Shown here: positions 1-62,498 of the stretch, one piece after another
Numbering within the stretch: position 1 is the stretch's first letter
Layout of the letters: each line of letters opens with the position of its first letter
Assembly: GCA_902597015.1 (NCBI GenBank)
Contig: CACJWQ010000007.1
Coordinates: 1 to 62,498, forward strand
Source of the DNA: an uncultured Alphaproteobacteria bacterium
Lineage (GTDB): Bacteria; Pseudomonadota; Alphaproteobacteria; HIMB59; GCA-002718135
Direction: 5' to 3'
Length of the DNA: 62,498 nt
The notes under the pieces: generated by a model
What the model was told of the DNA's origin: nothing
Database searches by the model: none
What the model saw: only the letters and a program-made list of their open reading frames with translations
Position numbers and translations under genes: made by a program

Positions 1-441
1 GATCTTACATTTATCGAAGTAATGCCAATGGAAGAAACAGATATATCAAGGGAATATCAGTTTATCTCATTATCTGATATTTTTTCAAAACTAGACAAAA
101 TATATAATTTTTCTAAAATTGATTATAGTACTGGAGGTCCAGCAAGATTTTATACAAGTGATTTAGTTTCTAATAAAATTGGGTTTATAAGTCCTTTAAC
201 AAATAATTTTTGCGCCTCTTGCAATAGAGTAAGAATATCAAGCACTGGTAAACTTTTCATGTGCCTTGGGCAGAATGACTTTGTTGATTTTAGAGAAATA
301 ATGAGAAAAGATTATAGTGATGATTATATAAAAGAAAAAATTAAGTTTGCTCTTAATATTAAACCAAAACAACATGATTTTATGATTGGAGAAAAAATTA
401 ATAAATATATGAAAAGACATATGAACGTAACAGGTGGATAA
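1..441 (+). CDS. moaA: GTP 3',8-cyclase MoaA, C-terminal part (5' end outside window)
   Basis: MoaA is the radical-SAM enzyme that starts molybdenum cofactor synthesis by converting GTP to the 3',8-cyclo intermediate. The frame is open from base 1 (reading DLTFIEVMPM), so the gene begins upstream and only about 146 C-terminal residues are present. The remaining piece has the C-terminal [4Fe-4S] ligand pattern CX2CX13C (CASC ... MC) that binds GTP in this family. It ends in the double glycine (NVTGG) characteristic of MoaA. The N-terminal radical-SAM CX3CX2C motif is outside the window. The stop codon overlaps the nadK start by one base (TAATG), so the two are likely co-transcribed. The ATG at 22 is internal and not the start. 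Confidence 0.93.
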   Translation, partial: DLTFIEVMPMEETDISREYQFISLSDIFSKLDKIYNFSKIDYSTGGPARFYTSDLVSNKIGFISPLTNNFCASCNRVRISSTGKLFMCLGQNDFVDFREIMRKDYSDDYIKEKIKFALNIKPKQHDFMIGEKINKYMKRHMNVTGG

Positions 442-1199
442 TGAAATTTCATTTTTTATCATCAAACAATCCTGAGGCAAAAAATACAGAAAAAAAACTA
501 ACAAAATTATTTGGACAAAATTCTGTGGAAGATGCCGACTACATTATTCCAATTGGAGGAGATGGATTACTTTTAAAATCACTTCATAATTTTAATAAAC
601 TAAACAAACCATTTTTTGGAATAAACTTTGGTTCAATAGGATTTTTAATGAATAATCTTAGTAATGAAAATTTAAATGAAATGATTACCAATGCTAAAAA
701 ATCTACTTTTAAACCATTAAAAATGACTGCACAAAGTGTTAATGATGAAATCTTTGAGGCATATGCATATAATGAAGTTTCTCTTATGAGGCAGACTCAT
801 TTAGCATCAAAAATTAAAATCAAAATAAATGAGAAAGTAAAAATGGAAGAATTGATATGTGATGGAGTTTTGTTATCTACATCAGCTGGAAGCACAGCTT
901 ATAATCTATCTGCACATGGCAGTATTCTACCTTTAGACTCAAATATACTTGCATTAACTCCAATCAGTGCCTTTAGACCGAGAAGATGGAGAGGTGCTCT
1001 TTTATCTGAAATTAGTAAAATTGATTTTGAAGTGTTAAATAATGATGAACGCTCATCTAGCGTAACTGCAGACAATGTTGAATTTAGAGATATTAGTAGA
1101 GTCAATATTGTTTCTTCAGATGAAAATAAATGCACTGTATTGTTCGATAGTAAACACTCTATTGAGGATAAAATTTTGAATGAACAATTTAATTTTTAA
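441..1199 (+). CDS. nadK: NAD kinase
   Basis: This enzyme phosphorylates NAD+ to NADP+ in the cytosol. The 252-residue protein has the family GGDG motif at residues 39-42, a GSIGFLMN segment near residue 65, and the DGVLLSTSAGSTAYN segment around residue 138 that belongs to the NAD-binding site. The length is that of the short alphaproteobacterial form. The ATG overlaps the moaA stop by one base, which supports this start and suggests translational coupling. It converges on the VOC gene with a two-base gap. Confidence 0.93.
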   Translation: MKFHFLSSNNPEAKNTEKKLTKLFGQNSVEDADYIIPIGGDGLLLKSLHNFNKLNKPFFGINFGSIGFLMNNLSNENLNEMITNAKKSTFKPLKMTAQSVNDEIFEAYAYNEVSLMRQTHLASKIKIKINEKVKMEELICDGVLLSTSAGSTAYNLSAHGSILPLDSNILALTPISAFRPRRWRGALLSEISKIDFEVLNNDERSSSVTADNVEFRDISRVNIVSSDENKCTVLFDSKHSIEDKILNEQFNF

Positions 1200-1201
1200 G
1201 A

Positions 1202-1576
1202 TCAAATTTTTTTAAAAATACAAATCTTGTTGCCATCTAAATCCCTTAAATATGCATAATAATCTTTACCATGTCTGGGCCCAGGCATTCCTTCATCTTT
1301 TGCTCCAAGACTAATTCCAATTTTATAAAATTCATTAACAGTTTTTTTAGAATTAGCTTTAAAAGTTATCATTGTACCATTTCCTATGGTTGCTTTTTTT
1401 TTGTTGTGAGGTCTAATCAGGTATAATTCTATTTTTTTAGGAGTTTCTTTTTTAGCATAACCATAATAACGATTATGAGATAAAACTTTTTTAATTTTTA
1501 AAGGTTTTAAAATTTTACTATAAAATGAAGATGATTTTTTTAAATTATTTGTTCCAATGGTAATAAAAGCAAACAT
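1202..1576 (-). CDS. VOC (glyoxalase/bleomycin-resistance fold) family protein
   Basis: This 124-residue protein has the vicinal-oxygen-chelate fold signature: an N-terminal beta-strand followed by SSSFYSKIL, and a C-terminal YYAYLRDLDGNKI segment, which is the usual end of small glyoxalase-like proteins. At the strand where many relatives carry a metal-binding histidine (GNGTH), this one reads GNGTM, so metal-dependent glyoxalase I activity should not be assumed. The substrate is unknown. It lies 11 bp downstream of tRNA-Leu on the same strand and is probably co-transcribed with it. Confidence 0.75.
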   Translation of the reverse strand: MFAFITIGTNNLKKSSSFYSKILKPLKIKKVLSHNRYYGYAKKETPKKIELYLIRPHNKKKATIGNGTMITFKANSKKTVNEFYKIGISLGAKDEGMPGPRHGKDYYAYLRDLDGNKICIFKKI

Positions 1577-1587
1577 AATTTAGAGAT

Positions 1588-1672
1588 TGGTAGCCTCGGC
1601 CGGACTTGAACCGGCACTCCCAAAAGGGCAAGGATTTTAAGTCCTTTGTGTCTACCATTCCACCACGAGGCC
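1588..1672 (-). tRNA. tRNA-Leu (anticodon TAA)
   Basis: The minus strand folds into a class II tRNA with acceptor stem GGCCTCG paired to CGAGGCT (one G-U pair), and a CCA end encoded at 1588-1590. The anticodon stem is AAGGA/TCCTT with loop CTTAAAA, giving anticodon TAA, which reads UUA leucine codons. The T-arm has GGTTCAAGTCC, and a variable arm typical of leucine tRNAs is present. UUA should be a heavily used leucine codon in a genome this AT-rich. It lies between the CinA-like and VOC genes on the same strand. Confidence 0.96.
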
Positions 1673-1688
1673 TATTTTTGGACTAATA

Positions 1689-2435
1689 TCAAACTATAGA
1701 ACTTTTTCCACCATTTAATTCAATCATCTTAGTTATATCATCAACTATTGGTTGGATAGATTTCATATCCCATGATGAAACAACTATGTTAACACCACCT
1801 GTTTTAGCTGCAAGATTAAAATATGGATAACTACCGATTGATGCATTTGCATAATTGTTTTGAATATTTTTTAAATTTTTTGCAATTTTACTTTCGTATA
1901 AATTAGTATTAATTGTTGTAACAAGTTTTGGGTTACCTTTTTTAATTTTTTTCAATAATTCCTCAAACATAACTTGCATTATTTCTGGCACACCTGGTAA
2001 AACATAAATATTTTTTACAATGAATCCTGGTGCAGCAGTCATTGGATTTAAAATAAGCTCTGAACCAAATGGCATTTTGGCCATTCTTTGCCTACTTTCA
2101 TTAAATTCACCTTTTGGATAATAATTTTCAAGAATTTCAAAAGCCATTTTATTTGTTTCATATTGTAAATTAAAGGCTTCAGATACACTTTCTGAAGTTA
2201 TATCATCATGAGTTGGTCCAATTCCTCCAGTAGTAAAAACATATGAATATTTTGAGCTATATTTTAAAATATTTTCTATTATTGTTTTTTTCTCATCCTG
2301 AATAACAATAACTTCTTCTAACTTAATACCAGCTTCTAATAATTTTTTTGCAATATAATTTGAGTTTGTATCTTGAGTTCTGCCAGAAAGTATTTCATCA
2401 CCAATAACAATAACTCCTGCAGTAAAAGAACTCAT
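1689..2435 (-). CDS. CinA-like molybdopterin-binding (MoCF) domain protein
   Basis: The 248-residue protein carries a single MoaB/Mog-type domain: GDEILSGRTQDTNSNYIAK near residue 12 and TTGGIGPTHDDITSESV near residue 68. This is the N-terminal domain of CinA. The C-terminal nicotinamide-nucleotide amidase domain of full-length CinA is absent, as in many alphaproteobacteria that keep the two domains separate or have only this one. The domain is related to ADP-ribose pyrophosphatases of the COG1058 group and to molybdopterin adenylyltransferases. The exact reaction here cannot be read from sequence. The gene is divergent from map. Confidence 0.85.
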   Translation of the reverse strand: MSSFTAGVIVIGDEILSGRTQDTNSNYIAKKLLEAGIKLEEVIVIQDEKKTIIENILKYSSKYSYVFTTGGIGPTHDDITSESVSEAFNLQYETNKMAFEILENYYPKGEFNESRQRMAKMPFGSELILNPMTAAPGFIVKNIYVLPGVPEIMQVMFEELLKKIKKGNPKLVTTINTNLYESKIAKNLKNIQNNYANASIGSYPYFNLAAKTGGVNIVVSSWDMKSIQPIVDDITKMIELNGGKSSIV

Positions 2436-2492
2436 ATGATTAATTGATATTTTCTATATATTATTTATTAATCGTAAGTAATTATTTTTTAA

Positions 2493-3287
2493 ATGAGAAA
2501 CAACAATATCCCAATACATACAAAAAAAGATTTTGAGGGCATGAGGGAGGCTGGTTCTTTAGCTGCTGATGTTCTAGATTCTTTAAGTGAAAAGATTGTT
2601 CCAGGAATAAGTACTCAAGAGATAAATGACATATGTCATGATCAAATTATTCAAAATAAAGCAATACCTGCTCCTTTAAATTATAAAGGTTTCCCAAAAT
2701 CAGTTTGTACATCTGTAAATCATGTTGTTTGTCATGGAATTCCTTCTGAAAGAAAAATTCTAACTGATGGTGATATAGTAAATGTAGATGTAACAGTTAT
2801 TCTAAATGGTTGGCATGGTGATAGTTCCAGAATGTTTGTTGCAGGCAAGACAAATAAAAAAAATTATGAATTTTTAAAAATAACTTATGAATCTTTATTA
2901 ATTGGTATTAGTGAAGCTGAACCTGGAAAGCATATTGGTGATATTGGAAATAAAATTCAGAAACTTGCTGAAGGAAAAGGTTATTCTGTAGTAAGAGATT
3001 TTTGTGGTCATGGAATTGGAAAGGAATTTCATACTCCACCTAGTGTTTTACACTTTGGAGAACCAGGTGAAGGACCAATGTTAGAGCCTGGTATGTTTTT
3101 AACAATTGAACCAATGATTAATTTAGGTGGATGGCAAACCAAAATACTTAATGATGGATGGACAGCTGTAACAAAAGATAAATCTTTATCTGCTCAATTC
3201 GAACATACAATTGGAATAACAGAAGAAGGAAATGAAATATTTACATTATCTAAAAATAATACAGCTTTCCCAATAAAGGATGTATAA
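2493..3287 (+). CDS. map: Type I methionine aminopeptidase
   Basis: The enzyme removes the initiator methionine from nascent proteins. The 264-residue protein has the five dimetal ligands of the pita-bread fold: D99 and D110 in VNVDVTVILNGWHGD, a histidine in GHGIGKEFH, and glutamates in TIEPMI and FEHTIGIT. H81 (VCHGIP) is the conserved substrate-site histidine. No N-terminal extension is present, so this is the short type Ia form. It is followed after 9 bp by purB. Confidence 0.95.
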   Translation: MRNNNIPIHTKKDFEGMREAGSLAADVLDSLSEKIVPGISTQEINDICHDQIIQNKAIPAPLNYKGFPKSVCTSVNHVVCHGIPSERKILTDGDIVNVDVTVILNGWHGDSSRMFVAGKTNKKNYEFLKITYESLLIGISEAEPGKHIGDIGNKIQKLAEGKGYSVVRDFCGHGIGKEFHTPPSVLHFGEPGEGPMLEPGMFLTIEPMINLGGWQTKILNDGWTAVTKDKSLSAQFEHTIGITEEGNEIFTLSKNNTAFPIKDV

Positions 3288-3296
3288 GTAGATAAA

Positions 3297-4589
3297 ATGA
3301 TACCTAGATATAATAGACCTAAAATTGAAAAGATTTGGTCATTAGAAAATAAATTTACAATTTGGACAGAAATTGAGTGTTTGATTGCAGAAAAACAAGC
3401 GATACTCGGCGTTATTCCTAAAAAAGCTGCAAAAGAAATAAGAAATAAAGCAAAATTCAATGTTAAAGAAATAGAAAAAATTGAAAAAGAAACAAAACAT
3501 GATGTTGTTGCTTATATTAATAATGTAAGCAAATATATTGGCGACTCGTCAAAGTATTTTCATTTTGGTGTAACGTCCAGTGATATTATTGATACTTCAT
3601 TTTCTGTACAACTTAAGCAAACCTCTGAAATAATAAGAAAAAGTTTAGTAGAGTGTATTCAAAATCTAAAAATCAAATCAAAAAAGTATAAAGACACATT
3701 AATGATTGGAAGAAGTCATGGGATACATGCAGAACCTATTACTTTTGGATTAAAATTATCTTCATTTTATTTTGAATTTAAAAGAAATTTAGAAAGACTT
3801 GATCAGGCAATCAACGAAATATCTATTTGTGCTATTTCTGGACCTGTTGGAACCTTTAATTCTATAGACCCACGAGTTCAAGATTATGTAGCAAAAAAAC
3901 TTAAACTAAATTCTGAAGATCTATCAACTCAAGTAATTCCAAGAGACAGGCATGCGTATTTTTTCTCAGTACTAGGAATTTTAGCATCTTCTATTGAGAG
4001 ATTTGCTGTGGAAATTCGAAATCTCCAAAAAACAGAGGTATTAGAAGTTGAAGAAAGTTTTTCTTCTAAGCAAAAAGGTTCTTCTGCAATGCCTCACAAA
4101 CGTAATCCAGTATTGAGTGAGAACTTAACAGGTATTTCACGATATATTAGAAGTGGTGTAATACCTTCACTAGAAAATGTCGTACTTTGGCACGAGAGAG
4201 ATATTAGTCATTCTAGTGTTGAAAGAATTATGACTCCAGATATTACAATTGCAACTGATTTTGCACTGAATCGTTTAAATGGCATTATAAAGAATTTAAA
4301 AGTTTATCCAAAAAATATGTTGAAAAATATGAATATGCTTGGAGGTTTACATAGAACTCACAATATTATGTTAAAATTAATTGAAAAAGGACTGAAAAGA
4401 CAACAAGCTTATAAAATTGTTCAAGAAAGTGCCATGGAAACATGGAATAATAATAAGAATTTTTCACAAGTTTTTCAAAAAAATAAAGAATTAAATAAAA
4501 TATTAAATTCAAAAGAAATCATGAAAATCATTAAAGATGATAATGATCTAAAGAAAATAAATTGGATTTTTAAAAATAAAATTAAATAG
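3297..4589 (+). CDS. purB: Adenylosuccinate lyase
   Basis: PurB performs two fumarate-releasing steps in purine synthesis (SAICAR to AICAR and adenylosuccinate to AMP). The 430-residue protein has the superfamily signature GSSAMPHKRNP near residue 261, carried on the flexible active-site loop, and the catalytic-histidine segment GRSHGIHAEPITFG near residue 137. The FGVTSSDIIDTS motif near residue 93 completes the active site. The length and motif order are normal for the bacterial 430-residue class. It sits 9 bp after map and 37 bp before bolA. Confidence 0.95.
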   Translation: MIPRYNRPKIEKIWSLENKFTIWTEIECLIAEKQAILGVIPKKAAKEIRNKAKFNVKEIEKIEKETKHDVVAYINNVSKYIGDSSKYFHFGVTSSDIIDTSFSVQLKQTSEIIRKSLVECIQNLKIKSKKYKDTLMIGRSHGIHAEPITFGLKLSSFYFEFKRNLERLDQAINEISICAISGPVGTFNSIDPRVQDYVAKKLKLNSEDLSTQVIPRDRHAYFFSVLGILASSIERFAVEIRNLQKTEVLEVEESFSSKQKGSSAMPHKRNPVLSENLTGISRYIRSGVIPSLENVVLWHERDISHSSVERIMTPDITIATDFALNRLNGIIKNLKVYPKNMLKNMNMLGGLHRTHNIMLKLIEKGLKRQQAYKIVQESAMETWNNNKNFSQVFQKNKELNKILNSKEIMKIIKDDNDLKKINWIFKNKIK

Positions 4590-4626
4590 TCTTTATTTTT
4601 ACTAATATCTGAACTATTTTATAGGT

Positions 4627-4857
4627 ATGCCAATGACTGTTGAACAAATTGAACGATTTATTAAAGAAGCTATACCAGATGCAACTGTTGAAATTGAAGA
4701 TCTTAAAGGAGATGGTGATCATTACAGTGCTACTGTAACGTCAAAATCTTTTTCTGGAAAAACAAGAGTGGAACAACATAAGATGGTTTATGATGCTTTT
4801 AATGGTAAAATGGGCAGTGATTTGCACGCACTTAAGCTAAAAACTGTATCGGAGTAA
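4627..4857 (+). CDS. bolA: BolA family protein
   Basis: This 76-residue BolA/IbaG-type protein has the class II KH-like fold. The SATVTSKSFSGKTRVEQHKMVYDAF segment (residues 38-62) includes the conserved histidine that can act as a [2Fe-2S] ligand in BolA-glutaredoxin complexes. The monothiol glutaredoxin gene follows after 2 bp, which is the classic pairing for iron-sulfur trafficking or iron sensing. Two candidate ATGs, six bases apart, differ by only two residues; I keep the upstream one. Confidence 0.92.
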   Translation: MPMTVEQIERFIKEAIPDATVEIEDLKGDGDHYSATVTSKSFSGKTRVEQHKMVYDAFNGKMGSDLHALKLKTVSE

Positions 4858-4859
4858 TA

Positions 4860-5201
4860 ATGAATAATAACGACCATGTATCTCAAAATATAGAAAATGA
4901 AATTAACTCTAATGATGTAATGCTTTTCATGAAAGGTACCCCTGTATTTCCAATGTGTGGATTTTCTGCAAGAGCAGTTGAAATATTAAATAAAGTAGGT
5001 GTTAAATTTGGAAGTTTGAATGTTTTAGAGAGTGATGAAATGAGAGAAGGTATTAAAACATATTCTAATTGGCCAACCATACCACAACTTTATGTAAAGA
5101 AAGAATTTATAGGTGGGTGTGATATCATAACTGAAATGTTTGAAAGTGGTGAATTATTAGAATTATTCAATACAAATGGAATAGACGTAAATCCGTCCTA
5201 G
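4860..5201 (+). CDS. grxD: Monothiol glutaredoxin, CGFS type
   Basis: The 113-residue protein has the CGFS active site at residues 33-36 (PMCGFS), preceded by the K25 that contacts glutathione, and a WPTIPQLYV cis-proline motif followed by GGCDI. These mark the Grx4/GrxD class, which binds a glutathione-ligated [2Fe-2S] cluster and delivers or senses it together with BolA rather than acting as a disulfide reductase. It is in an operon with bolA (2-bp gap), and the rarD start lies one base after its stop. Confidence 0.94.
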   Translation: MNNNDHVSQNIENEINSNDVMLFMKGTPVFPMCGFSARAVEILNKVGVKFGSLNVLESDEMREGIKTYSNWPTIPQLYVKKEFIGGCDIITEMFESGELLELFNTNGIDVNPS

Positions 5202-5202
5202 T

Positions 5203-6102
5203 TTGTTAAATAATAAATTTTCTAAAGGTGTAATATTTTCCTGTATTGCAGCAATTTTTTGGGGGCTTCCACAACCCCTTTTTTTTAATGAATTAAATCA
5301 CGTTGAGACTATTGAAGTTGTAGCTCATAGAGGTTTCTGGTCATTTATCTTTTTATTTTTATTATTAATTTTAATCTCAAACATCAGTGATTTTATTGAA
5401 ATATTTAAATCTAGAAAAAGAATTTTTATTTTAACAATTACAGCTTTTCTTATTACAGGTAACTGGGCAGGTTTTATTTATTCTGTAGGACAAGAAAGAG
5501 TTCAGGATGCATCAATGGGTTACTTTATTACTCCAATGATAAGTATTGTTCTTGGTTATTTTTTTTTAAATGAGAAAATAACTAAGTCTAAATTTACATC
5601 TGTATGTCTTATGTTATCAGGATTATTATTCTTATTTATTAATTTAAATCAATTTCCATTCCTAATAATTTGGATTGGAACCTCATGGGCAATATATGGA
5701 TTATTAAGAAAACAAGTTAATGTTAATCCTTCAATTGGCTTACTATATGAGACTTTCATAATATCTTTAATATCTATCCCATACTTAGTTTATTTATTTT
5801 GGCAAAATGAAAATAGTATCTTTAGTATTGATTTGAAGACTTCATTATTTTTAATTCTAACGGGAGCTGTAACGATTTTTCCATTATTTTTTTTTAATTT
5901 GGGTTTAAAATTTATTCAATTAGGTCTTGCTGGAGTTTTATTTTACTTAGCACCGACATTTCATTTTATAACTTCAGTATTTATTCTTAATGAAGAAATT
6001 TTACAAATTAAGCTGGTATCATTTGTAATTATTTGGATAGGAATAATAATTTATATTTATGATAGTTATAAAAAAGAAATTATCTTGAATAATACTCAAT
6101 AA
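5203..6102 (+). CDS. rarD: RarD-type EamA/DMT family permease
   Basis: This 299-residue integral membrane protein has about ten hydrophobic segments and the RarD hallmark [10 protein letters not shown](N) near residue 20, followed by [10 protein letters not shown]. RarD belongs to the drug/metabolite transporter superfamily; its substrate is not established. Translation would start at TTG 5203, one base after the grxD stop. No ATG gives a better N-terminus, since the first transmembrane segment begins immediately afterwards. Its 3' end overlaps the convergent rpsD gene by 23 bp. Confidence 0.82.
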
Positions 6103-6700
6103 CTAAATTAGGTTCCATTGTTACAGGATAAGGAACATCATGAATTAGAGGTGCTCTTAAAAAACGACCTTTCAACTCTTTTACATCAACTTCTAAGTAT
6201 TCTGGAATTTCTCTTTCTTGAGAACTAACCGATTCTACAATTAAGTTAATTTCTTTACTTTTATCTCTTATTGAAATTTCATCTCCATCACTAACACTAT
6301 AAGATGGAATGTTAACTCTTTTGCCATTGACCTTTACATGACCATGATTGACTAATTGTCTTGCTGAAAAAATTGTAGGCACAAATTTCATTCTATAGAC
6401 TGTAGCATCCAATCTTCTTTCTAATAACTCAATTAAAATCTGACTTGTGTCACCTTTAATATTTGAAGCTTTTTTAAAAATATTTCTAAATTGTCTTTCA
6501 GTTAAATCACCGTAATAAAATTTAAGTTTTTGCTTAGCAAATAACTGATTTCCATAATCAGAAAGTTTCTTTCTTTGTCCCTGAACACCGTGCTGACCAG
6601 GCTTAGAGTTTCTTCTATTAAAAGGGCTCTTAGGTCTACCCCACAAGTTTACTCCTAACCTTCTATCAATTTTGTATTTAGCGTTATGTCTTTTTGTCAT
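6080..6700 (-). CDS. rpsD: 30S ribosomal protein S4
   Basis: S4 nucleates assembly of the 16S rRNA 5' domain and frequently autoregulates its own synthesis. The 206-residue protein begins with [20 protein letters not shown], typical of alphaproteobacterial S4, and has the S4 RNA-binding domain near residues 97-160 ([25 protein letters not shown]). It is the last gene of a minus-strand run beginning at parA, 51 bp after trmJ, and overlaps the convergent rarD 3' end by 23 bp. Confidence 0.96.
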
Positions 6701-6751
6701 TAATATGAGGGGTATATAGTGATTTAAAGTACTATGTCAAATTTAATATAC

Positions 6752-7474
6752 TTAATTTTTGGCTGAATTATTAAGTTTTTTTGTAATTCCCCATAAAGTC
6801 TGTAATTCTTTCTTCTTAAGAGGGATTTTTGTGAAAATGCTATAAATATTATTTTTCATACTTTCTTTTTTTTCATTTGGAGTAAAAAATTTTTTATTTT
6901 CAAGTTTCTCAATCATATAATTTAAAAATTTAGATAATTGATATTTACTAATATTATCCTTTTCAATTGAAGTTGAATTAGTGATTTTAAAATTATTTAA
7001 TTCAAATAATTTATGACTTAAAACAGTAACTGCATGAGAAAGGTTTAATGAATTACTTTTACTACTTGTTTCAATAGTAAAAATAATATCAGATAATCTA
7101 AGATCCTCATTTGAAAGTCCTGAATTTTCAGGACCAAAAAGTATTGCTGTTTTTTTATTAACAATAATTTTTCTTTTAATGAATTTAAAATCATTAGTAG
7201 AATTTTTTTCCAAATATCTTTTTCTATTAGTCGTGGCCACAACATAAGAAAAGTTAGAAAGTGCAATTTCTAAATCATTATAAACTTTAATATTCTTAAT
7301 AATTTTAGTTGCTTTTTTTGCTGCATTTATTGATTTATTGTTTAACCAGTTATTTCTTGGCGAAACAACAATTAGATCTTTTAGACCAAAGTTGTGCATT
7401 ACACGAGCAACCATTCCAATATTTTCAGGAAGTTGAGGTCTAACTAAAATTATGCTTGGATTTTTTGAAGTCAA
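6752..7474 (-). CDS. trmJ: TrmJ-like tRNA 2'-O-methyltransferase (SPOUT)
   Basis: TrmJ methylates the ribose of residue 32 in tRNA anticodon loops using SAM. The 240-residue protein has the SPOUT knot motifs of the TrmH/TrmJ family: ILVRPQLPENIGMVARVM at residues 9-26 (with the conserved N and R), ILFGPENSGLSNEDL near residue 112, and NSLNLSHAVTVL near residue 140. The start is TTG at 7474, overlapping the cimA stop (TTGA), so translation is probably coupled. TrmJ is preferred over other SpoU paralogues because of the N-terminal placement of motif 1 and the C-terminal tail. Confidence 0.85.
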   Translation of the reverse strand: MTSKNPSIILVRPQLPENIGMVARVMHNFGLKDLIVVSPRNNWLNNKSINAAKKATKIIKNIKVYNDLEIALSNFSYVVATTNRKRYLEKNSTNDFKFIKRKIIVNKKTAILFGPENSGLSNEDLRLSDIIFTIETSSKSNSLNLSHAVTVLSHKLFELNNFKITNSTSIEKDNISKYQLSKFLNYMIEKLENKKFFTPNEKKESMKNNIYSIFTKIPLKKKELQTLWGITKKLNNSAKN

Positions 7475-9057
7475 TTTTTATTCTTTGAATCATTAAACAA
7501 CTTAAAAGTAATACTATCAAAAATAGCGCTATAAGATGCATCAATAATATTTGGAGATACTCCAATAGTTGTCCAATGTGTATTAGTAGAATCAGATGAT
7601 TCAATTAAAACTCTTGTGATAGCACCAGTGCCCTTTTCTGATGAAAGAATCATAACTTTGTAATCAGTTAACTTTAAATCTTTGAGACTAGGATAATAAT
7701 CAATTAGAGCTTTTCTTAATGCACTATCAATAGCATTTACTGGACCATTTCCAGTGCCCACTGTCATCATATTTGAATCTTTAACTTTTAAAAATACTGT
7801 AGCCTCTGCTTCAGTTACAATTTCACCTTTAGCATTCCATCTTCTTTCGTCTGTGACTCTAAATTTTTCTAAGTTATAAAAATCCTCAAAATGACCAAGG
7901 TGACGTCTAACTAGTAATTCAAAACTAGCTAAAGCAGTATCAAATGAATATCCTTCTGATTCTTTTTCCTTGATAATCTCTAAGATATTGTTGATTTCAT
8001 TTTTAGGTAAATCAATATTAATCTTATTTAATTGATTTAATATATTAGATCTTCCTGCCTGATTAGAAATGACAACGTTTCTAGAATTACCAACTATTTC
8101 TGGCTTAATATGTTCATAAGTTGAAGAGTTTTTTTCTATTGCAGATGCATGCAACCCACCTTTATGAGAGAAAGCGTGATCTCCAACATATGGAGCATTT
8201 TTTCTTGAAGGCATGTTAAGAATATCATTTAATGTTCTAGAAATATGAATTAAATTTTTTAATTTATCTTTTGAAATGTTTGTTTTATATTTTGTTTTTA
8301 AAACCAAAGATGGAATTAAGGAAATTAAATTAGTATTTCCACATCTTTCTCCTAAACCGTTAATAGTTCCCTGTATCTGTCTTGCTCCAGCATTAATAGC
8401 TGCTAATGCATTTGCAACTGCATTATCAGTATCATTGTGAGCATGTATACCAACATTTTGACCTGGTATAACTTTTACTACTTCTGAAACAATATTGTAA
8501 ATTTCATCTGGAAGAGTTCCACCATTTGTATCACAAAGAACAACCCATCTTGCACCAGCGTCATACGCTGCTTTAATACAATTCAATGCAAACTCTTTAT
8601 TTTCTTTAAAGCCATCAAAAAAATGTTCTGCATCAAAAATTGGCTCTTTGTTTTTATTTTTTATTGATTGAATACTATCACTGATCATTTTTAAATTTTC
8701 ATCTTCAGATATCTCTAAAGCGTTTTTTACGTGAAATGATGACGATTTACCTACAATACAAACACAACTTGCGCTTGAATTAATAAGTGCATTTAATCCT
8801 GGATCGTTATCTGCACTTCTACCTGGTCTTCTTGTCATACCAAAGGCAGTCAATTTACTTTTTAAAAATTTTGTATTTCTTGAAAAAAAATCATTATCGG
8901 TAGGATTTGCTCCCGGCCATCCACCTTCAATGTAATCTATTCCTAAATCATCAAGATGTTGGGATATATTCATTTTATCACTAACAGAAAAATTAACTCC
9001 CGTTGTTTGCTGACCATCTCTAAGTGTGGTATCGAATAAATATACTTTGTCTTCCAT
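7471..9057 (-). CDS. cimA: (R)-Citramalate synthase
   Basis: The enzyme condenses acetyl-CoA and pyruvate to citramalate, a threonine-independent entry into isoleucine synthesis. The 528-residue protein has LFDTTLRDGQQTTGV near residue 7 and the metal-binding HAHND segment near residue 205, followed by GTINGLGERCGN, all shared with isopropylmalate and homocitrate synthases. A LeuA-type dimerisation/regulatory domain occupies roughly residues 390-520. The DGQQT and VNFSV segments and the overall length match the long CimA family rather than LeuA. It follows gltX by 38 bp and overlaps trmJ by 4 bp. Confidence 0.87.
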   Translation of the reverse strand: MEDKVYLFDTTLRDGQQTTGVNFSVSDKMNISQHLDDLGIDYIEGGWPGANPTDNDFFSRNTKFLKSKLTAFGMTRRPGRSADNDPGLNALINSSASCVCIVGKSSSFHVKNALEISEDENLKMISDSIQSIKNKNKEPIFDAEHFFDGFKENKEFALNCIKAAYDAGARWVVLCDTNGGTLPDEIYNIVSEVVKVIPGQNVGIHAHNDTDNAVANALAAINAGARQIQGTINGLGERCGNTNLISLIPSLVLKTKYKTNISKDKLKNLIHISRTLNDILNMPSRKNAPYVGDHAFSHKGGLHASAIEKNSSTYEHIKPEIVGNSRNVVISNQAGRSNILNQLNKINIDLPKNEINNILEIIKEKESEGYSFDTALASFELLVRRHLGHFEDFYNLEKFRVTDERRWNAKGEIVTEAEATVFLKVKDSNMMTVGTGNGPVNAIDSALRKALIDYYPSLKDLKLTDYKVMILSSEKGTGAITRVLIESSDSTNTHWTTIGVSPNIIDASYSAIFDSITFKLFNDSKNKN

Positions 9058-9095
9058 AATTACTAGATCGCTATTAGAGTATAAATTAAAATTTA

Positions 9096-10430
9096 CTAGA
9101 TTTTTCCAAGTTTTTGCAAGATTTCGTCTCTATCAAATAATGGTAGTAGATATTTTAATTCGGGTCCATGAGATTTTCCAGTCAAAATCAACCTCAAAGG
9201 CATAAATAAATCTTTTCCTTTAAGCCCAGTTTTTTTGTTAATTTTTGATGTCCAATGATCCCATGTTGTTTCATCAAAAGGATCCTCGGGTAATTCATCA
9301 ACTGCTGTATTAATAAAACTATCATCAATATTTAAATCTTTAGCATTATTTATTTTTGTAATTACTTCTTCCCATTCTTTAGCTTGATTAACAAATGAAA
9401 TATTATTTTTAATAAAACGCCAAAAACTCTCTTTTTGAAAATTGGATTTTATATTTTTTAACTTATGACTAATCTCATTATAACTAAATAATTTAATGGT
9501 ATTTTCATTAAGATTTCTTAAGGATTCAATTGAAAATTTAGCAGAAGATCTGGATATGCTTTGAATATCAAATTTTTTTACTATTTCATTTAAATCTTTA
9601 ATTGGATCAATATTACTGCTCGAACCAATAAAAAGAAAATAATTAAGTAACGATATATTTTCATATCCTTCGTCTCTAAAATTTTCAATTGAAAGACTTC
9701 CAAGTCTTTTACTAAAACCCTTACCAGTTTCATCAACTAAGAATGGATGATGAGCAAATGATGGAATAGAAGATTCAAGAGCCTTAAAAATTTGAATATG
9801 ATAGGCAGTATTAGCTATGTGATCCTCACCCCTAATAATATGTGTAATTTTTTCTTCAATATCATCAATCACTGAAGGTAAATGGTATAATAATGTTCCA
9901 TCAGCTCTAATTAAAACAGGATCACTCAAATTTTTTGAATCAAATGAAACATCTCCTTTAATAATATCTTTCCAACTAATATTTTCATGATCTAATTTGA
10001 ATCTCCAATGGGGTTGGATTCCAGATTCTATTTTTTTTTCTACTTCTTCATCACTTAGATTTAATGATGATCTATCATAAATAGGTGGTTTCCCAGATGA
10101 TAACAAAGATTTTTTCTTTAAAGCTAATTCCTCTTCTGTTTCAAAACATGGATAAAGTCTTTTCTTTTGTTTTAGAATTTGGATTTTCTCATTGTAAATA
10201 TTTTTCCTTGAAGATTGATTAAAAGTATAACTCCAATTCAATCCAAGCCATGTAAGATCATTTTTGATACTTGTCTCAAATTCTTTAGAACTCCTATTGG
10301 CATCAGTATCATCAATCCTTAATACAAACTCACCTTGATTTTTTTGACAAAAAATCCAATTCAAAATTGCTGATCTAGCATTACCGATATGTATTTTTCC
10401 TGTAGGGCTAGGAGCGAACCTACACTTCAT
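9096..10430 (-). CDS. gltX: Glutamyl-tRNA synthetase (GltX family)
   Basis: This class I aminoacyl-tRNA synthetase charges glutamate on tRNA. The 444-residue protein starts with RFAPSPTGKIHIGNARSAIL, the HIGH-type motif being HIGN at residues 14-17. The second signature, normally KMSKS or KLSKR, reads GFSKRLGS near residue 236. Alphaproteobacteria often carry two GltX paralogues, one acting mainly on tRNA-Gln before amidation by GatCAB. The SKRLGSLS form resembles one of these, but substrate preference cannot be decided from sequence. It is one base downstream of nadE. Confidence 0.9.
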   Translation of the reverse strand: MKCRFAPSPTGKIHIGNARSAILNWIFCQKNQGEFVLRIDDTDANRSSKEFETSIKNDLTWLGLNWSYTFNQSSRKNIYNEKIQILKQKKRLYPCFETEEELALKKKSLLSSGKPPIYDRSSLNLSDEEVEKKIESGIQPHWRFKLDHENISWKDIIKGDVSFDSKNLSDPVLIRADGTLLYHLPSVIDDIEEKITHIIRGEDHIANTAYHIQIFKALESSIPSFAHHPFLVDETGKGFSKRLGSLSIENFRDEGYENISLLNYFLFIGSSSNIDPIKDLNEIVKKFDIQSISRSSAKFSIESLRNLNENTIKLFSYNEISHKLKNIKSNFQKESFWRFIKNNISFVNQAKEWEEVITKINNAKDLNIDDSFINTAVDELPEDPFDETTWDHWTSKINKKTGLKGKDLFMPLRLILTGKSHGPELKYLLPLFDRDEILQKLGKI

Positions 10431-10431
10431 A

Positions 10432-11172
10432 TTATTCTTTAGGAATTTCGCAAACGGGAATAGGTTTCATCTTATGAAGATTTGGCTTTCTAATTTCTTC
10501 GTATCTACTGTAGTATTCACTAGACTTATTTTCCATTGCTTCTTCTAATTGCTTATATGAAAGACCAAGCTGGCTTTCATCATTTCTACTATCATCCCAT
10601 AAACCATCTGTCGGTGCTGCGCTAATAATATCTTTTATAACCCCAATTTCTTCGGCTAATTCCCACACCTCAGTTTTAGTACAATCTGCTATTGGCGATA
10701 TATCTACGCCTCCATCACCATATTTTGTATAAAATCCAACACCAAAATCTTCAACTTTATTTCCAGTACCAACAACTATACCATTATTACTTTGAGCTAT
10801 TTGGTATAGAGTTACCATTCTTAGTCTAGATCTTGAATTTGCAAAAGCTAACTCACTATCAAAGTTTTGCATAGTATTTTGAAATGTTTTAAAAACATTA
10901 TCTAGCTCGATTATTTTTGTTTCTACATTTGGGTAATTTTGCTCTAAAAATTCTAAATGTCTTAAACTTAAATCATGTTGTGATGAATTTTGCTTAATAG
11001 GCATTGAAACAGCTATAGTTTTTAAACCAGTTTGAGCACATAAGGTGCTAGTAAGAGCTGAGTCAACTCCTCCTGACACACCTATTACTAGTGTAGTTGG
11101 ATTATTATTTATAGATTTAGCGTAATCTTCAATCCAATTAGAAATGTATATGATTTTATCTTTTGAATTCAT
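10432..11172 (-). CDS. nadE: NH3-dependent NAD+ synthetase
   Basis: NadE adenylates and amidates nicotinic acid adenine dinucleotide to NAD+. The 246-residue protein has the PP-loop SGGVDS at residues 33-38 and a GTGNKVEDFGVGFYTKYGDGG segment near residue 135, both diagnostic. The glutamine-amidotransferase (nitrilase) domain of the longer NadE form is absent, so ammonia should be the nitrogen donor. It sits 21 bp downstream of the DAHP synthase and one base upstream of gltX. Confidence 0.93.
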   Translation of the reverse strand: MNSKDKIIYISNWIEDYAKSINNNPTTLVIGVSGGVDSALTSTLCAQTGLKTIAVSMPIKQNSSQHDLSLRHLEFLEQNYPNVETKIIELDNVFKTFQNTMQNFDSELAFANSRSRLRMVTLYQIAQSNNGIVVGTGNKVEDFGVGFYTKYGDGGVDISPIADCTKTEVWELAEEIGVIKDIISAAPTDGLWDDSRNDESQLGLSYKQLEEAMENKSSEYYSRYEEIRKPNLHKMKPIPVCEIPKE

Positions 11173-11193
11173 AACTAATATATAAATATAAAT

Positions 11194-12567
11194 TTATAAA
11201 TTTGAAGATTGCTTTGAGAGCAATTTTTCTTCTTTTAAAAAATCTGATAATAAAAAAGCCAATTCTAGAGACTGCGAGGCATTTAGTCTCGGATCACAAT
11301 ATGTATGATATCTATTTTTTAGATCCTCATCTCTTATTTCTTGAAGACCTCCCATACATTCTGTAACATCTTGACCAGTCATTTCTAAATGGACGCCACC
11401 TGGATATGTTCCTTCGCTTCTGTGTATTTGAAAAAATTGCTGAATTTCAGAAATTATATCTTTTAATGGCCTAGTTTTAAAACCCGTGTTAGATTTGATA
11501 GTATTTCCATGCATGGGGTCACAAGTCCAAACAACATTTTTACCAGCTGAATTAACTGATTTAATTATTTTTGGGAGTATTCCACTGACTTTTTCATGAC
11601 CCATCCTACATATCAGCGTTATTTTTCCAGCTTCATTATTTGGATTCAACACATCTAATATCTTTAATAGTTCTTCTGTCTTTGTGCTTGGACCTACTTT
11701 AATACCTATAGGATTCTCAATACCTCTTAAAAATTCAATATGTGCTCCATCAAGTTGTCGTGTTCTGTCACCTACCCACAACATGTGAGCTGAAACATCG
11801 TACCACTTACCTGAAGTACTATCTATTCTTGTTAATGCTTCCTCATATTGAAGAAGTAAAGCTTCATGACTTGTAAAAAAGTCTGTTTCATTTAATTGTC
11901 TTACACTGTTTCCATTTATTCCACATGCCTCCATAAAAGATAAGCATTCGTCAATTCTAGAAGATATCTCTCTAAATTTAGCAGCATTCTCACCTTTAAC
12001 AAAATTTAGGTTCCATTGATGTATTTTATTTAAATTGGCAAAACCGCCCTGAGAAAAAGCTCTTAAAAGATTAAGTGTAGATGCAGACTGATTGTAGGCC
12101 TTAATTAATCTATCTGGATTAGGATCTCTGTCTTTTTGATTGAAGTCTATCCCATTAATTATATCGCCCTTATAAGACTCAAGTTCTAAATCATTAATAA
12201 CCTCTGTGGCAGATGATCTTGGCTTTGCAAACTGTCCAGCAATTCTTCCTACTTTTACAATTGGACAAGAGGCGCCAAACGTTAATACAACAGCCATTTG
12301 TAAAATAACTTTAAATGTATCTCTAATATTATCCGGATGAAAATCTGCAAAACTTTCTGCACAATCTCCACCTTGCAATAAAAAAGCATTTCCGTTTGAA
12401 ACTTCTCCAAGTTTCTTTTTTAATAGTCTCGCTTCTCCAGCAAAAACTAAAGGTGGATATTTTGAAATTTCATTTAGAGTTTTATTTAGATGATCTTCAT
12501 TCTGATAGTTAGGCATATGAAGAGCATTTTTATTTCTCCAACTATTTGGTGACCATTTATCGCTCAT
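11194..12567 (-). CDS. aroG: 3-Deoxy-7-phosphoheptulonate synthase, class II (plant type)
   Basis: The enzyme condenses phosphoenolpyruvate and erythrose 4-phosphate, the first step of the shikimate pathway. The 457-residue protein belongs to the class II family: WSPNSWRNK at the N-terminus, LLQGGDCAESFADF near residue 64 (conserved metal-binding cysteine), MLWVGDRTRQLDGAHIEF near residue 262, ICRMGHEKV, and CDPMHGNT near residue 350. There is no N-terminal regulatory extension like that of mycobacterial AroG. It is 47 bp downstream of glmU in the parA-rpsD run. Confidence 0.93.
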   Translation of the reverse strand: MSDKWSPNSWRNKNALHMPNYQNEDHLNKTLNEISKYPPLVFAGEARLLKKKLGEVSNGNAFLLQGGDCAESFADFHPDNIRDTFKVILQMAVVLTFGASCPIVKVGRIAGQFAKPRSSATEVINDLELESYKGDIINGIDFNQKDRDPNPDRLIKAYNQSASTLNLLRAFSQGGFANLNKIHQWNLNFVKGENAAKFREISSRIDECLSFMEACGINGNSVRQLNETDFFTSHEALLLQYEEALTRIDSTSGKWYDVSAHMLWVGDRTRQLDGAHIEFLRGIENPIGIKVGPSTKTEELLKILDVLNPNNEAGKITLICRMGHEKVSGILPKIIKSVNSAGKNVVWTCDPMHGNTIKSNTGFKTRPLKDIISEIQQFFQIHRSEGTYPGGVHLEMTGQDVTECMGGLQEIRDEDLKNRYHTYCDPRLNASQSLELAFLLSDFLKEEKLLSKQSSNL

Positions 12568-12614
12568 AATTTGAAAAGGCTCATAAACCCTAATATATCT
12601 TGAAACAAGGGTTA

Positions 12615-13913
12615 TTATTTAGATCTTTTATTTCTTAGAATTTTTAAGGCTGATCTTTCAATAGCAAGTGAATTTTTGGGAATATTTTTAGTGATAACAC
12701 TACCTGCGCCAATTCTAGATTTAGACTTAATTACAACTGGAGCAATGAGTGATGTGTTTGAACCTATAAATACATTATCTTTTATTATTGTTTTGTGTTT
12801 TTTCTTTCCATCATAGTTACAAGTTATTGTGCCGGCACCTATATTCACATTATTTCCTATTTCTGAATCTCCAACATATGAAAGATGAGCAATAGAAACA
12901 TTATTTCCAATTTTAGAATTTTTTATTTCAACAAAGTTACCAATCTTTGATTTTCTTCCAATCTTTGTTTTTGGTCTTAATCTAGCACTTGGACCAATAT
13001 GTGAATTTTCATCTATTGTAACCTCTTCTAAGTATGAATTACTTTTAATTATTGAACCTTTTTTTATAATTGTTTTTTCCTTTATTGTAACATTGCTTTC
13101 AATTGTAACAGTAGGTTCAATTTTGGTGTCATAGCTTAAATAACAAGTATTGGGTTTTAAAAAATTGACTCCATTTTTTATAAAATTTTTAACATATTTT
13201 TTTTGCAAGATATTTTGTACAACATTAAAATCATCAAATGTATTTATGCCCAACATTGTTTCTTTGTTGCACTCAATATAATTAATAGGAATATTTTTTT
13301 TTGAAAAAATTTTGCATATATCAGGAAGATATCTTTCTTTTTTAATTTTGTTTTCTTTAATATTTTTTAAATTATCAAATAATAATTTAGTATTTGCTAT
13401 CAAAATACCAGAATTACATAAATTGATTTTTTTTTGTTCAGGTTTTAAATTGATTTGCTCAATTATTTCTTCAACGTAGTTGTTATTTAATAATAACCTA
13501 CCATAACCATGTGGCTCTGAAGTATAAAATGCAATTAATGAAGCTTTCGCTTTACTTTTTTTAAATTTACTTACTAGTTTTCTTATATCTTTAACTTCAA
13601 CTAAAGGTGTATCACCAAATAAAATTAAAATATTTTTTGATTTAACATATTTTTTAACTTGCTCAATTGCATCAGCGGTTCCTTTTTGTTTTTTTTGTAC
13701 AACTAACTTTGAGGTATTTAATATTAACTTTAATTCTTCTTTATTTTTTTCATTAGATACAACTAATATATTTTTACCAGATATTTTTTTTGCAATATTA
13801 AAAATATGTGAAACAATTGGTAACCCGCATAATGGATAAACAAGCTTTGATTTACTTGCTTTAAATCTCTTACTATTGCCTGCAGCAAGTATAACAGTTG
13901 TGATATCAGACAT
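12615..13913 (-). CDS. glmU: Bifunctional GlmU (GlcNAc-1-P uridylyltransferase / GlcN-1-P acetyltransferase)
   Basis: GlmU makes UDP-GlcNAc for peptidoglycan and lipopolysaccharide. The 432-residue protein has an N-terminal nucleotidyltransferase domain with VILAAGNSKRFKASKSK (residues 7-23), keeping the arginine and lysine of the LAAGxGTRM...PK motif although its glycine and threonine are replaced. The C-terminal half is a left-handed beta-helix of hexapeptide repeats with the acetyltransferase AHLSYVGD and TCNYDG motifs. It is slightly shorter than the E. coli protein (456 residues). It follows parA by 4 bp. Confidence 0.92.
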   Translation of the reverse strand: MSDITTVILAAGNSKRFKASKSKLVYPLCGLPIVSHIFNIAKKISGKNILVVSNEKNKEELKLILNTSKLVVQKKQKGTADAIEQVKKYVKSKNILILFGDTPLVEVKDIRKLVSKFKKSKAKASLIAFYTSEPHGYGRLLLNNNYVEEIIEQINLKPEQKKINLCNSGILIANTKLLFDNLKNIKENKIKKERYLPDICKIFSKKNIPINYIECNKETMLGINTFDDFNVVQNILQKKYVKNFIKNGVNFLKPNTCYLSYDTKIEPTVTIESNVTIKEKTIIKKGSIIKSNSYLEEVTIDENSHIGPSARLRPKTKIGRKSKIGNFVEIKNSKIGNNVSIAHLSYVGDSEIGNNVNIGAGTITCNYDGKKKHKTIIKDNVFIGSNTSLIAPVVIKSKSRIGAGSVITKNIPKNSLAIERSALKILRNKRSK

Positions 13914-13917
13914 TAAA

Positions 13918-14550
13918 TTAGAAATTTCTTAAAATTTCGTTTCCAACATTAATTATTTCTTTTGAAGCATCTGATGTAACACTTATATCTACTACACCCC
14001 TTCCAACTGAGAATGTTTCTGCAAATAATACTTTGCTAGACAGTCGGGAGCGAGCAATTTTAGCACCAGCATATCTTAAACGCAGAATCATTGCGTCAGT
14101 TAATTTTGCTCTCGGCATCACTCTATTAAGAATAATTATTGGATTTTTTCTTTCTTGTTTTGCAATTTTTAAAAAAGGAAGTGTAGCCATTAAGTCTACT
14201 GGACTTGGTTGTACTGGAACAAATACCCTATCAGAAGCTTTTACAACCTGCATTGTTTCAAAAGTTATAGATGGAGGGCTATCAATTATTATAAAGTCGT
14301 ACTTTCTTTTTATGGCTTTAATTTCATCTATTAAATTCCTTATATCAAAATTTAATTGAGTTATTCCAATATCATCTTCGCCATAATAAGATTTTCTTGC
14401 TTCAAGCCAATATGATAGACTTTTTTGTGCATCAGCATCTATAACAGCTACTTTGTAACCACTATTGCTCCACAAAACTGATAAATTTGCTGAAAGAGTT
14501 GATTTACCTGAACCACCTTTTTGATTCGAAAATGCTATAACTTTTCCCAT
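13918..14550 (-). CDS. ParA/MinD-type ATPase (orphan, no ParB neighbour)
   Basis: The protein is a deviant-Walker ATPase of the ParA superfamily: KVIAFSNQKGGSGKST at the N-terminus with the signature lysine, and IIDSPPS as Walker B. Such ATPases position chromosomes, plasmids or protein complexes by ATP-dependent surface patterning. There is no parB or parS-like site nearby, and the gene lies 4 bp upstream of glmU, so a partner and cargo cannot be named. I start at the ATG at 14550 (MGKVIAFSNQ), two codons inside a possible TTG start at 14556, because this matches the usual ParA N-terminus. Length is 210 residues. Confidence 0.85.
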   Translation of the reverse strand: MGKVIAFSNQKGGSGKSTLSANLSVLWSNSGYKVAVIDADAQKSLSYWLEARKSYYGEDDIGITQLNFDIRNLIDEIKAIKRKYDFIIIDSPPSITFETMQVVKASDRVFVPVQPSPVDLMATLPFLKIAKQERKNPIIILNRVMPRAKLTDAMILRLRYAGAKIARSRLSSKVLFAETFSVGRGVVDISVTSDASKEIINVGNEILRNF

Positions 14551-14607
14551 ATACAAGTATTGATAATAACTATTTTAAAGATAGATGGAAACATTTTATA
14601 AAAAAAT

Positions 14608-15525
14608 ATGAAAAAAAATAAGTTAGATATTGCAAAAAATTTATTAAGCAGTGGAGAACTTGTAATATTTCCCACAGAAACAGTATTTGGTCTTGGAGCA
14701 GATGCAACAAATGATAAGGCTGTAAAATCTATTTTTAAAGTAAAAAAAAGACCACGTAGTAATCCAATTATCTGTCACTTTAAAAGTATTAAACAAATAG
14801 AAAAATATTTTATTTTAAATAAATTTGAAAAAAAATTAGGTTCAAAATTCTGGCCTGGTCCTTTGACGATAATATTAAAAAAAAAGAAAAATTCTAAAAT
14901 ATCAAAATTAGTCTCTAACAACTCAACTTTAGTTGGCTGCAGAATTCCCGGAAATAAATTGGCTAAAAAATTAATTACTTTATTTGACCTACCTATTGCA
15001 GCCCCTAGTGCTAATCTATCAGAAAGAACTTCTGTAACCAATATTATGGATATCGATCCTATTCTAGTAAAAAAAATATTTGTTTTAAAAGATAAACAGT
15101 CTTCTCATGGACTAGAGTCCACAGTTGTTAGAATTGATACCAATAATCAAATTGAAGTATTAAGATATGGCAGCATAACTGTTGAAGAGCTAAATAGATA
15201 TGCAAAAGTAAAAATTAAAAAGAAATCATCTATTTCTCCTGGTAATTTAAAAAAACATTACTCAACCTTAAAGCCAATAAGAATGAATGCTAAGAGAATA
15301 CTAAAAAATGAAGGTTTATTAAATTTTGGCAATAATAAATTAAAGTCTAAAATAATTAATTTAAATTTAAGTAATAAAAAAAATTTAAATGAAGCAGCAA
15401 AAAATTTTTATCATTATCTCCATAAATTAGATCAAAGTAGATGCAAAAAAATTGCTGTGGTAGAAATACCTGATAAAGGGCTTGGCAAAACAATAAATGA
15501 CAGATTAAGAAGAGCAATTAAGTAA
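14608..15525 (+). CDS. tsaC: L-threonylcarbamoyladenylate synthase, Sua5 type
   Basis: The enzyme makes threonylcarbamoyl-AMP from threonine, bicarbonate and ATP for the t6A modification of ANN-decoding tRNAs. The 305-residue protein has the YrdC domain (residues about 8-195) with FPTETVFGLGADATN and KKRPRSNPIICH. A C-terminal Sua5 domain follows the linker SPGNLKKHYST, which matches the HYAP-type linker of Sua5 proteins. This is the two-domain (YwlC/Sua5) form, not the short TsaC. It is divergent from parA and abuts the convergent puuB-like gene with no gap. Confidence 0.9.
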   Translation: MKKNKLDIAKNLLSSGELVIFPTETVFGLGADATNDKAVKSIFKVKKRPRSNPIICHFKSIKQIEKYFILNKFEKKLGSKFWPGPLTIILKKKKNSKISKLVSNNSTLVGCRIPGNKLAKKLITLFDLPIAAPSANLSERTSVTNIMDIDPILVKKIFVLKDKQSSHGLESTVVRIDTNNQIEVLRYGSITVEELNRYAKVKIKKKSSISPGNLKKHYSTLKPIRMNAKRILKNEGLLNFGNNKLKSKIINLNLSNKKNLNEAAKNFYHYLHKLDQSRCKKIAVVEIPDKGLGKTINDRLRRAIK

Positions 15526-16848
15526 TTACAATCTATTTAAATAATCCATTAACCTATAATAAATAATGGCTGAAGAATACAAGGGCCTTCTAAACATGTT
15601 GCCACCTGGAATTTTAAAATGATTAATTTGCTCAAACATATCAAAATTATTTGATTTATTTAAAATTTTTTCAGCTACCATTTTTCCTCCCATAATACTC
15701 ATAGCTAATCCATGCCCAGAGTAAGCATGGGCATAATATAACTTTTGATTCATTATAGTTCCAAAAATAGGTAATCTATTAATTGATATTGCCAAGGTAC
15801 CTCCCCAAGAAAATTCAATTTTAAATTTTTTTAATTCAGGAAAAACTTTATACATTCGTTTAGAGACAAAACTCTTTGCATCTTTTACAAAATGAGATGT
15901 AATTGTTTCAGGCCCTCCAAAAAGAAGTCTGTAGTCTTCTGAAAATCTATAATAATCAATCATAAATCTAGAATCTATTACACCACAATTTCTTTTGATT
16001 AATTTACTTGCTAGATCTTTTCCAAGAGATTCTGTTGCAATAATATAATTATTTATAGGCATAAAATAATTTCTCTTGGATCCTAAAAGATTATCAAGAT
16101 AACCATTGCAACCAATAATTACTTTCTTAGCTTTAATAATATTTTTTCCAGAATGAATTATAACTTCTTTTTGATTATCAACAATTTTATCAGCTGGAGA
16201 ATTTTCATATATATTTATACCATTTGCCAAACACTGTTCTGCTAAGCCATATGTCAGTTTTAATGGGTTTAAATGATAAGAATCCTTTAACAGCATTCCA
16301 GAAAAATATCTGTCACTATTAACTTCATCTCTTATTGAATTATGGTCAAAGTATTCATAGTTATTATAATTATAATTCTTCTGCATATGCTCAATTTCAT
16401 CTTGAAAATATTTATAATCTTTTTTTGTGTTACCTACATGAAGAACACCTTGCCTAAGCGCACAGTCAATTTTGTATTTTTCAATTAAATTAACTACATT
16501 TGAAACGGCATCTAATCCAACTTTCCAAAAAAATTTTGCTTTTTCAATACCAAATTTTTTTTCTAAGTAGAATTGATCTTTTCTCATTCCAATTCCTAGT
16601 TGACCGCCATTCCTACCAGAAGCACCAGATCCTACTTTATTTGCTTCCAAAATAGTTATTGATAAACCTTGATTAGATAAATTTAATGCTGAAGAAATAC
16701 CCGTTAACCCTCCTCCAATAATACATACATCTGTTGAAATATTCTCTTTTAATTTAATTTGATTAGGAAAATTAGGTGCTGAAAATTTATAAAAACTCTC
16801 TTTTTCATTATCATGTTGATTAAAGGTCCTTTTTTTTGTAGTAAACAT
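15526..16848 (-). CDS. puuB: FAD-dependent oxidoreductase, gamma-glutamylputrescine oxidase-like
   Basis: This 440-residue DAO-family flavoprotein has the dinucleotide-binding motif IIGGGLTGISSAL near residue 44 and GSGASGRNGGQ near residue 74, typical of PuuB/OrdL proteins. PuuB oxidises gamma-glutamylputrescine to the aminoaldehyde, releasing ammonia and H2O2. The divergent neighbour is a PuuA-like glutamine synthetase, 50 bp away, and the putrescine importer lies just beyond, which supports the assignment. Related DAO enzymes act on other glutamylated amines or N-methylated amino acids, so substrate identity is inferred from context. Confidence 0.78.
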   Translation of the reverse strand: MFTTKKRTFNQHDNEKESFYKFSAPNFPNQIKLKENISTDVCIIGGGLTGISSALNLSNQGLSITILEANKVGSGASGRNGGQLGIGMRKDQFYLEKKFGIEKAKFFWKVGLDAVSNVVNLIEKYKIDCALRQGVLHVGNTKKDYKYFQDEIEHMQKNYNYNNYEYFDHNSIRDEVNSDRYFSGMLLKDSYHLNPLKLTYGLAEQCLANGINIYENSPADKIVDNQKEVIIHSGKNIIKAKKVIIGCNGYLDNLLGSKRNYFMPINNYIIATESLGKDLASKLIKRNCGVIDSRFMIDYYRFSEDYRLLFGGPETITSHFVKDAKSFVSKRMYKVFPELKKFKIEFSWGGTLAISINRLPIFGTIMNQKLYYAHAYSGHGLAMSIMGGKMVAEKILNKSNNFDMFEQINHFKIPGGNMFRRPLYSSAIIYYRLMDYLNRL

Positions 16849-16898
16849 TAACTTATCTTTAATGGTTTAATAATAATTAGTAAACAAACAGTCTCAAT

Positions 16899-18266
16899 AT
16901 GATTGAAAAATTTCAAAATTGGTTTCATGAAAACTCTATTACAGAAGTTGAATGTTTAGTTCCAGATCTTGGAGGTATAGCAAGGGGAAAAATTTTACCA
17001 ACAAATAAATTTTTAAAAGGACTGGAAGATGAAAGTCACAGATTACCACAGTCAACTTTTATTCAAACGATATCAGGAGATTATGCAACTGAGGATTCTG
17101 CCGGTGCTTTACCTAGAAGTGTTTACAATCCAACTGACATTGATGTAATTTTAAAACCAGATTTTGATACAATGAGAGTAGTTCCATGGTACGACGACCC
17201 TACTGCACAAATTATCTGCGATGCAATAAATCTTAACGGAGATGATGTTATAAATTCTAGTAGGAATGCTCTAAAAAATATTCTTAAACTTTATAAAAAA
17301 GATAAATTAACTCCAATTGTTTCACCAGAGTTAGAATTTTATTTAGTGAAACCTAATGCTGACTCAGATTACCCCCTTGAAGTGCCAGTAGGTCAATCAG
17401 GGAGACAAGAAACAGGTAAGCAAGCCTTGGGCATAGATGCTGTTAACGAATTTGATCATCTTTTTGAAGATGTATATAATTATTGTGAAGCGCAAAATAT
17501 TGAAATTGATACTATTAATCATGAATCTGGCTCAGCACAGATGGAAATTAATTTTCAGCATGGTGATCCTTTAGATCTAGCAGACCAGGTATTTTTATTT
17601 AAAAGAACTCTAAGACAGTCAGCTTTGAAACATAAACTTCATGCAACATTTATGGCAAAACCTATGGAGAATCAACCTGGTAGCGCAATGCACATTCATC
17701 AATCGATATATAATGAAAAAAATAAAAATATTTTTTTTAATCAATCATCTAAAATTTCAAAAAAAATGAAAAACTATTTAGGTGGGTTGGAAAAATATAC
17801 TCCATTATTAATGCCAATTTACGCTCCAAATATAAATTCATTTAGAAGGTTATTTGCAACTTGGGGTGCTCCTAAAAATGTTAAATGGGGAATAGGTAAT
17901 AGAAGTTGTGGTTTTAGAATTCCATCAATTGAGGAAAGGAATATACGTATTGAAAATCGAATTCCTGGATCTGATACAAATCCATATCTAGTTTTTGCTG
18001 CTAATTTAGCGTCAGGATATTTAGGAATGAAAAATAATTTAAAACCAAATCCAGAAACCAAAGATAGTGCATTTAAAGATAAAAATTCTAATCTGCCTAA
18101 AAATATGGATGAATCATTAACTCTTTTTGAAAATGATGAAGATATAAAATCCATATTTAATGAAAAATTTGTAAGGTCGATTGCTGCGATAAGAAGAGTT
18201 GAGTATCAAGCTTATTTATCAGTAATAAGTTCTTGGGAGCGAGAATATTTATTACTTAATGTTTAA
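16899..18266 (+). CDS. puuA: Glutamine synthetase-like gamma-glutamylputrescine synthetase
   Basis: This glutamine-synthetase-family ligase (455 residues) has the beta-grasp and catalytic domains (ESGSAQMEINF, GSAMHIHQSI, IENRIPGSDTNPY). PuuA joins glutamate to putrescine with ATP, the first step of the Puu pathway. It lacks the adenylylation-loop context of GlnA and is divergent from a PuuB-like oxidase, with PotFGHI and AguAB adjacent, so an amine rather than ammonia is the likely acceptor. Its 3' end overlaps the convergent potI by 11 bp. PuuC (aldehyde dehydrogenase) and PuuD (hydrolase) are not seen here, although aldehyde dehydrogenases occur 30 kb away. Confidence 0.8.
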   Translation: MIEKFQNWFHENSITEVECLVPDLGGIARGKILPTNKFLKGLEDESHRLPQSTFIQTISGDYATEDSAGALPRSVYNPTDIDVILKPDFDTMRVVPWYDDPTAQIICDAINLNGDDVINSSRNALKNILKLYKKDKLTPIVSPELEFYLVKPNADSDYPLEVPVGQSGRQETGKQALGIDAVNEFDHLFEDVYNYCEAQNIEIDTINHESGSAQMEINFQHGDPLDLADQVFLFKRTLRQSALKHKLHATFMAKPMENQPGSAMHIHQSIYNEKNKNIFFNQSSKISKKMKNYLGGLEKYTPLLMPIYAPNINSFRRLFATWGAPKNVKWGIGNRSCGFRIPSIEERNIRIENRIPGSDTNPYLVFAANLASGYLGMKNNLKPNPETKDSAFKDKNSNLPKNMDESLTLFENDEDIKSIFNEKFVRSIAAIRRVEYQAYLSVISSWEREYLLLNV

Positions 18267-19050
18267 ATTTTTTATTTAAATAAAAATAAAATAAACCAAT
18301 TATTATTAAAGCAAACATTAAAATTGCTGATAATGCGTTTACTTCAGGACTCAGTCCTAATCTAACTTTAGAAAAAACTACAATTGGCAATGTGTTAGCT
18401 CCAGGCCCAGTAGTAAAACTCGCTACTACTAGATCATCTAAAGAAATTGTAAAAGCTAATAACCAACCAGCAATAATAGAAGGTAAAATTATTGGTAAAG
18501 TTATCTTATAGAGTACCTTGGTATAATTATAGCCTAGATCCATCGCAGCTTCCTCAATATTTTTGTTAAAGTCAGTTAATCTTGCTTGAATAATAATTGC
18601 TACAAATGCAATACAAAAAGTAACGTGTGATATGAAAATAGTTAATTGCCCTCTAGATGATGGAAATCCAATTACATTATTTAAGCTTATAAAAAAAAGT
18701 AACATTGAAAGACCTAAAATTAATTCTGGCAAAACCAATGGTGTTGATGAAAGAAAAATATAAAATGATTTAAAAGGAATTTTTCTTATTCTTACAAGTG
18801 AATATCCAATCATAACTCCTAAAATTGTAGCAAAAGTTGCAGACAAAGCTGCAATTTTAATACTAATAATAAATGCCTCAATTATTTGTTCATTATTAAA
18901 TAATTCATTGTACCATCTTAAAGAAAATCCTTTCCAAACCATTACTCTCTTATTTTCATTAAATGAGTAAAAAATTAAAACTAAAATTGGGAAATATAAA
19001 AAAAATAAACCTAAAAAAATAACTATACTTTTGATTAAACTAGATTTCAT
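18256..19050 (-). CDS. potI: Polyamine ABC transporter permease PotI-like
   Basis: This binding-protein-dependent permease of about 264 residues has six predicted membrane spans and the EAA loop EAAMDLGYNYTKVLYKITLP, which docks onto the ATPase. It is the second permease of the putrescine/spermidine importer. I start at the ATG at 19050 (MKSSLIKSIV), because the longer reading from 19119 would push 80 bases into potH and adds a non-typical hydrophobic leader. The chosen start overlaps potH by 11 bp. It is the last gene of the aguA-potI operon. Confidence 0.88.
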   Translation of the reverse strand: MKSSLIKSIVIFLGLFFLYFPILVLIFYSFNENKRVMVWKGFSLRWYNELFNNEQIIEAFIISIKIAALSATFATILGVMIGYSLVRIRKIPFKSFYIFLSSTPLVLPELILGLSMLLFFISLNNVIGFPSSRGQLTIFISHVTFCIAFVAIIIQARLTDFNKNIEEAAMDLGYNYTKVLYKITLPIILPSIIAGWLLAFTISLDDLVVASFTTGPGANTLPIVVFSKVRLGLSPEVNALSAILMFALIIIGLFYFYLNKKFKH

Positions 19051-19927
19051 TTTTTTGACTCCAACGAGAATAAAGTATTTGAAAAATAACAATTGGCAAA
19101 ACCAAAATAATAATTCCACTAAAAGCTAAAGCACTAGCACCTGGCCAATTTCTATTAACAAAGAATTCCTCCCATAATATTTTTCCATAATATAATCTAT
19201 CACTACCACCTAGCATTTCAGGTATAATAAATTCTCCAACAACAGGTATAAAAACTAATAAAGATCCAGCAACAATTCCTGGAACAGACAAAGGAAGAAT
19301 AACTTTAAAAAAGGTTTTAATACGATTTAATCCTAAATCTTTTGATGCTTCAATTAAATTTAAGTCAAATTTATTTAAGTATCCATAGAGTGGTAAAATC
19401 ATCAAAGGTAAATAAGTGTATACAATTCCCATGATGACAGCATATTGATTGTATAATAATTGAAGTGGTTCTGATGTTATGCCTAGGTTTAGAAGTATTA
19501 CATTTAAAATTCCATTATTCTGTAAAATTATTTTCCATGCATATACTCTTAATAAAAATGATGACCAAAATGGAATAACTACTAAAACTAATAGGATATT
19601 TCTTAATCTGATATTTGAAGTCGCAATATAAAAAGCTAATGGGAACCCAATAAGTAAACAAAAAAAAGTAGATATTAGAGCTAGTATCAAAGAATTTACA
19701 AAAGATCCAATGTAGTAATAATCACTAAATATATAAACATAGTTTTCAAATGTAGTATTGATCTTAAATCCATTATCAAAAAGAAAAATATCTTGATAAG
19801 GAGGCATCCCCCATTCTGATACCGAAATTGATATTTTAAAAATTATAGCTAATGGTATAAAAAAAAATAGAACAAGCCAAAAATAAGGACTAAAAACAAA
19901 ATATTTTTCAAATAATTTATTTTTCAA
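19040..19927 (-). CDS. potH: Polyamine ABC transporter permease PotH-like
   Basis: This is the first inner-membrane permease of the importer (295 residues, six spans). The EAA loop EASKDLGLNRIKTFFKVILP is near residue 195 and is followed by PGIVAGSLLVFIPVVGEF, typical of PotB/PotH. Translation starts at TTG 19927, immediately after the potG stop with no gap. Its end overlaps potI by 11 bp, so the two permeases are translationally coupled. Confidence 0.88.
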   Translation of the reverse strand: MKNKLFEKYFVFSPYFWLVLFFFIPLAIIFKISISVSEWGMPPYQDIFLFDNGFKINTTFENYVYIFSDYYYIGSFVNSLILALISTFFCLLIGFPLAFYIATSNIRLRNILLVLVVIPFWSSFLLRVYAWKIILQNNGILNVILLNLGITSEPLQLLYNQYAVIMGIVYTYLPLMILPLYGYLNKFDLNLIEASKDLGLNRIKTFFKVILPLSVPGIVAGSLLVFIPVVGEFIIPEMLGGSDRLYYGKILWEEFFVNRNWPGASALAFSGIIILVLPIVIFQILYSRWSQKNEI

Positions 19928-20995
19928 TTAATCCTCTAAAACCTTGATTGATTCACTTTCCCAACTACAAATGACTTTCTCCCCTTTTGGGAAATTATAA
20001 TTTGAACTGGAGTTAAAATTCTGATCTAAAACTGAAATTATCATATTTTTAATTTTTATTTCATAACGTGTAAAACTTCCCAAATATGATTTTTCTAAGA
20101 TTTCTCCACTAAAGGAATTAAATGAACTTGTTTTCAAATTATTTATTGATTGTATTTTTATTTTCTCTGGTCTTAGTAAAATATTAGTTTTTGTATTTTT
20201 TAATTCTTTGTTTAATTTAAAATTTATATCTAAATCATCAGAATAAAAATTTTCATCTTTCTTATAAATCTCAATTATATTTGCAATTCCTATAAAATTG
20301 GCAGTATAAAGACTTTTAGGATTTTCATAAATCTCTTCAGGGCTAGAGCATTCCAAAATAAGACCATTCTTCATTATTGCCATTCTATCAGATAAGGACA
20401 TTGCTTCTTCCTGATCATGGGTAACAAAAACAAATGTAATTTTTAGTTTCTTTTGGAGGGTTGTTAACTCTAATTGCGTTTTTGATCTTAGTTTTTTATC
20501 TAGTGCTGCAAGAGGCTCATCTAATAATAATAACTTAGGTTTTTTTATTAAGCACCTTCCAAGGGCAACTCGTTGCTGCTCCCCCCCTGATAATTGCTTA
20601 ATTCTTCTATTTAATAAATGTTCAATAGATAAAAGTTTGGCAATATTTCTTACGTTTATTTCAATTTCTTTTTGGGTAAAATTTTCTTTTATTCCAAAAG
20701 CTAAATTATTAAATACGTTTAAGTGAGGAAATAGAGCATACGATTGAAACATATAATTTAATGGTCTTTCAAAAGGCTCAAGGTTTGTTATGTCCGTTCC
20801 GTCGAGTATTACACGTCCTGTATCTGGCTTCTCAAATCCACCTAGTATTCTTAGTAAGGTAGTTTTGCCTGAGCCCGATGATCCTAAGAGACCAAAAAAT
20901 TCAGATTTTGAAATATTTAAATTAATATTTTCTAAAACTTTGTTATCTCCAAATGATTTAGAAATATTTTCAATTACAAGAAAATTATTATCCAT
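19928..20995 (-). CDS. potG: Polyamine ABC transporter ATP-binding protein PotG/PotA-like
   Basis: The 355-residue ATPase has Walker A GSSGSGKTT near residue 38, signature LSGGEQQRVALGR near residue 140, Walker B LLLLDEP, and a C-terminal TOBE-type domain from about residue 245. It energises uptake by the PotF-PotH-PotI system. Its ATG lies only six bases after a strong hairpin that separates it from potF, so its expression relative to potF is probably set post-transcriptionally. Confidence 0.9.
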   Translation of the reverse strand: MDNNFLVIENISKSFGDNKVLENINLNISKSEFFGLLGSSGSGKTTLLRILGGFEKPDTGRVILDGTDITNLEPFERPLNYMFQSYALFPHLNVFNNLAFGIKENFTQKEIEINVRNIAKLLSIEHLLNRRIKQLSGGEQQRVALGRCLIKKPKLLLLDEPLAALDKKLRSKTQLELTTLQKKLKITFVFVTHDQEEAMSLSDRMAIMKNGLILECSSPEEIYENPKSLYTANFIGIANIIEIYKKDENFYSDDLDINFKLNKELKNTKTNILLRPEKIKIQSINNLKTSSFNSFSGEILEKSYLGSFTRYEIKIKNMIISVLDQNFNSSSNYNFPKGEKVICSWESESIKVLED

Positions 20996-21001
20996 CTTAA
21001 A

Positions 21002-21031
21002 TCAGCACTAATATTAATATATTAGTGCTGA
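21002..21031 (-). promoter_or_regulatory. Intercistronic hairpin between potF and potG
   Basis: The arms TCAGCACTAATAT (21002-21014) and ATATTAGTGCTGA (21019-21031) are perfectly complementary over 13 bp with a 4-base loop. It lies 15 bases after the potF stop and six before the potG start, and has only a weak T run on the minus-strand side. It is best read as a 3'-end stabiliser or partial terminator that raises potF (periplasmic protein) mRNA over the membrane components. On the plus strand it is followed after some bases by six Ts, but no plus-strand gene ends there. Confidence 0.75.
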
Positions 21032-21046
21032 AATGAAGTATATTTT

Positions 21047-22093
21047 TTAATTTGATTTAAATTTATTAAAATATTTAGTTGATAATTGTGCTTTTTTAGG
21101 TGAGTCAGCAGTATCAGCAAATAGCATACTTAAAGTTGCTTCATCTGGATAAATAGCTGGATCTCCTAAAATTTCTGGATCAACTAGCTCATTAGCTGCT
21201 TTGTTTGGATTAGAATACCAAACATAGTTTGTAATATCTGCAGCAACTTCAGGGCGCAAAATATAATTTATAAACTTATGTGCATTTAAAACATTTTTTG
21301 CATCAGCTGGAATTGCCATCATATCAAACCAAATTACAGTTCCCTCTGAAGGAATAGAATACCAAACTGGTTCTATTTCTTCGTATGCAGCAATAAAAAC
21401 ATCACCTGACCATCCCATAGCTAGACAAATTTCACCATTAGCAAGATCATCTATATATTGAGAAGAATCAAAATACCTAATGAAAGGTCTAATTTCCTGC
21501 AACATTGAAAGAGCAGCTTTATAATCATTTTCGTCTTCGGTGTTAGGATCTTTACCTACATATTTTAAGGCAATTTCCATTACTTCAGATGGTGCATCTA
21601 ACATTGCTATACCACAATCTTCATATTTAGAAGCTATAGCTGGGTCAAATAAAACACTCCAACTAGTAACCTCATCTTCATCAACCTTATCAGTATTGTA
21701 ACCAATACCAGTTGTGCCATACATATAGTTTACTGAATACTGACCGCCTGGATCATGTGCATCTATCTTTGATAAAACTTCTGGATCTAAATTTCCTAAG
21801 TTCGATAATTCAGATTTATCAAGTTTTTGAAAAACTCCAGCCTTGATTTGGTTTTCTAAAAAAGAACCAGAAGGCACGACAATATCATAGCCAGACCCAC
21901 CAGCTAAAAGTTTAGCTTCAAGAACCTCATTTGAATCAAAAACATCATATGTTACATCAATGCCAAATTCATTTTCAAAATTTTCAATTGTATCTTCGGC
22001 AATGTAGTCAGACCAATTGTAAATAAATAATTCTTCTTTAGCCTGCGCTGAAAAAGAAATTAAAACTAATAGAGATATAAAATACTTAAGCAT
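21047..22093 (-). CDS. potF: Putrescine/spermidine periplasmic binding protein PotF/PotD-like
   Basis: The 348-residue protein has a Sec signal peptide (residues 1-18, ending SFSAQA) and then ELFIYNWSDYIAEDTIENF, the classic PotD/PotF start with the polyamine-binding WSDY segment. It delivers the ligand to PotGHI. A strong Shine-Dalgarno AGGAGGGG lies at 22098-22105, five bases before the ATG, stronger than those of its neighbours. The aguB gene lies 40 bp upstream, so the ligand may be putrescine, agmatine or a related guanidino compound. Confidence 0.9.
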   Translation of the reverse strand: MLKYFISLLVLISFSAQAKEELFIYNWSDYIAEDTIENFENEFGIDVTYDVFDSNEVLEAKLLAGGSGYDIVVPSGSFLENQIKAGVFQKLDKSELSNLGNLDPEVLSKIDAHDPGGQYSVNYMYGTTGIGYNTDKVDEDEVTSWSVLFDPAIASKYEDCGIAMLDAPSEVMEIALKYVGKDPNTEDENDYKAALSMLQEIRPFIRYFDSSQYIDDLANGEICLAMGWSGDVFIAAYEEIEPVWYSIPSEGTVIWFDMMAIPADAKNVLNAHKFINYILRPEVAADITNYVWYSNPNKAANELVDPEILGDPAIYPDEATLSMLFADTADSPKKAQLSTKYFNKFKSN

Positions 22094-22133
22094 TATTCCC
22101 CTCCTAAATAAAAATTACATTAAATAAAATAAA

Positions 22134-22991
22134 TTAAAAATCGAGAATTTTTTTATATAGATCTGGCCTTCTGTCTCTAAAGTTACCCCATAATTTTCTA
22201 TATTCTCTTGAAATTAACAAATCTAAAGTTGCAGTTATTATTCCTTCATCCTTATCATTCATACGATTTATTACATTTCCAAGATGATCCAGTATAAAAG
22301 AATTGCCATAAAAATTTAATTCAATATCAGCTTCGACCTCCTTCCCTATTCTATTCGAAGTTATTATAGGGATTTGATTTGCAGCAGCATGTCCTACCAT
22401 TGTATTAATCCAATGATCCTTTGAATTTAACTCAGGCATGTGTGGCTCAGAGCCAATTGCTGATGGATAAAAAATTAAATCTGCACCTTTCAATGTTAAT
22501 ATTCTTGCACATTCAGGAAACCACTGATCCCAACAAATTGCACAACCAACTTTTGCTTGAGGAGTGTCAAAAACCATAAAACCTGTGTTGCCTTTTTCAA
22601 AATAATACTTCTCATTATATCCAGGTCCTTCTGGGATGTGAGATTTATTATAAACTTCACTTATTTTACCGAAAGAATCAATCATAACTAGAGAGTTAAA
22701 AAACTTATTTTCCTTTTTTTGAAAAAAACTAATTGGTAATGAAATCTTTTTATCTTTACAGATATTAGATAATTTTTCGAACATTGGATTAGAAGGAAAA
22801 TCAATTGCAAGATCAAAAAATTTATCATTTTTTGTTGAACAAAAATAATAATCTTGAAATAATTCTTGCAGAAGTAAAATATCAACATTTTCATTTGATG
22901 CTTTTTCAACTAAACTAATTGCTTTATTTAAATTAGCGTCAAAGTCGCCTTTAATAGCCTTGAATTGTGATGTTGCTACTTTTACTTTCAT
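22134..22991 (-). CDS. aguB: N-carbamoylputrescine amidase
   Basis: This nitrilase-superfamily enzyme converts N-carbamoylputrescine to putrescine, CO2 and ammonia. The catalytic triad residues are visible: glutamate in LLLQELFQDYYF, lysine in YNKSHIPEGPGYNEKYYF and cysteine in CAICWDQWFPE. The YNEKYYF segment is characteristic of AguB. I use the ATG at 22991 (MKVKVATSQF), which overlaps the aguA stop as ATGA; a longer reading from 23018 adds nine unlikely residues. The product is 285 residues. Confidence 0.92.
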   Translation of the reverse strand: MKVKVATSQFKAIKGDFDANLNKAISLVEKASNENVDILLLQELFQDYYFCSTKNDKFFDLAIDFPSNPMFEKLSNICKDKKISLPISFFQKKENKFFNSLVMIDSFGKISEVYNKSHIPEGPGYNEKYYFEKGNTGFMVFDTPQAKVGCAICWDQWFPECARILTLKGADLIFYPSAIGSEPHMPELNSKDHWINTMVGHAAANQIPIITSNRIGKEVEADIELNFYGNSFILDHLGNVINRMNDKDEGIITATLDLLISREYRKLWGNFRDRRPDLYKKILDF

Positions 22992-23971
22992 ATTTTTGGT
23001 ACATTCATTGTTATACAATGAATATTTCCACCACCATAATTTATATTTTCTGTTTCCAACATCATAATTTCTCTATTTGGGAATAACTTTTCAAAAGTTA
23101 ATTTTACCTCATTATCTTCCTTAACATTGAATTTAGGTAAGATAATTTTATTTTTACTGAAATAGAAATTTATATATGAACTAATAATATTCTTATTATT
23201 AATCTTTTTTCTTGTAGGTAAAGGAACTTCAATTAAATCAAATGTCTGATTAGTATCTCTAAAAAATTTAATAAGATCAGCTTTGTTTTTTTCTAATATT
23301 TCATAATTAGGATCTAATTTGTGAGTTGTGGCAATTAAATATTGATTTTTTCCTATCGGGCATAATAAATTATCGACATGACCATCTGTATCATCCTCTA
23401 TTAGTCCATTTTCAAATAAAAAAATATAATTTAAGTCAAACAAGAGCTTTAATTCTTTAATAATATATTCATTATTATGTTTTTGTTTTCTATTTTTATT
23501 AAATATTACATTTTTAGTGCTAAATAAATTTTTTTTATCATCATAAGTTATTGCTCCTCCTTCAATAACTAAGTCAGAAATTTTTGTTGGGATATTTAAA
23601 TAGTTTGAAATAAATTTTGATATTTTATTATCATTTAAATAATCTGGATACTTTCCATAACCATTAAATTCAAAGCTAATTGATTTTAATTTTTCATTTT
23701 CATTATAAAAAATTGGTGCAATATCTCGCATCCAAGAATCATCTAATTTACATTCTATAATATCTATATTTTTATGATCAGTTTTATTTTGAATTTCATT
23801 AATGTCTTCTTTATTTGACAAAACAATAACCTGCTCAGTTTTTGCAATTTCATTAATTACATTTGCAACTTCATCTCTAGCCTTATTAATAATTTTACCA
23901 TAGAGATCTTTATTACATGGCCAAGCAATCAAACAATATTGGTGTTCATGCCATTCAGGAATTAGTTTCAT
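22988..23971 (-). CDS. aguA: Agmatine deiminase
   Basis: AguA hydrolyses agmatine to N-carbamoylputrescine and ammonia. The 327-residue protein has the guanidine-modifying fold motifs: PEWHEHQYCLIAWP at the N-terminus, DSWMRDIAPIF, VIEGGAI, DTDGHVDN (catalytic histidine) and the nucleophile C319 in GGGNIHCIT. It is the first gene of the aguA-aguB-potFGHI operon, and its start lies only 28 bp from that of the divergent HD-domain gene. Confidence 0.93.
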   Translation of the reverse strand: MKLIPEWHEHQYCLIAWPCNKDLYGKIINKARDEVANVINEIAKTEQVIVLSNKEDINEIQNKTDHKNIDIIECKLDDSWMRDIAPIFYNENEKLKSISFEFNGYGKYPDYLNDNKISKFISNYLNIPTKISDLVIEGGAITYDDKKNLFSTKNVIFNKNRKQKHNNEYIIKELKLLFDLNYIFLFENGLIEDDTDGHVDNLLCPIGKNQYLIATTHKLDPNYEILEKNKADLIKFFRDTNQTFDLIEVPLPTRKKINNKNIISSYINFYFSKNKIILPKFNVKEDNEVKLTFEKLFPNREIMMLETENINYGGGNIHCITMNVPKI

Positions 23972-23999
23972 AAAATTTAAAAATATGTATAATTATTTC

Positions 24000-24563
24000 A
24001 TGTCTAAAGATGAAGTAAAATTCACTGAAATGAAACATGGTGATAAAGAGGATTATGAACTTCTTGCTAATTTTGAAGATAAATTTATTGAAGGTACAGC
24101 TGATAGAATAGTAAGAGTGCTAGAAAGTTTAGACAATTCTTTAGGTGGCTATAAGGTATCTAGATTAGAACATTCTCTTCAAACTGCATCAAGAGCGTTA
24201 CGTGAACAAGCTTCTGAAGAAATGGTGGTAGCCTCCTTATTGCATGATATAGGTGATGAAATTGCGCCTCTTAATCATTCTGAACTTGCAGCTGCAGTAT
24301 TAAAACCTTTTGTGTCTGAAAAAACAAGATGGATTGTAGAACAACACGGTTTGTTTCAAGCCTACTACTATAATCATTATTATGGAAAAGATAGAAATCT
24401 AAGAGATAAGTTCATAGGTCATGAATTCTTTAAAGATACTATAGATTTTTGTGAAAGATGGGATCAAGCATCATTTGATCCAAATTATGATACAATTCCT
24501 CTAAAAGAATTTGTTCCAATGGTTCAAAGAATATTTAATAGAACACCTTATAGAAATTTATAA
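24000..24563 (+). CDS. HD-domain protein, PhnZ-fold relative of unknown function
   Basis: The 187-residue protein has the HD metal-site pattern: LEHSLQTASRA (first histidine), VASLLHDIGDE (HD pair), NHSELAA, EQHGLFQ and a late aspartate in ERWDQASFD. The spacing resembles the diiron oxygenase PhnZ and TmpB, but the tyrosine and glutamate of PhnZ's YxxE motif ahead of the first histidine align with Leu and Tyr here (LGGY). Oxygenase activity is therefore not supported. I chose the ATG at 24000 (MSKDEVKFTEM) over the one at 23985. It abuts the convergent thioesterase gene and is probably linked to quaternary-amine metabolism by context only. Confidence 0.75.
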   Translation: MSKDEVKFTEMKHGDKEDYELLANFEDKFIEGTADRIVRVLESLDNSLGGYKVSRLEHSLQTASRALREQASEEMVVASLLHDIGDEIAPLNHSELAAAVLKPFVSEKTRWIVEQHGLFQAYYYNHYYGKDRNLRDKFIGHEFFKDTIDFCERWDQASFDPNYDTIPLKEFVPMVQRIFNRTPYRNL

Positions 24564-25031
24564 TTATTTTTTTAACTTGTTGATTAGTGCAAGGTTACCT
24601 GGATCAAAGTTATTTTTATTTTCTTGAATAAATTTATCTATATCTTTTTGCTTTTCTAATTCTAATTCAGAAACTTTTCTAATATTTAAATCAACATATA
24701 AAGAGCAAACCTCTGTTGTTGCTGCTCTGTAACCTTCAAGCTTATGAGTCATTTCTAATTTGTAAATTAATCTTTTTTTATCCCTATCAAGAAATAACAA
24801 ATTAATATCTACTTCATCGCCCTCTTTCACTTCTTGGTCATAAGTTGTGTGTGACTCTACGGCGAAAGTAGTTTTCTTCTCTGTTTTTGCAGAAGTTTCA
24901 CCCATATTAAATTTTTGTAAAAGAACTTCCCATCCAGCATCAAAAAGATGAATATAAAATGCCAAATTCATATGACCATTGTAATCTGTCCATTCTTTTT
25001 TAACTCTTCCTGAATTTAAATATATCTTCAT
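24564..25031 (-). CDS. cdhB: Hotdog thioesterase, CdhB-like (carnitine catabolism)
   Basis: This 155-residue single hotdog-fold protein starts with a conserved VKKEWTDYNGHMNLAFYIHLFD segment (residues 10-31), whose DYNGHMN motif is typical of 4HBT-type acyl-CoA thioesterases. In carnitine operons such a protein (CdhB, betainyl-CoA thioesterase) releases glycine betaine, and in some bacteria it is fused to carnitine dehydrogenase. Here it is separate and divergent from the BKACE gene by 42 bp. The assignment rests on fold plus neighbours. Confidence 0.78.
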   Translation of the reverse strand: MKIYLNSGRVKKEWTDYNGHMNLAFYIHLFDAGWEVLLQKFNMGETSAKTEKKTTFAVESHTTYDQEVKEGDEVDINLLFLDRDKKRLIYKLEMTHKLEGYRAATTEVCSLYVDLNIRKVSELELEKQKDIDKFIQENKNNFDPGNLALINKLKK

Positions 25032-25073
25032 TGTTTTTCTTTATTAATTCAAAAAATATAGTAGTTTAAAATA

Positions 25074-25964
25074 ATGAATAATGAAGTAATAATTTCGTGT
25101 GCCGTTACTGGATCAGGAGATACAGCAAGTAAACATCCTGAATTACCTATAACGCCAAAACAAATTGCTGATGCTTCAATTGAAGCTGCCAAAGCGGGTG
25201 CAGCAATAGCTCATGTACATGTAAGGGAGCCTGATGGCAAACCTTCTAGAAATTTAAGTTATTATAAAGAAGTGGCAGATAGAATTCGCTCTTCTGAAAC
25301 TGATGTAGTTTTAAATTTTACTACAGGTATGGGTGGTGATTTTGAAGTTGGAACAGGTAAAGATCCTTTAAATCCAGTGGGAGCAAATACGGATATGATC
25401 GATGCATTAAGTAGATTAGAACATGTTGAAGAATTATTACCTGAAATTTGCACTTTAGATTGCGGATCACTAAATTTTGGTGACTCAAACATGACATTTA
25501 TTCATACACCGATACAACTAAGAGCTGCAGCAAAAAAAATGCAGGAGCTTGGAGTGAAACCAGAAATGGAAGCTTTTGAAATGGGTCATTTATGGTTTGC
25601 TAACCAACTTTATAAAGAAGGTTTAATTGATGGTCCTCCTTTTTATCAAATATGCCTTGGTATACCTTGGGGGTCACCAGCAACAACGAGCGCAATGAAA
25701 GCTATGGCTGAAATGGTACCTTCTGAAGGTATTTGGTCTGGATTTGGAATAGGAAGATCGCAAATGCCTATGGCTGCACAAGCGGTTATTTTAGGAGGAA
25801 ATGTTCGTGTGGGACTTGAAGACAATCTTTATTTAAAAAAAGGAGTTTTTGCATCAAATGCACAGTTGGTTGAAAAGGCAAGATGTATTGTTGAAGATAT
25901 GGGAGCGTCTATTTTATCCCCGCAACAGACAAGAGAGAAATTAAAACTAAAAAAACATTTTTAA
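25074..25964 (+). CDS. cdhC: BKACE family 3-dehydrocarnitine cleavage enzyme
   Basis: BKACE (beta-keto acid cleavage) enzymes use acetyl-CoA and Zn2+ to cleave beta-keto acids to acetoacetate plus a CoA ester. The 296-residue protein has the zinc ligands H47 and H49 in [10 protein letters not shown] and a late glutamate in [10 protein letters not shown]. The neighbouring carnitine dehydrogenase and thioesterase make 3-dehydrocarnitine the likely substrate, giving betainyl-CoA and acetoacetate. Its stop is followed after one base by the TTG start of the dehydrogenase. Confidence 0.88.
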
Positions 25965-25965
25965 T

Positions 25966-26886
25966 TTGAAAAATATTACTGTCATTGGAACTGGTGTAAT
26001 TGGTACCGGCTGGATACTTAGATTTCTCGCTAATGGTATAAAAGTTAAAGCATTTGATAAAAATTCTCAGCAATTAAATTTTCTAAAAGATGAAATAACA
26101 AGAACAAACTTAATTATAAAGAAATTATATAATAAAAAAATCAATTTCAAAAATTTGGAAATCGCCAACAATATTGAGGAGGCAGTGAAAAATGCAGATT
26201 TAATTCAGGAAAATGTACCTGAACGACTATCTTTAAAAAAAGATGTTATAAAAAATATAAGTAAATATTCACCCTCAAATTCAATAATTGCTTCAAGTTC
26301 ATCTGGTTTACTTCCATCAGATTTACAATCAAAATGTATTAATCCAAAAAGATTAATCATAGCTCATCCCTTTAACCCTGTATATATTCTCCCTTTGGTT
26401 GAAATTGTAAAAGGTAAAAAAACTTCAAATTTATATCTTAATAAAGCAAAAAAATTTTATCAAAAAATTAAAATGAAAACATTATTGGTAGAAAAAGAAT
26501 TACCAGGCTTTTTATCTGATAGATTGCAAGAAGCTTTGTGGAGAGAGGGTTTACATATTATAAACGATGGATATGCTTCAACAAAAGATTTAGATGAAGC
26601 AATCACTTATGGACCTGGTATGAGGTGGGCTCTAATGGGAACTTTTCTTACTTTTCATCTTGCTGGAGGAGAAATGGGTATGAAACATATGCTAGATCAG
26701 TTTGGACCAGCATTGAAGCTTCCATGGACTAAACTCAAATCTCCAAAACTAACAAAAAAACTTAAAGAAAAAATCATCAAAGGAACAAAAAAACAATCAA
26801 ATAATCATTCTATAAAAGATTTAAGTAACATAAGAGATAATTTCTTAATAGATTTGCTAGAATTAAAGAAAAAATATAAATTATAA
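25966..26886 (+). CDS. cdhA: L-carnitine 3-dehydrogenase (3-hydroxyacyl-CoA dehydrogenase family)
   Basis: The enzyme oxidises L-carnitine to 3-dehydrocarnitine with NAD+. The 306-residue protein has an N-terminal Rossmann fold (VIGTGVIGTGW, residues 6-16), the catalytic-histidine region IIAHPFNPVYILPLVEIVKG near residue 127, and GFLSDRLQEALWREGLHI, typical of carnitine dehydrogenases. It starts with TTG at 25966, one base after cdhC. It ends at the dehydrogenase domain without the fused thioesterase found in some rhizobial enzymes, consistent with the separate cdhB-like gene. Confidence 0.87.
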   Translation: MKNITVIGTGVIGTGWILRFLANGIKVKAFDKNSQQLNFLKDEITRTNLIIKKLYNKKINFKNLEIANNIEEAVKNADLIQENVPERLSLKKDVIKNISKYSPSNSIIASSSSGLLPSDLQSKCINPKRLIIAHPFNPVYILPLVEIVKGKKTSNLYLNKAKKFYQKIKMKTLLVEKELPGFLSDRLQEALWREGLHIINDGYASTKDLDEAITYGPGMRWALMGTFLTFHLAGGEMGMKHMLDQFGPALKLPWTKLKSPKLTKKLKEKIIKGTKKQSNNHSIKDLSNIRDNFLIDLLELKKKYKL

Positions 26887-26888
26887 TT

Positions 26889-27896
26889 ATGACAATAATT
26901 TCAAAATATGTAGCTTTAAAAAATTATATACCAACTGGCTTACCCAAAGAAGAGGATTTTGAAATTAAATCTAAAACTTTAGAATTAGATGAAATAAATA
27001 ATATTCATGTTCTTAATTCATGGATATCTGTTGATCCATATATGAGAGCAAGAATGACAGAACGTAAAAATTATAAACCACCCTTTTTACTAGGCGAGGA
27101 AATGGAAGGTTATGCAATTGGGTCAGTCCAAAAATCAAAAGATTCACAATTTAAAGAAGGAGATGTTGTTTTCAGTAATTTTGGAATGAGAGATAACTTC
27201 ATTTGCAAAGGAGGTGATTTAAAAAAAATAAAAAACACCAATCTTCCATTGCAAACTTATCTAGGACCTTTAGGAATGACAGGTCAAACAGCATATATTG
27301 GTCTTTTTAATCATGGGAATATACAAAGGGGACAAAGTATTCTTGTATCTTCAGCAGGTGGAAGTGTTGGGTCAACAGTTTGTCAAATTGCAAAAAATTT
27401 AGGATGTAAAGTTTATGCTAGTACAGGATCAGATGAAAAAGTTGATTGGTTAAAAAATGAATTAAATGTTGATGTAGCATTTAATTATAAAAAAATTGAT
27501 AACCTTGTTCTTCACTTGAAAGAAATTTGTCCTGAAGGATTTGACTTATACTTTGATAATGTTGGAGGTGATTTTTTAGAGTCTGCAATTTTTCGAATGA
27601 AAAATTTTGGAAGAATTATAATTTGCGGAAGAATATCTCAAATGAATTCAACTTCTGCTCCTGCTGGACTAAAAAATATGGCTCATGTATTAGTAAAAAG
27701 ATTAACAATAAAAGGTTTTTTAATTTTTGATCATGAAAATGATAACGAGCCTTTTGAAACTGATATGCGAAATTGGCTTTCAGAAGGAAAAATAAAATTC
27801 AAAGAAACAATTTATGAAAATATAGAAAATGCTCCTAAAGCATTTATAGATCTACTTAATGGTAAAAATTTAGGTAAAATGTTAGTCAAAATTTAA
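26889..27896 (+). CDS. MDR-family NADPH-dependent oxidoreductase (CurA/PTGR-like)
   Basis: This 335-residue medium-chain dehydrogenase/reductase of the zinc-free leukotriene B4 12-hydroxydehydrogenase/CurA type has SWISVDPYMRARM near residue 45 and the nucleotide-binding SSAGGSVGSTVCQIA near residue 155. These enzymes reduce alpha,beta-unsaturated carbonyls with NADPH. It follows cdhA after 2 bp, suggesting a role in handling a reactive intermediate of the same pathway, but none of the known carnitine steps requires it. Its end abuts the convergent regulator gene. Confidence 0.82.
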   Translation: MTIISKYVALKNYIPTGLPKEEDFEIKSKTLELDEINNIHVLNSWISVDPYMRARMTERKNYKPPFLLGEEMEGYAIGSVQKSKDSQFKEGDVVFSNFGMRDNFICKGGDLKKIKNTNLPLQTYLGPLGMTGQTAYIGLFNHGNIQRGQSILVSSAGGSVGSTVCQIAKNLGCKVYASTGSDEKVDWLKNELNVDVAFNYKKIDNLVLHLKEICPEGFDLYFDNVGGDFLESAIFRMKNFGRIIICGRISQMNSTSAPAGLKNMAHVLVKRLTIKGFLIFDHENDNEPFETDMRNWLSEGKIKFKETIYENIENAPKAFIDLLNGKNLGKMLVKI

Positions 27897-29336
27897 CTAA
27901 ATTGTAACGTAGGGCGACGTCCCTCGATATTTTATATCTAATTTAAGTTCTTTATCAATTGGAGGAAAAGCTCTTTGCTGACATTCCACTCTAGGGCAAA
28001 TTCTACACGAAACTCCAATTGGCATTTGTAATTTTTTATTATTTAGATCAATTCCTTCAGAATAAATTAAATCTTTTGCGTATTTCATATCACAACCTAA
28101 ACCAATCGAAACAAAGCTTTTAGGCATTCCATGTTTTTCAATTCCTTTCTCAAAAGCTCTTGCTATACAAAAATATACTCGTCCATCTGGCATTTTAGAT
28201 ATTTGAGGATGAATTTTTCCCGGATTTAAAAAAGCAGTATACACATTCCATCTAGGACAAGAACCTCCATGTCTTGGTATATGAATACCAGATAAAGAAA
28301 ATCGCTTTGAGACATTTCCAGCAATATCTGTTTTTAAAAAATGAAATGGCACTCCTTCGTTCCCAGGTCTTTGAAGATTTGTTAATCTATGTGTAACTTG
28401 TTCAAAACTACAAGCATAATGATGCATCAAAATTTCTACATCATATTTATGTAATTTAGCACTCTTTAAAAAATCGTTATAAGGCATCATAAAAGCAGCA
28501 GCATAATAATTTAGTAAAGATAGTTTAAGCAAAGGTTCTACTTCTTCTGATTCGACGTTATTATCTTTAATAACTTTATTGATAACATCATTAGCTTCTA
28601 AATAAGCAACTTGTGATGCTAAATGAAAGTTTCTTGATGTATAAGTTAACATTTCAGAAAGATAAAAAATATTTGAATTTTCATCAAATCTTTTAACTAT
28701 TTTTTCATCTTCGTTTATTGTTACTATTTTAACTTCAATTCCATGTTTTTCTTTAAGATAAAGTGATAATTTAGATCCAGAACCAATGTTAGGTCCAGTT
28801 TCAAGACCGATTTCTTTTCTTAGATTTTCAGAACTTACTTCTAAATCATGAAAGTAATTTTTATTTTCTTGAAGAATATCGGAGACGATTTCTACAGGTA
28901 GTCTTGTTGGTTTTTCAATTTGATTTGCATTGACATCCATCGTTTCAAGTCGATTTTGCATATCTTCTTTAAAACTTTTAAAAGAATCATTTATTGTCAG
29001 TAATGCTTTAGCTATGTTAGGATTTGAACCAATGAAGTCACTTGTGTCGTGATTGGTTATCTTTAAATCATCAAAAATTTCATTGCTTAAAACATCCATT
29101 ACGTCTGAAAGAAGTCGTTTGCTAGATTCTGTTGAGAAGTCTTTAATTGATAAATCTAATTTATCAGCTGCTTTAATTAGTAAGGAAAGTGGTATTTTTC
29201 TCTTTCCACTTTCAATTAAATTTAAATAACTAGGTGATATGCCAATAGTTTTTGATAATTCAGCTTGTGAAAAACCTTTGCTTATCCTTTGTTTTTTTAA
29301 CCTTGGGCCAAAATTTATGTCAGATTCAATATTCAT
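27897..29336 (-). CDS. XRE-family regulator with ImmA/IrrE and ScfR-type C-terminal domains
   Basis: This 479-residue transcription factor has an N-terminal XRE helix-turn-helix (residues about 10-65: FSQAELSKTIGISPSYLNLIESG), a central IrrE-like domain and a C-terminal short-chain-fatty-acyl regulator domain. Cysteines cluster in GGSCPRW, FCIAR, GCDM, CRICPRVECQQ. Relatives such as RamB, MccR and PrpR sense acyl-CoA status and control glyoxylate, propionyl-CoA or acetate genes; mycobacterial PrpR is reported to bind an iron-sulfur cluster. Paired TTTACAAA boxes overlap its own start codon, which suggests autoregulation. It is the only transcription factor I can identify in the window. Confidence 0.85.
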   Translation of the reverse strand: MNIESDINFGPRLKKQRISKGFSQAELSKTIGISPSYLNLIESGKRKIPLSLLIKAADKLDLSIKDFSTESSKRLLSDVMDVLSNEIFDDLKITNHDTSDFIGSNPNIAKALLTINDSFKSFKEDMQNRLETMDVNANQIEKPTRLPVEIVSDILQENKNYFHDLEVSSENLRKEIGLETGPNIGSGSKLSLYLKEKHGIEVKIVTINEDEKIVKRFDENSNIFYLSEMLTYTSRNFHLASQVAYLEANDVINKVIKDNNVESEEVEPLLKLSLLNYYAAAFMMPYNDFLKSAKLHKYDVEILMHHYACSFEQVTHRLTNLQRPGNEGVPFHFLKTDIAGNVSKRFSLSGIHIPRHGGSCPRWNVYTAFLNPGKIHPQISKMPDGRVYFCIARAFEKGIEKHGMPKSFVSIGLGCDMKYAKDLIYSEGIDLNNKKLQMPIGVSCRICPRVECQQRAFPPIDKELKLDIKYRGTSPYVTI

Positions 29337-29352
29337 TTACAAAATTTACAAA
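29336..29352. promoter_or_regulatory. Tandem TTTACAAA boxes at the regulator start
   Basis: Two exact copies of TTTACAAA occur at 29336-29343 and 29345-29352, with 9-bp periodicity. They overlap the start codon of the XRE/ScfR gene. The sequence differs by one central base from the TTTGCAAA element bound by RamB/PrpR-type regulators (from memory of that family). It is an AT-rich 8-mer, so chance matters, but the exact tandem copy and its mirror at the other end of the same intergenic region argue for an operator. Confidence 0.6.
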
Positions 29353-29426
29353 AACAATAAATTCAAAGTAATTTTCTTTACATTAAAAATAAGAAAAAAT
29401 CTAGTTTTTTTTAGTATTTTTATGTA

Positions 29427-29443
29427 TTTGTAAAATCTGTAAA
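29427..29443. promoter_or_regulatory. Inverted partner boxes TTTGTAAA / TCTGTAAA
   Basis: TTTGTAAA (29427-29434) is the reverse complement of the left boxes. A second copy with one mismatch, TCTGTAAA (29436-29443), follows at the same 9-bp spacing and ends one base before the ATG of the small ORF. The symmetric arrangement gives each divergent gene a double box near its start. A bound regulator would block initiation or leader elongation of the small ORF. Confidence 0.58.
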
Positions 29444-29444
29444 T

Positions 29445-29624
29445 ATGAATAGTAAATTAACAGAAAATATTAATAATCAAAAAGAAAGCCTAGAGCAGAG
29501 TTCTATTGAGAAGAAGGTTCTTGAAGGATCTATAGACTCAAATTATGACCTTAATCTTGCTGATGGTATCGAAGCATACTACAGCGAAAGATACGGTTGG
29601 ACTCTTAGAAGAAAAACTATCTAA
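29445..29624 (+). CDS. Small conserved-looking protein, 59 residues, unknown function
   Basis: An ATG at 29445 opens a 59-codon frame ending with TAA at 29622-29624. The N-terminal half is polar and rich in N, K, E and S; the C-terminal half reads DLNLADGIEAYYSERYGW and ends TLRRKTI, which looks like constrained protein. No signal peptide or membrane span is visible. No Shine-Dalgarno is present: the paired operator-like boxes occupy the leader. It is divergent from the ScfR-type regulator and converges on the GMC gene with 20 bp between. In some alphaproteobacteria a small ORF lies between a RamB-type regulator and isocitrate lyase; no isocitrate lyase gene is present here. Confidence 0.62.
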   Translation: MNSKLTENINNQKESLEQSSIEKKVLEGSIDSNYDLNLADGIEAYYSERYGWTLRRKTI

Positions 29625-29644
29625 TTATATTAGATTTTAGTTCT

Positions 29645-31246
29645 CTAACTAACGGTACTCTTTATTTGGTCGTAAGCTTTTTCAGCAATCATAATAGTTG
29701 TTGCATTTAAATTAGCACTAACAATATCTGGCATTACAGAAGCATCAATAACTCTTAAATTTTGAATTCCATGAACCCTTAGGTTTTGGTCTACAACTGA
29801 AGTTTTGTCCTCACCCATTTTATTTGTGCATGACGGATGATACGCAGATTCAGATGTATTTTTAATAACTTCATCTAATTCATTTTGATTAGATACATTC
29901 TTTCCAGGCCTAATTTCTGTGCCAACATATTCTTTTAGTGCTTTTTGAGACAAAATTTTTTTAGCAATTACTACACCTTCTCTCATTTGTTTTAAATCGT
30001 CCTCATGCTTAAGATAATTAAATTGTATTTTAGGATCATCTTTATAGTTATTTGTTTTAATTTTGACAAACCCCCTACTTTTTGGTCTATTTGGACAAAC
30101 ATGAAATTGAAAAGCTTCAAAATTAGGATTTTCTAAACCATGATTTATAACTAAGTATGGAAAAAAATGAAATTGTAAGTTTGGATGATTATATGATTTA
30201 TCAGACTTAACAAAACCTCCTAACTCTAAATGTGAGTTTGCCAACCTACCTTTTTTAAATAAAAACCATTTTGATCCTTCAATTGCTTGATAGAGAAAAT
30301 TTGTTGCTAAAGTATGTAAAGTTTCATTTTTTTTAGATTTATATTGAATATACATCTCTAAATGATCTTGTAAATTTTCTCCTACCCCAACTAAATTATT
30401 AATTACTTCTATTCCCAAGTTTTTAAGATGTTTTTCATTACCTATTCCGGATAATTGAAGAATTTTGGGAGAATTAATTGAACCTGCACAAAGTATAACT
30501 TCTTTATTTGCTAAATATTTATTTGTTATGTTTTTTTTAATTGTTTCAACACCAATTGCAGTTTTATTTTTAAAAAGAATTTTTTTCACATCAATATTAT
30601 TTATTATTGTAAGATTTTTTCTATTTTGTATTGGTTCTAAATATGCTTTAGCAACACTTTGTCTGACACCGTTGTTTATTGTTACATCAAAAGTTCCAAA
30701 TCCTTCATTATCAGTATTATTAGAGTCATTAAATATTTTATATCCAGCTTCTTGTGCAGCATCTAAAACTTTTTTAAATAAAGGATATTTTTTATCTATG
30801 TTTGATTTATTTACTTTTAATGGCCCCTCTTTACCTCTTTCATTACTATCATGAGACCAAGTTTCTAATTTTTTAAAAAAAGGTACAACTTTTTCATATG
30901 ACCAATCAGTTAAACCACTTGAAGACCATCTATCAAAATCCTCTTTATGACCTCTAGCAAAAACCATGCCGTTATGTGATGAACATCCTCCAATCATTTT
31001 ACCTCTTGGACAATATAAAGATCTATTATTTAGAAATGGTTCAGGCTCTGTATAATATTTCCAATTATACTTTGGATCATGCATTGCATATAGAAGTGCG
31101 CTTGGCATATCAACTTTCCAAGTTTTACTCGATGGACCAGCTTCTAATAAAATTACAGAATTCTTTGATTGTGAAGACAATCTGTTAGCTAAAACACAAC
31201 CTGCTGATCCTGCACCAATAATGATGTAATCAGCGTTGTTATCCAC
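29645..31246 (-). CDS. GMC-family FAD oxidoreductase (choline/alcohol dehydrogenase-like)
   Basis: This 533-residue glucose-methanol-choline oxidoreductase has the FAD-binding DYIIIGAGSAGCVLANRLS near residue 6, GGCSSHNGMVFARG near residue 87 and the active-site histidine/asparagine region (SAYHPSCTNKMG and VSANLNATTIMIAEKAYDQI) at the C-terminus. It would oxidise a primary or secondary alcohol to the aldehyde or ketone; BetA-like choline oxidation is possible but not proven. It starts with GTG at 31246, overlapping the SDR stop by one base, and is the last gene of the ABC-importer operon, so its substrate is probably the imported compound or a product of it. Confidence 0.88.
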   Translation of the reverse strand: MDNNADYIIIGAGSAGCVLANRLSSQSKNSVILLEAGPSSKTWKVDMPSALLYAMHDPKYNWKYYTEPEPFLNNRSLYCPRGKMIGGCSSHNGMVFARGHKEDFDRWSSSGLTDWSYEKVVPFFKKLETWSHDSNERGKEGPLKVNKSNIDKKYPLFKKVLDAAQEAGYKIFNDSNNTDNEGFGTFDVTINNGVRQSVAKAYLEPIQNRKNLTIINNIDVKKILFKNKTAIGVETIKKNITNKYLANKEVILCAGSINSPKILQLSGIGNEKHLKNLGIEVINNLVGVGENLQDHLEMYIQYKSKKNETLHTLATNFLYQAIEGSKWFLFKKGRLANSHLELGGFVKSDKSYNHPNLQFHFFPYLVINHGLENPNFEAFQFHVCPNRPKSRGFVKIKTNNYKDDPKIQFNYLKHEDDLKQMREGVVIAKKILSQKALKEYVGTEIRPGKNVSNQNELDEVIKNTSESAYHPSCTNKMGEDKTSVVDQNLRVHGIQNLRVIDASVMPDIVSANLNATTIMIAEKAYDQIKSTVS

Positions 31247-32028
31247 TAATTCATTCTTTCAGTATTTCCATCAACAGTCATGATTTGACCAGATACATTT
31301 TCTGAGGCTTCGCTCAATAAAAATAAAGCCATTGATGCAATATCTTCCTTTTCTACAAATGTATTCAATGAAACCATTGATTCTAATTCTTTTCTTACTT
31401 TTTTGCTTGTTGATTTAATTAATTTAGCTTTTGCATTTATTACTCTGTCCATTCTATCACCATTCACTGCACCTGGACAAATTGCATTTACTCGTATTTT
31501 AAATTTTCCAAGCTCAACGGCTAGTGTTTTAGTTAATCCAATTATTGCCCATTTACTTGATGTATATGGTGAACGTTGTGCATAACCAAATAAACCAGCA
31601 GTTGAAGATAAATTAATTATTGATGCCCTTTTAGTTTTTTTTAAAAAAGGAATAGCAAATTTAGTATAATAAAAATGTGAACTTAGATTAGTTTTAATTG
31701 TGTTATCCCATTCATCAATAGAAATATTCTGGAGATACTTTGTAGGTCCTGCAATTCCTATATTATTTATTAGTCCATCAATTTTTTTTAAGTTTTTTAG
31801 GGAATTAAAATATTCCTTAATATCTTTTGGATTAGTGCAGTCTAAATGTTGAGCAAATATTTTATTATAATATTTTTTATTTGAATTTATTTTATCAATT
31901 TTTGATTTATTTATATCAGATAAATATACTTTACCACCTGAATTGATTATTTTATTTGCTATTGCAAAACCTAAACCATCTGCACCAGCAGAAATTACAT
32001 AATTTTTTTTACTCAGATTTATTTTCAT
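31246..32028 (-). CDS. Short-chain dehydrogenase/reductase
   Basis: This classical SDR of 260 residues has the cofactor motif SAGADGLGFAIA (residues 13-24), NNIGIAG near residue 89, catalytic Ser/Tyr/Lys in INLSSTAG and YTSSKWAIIGLT, and a C-terminal GQIMTVDGN. The first glycine-rich motif is slightly unusual (SAGADGLG rather than TGxxxGIG). The acidic D38 after the second strand (YLSDINKSK) favours NAD(H). It is translationally coupled to the small upstream ORF (ATGA) and the downstream GMC gene. The substrate is unknown. Confidence 0.88.
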   Translation of the reverse strand: MKINLSKKNYVISAGADGLGFAIANKIINSGGKVYLSDINKSKIDKINSNKKYYNKIFAQHLDCTNPKDIKEYFNSLKNLKKIDGLINNIGIAGPTKYLQNISIDEWDNTIKTNLSSHFYYTKFAIPFLKKTKRASIINLSSTAGLFGYAQRSPYTSSKWAIIGLTKTLAVELGKFKIRVNAICPGAVNGDRMDRVINAKAKLIKSTSKKVRKELESMVSLNTFVEKEDIASMALFLLSEASENVSGQIMTVDGNTERMN

Positions 32029-32294
32029 TTATAGATATTATTTATCTCTTTTTTAGAAATATATCCAATAATTTTACCTTTATTATCAGTAACTACTATT
32101 GTTAAGTTGTCTTCAAGAATTTTATTTTTAAAATTTTTTAGTTTTATATTTTGATTTATCTTGTAAATAGAACCTAGTGTTAGGTTATCTTTATTAAAAT
32201 TGTTCTCACTTATCATTATATTTTTTGCTTCTAGATTATCTATTCTATTTTCTTTGCTAGAAAAAAAATTAAGTATAAATTTAAATATATTCAT
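32025..32294 (-). CDS. Small protein with a single CBS-like strand motif
   Basis: This 89-residue protein begins MNIFKFILNFFSS (hydrophobic, possibly membrane-associated) and ends with LTIVVTDNKGKIIGYISKKEI, which matches the second half of a CBS domain. A full CBS pair is not present, so at most half a Bateman module can be argued. It overlaps the SDR start by 4 bp and follows the ATPase by 19 bp, so it is very likely translated as part of the importer operon. The position suggests a regulatory subunit for the transporter, but this is inference only. Confidence 0.6.
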   Translation of the reverse strand: MNIFKFILNFFSSKENRIDNLEAKNIMISENNFNKDNLTLGSIYKINQNIKLKNFKNKILEDNLTIVVTDNKGKIIGYISKKEINNIYK

Positions 32295-32313
32295 TATTTA
32301 TAATATAGATTTA

Positions 32314-33927
32314 TTAAGAAGATCTTTTATTCAGAAGATTAGTTAACCAATCAGGATCCATTTCTGGGACTGAAGACAATAACAGTTCTGTATAATCAGG
32401 GTGTGGGGGATTTAAAATTTTACTTTTTAATCCTTGTTCAACTACTTCACCTTGATACATAACTACTATTTCATCGGAAATAGCTTTAACAGTAGCAATA
32501 TCGTGAGTAATAAAAATGTAAGTCACTCCAAGATCTTTTTGAAGTTTTTGTAAGAGTTTTAAAATTCCTTCTTGAACAATTTGATCCAATGCTGAAGTAA
32601 CCTCGTCACAAATAATTAAATCTGGATTAGCAGCTAGAGCTCTAGCAATACAAATTCTTTGTTTTTGACCTCCTGATAATTCAGATGGCAGTCTATCTAA
32701 AAAAGATTCATCTAATTCAATCATTTTTAACAATTCAATTACTTTAGCCTCACGCTCTTTTCCTTTTACTCCATGGTAAAATTCAATTGGCCTTCCAATT
32801 ATTTCATCAACAGTTTGTTTAGGATTCATTGCTGTATCAGGCATTTGAAAAATTATTTGAATTCTTCTTAATTCTTCTTTTGATCTTTGCTCAAGTTTTG
32901 GAGATAATTTTTTTCCATCAAATATAATTTCTCCTTTGGTTTGAGGCAGTAAGCCTGTTATCACTCTAGCAGTTGTTGATTTTCCTGATCCACTTTCTCC
33001 AACTATTGCTACAGTTTTACCCCTAGGAATATTAACAGAAACATTATGCAGAACTTTTGATGAGCCATAAGCTGCATCGATATTTTTAATGGACAGCATA
33101 TAATCTTCATTCGTTTCTTCAGGCTTGATAAGTGATCTTACTGACCATAGTGATTTGGTATATTCTTCTTTAGGGTTTGAGAGCATCTCTCTCGTTTCAG
33201 ACTCTTCAACTTCTTCTCCATATCTAAGAACTTTAATTCTATCAGCCATTTGAGCAACTACAGCTAAATCATGAGTAATATAAATTGCTGCAGTATTAAA
33301 TTTATCTACTATTGATCTCATAGCAGACAAAACTTCAACTTGAGTAGTTACATCAAGAGCAGTTGTTGGTTCATCAAAAATTATTAGTTCTGGTCTTGGT
33401 GACATAGCCATAGCAGTCATAATTCTTTGTAGTTGACCCCCAGAGACTTGATGGGGATATCTCTCACCAATATTTTCTGCATCTGGTAGTTGCAGTGACT
33501 CATAAAGTTGCACTGCATCTTTTCTTAAAACTTCAGTAGGATTTATCTTTGCTCTATTAGCTGCACTAATGGTTTGATCCATCAATCTATGAGCAGGATT
33601 AAAAGATGCTGCAGCTGATTGTGCAACATATGAAATTTTCGTACCCCATATTTTTCTTTTTTCAAATTCCGTCAATTTTGCAAGATCTGTGCCATTAAAG
33701 AGTATTTCACCTTTAATAATTTTGCAACCTGGTTGAGTGTAACCCATTGCTGCTTTTCCCATAGTCGATTTTCCAGCACCACTTTCTCCAATTAATCCTA
33801 AAATCTCACCTCTGTATAAATTTAGATCAACACCTTTTAGTATTTTATGCCATCTCTCATCTGAAAATCCATCGATATGAATATTCTTCATTTCTAAAAG
33901 AAGTTCTTTTTTATTATTTGATGTCAT
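32314..33927 (-). CDS. Fused dipeptide-type ABC transporter ATPase (DppD-DppF-like)
   Basis: One 537-residue protein holds two ABC ATPase domains. Domain 1 has Walker A GESGAGKST near residue 42 and signature VSGGQLQRI. Domain 2 has GESGSGKST near residue 308 and signature LSGGQKQRI. The arrangement is that of YejF/GsiA, in which both nucleotide-binding subunits of an oligopeptide/nickel-class importer are fused. It overlaps dppC-like by 14 bp. Together with the two permeases and the divergent SBP_bac_5 protein it makes a complete importer. Confidence 0.93.
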   Translation of the reverse strand: MTSNNKKELLLEMKNIHIDGFSDERWHKILKGVDLNLYRGEILGLIGESGAGKSTMGKAAMGYTQPGCKIIKGEILFNGTDLAKLTEFEKRKIWGTKISYVAQSAAASFNPAHRLMDQTISAANRAKINPTEVLRKDAVQLYESLQLPDAENIGERYPHQVSGGQLQRIMTAMAMSPRPELIIFDEPTTALDVTTQVEVLSAMRSIVDKFNTAAIYITHDLAVVAQMADRIKVLRYGEEVEESETREMLSNPKEEYTKSLWSVRSLIKPEETNEDYMLSIKNIDAAYGSSKVLHNVSVNIPRGKTVAIVGESGSGKSTTARVITGLLPQTKGEIIFDGKKLSPKLEQRSKEELRRIQIIFQMPDTAMNPKQTVDEIIGRPIEFYHGVKGKEREAKVIELLKMIELDESFLDRLPSELSGGQKQRICIARALAANPDLIICDEVTSALDQIVQEGILKLLQKLQKDLGVTYIFITHDIATVKAISDEIVVMYQGEVVEQGLKSKILNPPHPDYTELLLSSVPEMDPDWLTNLLNKRSS

Positions 33928-34837
33928 CTTTTAATCCGCTTGTTATGTATAAATACCAATCAATCACAAAATTAATTGCAAGAGCTAATAAAGCAATTAT
34001 TGCAGCAGGTATTAGTGGTGTTAATCCAGCAGTAATATCATATTGGGCATATTGAATTAAAATTGCATTTTCTCTAACCATTGCAGCCCAATCAGCAGCT
34101 GGCGGTTGAATTCCTAAGCCTAAAAAACTTAAACTTGAAACTGTGAAAATAATAAAAATGAATCTCACTCCAAATTCTACAATTAGTGGAGATGCTATAT
34201 TTGGTAAAATTTCTCTAAAAATTATATAAGAAAGTTTTTCTCCCCTTAATTTAGCTACCTCAACATATTCTAATACAACTTGCCCAACAGCTACAGATCT
34301 TGAAATTCTAAAAAACCTCGTTGATTCTAATACCCCTAGAATTAAAATTAAGTTTAAGTTACTTGGCCCAAAAACAGATAAAAGTATAAAAGTAAAAATC
34401 ATTACGGGAATTGCCATTAAAGTATCAATAGATCTACTTAAAATTTGATCAATATAACTTCTATCTATTGCAGCAATTATTCCAAATATTGTTCCTATAA
34501 ATAAAGCAATGGTACAGGCTAAAAAACAAATTCCTAGTGTATTTCTTGAAGCAAATATTAATCTAGAAAGAATATCTCTTCCAATTTGATCTGTTCCTAA
34601 TAAGTGTTCTCCACCCCAAGGCGCATATGCTACTGGGAAAACTTCAGCCTCACCATGTGGCGCAATAAAAGGAGCAAAGAATGCAGCAATAAGATAGATA
34701 GATAGAACAATCATTCCAAACCAAGCAGATAAAGGAGCTTTAGAAAATGCTATTTTAATTCTTTCAAATCTAGTTCTTCTTTTAGCTATATTACTAACTT
34801 CACCTTTTGCTGAATATGATTGTGTATTTTCACTCAT
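33914..34837 (-). CDS. Dipeptide-type ABC transporter permease (DppC-like)
   Basis: This 307-residue permease has an N-terminal cytoplasmic tail (to about residue 35), then about six spans. It carries the DppC-family periplasmic loop HLLGTDQIGRDILSRLIFAS near residue 79 and the EAA-type loop EVAKLRGEKLSYIIFREILP near residue 190. Its ATG overlaps the dppB-like stop (ATGA). It is the second permease of the importer. Confidence 0.91.
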   Translation of the reverse strand: MSENTQSYSAKGEVSNIAKRRTRFERIKIAFSKAPLSAWFGMIVLSIYLIAAFFAPFIAPHGEAEVFPVAYAPWGGEHLLGTDQIGRDILSRLIFASRNTLGICFLACTIALFIGTIFGIIAAIDRSYIDQILSRSIDTLMAIPVMIFTFILLSVFGPSNLNLILILGVLESTRFFRISRSVAVGQVVLEYVEVAKLRGEKLSYIIFREILPNIASPLIVEFGVRFIFIIFTVSSLSFLGLGIQPPAADWAAMVRENAILIQYAQYDITAGLTPLIPAAIIALLALAINFVIDWYLYITSGLKDDIK

Positions 34838-35832
34838 TTTGGATACAAAAGTCTAGGGTTTGAAATTATGCCAATTAAATCAGCTAGTAAATTTAATATA
34901 ACGTAAGTTGATGCAAATATTAAAGCGCAAGCCTGAACAACAGGAATATCTCTATTATAAACGGATCCAACCATTAATCTTCCTATGCCTTGATAATTAA
35001 ATACAAACTCGACAACAACTGAACCAATTAACATGTAGGCAAGATTTATAGTTATTACTTGAGCAATTGGAGCCCAAGCATTAGGCAAAGCATGTTTCAC
35101 AATTACTTCATATCTGGTAGCACCAGATAATTTTGCCATTTCGATATATTCACTTGATAAAATATTGATTATTGCAGATCGAGTCATTCTCATCATGTGA
35201 CCCATTGTTACAAGCGTTAAAGTAAAAACAGGTAAAGCAGTTAAATAAAACCTATCAATTAAGGATGTGTCTTCATTGACATTTGCTATAGTAGGAAAAA
35301 CTGGAAACAAGGTAGCTAATAAAAGAATAAAAATATATCCAGTAAAAAACTCGGGAGAAGAAACAGTAACTAAACTAAAACCAGTTGCCGATCTATCGTA
35401 AACACTATTTCTGTATAAGGCAGCTGAAATACCTAGAAGTAATGCCAGTGGAATAGCTACAAGAGCACTTACTCCGGTTAAAAAAAGTGTATTTTTCAGT
35501 CTGGGAATAATTAGTTCCACAACAAGTCTTGATCTATCACCTTGATCACCTTGTACTTTTGATCTACCTGAGAAAGAACTTCCAAAATCTCCCTGAAATA
35601 CATTAGACAACCATTCAAAATATCTTGGGATTGGATGTTTATCTAAACCTAATTCTGACCTAAGAGCCTCAACTGAGGATTTTGTAGCTGATTGTCCTAG
35701 AATCTCAGTTGCAAAATCTCCTGGCAAAAAAGAAAAACAGCTAAAAATAATTACTGAAAAAGCGAATACAGTAATTAATCCAAGGCCAATTCTTAAAAAA
35801 ATTGTTCTAAATATTGGGTGAATTTGGCTAAT
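34834..35832 (-). CDS. Dipeptide-type ABC transporter permease (DppB-like), apparent ATT start
   Basis: This first permease of the importer has the DppB motifs: PGDFATEILGQSA after the first span, and the EAA loop YIEMAKLSGATRYEVIVKHALP. The first in-frame ATG/GTG/TTG is a TTG at 35727, which would delete the whole first transmembrane helix. Extending upstream, the frame stays open to a TAG at 35842-35844 and encodes a normal DppB N-terminus (RIGLGLITVFAF and onward). A perfect AGGAGG at 35838-35843 lies five bases before an in-frame ATT at 35830-35832. I therefore call the start as ATT, giving 332 residues. The alternative is a base error at that codon. Confidence 0.82.
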   Translation of the reverse strand: MSQIHPIFRTIFLRIGLGLITVFAFSVIIFSCFSFLPGDFATEILGQSATKSSVEALRSELGLDKHPIPRYFEWLSNVFQGDFGSSFSGRSKVQGDQGDRSRLVVELIIPRLKNTLFLTGVSALVAIPLALLLGISAALYRNSVYDRSATGFSLVTVSSPEFFTGYIFILLLATLFPVFPTIANVNEDTSLIDRFYLTALPVFTLTLVTMGHMMRMTRSAIINILSSEYIEMAKLSGATRYEVIVKHALPNAWAPIAQVITINLAYMLIGSVVVEFVFNYQGIGRLMVGSVYNRDIPVVQACALIFASTYVILNLLADLIGIISNPRLLYPK

Positions 35833-35837
35833 ATTGT

Positions 35838-35843
35838 CCTCCT
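35838..35843 (-). promoter_or_regulatory. Shine-Dalgarno AGGAGG that decides the dppB-like start
   Basis: On the minus strand AGGAGG is followed by ACAAT and then ATT. The spacing is ideal for initiation at the ATT. No ATG, GTG or TTG lies within 15 bases downstream in frame, so this ribosome-binding site only makes sense if ATT initiates or if the genome truly has ATG there. Confidence 0.75.
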
Positions 35844-35896
35844 AAATATTTTAATTTTGTTATTACTTAATTAGACCATTATGCAACCTAAATTTC

Positions 35897-35927
35897 ATAA
35901 ATTATCCGTTGAATTTAAATAATTTAT
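35897..35927. promoter_or_regulatory. AT-rich inverted repeat in divergent importer promoter region
   Basis: ATAAATTAT (35897-35905) and ATAATTTAT (35919-35927) are exact inverted 9-mers separated by 13 bases. They sit in the 191-bp region between the divergent dppB-like operon and the binding-protein gene, where an operator would be expected. In DNA this AT-rich, such a repeat can arise by chance, so this is a weak candidate. Confidence 0.3.
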
Positions 35928-35981
35928 ATGTTTGTATGTTAATTAACTTAAGTTTGTTTTTTGTTAAATTTCTAGAAATAA

Positions 35982-36007
35982 TGAACAAAAATAAAGGTTT
36001 TTGTTCA
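35982..36007 (+). promoter_or_regulatory. Leader hairpin upstream of the binding-protein gene
   Basis: TGAACAAAAA (35982-35991) pairs perfectly with TTTTTGTTCA (35998-36007), leaving a six-base loop TAAAGG. The Shine-Dalgarno GGGAGG (36014-36019) starts six bases later and the ATG is at 36024. It is likely to be in the 5' untranslated leader, where it could stabilise the mRNA or hold the ribosome-binding site open. There is no T run after it, so it is not a terminator. Confidence 0.55.
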
Positions 36008-36023
36008 ATAAAAGGGAGGACAA

Positions 36024-37652
36024 ATGAAAGATAAGAAAATAGACAAATATATTAAAGAGCAGTCTTCAAAGCTCACTAAAGGGCTAATTGACAGAAGACA
36101 GTTCATGATGTCTGTTCTTGCAACTGGTGTAACTTTACCAATAGCACTATCACTCGCTGATAAAGCTGTTGCTGCTACTCCAAAAAAAGGCGGACATTTA
36201 AGATGGGGTAATGGTGCGGCTGATACTACAGATACACTTGATCCTGCAACTTATCAAAGTTCATTCATGCAAGCTACAGCTTGGTCATATCAAAACTGTT
36301 TAACGGTTGTTGACTCAGACCATACTATTGTTGGAGAGCTTGCTGAGTCAATTGAATCTGATGATGCTCAAACTTGGGTATATAATCTTCGTAAAGGAGT
36401 TGAATTCCATAATGGAAAATCAATGACTGCAGAAGACGTTGTACTTAACTATCAGTATCACATGAATCCAGACACCGCTTCAGCAGCAGGTGGGTTGTTA
36501 TCTCAAATTGAAACAATTTCTGCTGATGGAAATGACAGGGTTATTTTCAAGCTAAAAGGTGCAAACGCTGACTGGCCTGCAATAACTACTGACTATCACA
36601 TTATGATTAAACCAACAAAAGATGGAGTTGTTGATGCTCAATCTACTGTTGGAACTGGTCCTTACATTATGGATGAATTTAATCCAGGTGTTGGAGCAAA
36701 ATTTGGAAAAAGAAATCCAAATTATTTCAAAGGTGATAGTGTTGCACACTTTGATTCAGTTGAAGTAATCGGAATTAATGATCCTGCTACTAGACAAGCG
36801 GCATTATTAAATGGTGAAATAGACTGGATGAACGGTGTTGACTTAAGAACTGCAAATTTACTAACAAGAGATCCAAATGTTGAAATTACTGCAGCATCTG
36901 GATATGCACATTATACAGCTCCAATGAGATTAAATGTGCCGCCATTTGATAATTTTGATGTTCGTATGGCAATGAAGTTTGCAATCAAAAGACAAGAAAT
37001 TGTTGATAAGATAATGCTAGGATATGGAACAGTTGGTAATGATCACCCGATCTCAACTGCTCACCCATACCACAACAATGCTTTAGAGCAGAGAGAGTTC
37101 GATGCTGATAAAGCTGCTTATCACTGGAAAAAATCTGGAGTAAGTGGACCAATTGAAATTAGTACTTCTGAGGTTCCTTATGCAGGATGTACAGATGCAA
37201 CTAACTTGATAGCAGCATCTGCTCAAGAATGTGGTATCGATCTTCGAGTTAAAAAAGAACCTGAAGATGGTTACTGGAGTAACGTATGGAACACTAAAGG
37301 TTTCAGTATGAGTTCTTGGGGTGGAAGACCTACAGAAGATATGATGTGGTCTGCTGCATTCACAGATGATACTGAGTGGAATGAAGCTGCTTGGGGTAAT
37401 CTAGTTCAAACTGATTCAACTGTTCGTTTCAATGAACTTGTTAGAGCTGCTAGATCAGAACTTGATGCAGAAAAAAGAAAATCAATGTACTGGGAAGCAC
37501 AAGCTCTTTGTAACTACGATGGTGGTGCAATTGTTTATGCATTTAACCAATATGTTGGTGCTGGTTCTAAAAAACTTGCTCACGGTGAAGATGTTGCTGG
37601 TAACTGGGAAAGTGATGGTAACAAACTTTCTGAACGTTGGTGGTTTGCATAA
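36024..37652 (+). CDS. Periplasmic binding protein of dipeptide-type ABC importer (SBP_bac_5), Tat-type signal
   Basis: This 542-residue family 5 solute-binding protein has a twin-arginine-like leader: DRRQFMMS at residues 23-30, a hydrophobic stretch and a cleavage-type AVAA near residue 51. The mature part has the family order: PATYQSS, YNLRKGVEFHNGKSMTAEDV near residue 120, and GTGPYIMDEF. It is divergent from the permease operon and carries a strong Shine-Dalgarno (GGGAGG). Family 5 proteins bind peptides but also nickel, heme, opines, oligosaccharides and betaines; the flanking genes make a small methylated or hydroxylated compound more likely than a peptide. Confidence 0.92.
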   Translation: MKDKKIDKYIKEQSSKLTKGLIDRRQFMMSVLATGVTLPIALSLADKAVAATPKKGGHLRWGNGAADTTDTLDPATYQSSFMQATAWSYQNCLTVVDSDHTIVGELAESIESDDAQTWVYNLRKGVEFHNGKSMTAEDVVLNYQYHMNPDTASAAGGLLSQIETISADGNDRVIFKLKGANADWPAITTDYHIMIKPTKDGVVDAQSTVGTGPYIMDEFNPGVGAKFGKRNPNYFKGDSVAHFDSVEVIGINDPATRQAALLNGEIDWMNGVDLRTANLLTRDPNVEITAASGYAHYTAPMRLNVPPFDNFDVRMAMKFAIKRQEIVDKIMLGYGTVGNDHPISTAHPYHNNALEQREFDADKAAYHWKKSGVSGPIEISTSEVPYAGCTDATNLIAASAQECGIDLRVKKEPEDGYWSNVWNTKGFSMSSWGGRPTEDMMWSAAFTDDTEWNEAAWGNLVQTDSTVRFNELVRAARSELDAEKRKSMYWEAQALCNYDGGAIVYAFNQYVGAGSKKLAHGEDVAGNWESDGNKLSERWWFA

Positions 37653-37667
37653 AATATTAATTTTCTT

Positions 37668-37697
37668 TGTGGCGCATTTATATGCGCCACACTTTTT
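37668..37697 (+). terminator. Rho-independent terminator after the binding-protein gene
   Basis: TGTGGCGCAT (37668-37677) pairs exactly with ATGCGCCACA (37682-37691) around a TTAT loop, then CTTTTT follows. The stem is GC-rich against an AT-rich background, and it lies 16 bases after the stop. It is the only textbook terminator I found in the window. It should limit read-through into the methyltransferase gene 19 bp further on. Confidence 0.9.
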
Positions 37698-37716
37698 CTT
37701 CTAATCTTCCAAAAAA

Positions 37717-38640
37717 ATGTTTTTAAAAAATAAGAAATATCTCTTTGATGGAGGTTCAGGTCAAACTTTAATGGAAATGGGTTTAGAAACAAAAGGTGAT
37801 CTTTGGTCTGCACAAGCTTTATTAAATGAAAATAATCACCAAATGGTTGTTGATATGCATAAGAATTTTATAAATGCAGGATCACAATTAATTGTTACTT
37901 CAAATTTTAGTGTTAGAAGAAGACTGTTAAAAAATTACAATTTACTTGATAAATTTGAATTTGGAATACGATCTGCTGGAGCACTTGCATTAAAAGCAAA
38001 AAATGAAAGTGATAAAAAAGTTATTGTTGCAGGCTCATTGCCAAATCAAGGTGTTACATATTCCCCAATACATTTTGAAACTGATGAAACTATGTTTAAC
38101 TATTTTCATGAAATTGCAAAGATATTAAAAGATTACGTCGATATATTTTACTTAGATGTTTTGTGTTCCATCAAAGAAATAAAAATTGCTTTAGAAGCTT
38201 CAAAAGAATTTAATAAACAAGTTCTTGTAGGTGTTCATTTACGTTATGACGGAAAATTACCATCTGGAGAAAGTCTTGATGAACTTTTTGAAACTATTCA
38301 AAAATTTAATTGTTGTGGCATAGTATCAGCCTGCGTATCACCTGAAATCATTAATTTGAGTATTCCTATGTTTAATAAACAAAAGCTTCCTTTTGGTTAT
38401 AAAATGAATTTATTTAAAGAACTGCCTACTAGTAATGAAGAAAAATTTAATTCAGAAGGTTTTGAAGAAAATTATGATTATGTTGATCCCGTTGAGTTAC
38501 TTGGAACTCGAAATGAAGAATTTGGACAAGAAAAATATAGAAAGTTTGTTTTAAATTCTTTAAATGAAGGTGTTACTCTAGTTGGTGGATGTTGTGAAGT
38601 AAAGCCACGACATATTGAAGCTATTAAGAATTTATTTTAA
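37717..38640 (+). CDS. Homocysteine S-methyltransferase family protein
   Basis: These zinc enzymes transfer a methyl group from S-methylmethionine, betaine or a related onium donor to homocysteine, making methionine. The 307-residue protein has the N-terminal DGGSGQTLMEMG and all three zinc cysteines: one in SACVSPE near residue 207, and C292-C293 in LVGGCCEV. Family members with glycine betaine (BHMT) or S-methylmethionine (MmuM) as donor cannot be separated by eye. Linkage to GcvT-like and DmdA-like demethylases, and to the carnitine-to-betaine genes upstream, suggests that a methylated osmolyte is the donor. Confidence 0.88.
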   Translation: MFLKNKKYLFDGGSGQTLMEMGLETKGDLWSAQALLNENNHQMVVDMHKNFINAGSQLIVTSNFSVRRRLLKNYNLLDKFEFGIRSAGALALKAKNESDKKVIVAGSLPNQGVTYSPIHFETDETMFNYFHEIAKILKDYVDIFYLDVLCSIKEIKIALEASKEFNKQVLVGVHLRYDGKLPSGESLDELFETIQKFNCCGIVSACVSPEIINLSIPMFNKQKLPFGYKMNLFKELPTSNEEKFNSEGFEENYDYVDPVELLGTRNEEFGQEKYRKFVLNSLNEGVTLVGGCCEVKPRHIEAIKNLF

Positions 38641-38681
38641 AATTTTTTTTTCATTATTTTGTGATAAGTTGAATAAATTTT

Positions 38682-39911
38682 ATGGGAGATTTAGTTAGTA
38701 ATTACAGATTTGTTGTAAAACCAGTTGTTAAAGAAACTGGTAGATCTCTAGATTTGGCTAGACCCATGAAAATACATCCTCTTACTTATCAAGAGTTACC
38801 ACTTAACCCCGAATATACTAACTACGCTGATGGTAGATTTACACTTGAAAAATTATCTCATGCTACAGCAGATGAAATGTATTGGAAAGCTAGACAAGAA
38901 ATAATTTTACGTCATACAGGTGAGCATCCATACGAAATATCTGGTCCTGATGCTGAAAATTTACTTCAACAAATATTTCCTAGAGATATTTCAAAAGTTA
39001 AAATTGGAAGATGCTCCTATCAATTTGCTTGTTACCATGATGGAGGAATGATTTCAGATGGATTATTATTAAGATTAGAAAAAAATAAATTTTGGTTTGC
39101 CCAAGGTGATGGACATTTATACAGTTGGTACAAAGCTCATTCAAAAAATTTAGATGTTGAAATTAAAGATCCAAACGTTTGGGTTAGTCAAATACAAGGC
39201 CCTAAATCTCTAAAACTTTTAGAAAAACTAGTTGATCAACCATTAAAAAATAATTTTAATTATTTTGATTGGGTTGAAACTTCAATTGCTTCAGAAAAAG
39301 TAATTATAAGCAGAACAGGTTTTACAAATGAACTTGGCTGGGAGATTTATTTAAGGCCAGAAAATGATTCAAAAAAAATTGGAGACTTAATACTCAGTAA
39401 GGGTGAAGAAATGGGAATGATCCTTACAGCCTCTCCAGGATTTAGATGTAGAAGAATTGAAGCAGGTCTCTTATCTGCAGGGAGAGATTTTACAAGAGAC
39501 AGATCTCCATTTGCTGTTGGATTAGGAAAATTTATAGATTTTAATAAAGGTGATTTTATTGGAAGAGATTATTTACTAAATGCAAGCAAAGATTGCTTAA
39601 CATGGGGTATGAGAGTGGAAAAAAGCTTTGCGTTGGTTGATTCTGAAATTTCTATTAATAATAAAAAAGTTGGAATTGTAACTTCAAGTACATGGTCGCC
39701 ATTTCAAGTTTGTGGTGTTGCTATAGTTCATATGGATAATGCAGAATTTGGACCAGACACAATAGTAGATGTTAGTTGTGATGATGGTAGTGTGCAAAAA
39801 GGTGAAATTTGCACTTTACCAATGTATGATGAGAAAGGTGAAATACAAAGAGGTTTAAAAGAGGATATTCCATCTAATCCAATACCTTGGAAGGGTATTT
39901 CAAAAAACTAG
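38682..39911 (+). CDS. GcvT-fold aminomethyltransferase-like protein
   Basis: This 409-residue tetrahydrofolate-dependent demethylase/aminomethyltransferase-fold protein has an N-terminal extension of about 60 residues, HTGEHPYEISGPDAENLL, YHDGGMISDGLLLRL, the SRTGFTNELGWEIYL segment and FRCRRIEAGLLSAGRDF. It is not glycine-cleavage T protein by context, since gcvH and gcvP are absent. GcvT-like proteins elsewhere demethylate DMSP (DmdA), dimethylglycine, sarcosine or aromatic methoxy groups (LigM). A THF-dependent demethylation of the imported compound is inferred. It lies 41 bp after the methyltransferase and 49 bp before the FMN enzyme. Confidence 0.82.
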   Translation: MGDLVSNYRFVVKPVVKETGRSLDLARPMKIHPLTYQELPLNPEYTNYADGRFTLEKLSHATADEMYWKARQEIILRHTGEHPYEISGPDAENLLQQIFPRDISKVKIGRCSYQFACYHDGGMISDGLLLRLEKNKFWFAQGDGHLYSWYKAHSKNLDVEIKDPNVWVSQIQGPKSLKLLEKLVDQPLKNNFNYFDWVETSIASEKVIISRTGFTNELGWEIYLRPENDSKKIGDLILSKGEEMGMILTASPGFRCRRIEAGLLSAGRDFTRDRSPFAVGLGKFIDFNKGDFIGRDYLLNASKDCLTWGMRVEKSFALVDSEISINNKKVGIVTSSTWSPFQVCGVAIVHMDNAEFGPDTIVDVSCDDGSVQKGEICTLPMYDEKGEIQRGLKEDIPSNPIPWKGISKN

Positions 39912-39960
39912 TATTATTTTATAATAGAATTATAAATTATATTAGAATACAAATATTAAA

Positions 39961-41124
39961 ATGAATGAACTCATTAAACCTAGCAATAAAATCCATACAA
40001 TAGATGATGCAATAAGGTTATCAAAAAAGAGATTACCAAAATTAGTCTTTGACTTTATTGATGGAGCATCAGGAGATGACAAACTTGCAGAAATTAATAG
40101 TACAGCATTAGATCAAATTAGACTTGAGCCTAAGGTTTTTAGAAATGTTGAGAATAGAAATTTAAGTAAAAAAATATTTGATTTTCATTTTGATTATCCA
40201 TTTGGATTTGCACCAATGGGAATGACAAATCTTTCATGGCCTGATGCAGATAAAATGATTGCAAAAGAAAGTGCGTATAATAATATTCCAACATGTGTTT
40301 CAATGGCTTCTAGCACTACGCTAGAAGATATGTTTACTTTTTCAGAAGGTCATTCGTGGATGCAAATATATATTTTTCAAAGTGAAGAATTTATTATGGA
40401 ATTATTAAAAAGAGCAGAAAGTATTGGATACAAGGTTTTGATCCTTACTGTTGATGTTCCAATTCTTTCAAGAAGAGCAAGAGATGATAGAAATGGTTTT
40501 GGTTATCCTTTTAAAATTGGTCCAAAACAATTTTTAGATTTTGCACTACATCCTCAATGGAGCTTAACAACTTTATTAAAGGGTGCTCCAAAACCAATGA
40601 ATTATGTTACTTCTAAAAGTGGAGATCAAATTTTTAGAAGAAAAGAAAGTAGAGGCACTACTGACTGGGATACTTTAAAAAGAATTAGAGAAGCTTGGAA
40701 AGGAAAATTAATTATCAAAGGAGTAATGAATTCTGAAGATGCTTTGAAAATTAAAGAGGCTGGTGCTGATGCAATTCAAGTATCAAATCATGGTGGAAGA
40801 CAATTAGATAGTGCTACTGCTTCTATTAATGCTTTACCATTAATACGAAAAGCTTTGGGAGAAGATTTCCCAATACTTTTTGATAGTGGCATTAGAAGTG
40901 GTAGTGATATTTTACGTGCATTAGCTCTGGGAGCTGACTTTGTTATGTTTGGCAGACCTCTAATGTATGCCATTGGTGCGGATGGTGCAAAAGGCCTTAG
41001 AAGAATCATTAACTTAATTAAAGAAGAGTTAAGTACAAATCTTGGCTTAGTGGGGTTAACAGATATAAATGAAGTTGATAAAAAAATAATAGCAGAGAAA
41101 TTTTTTAAGGATATAAAGTATTAA
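39961..41124 (+). CDS. FMN-dependent alpha-hydroxyacid dehydrogenase (LldD/glycolate oxidase family)
   Basis: This 387-residue TIM-barrel flavoenzyme has the active-site SNHGGRQLD motif near residue 271, with the catalytic histidine and arginine, a tyrosine in WMQIYIF, LTVDVP near residue 160, and the phosphate-binding FDSGIRSGSDILRALALGA. It oxidises an alpha-hydroxy acid to the alpha-keto acid. L-lactate, glycolate, mandelate and longer substrates are all known in the family. The next gene starts one base after its stop and encodes a ThDP enzyme that could act on an alpha-keto acid, which links the two chemically. Confidence 0.9.
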   Translation: MNELIKPSNKIHTIDDAIRLSKKRLPKLVFDFIDGASGDDKLAEINSTALDQIRLEPKVFRNVENRNLSKKIFDFHFDYPFGFAPMGMTNLSWPDADKMIAKESAYNNIPTCVSMASSTTLEDMFTFSEGHSWMQIYIFQSEEFIMELLKRAESIGYKVLILTVDVPILSRRARDDRNGFGYPFKIGPKQFLDFALHPQWSLTTLLKGAPKPMNYVTSKSGDQIFRRKESRGTTDWDTLKRIREAWKGKLIIKGVMNSEDALKIKEAGADAIQVSNHGGRQLDSATASINALPLIRKALGEDFPILFDSGIRSGSDILRALALGADFVMFGRPLMYAIGADGAKGLRRIINLIKEELSTNLGLVGLTDINEVDKKIIAEKFFKDIKY

Positions 41125-41125
41125 G

Positions 41126-42868
41126 ATGGCAGACAAAAAGATTAGAGGTGGGGCATTAGTTGCAAGAGCTCTTAGAGACAAAGGTATTGATAATGTTTTT
41201 ACACTTTCTGGAGGCTTTTGTAATCCGGCACTTGAAGGATTTATGGAGTGTCAAATTAATGTAATTAATTGTCCTCATGAACAAATTGCTGGTCATTTAG
41301 CTGATGGTCATACTAGGATATCAAGAAAACCATCCGTTTGTATTGTCGGGCCAGAAGGTTTTGCAAATGCAGTGCCTTCGATGATGGAAGCATGGGGTGA
41401 AAGATCACCTGTTATTTTTATAACTGGATCAAGTAGCTTAAAAAGACAAGGAGCAGGAGGTTTTAAAGAAATAGATGATGTATCTATTGCAGCACCGTTA
41501 ACAAAATACAGTGCAAGTATAACAGATGGCAACAGAATAAGAGAGTTCATAGATAAAGCATATAGAATTGCAACAAATGGTTATCCAGGTGCAGTACATT
41601 TAAGTGTACCAGTAGATATAATGTTTTCATCATTTGCAGATGATGCAGGTTTAGAAGAAAGACCTTTTACTCATCAAAAGAAACCTCTAGCAAAAGCTTG
41701 GCCTGATCCTGAGAGTTTAAATGAAATATTTGATCTAGCAATTAGTGCACAAAAACCTGTTTTTATAGGAGGGCATGGAGTTTGGTGGTCTAGTGCAGAA
41801 AAAAAATTAGAGCAAGCTGGCTTTGAATTAAACATTCCAATATTTAATATACCATACCATCAGAAGCTTTTAGGTGAAGAAGTAGATACATACATGGGGC
41901 TGGCAGATATTCATCAATATCCTCCATCAAAAATGGCTCTCCATGAATCAGATTTGGTTCTTATGATTGGTGCACGTCTTGATAATCAAATGAATTTTGG
42001 AAATCCTCCACTTTTTCCAAAAAGCACTAAGCTTGTTTGTATTAATGGATCGCATGAAGAAATAGAATTAAATAGAGCTGCAGATATTAACTTACTTTGT
42101 GACCCTGGAGTCTTTTTGGATAAACTCATAGAGTTAAAGAAAAACAGTAAATGGAAATTAAATAATGAATGGTTTAATAAGAATAAGAAAGAGAAAAAAA
42201 ATTGGATCAATAAAACATTAAATGACTTAAATAAAGAAACTGAAGCGGCTAAGAAAGAAGGTGGAAAAATTCATCCTCTTCAATTAGCTTTAGATGTTCA
42301 AGAAGTGTTAACTGATAATGATTGGTTAGTTATTGATGGTGGTAATACGCATTTCTGGTCCGAGATTGCAATTAATATTGCTGGATCAAAAGGTAAAAAA
42401 CTTGGAGGAATATTACATCCAGGTACTTTCAGCATGTTAGGTGTTGGAGTTCCTTTTGCAGTATCAGCGAAAAATCTTAATCCTAAATCTAATGTTGTTT
42501 TAATAAGTGGAGATGGTGCATTTTTATCTGGCGGATTATCAATTGAAGCTGCATTTCAAGAAAAAAAACCTATTGTTGTAGTTATCGATAACAATGGAGG
42601 TCTTGACTGTATTTCTCAACAACAGGAAAGGTTGTTTGAAAGTGGGAAACACTTTGCAACTGATTTTAGAGATATTCCATTTCATTCAATTTTCGAGGGT
42701 TTTGGAGGACATGGAGAATTAGTTACTAAAAGAGAAGATTTAGGCCCCGCTTTAAAAAGAGCGTTAGAAAGTGGTAAAACTGCATGTGTAAATGTTAAGG
42801 CTAAAGGTGTTATTAGTCCAATAGTTGCTGCAGTTAGTGATAAAAGAGATAAAGCGTCTATAGAGTAG
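41126..42868 (+). CDS. ThDP-dependent enzyme of the acetolactate synthase/decarboxylase family
   Basis: The 580-residue protein has all three ThDP-enzyme domains. The catalytic glutamate is in NCPHEQIAGHLADGH near residue 54, and the Mg/ThDP motif GDGAFLSGG...DNNGG is near residues 462-491. It is shorter than no IlvB, yet no IlvN regulatory subunit gene follows and the operon is catabolic. So acetolactate synthesis is unlikely. Decarboxylation or lyase cleavage of an alpha-keto or 2-hydroxyacyl substrate produced by the upstream FMN enzyme is the simplest reading. It sits one base after that gene and 3 bp before the transthyretin-like gene. Confidence 0.87.
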   Translation: MADKKIRGGALVARALRDKGIDNVFTLSGGFCNPALEGFMECQINVINCPHEQIAGHLADGHTRISRKPSVCIVGPEGFANAVPSMMEAWGERSPVIFITGSSSLKRQGAGGFKEIDDVSIAAPLTKYSASITDGNRIREFIDKAYRIATNGYPGAVHLSVPVDIMFSSFADDAGLEERPFTHQKKPLAKAWPDPESLNEIFDLAISAQKPVFIGGHGVWWSSAEKKLEQAGFELNIPIFNIPYHQKLLGEEVDTYMGLADIHQYPPSKMALHESDLVLMIGARLDNQMNFGNPPLFPKSTKLVCINGSHEEIELNRAADINLLCDPGVFLDKLIELKKNSKWKLNNEWFNKNKKEKKNWINKTLNDLNKETEAAKKEGGKIHPLQLALDVQEVLTDNDWLVIDGGNTHFWSEIAINIAGSKGKKLGGILHPGTFSMLGVGVPFAVSAKNLNPKSNVVLISGDGAFLSGGLSIEAAFQEKKPIVVVIDNNGGLDCISQQQERLFESGKHFATDFRDIPFHSIFEGFGGHGELVTKREDLGPALKRALESGKTACVNVKAKGVISPIVAAVSDKRDKASIE

Positions 42869-42871
42869 GTT

Positions 42872-43207
42872 ATGGCAATTTTTTCTACACATTTACTAAA
42901 CTCAATAGATGGTACGCATGCGAGTGATGTAGAAATTGTTATTTATAAAGTAAATAATAATAACAAAGTTGTATTTCTAGAAGATAAAACAGATAGTTCT
43001 GGAAGAATGCTTAAAGAATTTGAATTAACGAAAGAAGATTGTGAAAGTGATTATGAAATGATAATTAATTCTGGTAAATATTTTAGAAATACTAGTGAAA
43101 TAATTAATTCAATCTGTGTTAAATTTAAAATGAAAGATCCTCTTAAAAAATATCACATACCTTTAATTGTTTCTCCAAATGGATACTCAATATGGTGGTC
43201 TAAATAA
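42872..43207 (+). CDS. Transthyretin/HIU hydrolase-like protein lacking the YRGS tail
   Basis: This 111-residue protein of the 5-hydroxyisourate hydrolase/transthyretin fold begins with IFSTHLLNSIDGTHASDVEI (histidine of the STHxLD motif), has the DSSGRM loop near residue 44, and KYHIPLIVSPNGYS near residue 93 (the second active-site histidine). True HIU hydrolases end in YRGS; here the tail reads SIWWSK. No other purine-catabolism gene is nearby. It is therefore probably a re-purposed hydrolase for a cyclic or lactone-like intermediate. It is between the ThDP enzyme and the DmdA-like gene with gaps of 3 and 1 bp. Confidence 0.8.
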   Translation: MAIFSTHLLNSIDGTHASDVEIVIYKVNNNNKVVFLEDKTDSSGRMLKEFELTKEDCESDYEMIINSGKYFRNTSEIINSICVKFKMKDPLKKYHIPLIVSPNGYSIWWSK

Positions 43208-43208
43208 A

Positions 43209-44330
43209 ATGAGTAATTCAGGATTAAACATGTCTAGACGCATTAGGAGGACTCCTTATACCGAGAAAGTAATTGAGGCTGGTGTAAGTGGTTTTACTGT
43301 AGTTAATCATATGCTTCTTCCAAAATCATATAAAGCAACAGTTGAAGAAGATTATTGGCACTTATCTAAAAATACTCAAATTTGGGATGTTTCATGTCAA
43401 CGACAGGTTCAAATAATAGGAGAAGATGCTACAGAATTAATACAACTCATGTCACCAAGATCAATAAAAGATATGCCTATTGGTAAATGTTACTATTATC
43501 CAATGATAGATGAAAATGCAGGGATGATAAATGATCCTGTACTTTTAAAATTAAGTGAAAATAAATATTGGCTATCAGTTGCAGATTCAGATGTCCTTCT
43601 TTGGGCAAAAGGATTGGCTGTAGGAAGAAATTTTAAAGTTGATATTATAGAGCCAGATATTTATCCCTTAGCAATTCAAGGTCCAAAATCTGAAAAATTA
43701 ATGTCATCAATATTTGGAGAAAAAATTAAAAAATTAAAATTCTTTCATTTTTCTTTTTTTGAATTTGAAGGAACAAAACAGATAATTGCAAGATCAGGAT
43801 ATAGCAAACAAGATGGTTTTGAGATTTACCTTAAAGGTTTTAGTTTAGGAAAAAAACTTTGGGAAACTATTTGGGAAGCAGGAAAAATTTTTAATATTTC
43901 ACCTGGATGTCCAAATTTAATTGATAGAATAGAAGGTGGTTTATTATCCTATGGTAATGAATTTACTTTAGAAAATAATCCAATTGAATGTGGATTTGAT
44001 AATTATTGTAACAATTTATCTCATGATTTCATTGGAAAAAATGCATTAAAAAAAATATTAAAAAATGGAATAGAAAAAAAAATAAAAGGAATTACTTTTG
44101 ATGGGTCCCCGACTCCTTCGTGTACAATACCTTTTCCTGTATACTCAAAAAATAGATTTCAAATTGGTAATATCACCTCTGGTATTTATTCACCGTTTTT
44201 TAAAACCAATATTGGGCTATCAATGGTTGATAGAGATTATTGGAATGATGGGCAGGATGTTATCGTATTAACACCAGATAATATTGAGAGAAAAGGTAAA
44301 GTGTGCTCACTACCTTTTAATTATTCTTAA
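43209..44330 (+). CDS. DmdA-like tetrahydrofolate-dependent demethylase
   Basis: DmdA moves a methyl group from dimethylsulfoniopropionate to THF. This 373-residue protein resembles Pelagibacter DmdA along its whole length: SRRIRRTPYTEKVIEAGV, NHMLLPKSYKATVEEDYWHL, IQGPKSEKLM, the PGCPNLIDRIEGGLLSYGNE region, and a C-terminus ending VCSLPF. The RSGW segment of DmdA, whose tryptophan I recall as part of the DMSP pocket, reads RSGY here, so the substrate may differ. The start is the ATG at 43209, two bases after the previous stop; an upstream ATG at 43167 lies inside the transthyretin-like gene. Confidence 0.85.
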   Translation: MSNSGLNMSRRIRRTPYTEKVIEAGVSGFTVVNHMLLPKSYKATVEEDYWHLSKNTQIWDVSCQRQVQIIGEDATELIQLMSPRSIKDMPIGKCYYYPMIDENAGMINDPVLLKLSENKYWLSVADSDVLLWAKGLAVGRNFKVDIIEPDIYPLAIQGPKSEKLMSSIFGEKIKKLKFFHFSFFEFEGTKQIIARSGYSKQDGFEIYLKGFSLGKKLWETIWEAGKIFNISPGCPNLIDRIEGGLLSYGNEFTLENNPIECGFDNYCNNLSHDFIGKNALKKILKNGIEKKIKGITFDGSPTPSCTIPFPVYSKNRFQIGNITSGIYSPFFKTNIGLSMVDRDYWNDGQDVIVLTPDNIERKGKVCSLPFNYS

Positions 44331-44331
44331 A

Positions 44332-44778
44332 ATGAGTCATTCAATCAAATTAGAGTGGGAATTAGGAGATCAAAAACTCGAATTTGGAAAATACTTAACT
44401 GATCACACAGTAATGCTTAACGAAAATGTATCTATTGATGCGGGATCATCTCCAGATTATGGAGGAAGCGAAACTAATATTAATCCAGAACAAAAACTAG
44501 CTGCAGCTGTAAGTAGTTGTTTTATGATGACGTTTTTAGCTTTAGCTGCAAAAATGAAATGGCCAGTTATTAATTACAAAGATAAAGCAATTTCGTATTT
44601 AGGAAAAAATGCAGAGGGAAGAATGTACGTTAACAAAATAGAGCTAAATCCAGCCATAGTATTTGAAGATAATTTTACTATTACTGATGAAGAAATGAAA
44701 AAGATGAAAGAGAGATCGCATAAGTATTGTTTTATCGCTAATTCACTATCTAAAGATGTTGAAATTCAAATCAATTAA
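44332..44778 (+). CDS. OsmC-family protein
   Basis: This 148-residue OsmC/Ohr-fold protein has the two redox-type cysteines, in AAVSSCFMMTFL near residue 61 and RSHKYCFIANSL near residue 130. OsmC proteins reduce organic hydroperoxides or act as thiol-dependent stress proteins. The start at 44332 (MSHSIKLEW) is one base after the preceding stop; an ATG at 44284 is inside the demethylase gene. It probably protects against, or processes, a reactive product made by the operon. Confidence 0.85.
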   Translation: MSHSIKLEWELGDQKLEFGKYLTDHTVMLNENVSIDAGSSPDYGGSETNINPEQKLAAAVSSCFMMTFLALAAKMKWPVINYKDKAISYLGKNAEGRMYVNKIELNPAIVFEDNFTITDEEMKKMKERSHKYCFIANSLSKDVEIQIN

Positions 44779-45570
44779 ATGAATTTTAATCTAATTTTAA
44801 CAGAAAAAAATAATAATATTTTTAATATTATTCTTAATAATCAGAAAAACCAAAACACTTTAACTGAAAACATGATCAATGAATTAACATCAGCGCTAGA
44901 CATTGCTGATAAAGATAATGAAGTAAAAGTAATTATTTTATCATCAAAAGGTAATATTTTTTGTGCAGGACATAATTTAAAAGATTTAAATTCACAAAGA
45001 TTGCAAAATGACAAAGGTGAAAGCTATTTTAAAAAAATATTTCAAATGTGCTCTCAGCTTATGCTCAAAATTAATAAAAATAATAAACCAGTTATAGCTA
45101 TGGTTGATGGTATTGCTACTGCAGCAGGCTGTCAGTTAATTTCTAGCTGTGATCTAGCCTACTCAAGTAGTAGAGCAAAATATGCAACCCCGGGTGTTAA
45201 CATAGGATTATTTTGTTCTACGCCAATGGTTCCATTATCAAGAACTGTAGGTAAAAAACAAGCAATGGAAATGCTTCTCACAGGAGATCTTATAGATGCA
45301 AATAAAGCATTAAGGATTGGTTTAATAAATGATGTCTTTGAAGAAGATAGTTTAAAAGAAAATGTATTTCAAATTGCTAAAAAAATATCTTCTAAATCTT
45401 CTAATACTATTAAAATTGGTAAAGAAGCTTTTTACAAACAAAAAGATATGAATTTAGAAGACGCCTATACTTTTACTTCAAAGGTAATGACGGAAAATAT
45501 GTTACATGATGATTCTAAGGAAGGCATTGATGCTTTTTTAGAAAAGAGAGAACCAAATTGGAAAGAATAA
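44779..45570 (+). CDS. ECHDC3-type crotonase-fold protein
   Basis: This 263-residue crotonase-superfamily protein has the CoA-binding FCAGHNLKDL near residue 66 and the oxyanion-hole region DGIATAAGCQLISSCDLA near residue 112. It resembles ECHDC3 proteins (ATPGVNIGLFCSTPMV segment). The two catalytic glutamates of enoyl-CoA hydratase align with Gln (GCQLI) and Gly (TPGVN), so ordinary hydration is unlikely. Its start directly follows the OsmC stop. It is the last gene of the run starting at the methyltransferase and converges on the hydroxylase gene with a 4-bp gap. Confidence 0.85.
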   Translation: MNFNLILTEKNNNIFNIILNNQKNQNTLTENMINELTSALDIADKDNEVKVIILSSKGNIFCAGHNLKDLNSQRLQNDKGESYFKKIFQMCSQLMLKINKNNKPVIAMVDGIATAAGCQLISSCDLAYSSSRAKYATPGVNIGLFCSTPMVPLSRTVGKKQAMEMLLTGDLIDANKALRIGLINDVFEEDSLKENVFQIAKKISSKSSNTIKIGKEAFYKQKDMNLEDAYTFTSKVMTENMLHDDSKEGIDAFLEKREPNWKE

Positions 45571-45574
45571 TTTC

Positions 45575-46510
45575 TCATTTTTTTGTACCATCATTAAAAG
45601 TTCCAAAAAATCTATCCCAAGGCATTTCTATAGTTCCATAATTACAATTAAAGTATCGGTGGTGAAGTTGGTGAAAGAAATCACCTGCTTTTAATCTTTT
45701 TTTATCTTTAATCACAATACTATCAAAGCCGGAATGACTAAAAGCTGGATTTAATCCTTGTTGATAAAAATGAAAAAGTACATGTATTGGACTTGACGGA
45801 ACAACAAAATGTATAACTACTGTTGAAAAGTATAAAATATGTTCGATAGGATGCATAGATATGCCACTCCAAGGTCCTGGACTTATATTTCTATGATGTA
45901 AATTGTGAACAGTTTTATAGAGAAAAGTAAAATGTAATAATCGATGAATAATATAAAAGTGCGCACTTGACCAAATAGGAATTAAAATAAAAAATATTCC
46001 ATACCAAAAAGGGTTATCATGCCAAAACATGATAGGAACGATATCATTACTTGCTGCCCAAAAATAAAAACTTTCAAATATTGTCCATATAGTAACACCA
46101 CTTATAATTGTCCAAAAAATATTATCAAAAAGTTGATTATTGAAAGTAAATTTTTTTACTTTTTCATCTATAAATTTTTTTTCAAATTTAAGTTTTTTAC
46201 TTTGTCCTTTTAAGTAATAAAACCAAAAATGTAGAGAACCAGCAACAAGAGTGATTAAAATACAATTTCTAATCCATAACTGTGCAATCCACGAAAAAGA
46301 AAAATTTTTCATTTCTTCAGCAGACGGGTGAAACAAATAGAATATAAATATAGCAAGTAGGACTTCAATTATAATTGAACTAATGTGAAGCCAATAAGAA
46401 GCTAGCCATTTGAAAAACAATAAAAAATTTGGTGGCCAATCTAATATTGGCGATAATTTAATTGGTAAGGTTGGTTGCCAATTCCATTCATGGCGATTTT
46501 TTAAACTCAT
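45575..46510 (-). CDS. Sterol desaturase/fatty acid hydroxylase family membrane protein
   Basis: This 311-residue integral membrane diiron protein has about four hydrophobic spans and the histidine boxes HRLLH, HNLHH and HQLHH, plus MHPIEH. Such enzymes hydroxylate or desaturate lipid chains or sterols, or cleave ether bonds, using O2 at the membrane. It follows the aldehyde dehydrogenase by one base and the GMC gene beyond that, suggesting one operon of hydroxylation, alcohol oxidation and aldehyde oxidation. The substrate is unknown. Confidence 0.85.
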   Translation of the reverse strand: MSLKNRHEWNWQPTLPIKLSPILDWPPNFLLFFKWLASYWLHISSIIIEVLLAIFIFYLFHPSAEEMKNFSFSWIAQLWIRNCILITLVAGSLHFWFYYLKGQSKKLKFEKKFIDEKVKKFTFNNQLFDNIFWTIISGVTIWTIFESFYFWAASNDIVPIMFWHDNPFWYGIFFILIPIWSSAHFYIIHRLLHFTFLYKTVHNLHHRNISPGPWSGISMHPIEHILYFSTVVIHFVVPSSPIHVLFHFYQQGLNPAFSHSGFDSIVIKDKKRLKAGDFFHQLHHRYFNCNYGTIEMPWDRFFGTFNDGTKK

Positions 46511-46511
46511 T

Positions 46512-47984
46512 TTAAAATGGATCTGGTTGGGAGGGATTGGTTGCTAACCATGTAGATTTGGTCTGCATGTAACTTTGCATTCCTTCCCATCCATTTTCAC
46601 GACCGTATCCTGATTGCTTGAAGCCTCCGACTGGTGATTGAGTAGAAGCATTAAAATAATTATTTATATAAACAGTTCCAGCTTCTATCTTATCTGCTAA
46701 ACGTATAGCTTTATTAGTATCATTAGTCCAAATACCTGCTGCAAGCCCATAGATAGTATCATTTGCAATTTTAATTACTTCATCTTCATCCTCCCAAGTT
46801 TGTATTGAGGCTACAGGTCCAAATACTTCATTTTGAGCTAAATCATCTTCATTTGGAACATTGTCAAAAATAGTTGGTCCAATATAGTATCCTTCAGACT
46901 TTTGTTCTTTTCTTCCATCAATTAATAATTTTAAACCTCTTTTTTCAGCTGCTTCTATCTTAGATAAAATAAATTCATATTGCTCTTTATTTGCTATAGG
47001 TCCTATTTGTGTTGCAACATCATTTGGGTGACCAACTTTAGCCTTTTTAACAACTTCTAATAAATTATGAGTAAATTTATCTTTTATATCTTTATGTACT
47101 AATATTCTTGAACCTGAAATACAGCTATGACCTGAAACTGGAAAGATTCCTGATACAACTCCATTAACTGATAAAGTTAAATCAGCATCTTTAAATATAA
47201 TTTGTGGTGATTTTCCTCCTAGCTCCATAATAATAGGTTTAACATTTTTGGATGCACTTAAACTTGCTGCACTCCCCCCTTTTGTTCCACCTGTAAAACT
47301 TATCATTCTAACATCTTGATGTTCAATAAGAGGTGCACCGGTGGTGGGACCAAAACCAGTAACAACATTAATCAAACCTTCTGGAAGATCGGCTTCTTCT
47401 AGAATTTTCATTAGCTCTAATGTAGAGCACGATGCTCTTTCTGATGGTTTAATTACAACTGTATTGCCTGCAGCTATTGCCGGCGCTAATTTCCAGATCA
47501 ATGTTCCAATTGGTGAGTTCCAAGGAAGAATAAGTGCAACAACTCCAAATGGTTCCCATTTTAAATAATTATGCATGTTTGGAACCTCTGAAGGTATCAA
47601 TCTACCTTCATACTTGTCACACATGCCTGCATAATAATAAAAACTCTCAGTCTGCCAGCTGGTTAAAGAAGGAGTGATATTTTTTGGAAGTTTGCCGTTA
47701 TCTTTAGTTTCTATTTGCCCAATGCGTTCTGCATTTTTAGCAATAATATCTCCAATTCTATTTAATGTTCTCCCTCTTTCTGCTGGATGCATTTTACCAT
47801 AAGGACCATCATAATAAGCATGTTTAGCAGATGATACTGCAAGATTAATATCTTTTTCATTACAGTCAGGAATCCTTGCCCATACTTTACCTATAGATGG
47901 ATCCTCACTTTCAAAATATTTTTCAGAAGAAGGGTTATGCCATTTATTTCCTGCATAAAATTTGTAGGTTTGAATTTCAGACAT
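46512..47984 (-). CDS. Aldehyde dehydrogenase (NAD(P)+)
   Basis: This 490-residue member of the ALDH superfamily has FGVVALILPWNSPIG near residue 142, FTGGTKGG near residue 231, catalytic glutamate in MELGGKSPQ and nucleophilic cysteine in SGHSCISGSR near residue 285. It would oxidise an aldehyde to its acid. It is 45 bp downstream of a GMC oxidoreductase, an order typical of alcohol-to-acid pairs such as BetA-BetB, but the N-terminus (SEIQTYKFYAGNKWHNP) does not single out BetB. It lies one base ahead of the membrane hydroxylase. Confidence 0.9.
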   Translation of the reverse strand: MSEIQTYKFYAGNKWHNPSSEKYFESEDPSIGKVWARIPDCNEKDINLAVSSAKHAYYDGPYGKMHPAERGRTLNRIGDIIAKNAERIGQIETKDNGKLPKNITPSLTSWQTESFYYYAGMCDKYEGRLIPSEVPNMHNYLKWEPFGVVALILPWNSPIGTLIWKLAPAIAAGNTVVIKPSERASCSTLELMKILEEADLPEGLINVVTGFGPTTGAPLIEHQDVRMISFTGGTKGGSAASLSASKNVKPIIMELGGKSPQIIFKDADLTLSVNGVVSGIFPVSGHSCISGSRILVHKDIKDKFTHNLLEVVKKAKVGHPNDVATQIGPIANKEQYEFILSKIEAAEKRGLKLLIDGRKEQKSEGYYIGPTIFDNVPNEDDLAQNEVFGPVASIQTWEDEDEVIKIANDTIYGLAAGIWTNDTNKAIRLADKIEAGTVYINNYFNASTQSPVGGFKQSGYGRENGWEGMQSYMQTKSTWLATNPSQPDPF

Positions 47985-48029
47985 AATTTATTTAAACTTA
48001 AATATTTTCATTGGTCAACTTATTTGTGA

Positions 48030-49673
48030 TTAATTAATTTTTTTTAATATCATATCTGATGCTTTTTCTGCTAACATAATTACAGATGCATTTATATTTC
48101 CACTTATCATATCTGGAAAAGAAGAAGCATCTACTACTCTCAGATTGTCTATTCCTCTAACTTTAAGCTGATTATCAAGTACAGCCATTTTGTTATTACT
48201 TGAACCCATTGCGCAAGTAGATGCAGGATGATGACCAGTTTGTACATGATTTCGTACTGACTCTTTTAAATCTTGATCACTTTTGATTTTTTTTCCTGGA
48301 AGTAATTCTTCCGAAACAATTTTAGCTAAACTGGGTTTTGACAATACTTCCCTTGTATGCTTCATCCCTTCTATCATATCTTCCATATCAGATGGATCAA
48401 TGAACCAATTTGGATTTATATTAAGTTCATCATTTGGATTTGAGCTTTTAAGTTTTACACTTCCTGTACTTTTTGGTCTTAGTAAATTAATTTGAAAGTG
48501 CATTCCTGGAAAAGCTTTTTTACCTCTAGAAAAAAATAATGAACCAAAATTTAATAAATTGTCTAAACTCATAGACCAATTATCTTTTTCTTCTTTGAAA
48601 CACATAGGTGTCATAAACAATTGTATTTCAGGCATATCTTTTTCTCTTATTGCATGGAATAGATTTGTTGACCAAAAAGGAGCTGCAGCTAATCCTTGTT
48701 TAAATAAAATATATTTTAATCCCACAATAATAGCTCTATCAATTCTTTGATATTTAGAGAAACTCAAATTGTGGTTTTGAAAAGCCCAATTCATTGGCAT
48801 AACAGGATGATCGTGAAGGTTTTCACCCACTCCAGGTAAATTAATTAATAAATCTATGTTTTTTTCTTTTAAATGTTCTTCTGGTCCGATTCCTGATAAC
48901 ATTAAGCATTTAGGACTACCGAATGCTCCTAAAGATAATATTACCTCTGATGATGCATAAACTTCACCATTTGATAAAAGTAATCCTTTAGCTTTATTTT
49001 TCTCAATTAAAATTTTTATTACAGATGTATTTTTATAAATTGTTAAATTGCTAGGTTTAAATTTTAAATAAGCTTCTGCGGATGATTGTCTTTTTCCATT
49101 CCATACCTTAACATCATATCGACCTACCCCATTTAAATTGCCATTATAAAAATCATTATTAATTTCTGCCCCTGCTTCAACACATGCATCAATAAATGCT
49201 TGATCGATAGAATTGTAATTTCCAGCTGGTGTAAGTTTTAAAGGACCTGAGTGTGAGTGATATTCATTTTTTTCTCTATGAAAAGCTGAAGCAGATCTTT
49301 TGAAATATGGTAATACATCATTATATGACCAACCCTCTAAGCCCTTTTGTCTCCACCTATTAAAATCACCTGGAGCGCCTCTCATATAAATCATACCGTT
49401 TAAAAGAGAAGATCCACCTAGTCCTTTACCTCTAGGGTATAAAATTTTTCTATTATTTAAAGAAGGTTGAGGTATTGATTCAAAACCCCAATCAAATTTA
49501 GGGTTTCCAAAAATGTATCCGTTACCACCGGGCATTTGAGTGAATAAACTTTTTCCTGACCCCCCTGCTTCTATCAGTAATACCTTTATATCTTTATTTT
49601 CAGATAATCTTGAGGCTAATGTACAGCCAGCAGAACCTCCTCCTGCTATTATATAGTCAAATGTTTTTTTCAT
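48030..49673 (-). CDS. GMC-family FAD oxidoreductase (second copy type)
   Basis: This 547-residue glucose-methanol-choline enzyme has DYIIAGGGSAGCTLASRLS at residues 6-24, GLGGSSLLNGMIYMRG near residue 84, the active-site histidine in TGHHPASTCAMG and NASVIMLAEKASDMI at the C-terminus. It differs considerably from the GMC protein at 29645-31246, so this is not a recent duplicate. An alcohol feeding the downstream aldehyde dehydrogenase is the likely substrate. Promoters would lie in the 60-bp gap to the divergent HTD2-like gene. Confidence 0.9.
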   Translation of the reverse strand: MKKTFDYIIAGGGSAGCTLASRLSENKDIKVLLIEAGGSGKSLFTQMPGGNGYIFGNPKFDWGFESIPQPSLNNRKILYPRGKGLGGSSLLNGMIYMRGAPGDFNRWRQKGLEGWSYNDVLPYFKRSASAFHREKNEYHSHSGPLKLTPAGNYNSIDQAFIDACVEAGAEINNDFYNGNLNGVGRYDVKVWNGKRQSSAEAYLKFKPSNLTIYKNTSVIKILIEKNKAKGLLLSNGEVYASSEVILSLGAFGSPKCLMLSGIGPEEHLKEKNIDLLINLPGVGENLHDHPVMPMNWAFQNHNLSFSKYQRIDRAIIVGLKYILFKQGLAAAPFWSTNLFHAIREKDMPEIQLFMTPMCFKEEKDNWSMSLDNLLNFGSLFFSRGKKAFPGMHFQINLLRPKSTGSVKLKSSNPNDELNINPNWFIDPSDMEDMIEGMKHTREVLSKPSLAKIVSEELLPGKKIKSDQDLKESVRNHVQTGHHPASTCAMGSSNNKMAVLDNQLKVRGIDNLRVVDASSFPDMISGNINASVIMLAEKASDMILKKIN

Positions 49674-49683
49674 TTTTAAAAAA

Positions 49684-49711
49684 TATAAATTATACTAATA
49701 ATTAATTTATA
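49684..49711. promoter_or_regulatory. AT-rich inverted repeat between GMC and HTD2-like genes
   Basis: TATAAATTA (49684-49692) and TAATTTATA (49703-49711) are exact inverted 9-mers with 10 bases between them, in a 60-bp divergent intergenic region. The half-site ATAAATTA is the same as in the repeat at 35897, although the spacer differs. It is a weak candidate operator because of the AT background. Confidence 0.3.
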
Positions 49712-49733
49712 AGTAAACTCGAGTAAATTAAAT

Positions 49734-50552
49734 ATGAATAATTACAAAGATTGGATCGGAAAGAAAATTTCAAGAAGTGATATTATTACTCCTCGATTAG
49801 TTGATCATTTAAAAAAAACAATTGATCAAAACTGTTTAAGTGATCAAACTGTGCCTGAGGGAATTTTTTTATGTTTATGTCCAGATGTATCTTCAATAAT
49901 TGATCTAGACAAAGATGGAAATACAAAATTAGGAATTTTCTTACCTGAGTTACCTTATAAAATTAGAATGTGGGCTGGTGGTAAAATAAAAATATTTGAT
50001 GAATTTAAAATTGGATCTGAAATTAAAAAAAATTCAACAATTTCAAGTATTGAATTTAAAGAAGGTAGATCAGGCAATCTATGTTTTGTAAATATTAATC
50101 ATGAATATTTAAATAAAAATAAATTAATAATATCAGAAGATCAAACTGCTGTTTATAGAGAAAAAATAAATAAAAACTCCATTACTCCTAAAATAAAAGA
50201 CGAATTAAAATTAATTGATAAAGTAGAAATTTTTAGTTCATCAACTTTGCTATTTAGATATTCTGCTTTAACTTTTAATGGACATAAGATTCATTATGAT
50301 AATGATTATACAAAAAATTATGAGGGTCATATGGGATTATTAGTCCATGCGCCTCTTCAAGCAACTTATCTTTTAAATCTTGCAAGAAAAAATGAGATTG
50401 AGTTCAATTCTTTTGAATATAAAGCTACAGCGCCTCTTGTATATAACAATAATTTCTTTGTAGAAATTGGTGAAAATCGAGATGATGAAATTATTGGAAG
50501 AATTCTTAATGAAAAACAAGAAATTACAATGATTGCAAAATATAAAAAATGA
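49734..50552 (+). CDS. HTD2/FAS1-type hotdog dehydratase-like protein (mesaconyl-C4-CoA hydratase-like)
   Basis: The 272-residue protein has the double-hotdog arrangement of HTD2-like hydratases: an N-terminal FAS1-type dehydratase part and, near residue 175, LLFRYSALTFNGHKIHYDNDY with the catalytic aspartate/histidine region, then EGHMGLLVHAPLQATYLL. Relatives include mitochondrial HTD2 and the Chloroflexus mesaconyl-C4-CoA hydratase. It overlaps the MmgE/PrpD-family gene by 4 bp (ATGA), so the two are coupled and likely act on the same C4-C6 di- or tricarboxylate route. Confidence 0.78.
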   Translation: MNNYKDWIGKKISRSDIITPRLVDHLKKTIDQNCLSDQTVPEGIFLCLCPDVSSIIDLDKDGNTKLGIFLPELPYKIRMWAGGKIKIFDEFKIGSEIKKNSTISSIEFKEGRSGNLCFVNINHEYLNKNKLIISEDQTAVYREKINKNSITPKIKDELKLIDKVEIFSSSTLLFRYSALTFNGHKIHYDNDYTKNYEGHMGLLVHAPLQATYLLNLARKNEIEFNSFEYKATAPLVYNNNFFVEIGENRDDEIIGRILNEKQEITMIAKYKK

Positions 50553-51874
50553 GTTTTCATAAAAAATTTTGTAATTGGGCATCACAAAAAAAAATTAATA
50601 TCAATAAGGTAACTTATAAAAGAGCAGAAAATGCATTCATAGATACCCTAGCTTGTATATTATCAGGTGTTAAAGAAAAACAATCAAAGGTTGCCTTAAA
50701 ATATTGTCTAGAAAATAATTATTCAAAAACCATTAAGATATTTGGTGGAGGAAAAAAATTATCTATTTCTGCAGCATGTTTTTTACATGGAGTCAGATCA
50801 GCGTCTATAGACTTTGATGATTACGAATATGTTGCAGGATCTCATCCTAGTGCGCCAATTTTTTCAGCTCTTATATCTATTGCTCAAATGAAAAACATTT
50901 CAATTGAGGAAATATATCAGGGATGGGTAGTAGGATATGAATTAATTATAAAATTAGGACAAGCACTAAGCTATGATCATTATTATAAAGGATGGCATTC
51001 AGCAAACACAATAGGTGTGGTTGGAACTGCTGCAGCAGTATCTAAAGTGTTAAAATTAAATGCAGATCAAATGGCAAATGCAATTTCTATTGCAACAAGT
51101 TTTTCATCTGGTTTAAAACAGCAATTCGGCACAGATATAAAAGCTTTTCATGTAGGGTTTGCCTCTCAGGCAGGGGTACAGTCAGCCTTACTTGCAAAAA
51201 ATGGAGGGACAGCTAATCAAGATATTTGGAATATTGAGAGAGGATTTATTGAATTGTATGGTAGTAAATTTTCTAAAAAATTAAATAATAATTTTAAAAG
51301 ATCAGATTTAGGAAATGCAATAATTAAATTTCCAAATTTCATTAAGTTTTGGCCAGTTTGTAGTTATTCACAAAGAGTAATACAAGGAGGATTAATTTTA
51401 AATAAAAAAATTTTTATAAAAAAAAATATTAAATCTATTACAATTGAGTTTCCAGAACCTTGGTTCAGAGTATCAAAATTTCATATACCTAAAAATTCTA
51501 CTGAAGCTAGATTTTCATTGAGTTATTGTTTAGCAACTGCTCTCACTAATGGTAAATTTGATTTAAGTAGTTTAAATATTTCCAAAAATAAAAAAAGTTT
51601 AAATTTGGTTAAAAAAATTAAACTAGTCACTTACAAAGTGCCAAATAATTTTGAAGATTATGACCCTAAGTATCCTGATATAATTAAAGTAATAATGAAT
51701 GATGGAAGTATATTGATTGAAAAAATATCACATATTAAAGGAGGGAAAAATAACCCTTTAAAAGATGAAGATATTGATAATAAATTTTTAATGTGTGGAG
51801 GTAAAAAAAATATTTTAAATAAAATAAGAAATCAAAAATATAAGAAGAAAAATTTAAAAGAAATAATTTTTTAA
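50549..51874 (+). CDS. MmgE/PrpD family protein
   Basis: This 441-residue MmgE/PrpD-fold protein begins CNWASQKKININKVTYKRAENAFIDTLACILSG and contains HGVRSASIDFDDYEYVAGSHPSAPI near residue 74, with the conserved DD and H, and KGWHSANTIGVVGTAAAVSKVL near residue 147. The family includes 2-methylcitrate dehydratase (PrpD) and cis-aconitate decarboxylase. No prpB or prpC is nearby. It is translationally coupled to the HTD2-like hydratase. Its exact reaction is not determinable by eye. Confidence 0.85.
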   Translation: MSFHKKFCNWASQKKININKVTYKRAENAFIDTLACILSGVKEKQSKVALKYCLENNYSKTIKIFGGGKKLSISAACFLHGVRSASIDFDDYEYVAGSHPSAPIFSALISIAQMKNISIEEIYQGWVVGYELIIKLGQALSYDHYYKGWHSANTIGVVGTAAAVSKVLKLNADQMANAISIATSFSSGLKQQFGTDIKAFHVGFASQAGVQSALLAKNGGTANQDIWNIERGFIELYGSKFSKKLNNNFKRSDLGNAIIKFPNFIKFWPVCSYSQRVIQGGLILNKKIFIKKNIKSITIEFPEPWFRVSKFHIPKNSTEARFSLSYCLATALTNGKFDLSSLNISKNKKSLNLVKKIKLVTYKVPNNFEDYDPKYPDIIKVIMNDGSILIEKISHIKGGKNNPLKDEDIDNKFLMCGGKKNILNKIRNQKYKKKNLKEIIF

Positions 51875-51875
51875 T

Positions 51876-52736
51876 TTAGCTATTTTTTCTTTCTCTGTAA
51901 GCTATAAATATTCCGGTACTAATAATTATTGTTCCCCCTAAATAAATACTTAAAGTTGGAACCTCAGAATAAATTAAATATCCCATAAGTCCTACAAATA
52001 TAAAAGATGAGTATTCAAAGGGTGAAGTAATTGCAACATCTGCGTATTTAGCTGCTTGAGACATGAATAAATGTCCTAGAGATCCCATCACACCTAAACT
52101 CATAGCAAAAATTAATTGAATTCCATTTGGCATAATAAAATTATCAGGGAAAAATATTATTGACGTAATTAATAATGCAAAAGAGTAATAAAAAACAATT
52201 GCAACACTGGAATCAGTACTCATTACTGATCTAGTTGATAAATAAACGGAAGCCATAAAAGCAGCAGATATTAGAGGATAGAGTGTTTCTAATTTGAACA
52301 AATCAGTCCCAGGTTTAACAATAATTAACACACCAATAAAACCAATTAATATTGCAGTTGTTCTAAAAATCCCAATTCTCTCGCCAAGTATTGGTACAGC
52401 AAGAAAAGCAGCGATAATGGGAGCAGAATGTGCAATAGCAATATTCTCAGATAACATTAAATGATTAATTCCGTAAATATAGAATACAACACAAGCAGAA
52501 GCAGAAAGAGCTCGGATAGCATGTCCAACTGGTTTTTTAGTTTTTAACTTATCAAACCCAAAATACATTGCTAAAAAAGTTGCAATGATACTTCCACTTA
52601 GTGCTCTGAAGAATATTGATTCCCATACAGGGAAATGAAAGCTTAAATATTTATACGTGATATCATTTATACTGAGACAAAACATGGACAATAACATGAA
52701 AGAAATTCCCAAGAGATTATTATTTTTCGATTTCAT
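51876..52736 (-). CDS. EamA/DMT family permease
   Basis: This 286-residue protein has ten predicted membrane helices in two EamA repeats; the first covers about residues 8-140 (ISFMLLSMFCLSINDITYKYL) and the second about 150-280. Paralogous to rarD in the window but of the more general RhaT/YdcZ-like EamA type. It may export or import a metabolite. It is divergent from the dioxygenase by 50 bp and abuts the MmgE/PrpD gene 3' end with one base between. Confidence 0.83.
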   Translation of the reverse strand: MKSKNNNLLGISFMLLSMFCLSINDITYKYLSFHFPVWESIFFRALSGSIIATFLAMYFGFDKLKTKKPVGHAIRALSASACVVFYIYGINHLMLSENIAIAHSAPIIAAFLAVPILGERIGIFRTTAILIGFIGVLIIVKPGTDLFKLETLYPLISAAFMASVYLSTRSVMSTDSSVAIVFYYSFALLITSIIFFPDNFIMPNGIQLIFAMSLGVMGSLGHLFMSQAAKYADVAITSPFEYSSFIFVGLMGYLIYSEVPTLSIYLGGTIIISTGIFIAYRERKNS

Positions 52737-52786
52737 TAATTTGTTAAATATACTAAGATAATTTATTCAGATATAAATATTTCAAA

Positions 52787-53926
52787 ATGAGTAGTAAATA
52801 TCATGTAAAAAAATTAGAAAAAAAGAATGACCATTTAAGTATTTTGTGGAAAGATAATTTTGAAAGTAAATTCCATTTTATGTGGTTAAGAGATAATTGT
52901 CCAACAGCAATACATCCTACTGCTAATATGCGAGTCTTTAATATTTTAACTGTTAGTAAAAATATATTTCCTAAAAAGTATAAAATTGAAAAAAATAAAC
53001 TCAATATTGATTGGAGTGAAGGTGATCATAGTAGCATATTCAATTTAAAATGGTTAAGAGATCATTGTTATACCGAAATAAATAATCGAAAATATAAATC
53101 ACCTTATGTTTTTTGGGATGGTAAATTAAAAAAAAATTTAAAGAAAATTATTGTTGATCATAATAGTGTAATAAAAAATGACAAAGATTTAAGTAAATGG
53201 TTAAATTTACTTCATACGTATGGTTTTGCATTAATCAAAAATGCTCCAACTAGCAAAAAATCAGCATTCAAAATATTAAATAGAATAAGCCATCATAGAG
53301 AAACATTTTTTGGCACACCATTTGAAGTAATTAACATTCCAAAGCCAAATAACACTGCTTATACGGCAGATGCATTAAGAAATCATACCGACTTACCTTA
53401 TTTTGAATATGCTCCTGGTTATCAGTTTCTTCATTGTTTAGTGAATGAAGCTAATGGTGGATTATCATCTGTTGTAGATGGTTTTGCAGTTGCAAATTAT
53501 TTAAAAAAAAATGCAAAAGATGTTTTTAAGATTTTAACACAAACTTATGTGAAGTTTAAAGATACTGATTATACTCAAAAAGCTGTTAGAATTCTTCATT
53601 CACCAATAATTACACTTACAAAAGATAATGATTATAATGATATTAGATTTAGTATGGCTGCAATGGGTGCTGTAGATGTTGATCCAAAAAAAATGAAAAA
53701 ATTTTACGAAGCATATCAATATTTCGCATCACTACTTCAAAACAAGAAATTTAAAATTGATTTTAGATTAGGGGCAGGTGATATTTTTTGTTTTAACAAC
53801 AGAAGAGTATTACATGGTAGAACTGAATTTGACCCAAACTCTGGAAATAGACATCTTCAAGGATATTATATTGAAAGAGATGAAATAATAGGAAGATTAA
53901 ATTATTTTAATAATATTAAAGTTTAG
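52787..53926 (+). CDS. Gamma-butyrobetaine dioxygenase-like Fe(II)/2-oxoglutarate enzyme
   Basis: This 379-residue BBOX/TmpA-type dioxygenase has an N-terminal DUF971-like domain (MWLRDNCPTAIHP, KWLRDHCYTE) and a TauD-type catalytic domain. The Fe ligands are H and D in RNHTDLPYFEY near residue 200 and a distal histidine in RRVLHGRTEF near residue 345, with the arginine that binds 2-oxoglutarate. BBOX makes L-carnitine from gamma-butyrobetaine; TmpA hydroxylates trimethylaminoethylphosphonate. The carnitine genes at 24.5-26.9 kb favour the BBOX role. It converges on the aldehyde dehydrogenase with one base between. Confidence 0.83.
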   Translation: MSSKYHVKKLEKKNDHLSILWKDNFESKFHFMWLRDNCPTAIHPTANMRVFNILTVSKNIFPKKYKIEKNKLNIDWSEGDHSSIFNLKWLRDHCYTEINNRKYKSPYVFWDGKLKKNLKKIIVDHNSVIKNDKDLSKWLNLLHTYGFALIKNAPTSKKSAFKILNRISHHRETFFGTPFEVINIPKPNNTAYTADALRNHTDLPYFEYAPGYQFLHCLVNEANGGLSSVVDGFAVANYLKKNAKDVFKILTQTYVKFKDTDYTQKAVRILHSPIITLTKDNDYNDIRFSMAAMGAVDVDPKKMKKFYEAYQYFASLLQNKKFKIDFRLGAGDIFCFNNRRVLHGRTEFDPNSGNRHLQGYYIERDEIIGRLNYFNNIKV

Positions 53927-53927
53927 A

Positions 53928-55358
53928 TCATTCCCATCCGCAGATAGTTTTAATTTCTAAATATTCTTCTAAACCCCAATCTCCTCCCTCTCTTCCATTG
54001 CCAGATTGTCTGTAACCACCAAAAGGAGTTCCTGGTTCTGCACTACTTCCATTTATATAGACACCTCCAGATCTAAATTTTCTTGCTACTCTTTTTGCCT
54101 TTTCTTTATCTTGAGTTTGCACGTAATTACCTAGACCATAAGATGTATCATTTACAATTGATACAGCCTCATCTTCATCCTCAAAAGGAATTATTGAAAG
54201 CACTGGTCCAAAAATCTCTTCTTTTGCAATTCTCATATTATTAGTTACATCTGTGAAAATTGTTGGCTTAACAAAATAACCCTTTTCTAGACCATTTGGT
54301 TTTTCAGGACCTCCAGCCACGAGTGTAGCGCCCTCATTTATACCACTATTAATTAGATCAATAATTTTATCATATTGTGTTTTAGAAATTACTGGACCTA
54401 TATGATTTCCATTCTTAGAAGCAATATCAACTTTGATTTTATTTGCTTCATCAGCCGCCTCCTCTATTGCTCTTTTATAGATTGATTTTTCAACTAGCAT
54501 TCTTGTTGGTGCATCACAAGATTGGCCAGAATTACTCATAATATTCCTAACACCTTCTCTTACTGCTTCTGGATGTGAATCACTAAAAACAATATTACCT
54601 CCCTTACCTCCTAATTCTAAACAAACTCTTTTAATTGTATCTGCTGCATTTTTAGAAATAAGTTTTCCTGCTCTTGTTGATCCAGTAAATGAAATCATAT
54701 CAATATCTTTATGAGATGATAGATCCGTACCTACACCATCTCCATCACCATTTATTAAATTAAATACACCTGGAGGGAAACCTGCTTCATGAATTATTTC
54801 TGCAAAAATGATCCCTGACATAGGTGCAATTTCTGAAGGTTTTAATATCATAGTGCAGCCAGTTGCTAAGGCAGGTATTACTTTTAATGTTATTTGATTG
54901 ACAGGCCAATTCCACGGCGTAATAAGACCACATACTCCAATTGGCTCATAAACAATATAATTATTAGATTTTTTACTAAATTTTTTTTCAAATTCAAAAT
55001 TTTTTAATCTTAAAATGAAATCATTAATATGATCTGCTCCTGAAGAAGTTTGTGCTGATGAAGACCAATCTAATGGCGCTCCCATTTCTTCAGACATTGT
55101 TTGTGTTATTTCATCCCATCTACTTTTATAAATCTTAAGTAAATTTTCTAGTAAACTAATCTTATGTTTTTTATCTACTTGACTCCAAGTAATGAATGCT
55201 TTTTTTGCTACATTGACTGCCAGATCTACATCTTTTTTAGAACCTAATGAGATAAAAGCGTAAGGTTGTTCATTAGAGGGATTAATAACCTCAAAATCAT
55301 TCTTTATAATTGGATTAATCCAAGTGCCATTTATATAAAATTTGCTTTTATCAATCAT
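53928..55358 (-). CDS. Aldehyde dehydrogenase (possible trimethylaminobutyraldehyde dehydrogenase)
   Basis: This 476-residue ALDH has VCGLITPWNWPVNQ near residue 138, SFTGSTRAGK, catalytic glutamate in LELGGKGGN and the nucleophile in SGQSCDAPTR near residue 275. The start is the ATG at 55358 (MIDKSKFYINGTW), which leaves 79 bp to the divergent aminotransferase; a longer frame to 55514 would run through that gene's start and adds an implausible N-terminus. Position next to the gamma-butyrobetaine dioxygenase suggests that it makes gamma-butyrobetaine from its aldehyde, but this is context only. Confidence 0.87.
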   Translation of the reverse strand: MIDKSKFYINGTWINPIIKNDFEVINPSNEQPYAFISLGSKKDVDLAVNVAKKAFITWSQVDKKHKISLLENLLKIYKSRWDEITQTMSEEMGAPLDWSSSAQTSSGADHINDFILRLKNFEFEKKFSKKSNNYIVYEPIGVCGLITPWNWPVNQITLKVIPALATGCTMILKPSEIAPMSGIIFAEIIHEAGFPPGVFNLINGDGDGVGTDLSSHKDIDMISFTGSTRAGKLISKNAADTIKRVCLELGGKGGNIVFSDSHPEAVREGVRNIMSNSGQSCDAPTRMLVEKSIYKRAIEEAADEANKIKVDIASKNGNHIGPVISKTQYDKIIDLINSGINEGATLVAGGPEKPNGLEKGYFVKPTIFTDVTNNMRIAKEEIFGPVLSIIPFEDEDEAVSIVNDTSYGLGNYVQTQDKEKAKRVARKFRSGGVYINGSSAEPGTPFGGYRQSGNGREGGDWGLEEYLEIKTICGWE

Positions 55359-55437
55359 TATGAAAAATAATTTTAAATTAATTATACATTTATTTTTTTC
55401 TAAATTAGAATAAAAGAATATACAATAAGAGGAAAAA

Positions 55438-56685
55438 TTGACACTAGAAAATATTAAACTTGATATAGATTTTGTAAGATCACAGTTTCCGGCATTCAAT
55501 GATCCCATCTCCAAAGACTGGTCTTTTTTTGAAAATGCAGGAGGAAGTTATGTTCCAAAAAATGTAATTGATAAATTAACTGAATTTATGACATCTACTA
55601 AGGTACAGCCTTATGCTGAATATCCAATGTCAAAAATTGCAGGTGAAAATATGGATAAGGCAACCCACTTATTTGCAAAAATGATAAATGCAAAAAGTAA
55701 TGAAATTCTTATTGGAGGATCTACTTCAATAAACTTATATGTCTTATCAAATGCTTTAAAACATATTATTAAACCTGGCGATGAAGTTATCGTTACAAAT
55801 CAAGATCATGAAGCAAATATTAGTCCATGGAGAAGATTAAAAGATTATGGAGCAAATATTATTGAATGGAAATTCAATTCTAATGATCATGAATTAAAAA
55901 TTTCTGATTTAAATAAATTAATAAGTTCAAAAACTAAAATTTTAGCAGTTACACATTGTTCAAATATTGTTGGGTCAGTAAATAATTTAAAGGAAATTTC
56001 AGACTTAGCACATAAATATAATATAATTGTAATTGGTGACGGTGTTTCATATGCCCCGCACGGCTTTCCAAATGTTAAGGAATTAGACGTAGATTTTTAT
56101 ACATTTAGTTTATACAAAACATATGGTCCTCATTTAGCATTATTATATGGAAAGGAGGAAATTCTTAAAAATTTACCTAATCAAAATCACGAATTTTTAA
56201 AAGGACAATATCCATATACAATTAATCCTGGTGGTCCAAATCATGAAGAATTAGTTTCATTAATTGGAATATATGAATATTTTGAAAATTTGTATAATCA
56301 TCATTTTGATAATAAAAATTTAAATACCTTAGAGAAGATTGATAAAATTAATAATCTTATATCCTTACATGAAGCAACTATTGCTAATCCAATCTTAAAA
56401 TATTTGTATGAAAGAAAGGATTTAAATTTGATTGGTAAAAATAAAATTGAAAATAAAAATCGAGCTCCAACAATATCGTTTTATTCAAATAAAAAAACAT
56501 CTAAAGAAATATCAAATACATTACATAAGTTTAAAATAGCTACTAGAAATGATAATTTTTATGCATGGAGATGCTTAGAACATTTAGGTGTAGACACTAA
56601 TGATGGTGTAGTAAGATTAAGTATGACGCATTATAATAATTATGATGATACTGAAAATGTGCTTAAAGCATTAGAAAAAATTTAA
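55438..56685 (+). CDS. Class V aminotransferase / cysteine desulfurase-like PLP enzyme
   Basis: This 415-residue fold-type I PLP enzyme has FFENAGGSYVPKNVIDKL near residue 27, SMTHY and HEANISPWRRL segments, and a PLP lysine in FYTFSLYKTYGPHLALLYG near residue 226. It resembles the uncharacterised cysteine-desulfurase-like group, which lacks the usual C-terminal catalytic cysteine motif. It starts with TTG at 55438 after AAGAGG. No suf or isc genes are nearby, so a role in amino acid or amine metabolism is more likely. It overlaps the convergent epimerase by 4 bp. Confidence 0.82.
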   Translation: MTLENIKLDIDFVRSQFPAFNDPISKDWSFFENAGGSYVPKNVIDKLTEFMTSTKVQPYAEYPMSKIAGENMDKATHLFAKMINAKSNEILIGGSTSINLYVLSNALKHIIKPGDEVIVTNQDHEANISPWRRLKDYGANIIEWKFNSNDHELKISDLNKLISSKTKILAVTHCSNIVGSVNNLKEISDLAHKYNIIVIGDGVSYAPHGFPNVKELDVDFYTFSLYKTYGPHLALLYGKEEILKNLPNQNHEFLKGQYPYTINPGGPNHEELVSLIGIYEYFENLYNHHFDNKNLNTLEKIDKINNLISLHEATIANPILKYLYERKDLNLIGKNKIENKNRAPTISFYSNKKTSKEISNTLHKFKIATRNDNFYAWRCLEHLGVDTNDGVVRLSMTHYNNYDDTENVLKALEKI

Positions 56686-57650
56686 TTTCTTCTATAATAA
56701 TCTTTATACCACTCTATAAATCTACTTATTCCAATTTTAATATTAGTTTTTGGCTTATAACCAGTATATTTTTTTAATTTATTTATATTGGAATGAGTTT
56801 TTACAATATCTCCAACTTGTAAAGGCAATTTTTTAGTTTTAGAAATTTTATTTAGATTATTTTCGATATGTTTTAAATAATCTAATAATTTTTTTGGTGT
56901 TCCATTTCCAATATTAAATATTTCATAGGGTATAGATTTCTTTGATTGTTTCTTAATTAAAGAATAAATACCTTCTACTATGTCATCAACATATGTAAAA
57001 TCTCTAAAATGATTACCTTTATTATACAATTCAATTGGCTGGTTGTTGAGAATATTTTTTGTAAATTTAAACAAAGCCATATCTGGTCTGCCAAAAGGTC
57101 CATAGACTGTGAAAAATCTAACACCTGTACAAGGTAATTTATAAATATAAGAATAAGAATGGGCCATAACTTCATTAGATTTTTTTGTTGCTGCATAAAA
57201 TGATAATGGGTTATCAGTTCTATTTATTTCACTTAGTGGAAATTTTTTTGAATCACCATAAACAGAACTTGTAGATGCATAAATTAGATGTTTAATATTA
57301 TTATGCCTTGATATCTCCAATACATTAAAAAAACCTTCTAAATTACTTTTAAAATAAGTTCTTGGATTTTTTATTGAGTATCTTACCCCAGCTTGAGCAG
57401 CAAGATGAATTATTATTTTAATTTTTTCATTTTTTACAATATTATTTAGTTTTTTATAATTTGATAAATCAACTTTATAAAAAAAAAATTTTTTATTTTT
57501 TTTTAAATCTTTAATTCTATTTTTCTTTAGATTAATATCATAATAATTATTAATATTATCTATGCCAATAACTTTAATATTTTTATTTAGAATTTTTCTT
57601 GTCACATGATAACCAATAAAACCAGCTGAACCAGTAATTAAAATAGTCAT
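56682..57650 (-). CDS. NAD-dependent epimerase, UDP-glucuronate 4-epimerase-like
   Basis: This 322-residue extended SDR has ILITGSAGFIGYHVTRKIL near residue 3, YASTSSVYGDSKKFPLSE near residue 123, active-site YAATKKSNE (Tyr/Lys) and RFFTVYGPFGRPDMALFKF, which is the signature of UDP-glucuronate 4-epimerases (GlcA to GalA) of capsule and LPS loci. The chosen start is the ATG at 57650; a TTG one codon earlier directly abuts the mmsA stop. It is the last gene of the surface-polysaccharide operon. Confidence 0.86.
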   Translation of the reverse strand: MTILITGSAGFIGYHVTRKILNKNIKVIGIDNINNYYDINLKKNRIKDLKKNKKFFFYKVDLSNYKKLNNIVKNEKIKIIIHLAAQAGVRYSIKNPRTYFKSNLEGFFNVLEISRHNNIKHLIYASTSSVYGDSKKFPLSEINRTDNPLSFYAATKKSNEVMAHSYSYIYKLPCTGVRFFTVYGPFGRPDMALFKFTKNILNNQPIELYNKGNHFRDFTYVDDIVEGIYSLIKKQSKKSIPYEIFNIGNGTPKKLLDYLKHIENNLNKISKTKKLPLQVGDIVKTHSNINKLKKYTGYKPKTNIKIGISRFIEWYKDYYRRN

Positions 57651-57653
57651 CAA

Positions 57654-59144
57654 TTAATTTGTAGGCATTTTAAATTCAGGACCTTTCTGAATACTTTTAG
57701 GCCATCTTGAAGTCACAGTTTTTAATTTAGTATAAAATTTAACACCTTCAGTTCCATGCATAGAATGATCTCCAAATAAGGATTGTTTCCAACCTCCAAA
57801 ACTGTGAAACGCCATCGGAACAGGAATAGGAACGTTAACTCCAACCATTCCAACTTTACAATTTGTTGTAAAGTGTCTAGAAACTTCTCCATCTGAAGTA
57901 TAAATACTAGTTCCATTACCAAAAGCATGATTATTTACAAGATTAAGAGCTTCATCATAGTTTTTAGCTCTGATAACTGATAAGACAGGTCCAAATATTT
58001 CTTCTTTATAAATTTTCATATCCTTTTTAACGTTATCAAATAATGTCGGACCAACAAAATAACCATTTTCATAACCTTGTATCTTAAAGTTTCTTCCGTC
58101 TAAAACAAGTTTAGCACCCTCTTCAACACCTGATGAAATATAACTCTCTATTTTATCTTTATGTTCTTTTGAGATAACTGGCCCCATTTGAGAAGAAGAG
58201 TCTGTCCAAGGAGCAACAATTAGAGACTCAGCTTTATTGCTTATATTTTCAACAAGTTTATCAGCAATATCACCTACTGCAACTGCTACGGAGACTGCCA
58301 TGCATCTTTCACCTGCTGATCCATAAGCAGCTCCCATAATACCATCAACTGCTTGATCAATATTTGCATCAGGCATTACTATTAAATGATTTTTAGCACC
58401 ACCTAAAGCTTGAACTCTCTTTCCATTTTTCGCTGCCGTTTCATATATATACTTAGCTACTGGAGTAGATCCTACAAAACTAATAGATTGAATTCTATTA
58501 TCAGATAATAACATATCAACAGCGGTTTTATCTCCATTCAGAACATTAAACACACCCTCTGGTAAACCTGCTTCTGAAAATAATTCTGCTAATCTTATAC
58601 TACATGATGGATCTTTTTCTGAGGGTTTAAGAATGAAGGAATTTCCACAAGCAATTGAGATAGGATACATCCACATTGGAACCATAGCTGGAAAATTAAA
58701 AGGAGTAATTCCTGCTGTTACTCCTAGTGGTTGTCTAATTGACCATGAATCTATATCAGTACCTACATTTTGAGAAAATTCTCCTTTAAGTAAATGAGGA
58801 ATACCACAAGCAAATTCCACAACTTCTAAGCCTCTTGTTACAGAACCCTTAGCGTCATCTAAAGTTTTACCATGCTCTGAGGAAACTAGTTTTGAAAGAT
58901 TTTCTAAATCTTTTTCTATATATTCTTTATATTTCGAAATAATTCTAGATCTTTTAAGAGGCGTTAAATTAGACCAAATATCAAAAGCTTTGAGTGAGCT
59001 TTCAATAAGTAAGTTAAAATCATTAATATCTGAAAGAGAAACTTCTGAAATTATTTCTCCTGTTGAAGGGTCTTCAACAGGTAAATAATTTTTAGATTTA
59101 CAAGGAGTAATATTACCAGAAATATAATTTTCAATTTTTTTCAT
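57654..59144 (-). CDS. mmsA: Methylmalonate-semialdehyde dehydrogenase (CoA-acylating)
   Basis: The enzyme converts methylmalonate or malonate semialdehyde to propionyl- or acetyl-CoA with NAD+ and CoA. The 496-residue ALDH has GVTAGITPFNFPAMVPMWM near residue 139, nucleophilic cysteine in SAGERCMAVS near residue 284, and the MMSDH C-terminus HSMHGTEGVKFYTKLKTVTSRW. Such enzymes act in valine, inositol or beta-alanine breakdown. It overlaps the LAB_N gene by 14 bp and directly precedes the epimerase, an unexpected place for a catabolic gene. Confidence 0.9.
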   Translation of the reverse strand: MKKIENYISGNITPCKSKNYLPVEDPSTGEIISEVSLSDINDFNLLIESSLKAFDIWSNLTPLKRSRIISKYKEYIEKDLENLSKLVSSEHGKTLDDAKGSVTRGLEVVEFACGIPHLLKGEFSQNVGTDIDSWSIRQPLGVTAGITPFNFPAMVPMWMYPISIACGNSFILKPSEKDPSCSIRLAELFSEAGLPEGVFNVLNGDKTAVDMLLSDNRIQSISFVGSTPVAKYIYETAAKNGKRVQALGGAKNHLIVMPDANIDQAVDGIMGAAYGSAGERCMAVSVAVAVGDIADKLVENISNKAESLIVAPWTDSSSQMGPVISKEHKDKIESYISSGVEEGAKLVLDGRNFKIQGYENGYFVGPTLFDNVKKDMKIYKEEIFGPVLSVIRAKNYDEALNLVNNHAFGNGTSIYTSDGEVSRHFTTNCKVGMVGVNVPIPVPMAFHSFGGWKQSLFGDHSMHGTEGVKFYTKLKTVTSRWPKSIQKGPEFKMPTN

Positions 59145-59427
59145 TTTTCTTTCTGTAAATTAATATCAAATTTCTTAAATAAATAAATATCCCAAATGTC
59201 TGCCCTAAAATTATTACTGGATCCTTTCTAAATATAGCATAAGTTAATAGACCTATACCTCCAAATATACTTAAATACCAGAATGCAATTGGTATTGAGC
59301 TTATACCTTTCTTTTCAGAATATATCCATTGAACAATAAAACGAGAGGCAAATAAACCCTGTCCAATAAAACCAATAATTAAAAATATAGTTTCTATTTG
59401 GGTTAAATTTAAAAGATAGTCATACAT
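59131..59427 (-). CDS. Small LAB_N-domain membrane protein
   Basis: This 98-residue protein has about three membrane spans and the lipid-A-disaccharide-synthase N-terminal domain pattern (GQGLFASRFIVQWIYSEKKG, AFWYLSIFGGIGLLTYAIFRKDPV). In Proteobacteria this stand-alone domain is found next to GT2 dolichyl-phosphate-mannose-synthase-like genes, as here, and is thought to act with them in modifying lipid-linked sugars. The GT2 stop lies 2 bp upstream of its start. It overlaps mmsA by 14 bp. Confidence 0.8.
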   Translation of the reverse strand: MYDYLLNLTQIETIFLIIGFIGQGLFASRFIVQWIYSEKKGISSIPIAFWYLSIFGGIGLLTYAIFRKDPVIILGQTFGIFIYLRNLILIYRKKNEKN

Positions 59428-59429
59428 TA

Positions 59430-60113
59430 TTATTTAGTTAGGTATAAAACTTTAATTATATTTAACAAGCCACTAATTGCTCTTTTTGCAGTTCCATAAT
59501 TAGATTTTCCAAATTTTCTAGGACGGTGGTCCACATTAATATATATACATTTTTTACCTTTTTTTATAAATAGAGCTGGAAGAAATCTATGCATACCATC
59601 AAAAAAAACTAAACTTAGAAATATTTCTTTATCAAAAACTTTAATACCACAACCTGAGTCAGGACAGCCATCTTTTAAAAAAAAATTTCGTATTGAATTA
59701 GCGATTTTTGATGAAATAATTTTAATTTTAGAATCATGTCTTTTTTTTCTTATTCCGCCAACTAAAAAAATTTCACTAAACTCCATATACTTATCATACA
59801 TTTTCTTTATATCCCCTGGATTATTTTGCCCATCCCCATCTAATGTGATTATAGTATTACTTTTGGAATTTTTAATGCCATTACGTACTGAATAACTTTG
59901 ACCTAAGTTAGAATTATTTTCTATTAAAACTAAATTTTTATATTTTTTTTTTAATTTTAAAATTTGCTCTTTTGTTTTATCTATACTGGAGTCATTAACA
60001 ATTATTATTTCATAAATAAAATTATAATTGGAATTTTTAAAAACTATCTCATTAACTAAATTAGTAATATTTTTCTCTTCATTGTATACTGGAATTACAA
60101 TACTAAAATTCAC
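59430..60113 (-). CDS. Family 2 glycosyltransferase (DPM1/ArnC-like, soluble)
   Basis: This 227-residue GT-A glycosyltransferase has FSIVIPVYNEEKNITNLVNEI at residues 3-23, the aspartate of VNDSS, and the DxD region ITLDGDGQNNPGDI near residue 90. C-terminal membrane anchors are missing; the LAB_N protein next door may supply membrane association. It likely transfers a sugar to a polyprenyl phosphate. It starts with GTG at 60113, overlapping the preceding stop by 4 bp (GTGA). Confidence 0.88.
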   Translation of the reverse strand: MNFSIVIPVYNEEKNITNLVNEIVFKNSNYNFIYEIIIVNDSSIDKTKEQILKLKKKYKNLVLIENNSNLGQSYSVRNGIKNSKSNTIITLDGDGQNNPGDIKKMYDKYMEFSEIFLVGGIRKKRHDSKIKIISSKIANSIRNFFLKDGCPDSGCGIKVFDKEIFLSLVFFDGMHRFLPALFIKKGKKCIYINVDHRPRKFGKSNYGTAKRAISGLLNIIKVLYLTK

Positions 60114-61135
60114 TGATTTTTTTTTGAAAAAATAGCTAATAAAATATTACAAATCACAAAAAACAATATTGAAAGAAATATTAACCTAAAACTAAAAAAG
60201 TTTAATTCAGGTTTATCTTCCTTTAGAATAAAAGATTCTATAAAATTAAGGTTAAGATTGTAATTATTATAATCTAAGGTTTGCATTATTTTTATTCGTT
60301 CATTTGTTTCTGACAATATTCTTGAAATTAAGACTTCAACTTCATTCTCTGATAAATCACTTATCTCACTTAATAATTCATGGGTATAATCAACTGAAGC
60401 AGAAACACTATTATCACTTTGACTAGAAATTGATTTCGGATTAATGAAATGATCTGCCATTATACCAAGAACAAAATCTTTCTTAGCATCTAATGTAAAA
60501 GTATTTTTTTTTATTATTTTTTTTCTTATAGAGTCAAGTTCTGAATATTTACGAAGTTTATTTAATTCAAATAAATCATTCTCATATTCATTAATAATAT
60601 TATTAAATTTTATTTCAGCATTATTGATAATTTTTTCAACAATATTAATTGTTTCTTTTCTTAATAGGGATAGATTGATATCGTCAAAATAATTAATTTT
60701 AAATACTTTGCTAAGATTTAGATCTATTGATGATTTTTTAGAACTTTTATCGAGTGATGCAAGCGAATAAAAATTTTCTTCATTATATTGCAAAATGTCA
60801 ATTTCTTGATTTATATATTTATATAGTTCTTCAATTAAAAACTCTCTATCATAAATAACGTTGTGTTTGTCATTTAAAGTTTTAAAGTCATAATAAGTAT
60901 TTCCAAAAAGATTTGTTTTGTCTACTTCATATTTTTTTAAGAATTTATCATATTCATAAAAATTAATATTTACCTTATACTTTAAAGTATGTGTAAACGA
61001 TTGATTAGTAAAATATAATAAGCAAAAAATAAATATTACTAGCAAGATTATTGAAATAATTAAATTTCTAAAAAATTGGTTCATTGAAATTTTTAAAAAT
61101 TTTAAGCTAATTACTAATTCTGAATTATTTGACAT
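60110..61135 (-). CDS. Membrane protein with Wzz-like chain-length-determinant architecture
   Basis: This 341-residue protein has an N-terminal span (about residues 24-44), a long hydrophilic, largely helical middle rich in K, E, N and D (residues 50-310), and a C-terminal span (about 316-334). This two-span layout, and its place in a polysaccharide operon beside a WecA-type transferase, fits a Wzz/PCP co-polymerase that sets chain length. Sequence motifs are weak, and the Wzz domain cannot be asserted directly. Confidence 0.6.
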   Translation of the reverse strand: MSNNSELVISLKFLKISMNQFFRNLIISIILLVIFIFCLLYFTNQSFTHTLKYKVNINFYEYDKFLKKYEVDKTNLFGNTYYDFKTLNDKHNVIYDREFLIEELYKYINQEIDILQYNEENFYSLASLDKSSKKSSIDLNLSKVFKINYFDDINLSLLRKETINIVEKIINNAEIKFNNIINEYENDLFELNKLRKYSELDSIRKKIIKKNTFTLDAKKDFVLGIMADHFINPKSISSQSDNSVSASVDYTHELLSEISDLSENEVEVLISRILSETNERIKIMQTLDYNNYNLNLNFIESFILKEDKPELNFFSFRLIFLSILFFVICNILLAIFSKKNQ

Positions 61136-62144
61136 AAATAGATAATTTTTTATTTATTATATTATATGGAATAAATAATATTAAGAAAGAAAGCAACGAA
61201 AATAAAGAGCCAAGAGTAATATACAAAATTAATCCTAAAATACTCATCAAAATATTGAATAATAAAATGACTATTAAAACTTTTGTTTGATTTTTATTAA
61301 AGAATAAAAAAAGTTTACTGTGTAAATGGCTATTATCAGTTAGGAAAGGATTTTTTTTATTTAAGACTCTTTCAAATATCACATTTAATAAATCGTATAC
61401 AGGATAACATACACACCAAGGAGCCAGAACAGGATCGAATAATCTATTATTTTCCATAGTATATATAATTAGTAATACAGCTAAGAAGAAGCCTAAAAAA
61501 TTACTTCCAGAGTTACCTAGAAATATTTTATACTTAAAAAAATTGGAAATATTTAAAATAAAGAATAAAGATAATGGTATGATTAAAATAATTATTTCAT
61601 TTATAATGAATTCATTTATTTCATAATTAGAAAAATAATTATAAAAAATAATTGTAAAAATTGAGTTAAGCACAATAAGTGTAGCAAGTCCATCAATACC
61701 ATCAATGAAGTTTAAAGCATTTGTTAAACCAACAACTGAAAGAATTGAGATAAGAAATGCAAAGTAACCTAGATAAAAAACAGAGTTATCATCCATTAGT
61801 GTACCTAAATCCTTAATTATAATTCCATTTCCAAATATTAAAGAGCAAATAAATATTTGAATAAAGATTCTTTTAATATATGAAATTTTATAAATATCGT
61901 CAGAAATTCCAAGTATTAATACCAATAAAGAAATTATAATTGAATATTTAAACAAATTAGAAGTTTCATATAAAAATAATGACATAATAATACATGAGTA
62001 AATAATTAAGCCACCAATTTGTTTAGCAGCTCTAGTATGTATTTTTTTAGATGAAACATTCTCAATAAGATTAAATATATCAGCAACGTATAAAAATATT
62101 GCTGTAAATATTATAAAGAAGGATGCTATAAAAAAGAAGATCAT
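61125..62144 (-). CDS. WecA/MraY-type polyprenyl-phosphate sugar-1-phosphate transferase (GT4)
   Basis: This 339-residue protein has about ten membrane spans and the family motifs: KKIHTRAAKQIGGLIIY near residue 34, NALNFIDGIDGLATL near residue 141, and SHLHSKLF in the HxHH position. The DxGS-type motif reads LGNSGSNFLGF near residue 213, with Asn where GD is usual. Such enzymes start undecaprenyl-linked glycans. It overlaps the next gene by 11 bp and the preceding one by 4 bp. Confidence 0.85.
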   Translation of the reverse strand: MIFFFIASFFIIFTAIFLYVADIFNLIENVSSKKIHTRAAKQIGGLIIYSCIIMSLFLYETSNLFKYSIIISLLVLILGISDDIYKISYIKRIFIQIFICSLIFGNGIIIKDLGTLMDDNSVFYLGYFAFLISILSVVGLTNALNFIDGIDGLATLIVLNSIFTIIFYNYFSNYEINEFIINEIIILIIPLSLFFILNISNFFKYKIFLGNSGSNFLGFFLAVLLIIYTMENNRLFDPVLAPWCVCYPVYDLLNVIFERVLNKKNPFLTDNSHLHSKLFLFFNKNQTKVLIVILLFNILMSILGLILYITLGSLFSLLSFLILFIPYNIINKKLSIYVK

Positions 62145-62498
62145 AACTTAATATAATTTTCAGTTAAAGAACCACCATTAATTCTTTTAATAACATTGAA
62201 ATTTTTATCATTTTTCAGATAAATTGTTGATCTTTCAATATTGTCATTTTCTGCTATCACCACAATACCTTTATTTTCTGTTATTGAATTAATGTTATTT
62301 TTTATAATGTTTAAAACTTCATAATTTTTGTGGAATTTATTCAATAGGTTTGAAATAAATATTAAATTAAACTTAATATTATTTTTTTTTGGATTAAGAA
62401 TGTCAAAATTTTTATATATTATTTGATTAAATTTTTTATGATTCTGATATATGGGATTTAGGAAAGAAATCGTTCTTAATTTTCCCTTAATTGGTTCT
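62141..62498 (-). CDS. Probable methyltransferase-like protein, C-terminal part (5' end outside window)
   Basis: The minus-strand frame is open from the window edge to the stop at 62141, about 118 residues. The segment KFNLIFISNLLNKFHKNYEVL followed by ENKGIVVIAENDN resembles the motif IV to VI region of class I SAM-dependent methyltransferases (motif D-x-I and a following glycine turn). The N-terminal SAM-binding motif would lie outside the window. The TTG at 62344 is internal and not needed as a start. It overlaps the GT4 gene by 4 bp and is co-transcribed with it. Assignment is tentative. Confidence 0.5.
   Translation of the reverse strand, partial: EPIKGKLRTISFLNPIYQNHKKFNQIIYKNFDILNPKKNNIKFNLIFISNLLNKFHKNYEVLNIIKNNINSITENKGIVVIAENDNIERSTIYLKNDKNFNVIKRINGGSLTENYIKL

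Follow-up and report, generated by a model that had tools for sequence, protein, structure and literature searches.

What does a run of nine genes do, in which the binding protein of an ABC importer stands beside methyl-transfer enzymes, an FMN enzyme, a ThDP enzyme and a transthyretin (TTR)-fold protein? The run lies in the window, by which we mean the whole stretch of 62,498 nucleotides that was analysed. Our answer, to which we assign a probability of roughly 0.6, is that the region is a catabolic module of several marine alphaproteobacterial groups for breaking down a small, imported molecule with several methyl groups, and that this molecule is probably not DMSP and not urate. The imported compound is perhaps cyclic or amide-bearing, and the general part of this reading is likely.

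Gene order and neighbours

Nine co-oriented genes occupy positions 36024-45570 of the + strand, beside a divergent Opp-type importer (ORF list and Pfam; Table 1). In gene order, their Pfam domains are SBP_bac_5, S-methyl_trans, GCV_T, FMN_dh, three TPP_enzyme domains, Transthyretin, GCV_T, OsmC and ECH_1, which confirms the family assignments of a sequence-only reading of this DNA. The tightly spaced, co-oriented run that it described is equally evident: the intergenic gaps are 64, 41 and 49 bp upstream of the FMN gene and, from that gene onward, 1 bp (FMN to ThDP), 3 bp (ThDP to TTR), 1 bp (TTR to DmdA-like), 1 bp (DmdA-like to OsmC) and 0 bp (OsmC to crotonase). These figures use ATG starts read from the sequence for the DmdA-like (43209) and OsmC (44332) genes; longer mechanical starts gave two negative gaps. 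The divergent importer operon that had also been proposed holds for the permeases, the ATPase, the SDR gene and the GMC gene, all on the opposite strand (29645-35727), but not for the binding-protein gene, which lies on the + strand directly upstream of the operon. The SDR gene adjoins the importer in those own-genus loci that are long enough to show it; both it and the GMC gene are at most possible members of the pathway. Other methylated-amine genes are also present in the window, of carnitine type at 25074-26886 and of choline type at 46512-49673.

Table 1. Genes of the array and of its flanks, in window coordinates
Feature	Coordinates	Strand	Evidence and context
Opp/Dpp-type ABC importer ATPase, two nucleotide-binding stretches	32314..33927	-	adjoins core in own-genus loci; equivalent importer beside core in SAR11 and SAR116-type loci
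ABC permease 2	33914..34837	-	ORF list; own-genus loci
ABC permease 1	34834..35727	-	ORF list; own-genus loci
Solute-binding protein, family 5 (SBP_bac_5)	36024..37652	+	PF00496, 1.7e-67
Homocysteine S-methyltransferase-family protein (HMT)	37717..38640	+	PF02574, 4.2e-40; Cys206/Cys292/Cys293 present
GcvT1, GcvT-fold protein	38682..39911	+	nearest models TMAO demethylase (C-terminal part) and DmdA, under both cut-offs
FMN-dependent alpha-hydroxyacid oxidase-family enzyme, active-site Tyr to Phe	39961..41124	+	PF01070, 1.1e-119
ThDP enzyme	41126..42868	+	Glu in HEQ motif at 51-53, GDG at 462; anchor of linkage survey
Transthyretin/HIUase-fold protein, WWSK replacing YRGS	42872..43207	+	PF00576, 3.6e-19
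DmdA-like demethylase (DmdAL), sister clade of DmdA	43209..44330	+	NCBIfam model, tree
OsmC/Ohr-family protein, lineage-specific	44332..44778	+	Pfam; own-genus loci
Crotonase-fold protein, lineage-specific	44779..45570	+	exceeds cut-off of one NCBIfam enoyl-CoA hydratase model, PRK08139 (367 vs 313 bits)
FA_hydroxylase-family membrane protein, possible optional member	45575..46510	-	PF04116; 13/42 determinable own-genus and 2/2 f174 loci

The sequence-only reading regarded the gene set as a candidate undescribed system, and we found no description of it in the literature searched on homarine, gonyol and DMSP analogues as substrates, and on SAR11 binding proteins, the DmdA residue, transthyretin or hydroxyisourate in SAR11 and SAR116, and the aminomethyltransferases of HTCC7211, a search whose scope left out bioRxiv and most subscription journals. 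Nor is it described in the portions available of PMC7487153, PMC12366255, PMC12262181, PMC3160333, PMC5395565 and PMC3686209.

Linkage and distribution of the ThDP-TTR core

We surveyed 114 distinct loci anchored on the ThDP gene, having dropped L050 and L052, whose ThDP DNA is identical to that of L102 and L100, respectively. A gene was scored as present when it lay within 9 kb of the ThDP gene, and loci too short for this were scored as contig end; the bit threshold and the room needed for each family were set by us, and the group labels (own genus or HIMB59-like, SAR116-type) are our own. Because many loci are close relatives, and all were gathered by ThDP similarity, they are not independent events. 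The TTR-like gene follows the ThDP gene by 3-130 bp in all 114. An FMN oxidase gene is nearby in 106 loci (5 without, 3 contig end), a DmdA-like gene in 108 (5 without, 1 contig end) and a family-5 binding-protein gene in 84 (5 without, 25 contig end), the last being near the core in 37/37 determinable own-genus loci. Where found, the DmdA-like gene lies at most 850 bp after the ThDP gene with the TTR gene between them, and it follows ThDP-TTR in every long-enough locus of five of the seven groups. The linked set, made up of importer, FMN enzyme, ThDP enzyme, TTR-fold protein and DmdA-like protein, is conserved across SAR11, SAR116-type and further groups of Alphaproteobacteria. Scattered homologues had been named as what would count against a shared system, and the co-occurrence search found very strong linkage instead. 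The gene array is not a chance arrangement, and the 114 loci support the earlier proposal of a linked catabolic system that joins an importer to several methyl-transfer enzymes.

The proposal of eight families as a single set stands in part: ThDP, TTR, FMN and DmdA-like genes are linked across groups, whereas HMT, GcvT1, OsmC and crotonase are lineage-specific. Among determinable loci, HMT is present in 40/40 of the own genus and 1/35 of SAR11, and GcvT1 in 44/44 of the own genus, 38/38 of SAR11 and 0/11 of SAR116 type. OsmC (47/47) and crotonase (44/44) are constant in determinable own-genus loci and each occurs in 0/62 determinable loci elsewhere; SAR11 loci have a thiolase in place of the crotonase (42/42). 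As amide-hydrolase partners, an S51-family hydrolase is found in 39/39 SAR11 and 9/11 SAR116-type determinable loci, and an asparaginase gene adjoins the ThDP gene in L048 and L203; S51 occurs in 0/36 determinable loci of the own genus, so the amide theme fails for the window itself. Part of the SAR116-type loci carry an MttB-family methyltransferase (PF06253, 386 bits in L044); enzymes of this family act together with a corrinoid protein. The mixture of methyl-transfer genes (HMT, GcvT1, DmdA-like, MttB) differs by lineage. The core is ThDP-TTR, usually with the FMN and DmdA-like genes, while HMT, GcvT1, MttB and S51 vary by lineage.

The FMN and DmdA-like genes are missing from 2/2 f175 loci and 3/4 f81 loci, as is the family-5 importer where determinable, so ThDP-TTR can occur without them; the f175 loci place two PhyH-type dioxygenases beside it (L211 by model, L212 by similarity). 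A ThDP-TTR fusion suggested by a 745-aa frame in genome G968 was rejected: the frame ends with the ThDP protein, only its start is over-long, and the TTR protein is a separate downstream match. The ThDP protein was found in 67 of 162 genomes of the window's own order, in 39 of 247 SAR11-order genomes sampled (about 1 in 6), in 32 of the 136 genomes from the order that includes G372 (about 1 in 4) and in 4 of the 14 from that of G523. Class-wide it occurs in 6/385 genomes, two of them of the own genus, and phylum-wide in 2/398, one being the window's own genome. This patchy distribution is as for a specialised trait.

Candidate substrates weighed against the enzymes

The substrate could be, as the sequence-only reading suggested, a hydroxylated sulfonium or quaternary ammonium osmolyte such as DMSHB, in which case the FMN enzyme would yield a 2-oxo acid, the ThDP enzyme would decarboxylate it, the demethylases would take the methyls and the TTR-fold protein would be a side hydrolase. 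The mandelate pathway consists of an FMN mandelate dehydrogenase and a ThDP benzoylformate decarboxylase; the FMN-ThDP pair follows the same logic, and mandelate dehydrogenases are among the structures nearest to the FMN enzyme. The ThDP enzyme meets no NCBIfam cut-off among the best 25 of 51 models (acetolactate synthase, Xsc and oxalyl-CoA decarboxylase as named enzymes), and its nearest structures, among the matches listed, are of the oxalyl-CoA decarboxylase/2-hydroxyacyl-CoA lyase type. The nearest relative of the DmdA-like protein is a sulfonium demethylase. HMT, in which we take Cys206, Cys292 and Cys293 to be the zinc cysteine motif, falls under the curated equivalog cut-offs (best 85.7 vs 215 and 85.1 vs 338 bits). 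Betaine, DMSP and S-methylmethionine are substrates of HMT relatives (PMC12366255, portion available), and this also suits an osmolyte.

Three features speak against this reading. With numbering taken from an alignment with mandelate dehydrogenase, Tyr26 of the FMN enzyme is Phe in 100 of the 101 rows that cover this position, L217 alone having Tyr; the catalytic His274 is kept in 105/106, the exception being the contig-end fragment L085, and Arg277 in 106/106. In mandelate dehydrogenase and glycolate oxidase this Tyr contacts the substrate carboxylate, and its loss speaks against a plain alpha-hydroxyacid, DMSHB included. The TTR-fold protein, as the most constant partner of the ThDP enzyme, is hardly a side enzyme. 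Finally, the binding protein is a member of family 5, of peptide/nickel/opine type, and its nearest structures bind nickel or oligopeptides, whereas importers of betaines usually belong to other kinds. We consider a hydroxylated osmolyte unlikely; in the sequence-only reading, substrate class and step order are the parts that found no support.

The genes may also not form one pathway at all but a metabolic island, where shared regulation alone has brought demethylation genes next to an FMN-ThDP-TTR pathway to which they do not belong. The carnitine- and choline-type genes in the window would suit such an island, as would the f81 and f175 loci that hold ThDP-TTR without a DmdA-like gene. The 0-3 bp gaps within the operon, and the close placement of the DmdA-like gene after ThDP-TTR in most groups, make this distinctly improbable.

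Methylated purine or ureide breakdown would have the TTR-fold protein act on an N-methylated 5-hydroxyisourate-like ring, the demethylases take the N-methyls and the ThDP enzyme work on glyoxylate-type products. The protein has the HIUase fold, and its catalytic residues His9, Arg47 and His98 are each kept in 113/113 rows, the 114 loci less L119, which yielded none. In L047, moreover, a malate/lactate/ureidoglycolate/sulfolactate dehydrogenase-family gene is found close to the core, and L105 has one at a greater distance. The match to the NCBIfam hydroxyisourate hydrolase model is 69.1 bits and does not reach the cut-off of 87.45. Tyr111, the Tyr of the YRGS motif, is Trp in 113/113, and the residue after it is Trp in 106, Tyr in 3, Leu in 2, Met in 1 and Ile in 1. 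As a paralogue control, a separate YRGS hydroxyisourate hydrolase was found elsewhere in 9/9 non-SAR11 genomes tested, with YRGS read in 9/9 of these second copies; OHCU decarboxylase is present in 9 of 14 genomes (the non-SAR11 ones), where it lies away from the cluster and about 1.2 kb or less from the second TTR-family gene, and the 5/5 SAR11 genomes have neither enzyme. By these residues and copies the cluster protein is evidently a paralogue distinct from HIUase. Purine breakdown by this protein is disfavoured by the same control, and we judge the whole reading very unlikely.

A second DMSP route, in which the DmdA-like protein would demethylate DMSP or MMPA while the rest handles by-products, draws on a score of 530.1 bits against the NCBIfam DmdA model (cut-off 410) and on the crotonase-fold gene that closes the own-genus operon, crotonase being the fold of DmdD. 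It has been speculated that SAR11_1265, a different DmdA-like paralogue found in SAR11, takes part in the second demethylation of DMSP (PMC3160333, portion available). The window protein, however, is 49.6% identical to DmdA (PDB 3tfh) over 363 residues, and a closer DmdA (65-76% to 3tfh) coexists in 10/10 own-genus and SAR11 genomes examined. In a tree from which a duplicate of the window protein was omitted and in which two long-branch G523 rows were retained, the DmdA-like proteins form their own clade (support 96/96), apart from the DmdA clade that includes 3tfh (100/99). The Trp described as DMSP-specific in DmdA (W171 in the portion available of PMC7487153, equal to W197 of 3tfh when Glu178/Tyr180 are matched to Glu204/Tyr206) is Tyr in 13/13 cluster proteins and Trp in 11/11 of the DmdA clade. 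Among the nine genes, Pfam found no domain of a CoA ligase (DmdB type) or of an acyl-CoA dehydrogenase (DmdC type), and no determinable locus beyond the own genus carries the crotonase. The DmdA-like protein is a paralogue in a sister clade distinct from DmdA; plain DMSP demethylation by it is disfavoured by the coexisting true DmdA, the separate clade and the lost Trp, and a second DMSP route is most improbable.

A mycosporine-like amino acid or similar methoxy-cyclohexenone conjugate, from which the GcvT-fold proteins would remove the enol-ether methyl and S51 or asparaginase the amino acid before the ThDP enzyme cut a 1,2-diketone ring, might be argued from the existence of GcvT-fold O-demethylases, the weak matches of LigM and DesA models to the GcvT-fold proteins and an importer and amide hydrolases that would suit an amino-acid conjugate, but is scarcely credible: the MttB genes and the close relationship to DmdA argue for a methyl on N+ or S+, and no ring hydrolase is named among the best 60 of 143 ThDP matches of solved structure.

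Proposed pathway and comparison with known systems

For the catabolic module that we favour, the following route may be envisaged. The Opp-type importer would take up the compound, and methyl groups on N+ or S+ would pass to THF through the DmdA-like protein, and perhaps GcvT1, or to homocysteine through HMT, with the MttB-family enzyme possibly contributing in part of the SAR116-type loci. The demethylases of the module need not share one compound. The FMN enzyme would then oxidise an alcohol (or amine) beside a carbonyl, probably one other than that of a free carboxylate, as in a lactone or cyclic amide. That ring would be opened hydrolytically by the TTR-fold protein, with the chemistry that its relative applies to 5-hydroxyisourate, and the ThDP enzyme would cleave the resulting 2-oxo acid. 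OsmC may clear peroxide from the FMN enzyme, and the carbon skeleton would be processed by thiolase or crotonase. The order FMN, TTR, ThDP is a doubtful proposal, drawn from one residue change and analogy.

The family names mislead for two enzymes of the module, the TTR-fold and DmdA-like proteins, which look like known ones but carry altered active sites. The DmdA-like gene passes the curated cut-off for DMSP demethylase and could thus inflate counts of DMSP demethylation genes. Should the substrate be a common metabolite of algae, current annotation is missing or miscounting a surface-ocean flux of carbon, nitrogen and methyl groups. Cultured carriers probably exist, and the question is therefore open to testing. 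It falls a little short of an even chance that part of the SAR11, SAR116-type and own-genus bacteria hold an unrecognised, widespread pathway for a methylated metabolite, with a TTR-fold ring hydrolysis other than that of hydroxyisourate and a new substrate for the DmdA sister clade.

Among known systems, the SAR11 one-carbon demethylation genes, as presented in the portion available of PMC3160333, likewise comprise GcvT-fold demethylases feeding THF; the HTCC1062 aminomethyltransferases in that portion (SAR11_0246, 0666, 1265 and 1303) have other neighbours, with no ThDP enzyme, FMN oxidase or TTR protein named. With HIUase the cluster TTR protein has in common the fold family and the His, Arg, His set, but it lacks YRGS, with Trp for Tyr, and the true YRGS copy lies separately in the non-SAR11 genomes. 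The DmdA-like protein keeps the folate residues Glu204/Tyr206 of 3tfh and passes the DmdA model, but each of the 13 cluster proteins in the tree has not only Tyr for Trp197 but also Met for Lys8 and Val for Tyr32. As in the mandelate pathway, an FMN and a ThDP enzyme share one operon here; the ThDP enzyme, however, is nearer to oxalyl-CoA decarboxylase/2-hydroxyacyl-CoA lyase, the FMN enzyme has Phe for Tyr26, and a TTR-fold protein and demethylases are added.

Occurrence and linkage of the core genes

The ThDP protein served as the anchor for a survey of distribution and linkage under strict E-values. In its own order it occurs in 67 of 162 genomes, confined to one of seven genera, and it is also present in 39 of 247 genomes of the SAR11 order; the orders to which genomes G372 and G523 belong have it in 32 of 136 and 4 of 14 genomes, respectively. 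Class-wide and phylum-wide draws, in which scoring was limited to the three best candidates per genome, gave 6 of 385 genomes (two from its own genus) and 2 of 398 (one being its own genome). A scan of named genomes yielded 556 confirmed stretches and 80 kept loci, 29 of which lie outside the genus and are filed under Pelagibacteraceae or Pelagibacterales.

Linkage was counted over 114 distinct loci pooled from four collections (4 + 80 + 17 + 13). The gene for the transthyretin-fold (TTR) protein lies 3-130 bp downstream of the ThDP gene in 114/114, and ThDP-TTR is the constant pair across the surveyed loci. The FMN enzyme gene is near ThDP in 106 loci and missing from 5 (3 contig ends), and the DmdA-like gene is near it in 108 and missing from 5 (1 contig end); the same five loci, 3/4 of group f81 and 2/2 of f175, lack both. 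Because the loci were picked by ThDP similarity and are mutually related, they are more fairly counted as about seven groups than as 114 events: own genus, SAR11, SAR116-type, f174, f175, f81 and f24. FMN and DmdA-like genes accompany the pair in all long-enough loci of five of these seven, plus one of the four f81 loci. Of the eight families named in the sequence-only reading, ThDP, TTR, FMN and DmdA-like are linked across genomes, while the homocysteine S-methyltransferase-family protein (HMT), the GcvT-fold protein GcvT1, OsmC and crotonase vary by lineage.

The genome holding the window (as contig C7) comprises 1.2 Mb in 58 contigs at 66.7% completeness. Among the named genomes scanned, its nearest relatives are for the most part single-cell genomes filed as 'uncultured Alphaproteobacteria', a group that is probably HIMB59-like. 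Gene calls and family assignments in the window give a nine-gene run, with the permeases, ATPase, SDR and GMC genes on the opposite strand. They bear out the gene list and coordinates proposed from sequence and, given better gene starts, the gaps of 0-3 bp that begin with the gene at 39961. The observation is thus confirmed and on firmer ground than sequence alone could give; the earlier interpretation of the set stands in outline only.

Coordinates of the core and of associated features
Stretch	Coordinates	Feature
Window	24564-26886	carnitine-route-like genes
Window	29645-31246	GMC gene
Window	36024-45570	nine genes, all in the same direction
Window	39961-41124 (+)	FMN enzyme
Window	41126-42868 (+)	ThDP enzyme
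Window	42872-43207 (+)	TTR protein
Window	43209-44330 (+)	DmdA-like protein
Window	45575-46510	FA_hydroxylase-family gene
Window	46512-49673	betaine-aldehyde dehydrogenase-like and choline dehydrogenase-like genes
L105 (SAR11 locus)	7063-8146	partial second ThDP stretch and GcvT1 remnant
L127 (SAR11 locus)	14394-20856	second ABC importer operon, with EutD-like and EutA-like genes
L215	13327-15900	three genes adjoining the FMN gene
L232 (genome G000, contig C29)	4068-5857	YRGS hydroxyisourate hydrolase and OHCU decarboxylase

Lineage options around the core

Partner genes near ThDP in determinable loci
Gene	Own genus	SAR11	SAR116-type	Other
GcvT1	44/44	38/38	0/11	
HMT	40/40	1/35		
MttB			6/11	all others 0/79
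S51 hydrolase	0/36	39/39	9/11	f174 2/2, f24 1/1, f81 0/3, f175 0/1
Thiolase		42/42	1/12	f175 1/2
OsmC	47/47			elsewhere 0/62
Crotonase	44/44			elsewhere 0/62

Solved relatives of the SAR116-type MttB include glycine betaine methyltransferase. An asparaginase gene adjoins ThDP in two loci (L048 and L203), and in f175 two PhyH-type dioxygenase genes do so (model scan of L211 only). A family-5 binding protein accompanies 84 of the 114 loci and is missing from five (one SAR11, one SAR116-type, two f81, one f175), the other 25 ending at a contig end. Two importer kinds occur: the binding protein of the own genus shares ~28-32% identity with the one found in SAR11 and SAR116-type loci. L217 is the single SAR116-type locus with the own-genus importer type (55% identity), and it combines this exception with an FMN enzyme that retains the usual Tyr.

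Several further arrangements were observed. The FA_hydroxylase-family gene is present in 13/42 determinable own-genus loci and near the DmdA-like gene in 2/2 f174 loci; it is strain-variable and may be an optional step. The three genes of L215 stand at the place of S51 in other loci, and two of them resemble 5-oxoprolinase subunits PxpA and PxpB (candidates, judged by eye). In L105 the intact ThDP gene lies downstream of the partial ThDP stretch and the GcvT1 remnant, with an additional small gene separating TTR from DmdA-like; this is a local rearrangement. The carnitine-like genes of the window comprise a thioesterase-like gene (by eye) and members of the keto-acid cleavage enzyme and L-carnitine dehydrogenase families, the latter two scoring below curated cut-offs; the betaine-aldehyde and choline dehydrogenase-like genes, which are oriented towards the operon, also score below theirs. 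The GMC gene exceeds the choline dehydrogenase subfamily cut-off (703 vs 605 bits). In SAR11 loci the second importer operon usually adjoins the cluster, and this flank carries EutD-like (ectoine hydrolase; 462 vs 613 bits) and EutA-like (190 vs 318) genes, both below curated cut-offs.

Departures from known relatives

The TTR protein retains His9, Arg47 and His98 in 113/113 rows (L119 is without a row), but the Tyr of the hydroxyisourate hydrolase motif YRGS is Trp in all 113, and the following residue is Trp in 106. As an internal control, 9/9 non-SAR11 genomes carry another TTR-family gene within ~1.2 kb of an OHCU decarboxylase gene (G523 has two further TTR-family genes besides the cluster copy), and the non-cluster copies end in YRGS in 9/9 read. 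The five SAR11 genomes searched have the cluster copy only, and OHCU decarboxylase was not found in any of them. Neither the motif nor the context of the cluster TTR protein is that of a hydroxyisourate hydrolase. In G000 the YRGS hydrolase lies ~1 kb from the decarboxylase, and this genome has purine breakdown genes too.

The DmdA-like protein is 49.6% identical to DmdA (3tfh). In the tree, the cluster proteins form a separate clade (13 rows, support 96/96) adjoining the DmdA clade (11 rows, support 100/99), which includes 3tfh and, 65-76% identical to it, second copies from ten genomes of the own genus and SAR11. Three SAR116-type genomes, with one other copy compared from each among more listed, gave 36-38% to 3tfh. 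W171, reported as key for DMSP in PMC7487153, corresponds to Trp197 of 3tfh when numbering is matched via two folate residues; it is Tyr in 13/13 cluster proteins, with Lys8 and Tyr32 likewise altered. By phylogeny, the cluster protein is not DmdA. We note that the cluster paralogue passes the cut-off of NF009133, the curated NCBIfam model for DMSP demethylase (530 vs 410 bits), so gene counts built on that model may mix two families.

The FMN enzyme retains the catalytic His in 105/106 and Arg in 106/106 rows. The position aligned with Tyr26 of mandelate dehydrogenase, a residue that holds the substrate carboxylate in this family, is Phe in 100/101, with Tyr only in L217.

A proposed route and its relation to known systems

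Known family chemistry suggests a route in which a compound would be imported, methyl groups would pass to THF or homocysteine, the FMN enzyme would oxidize, the TTR protein would hydrolyze a ring, opening the FMN product to a 2-oxo acid, and the ThDP enzyme would cleave that acid; the order FMN, TTR, ThDP is a proposal. If the FMN enzyme yields a cyclic amide or lactone, this would agree with its loss of the carboxylate contact and with the descent of the TTR protein. The S51 and asparaginase genes by the core in other groups would suit a compound that bears an amide or amino acid, the own genus being without S51 there. MttB in SAR116-type loci supports quaternary ammonium methyl groups.

No description of this gene set was found in the literature passages retrieved, including those of Sun et al. 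2011 (PMC3160333), where four aminomethyltransferases of HTCC1062 are named and these partners are described with none of them. A demethylating catabolic operon is a known kind of system, and here two of its enzymes have apparently been re-purposed.
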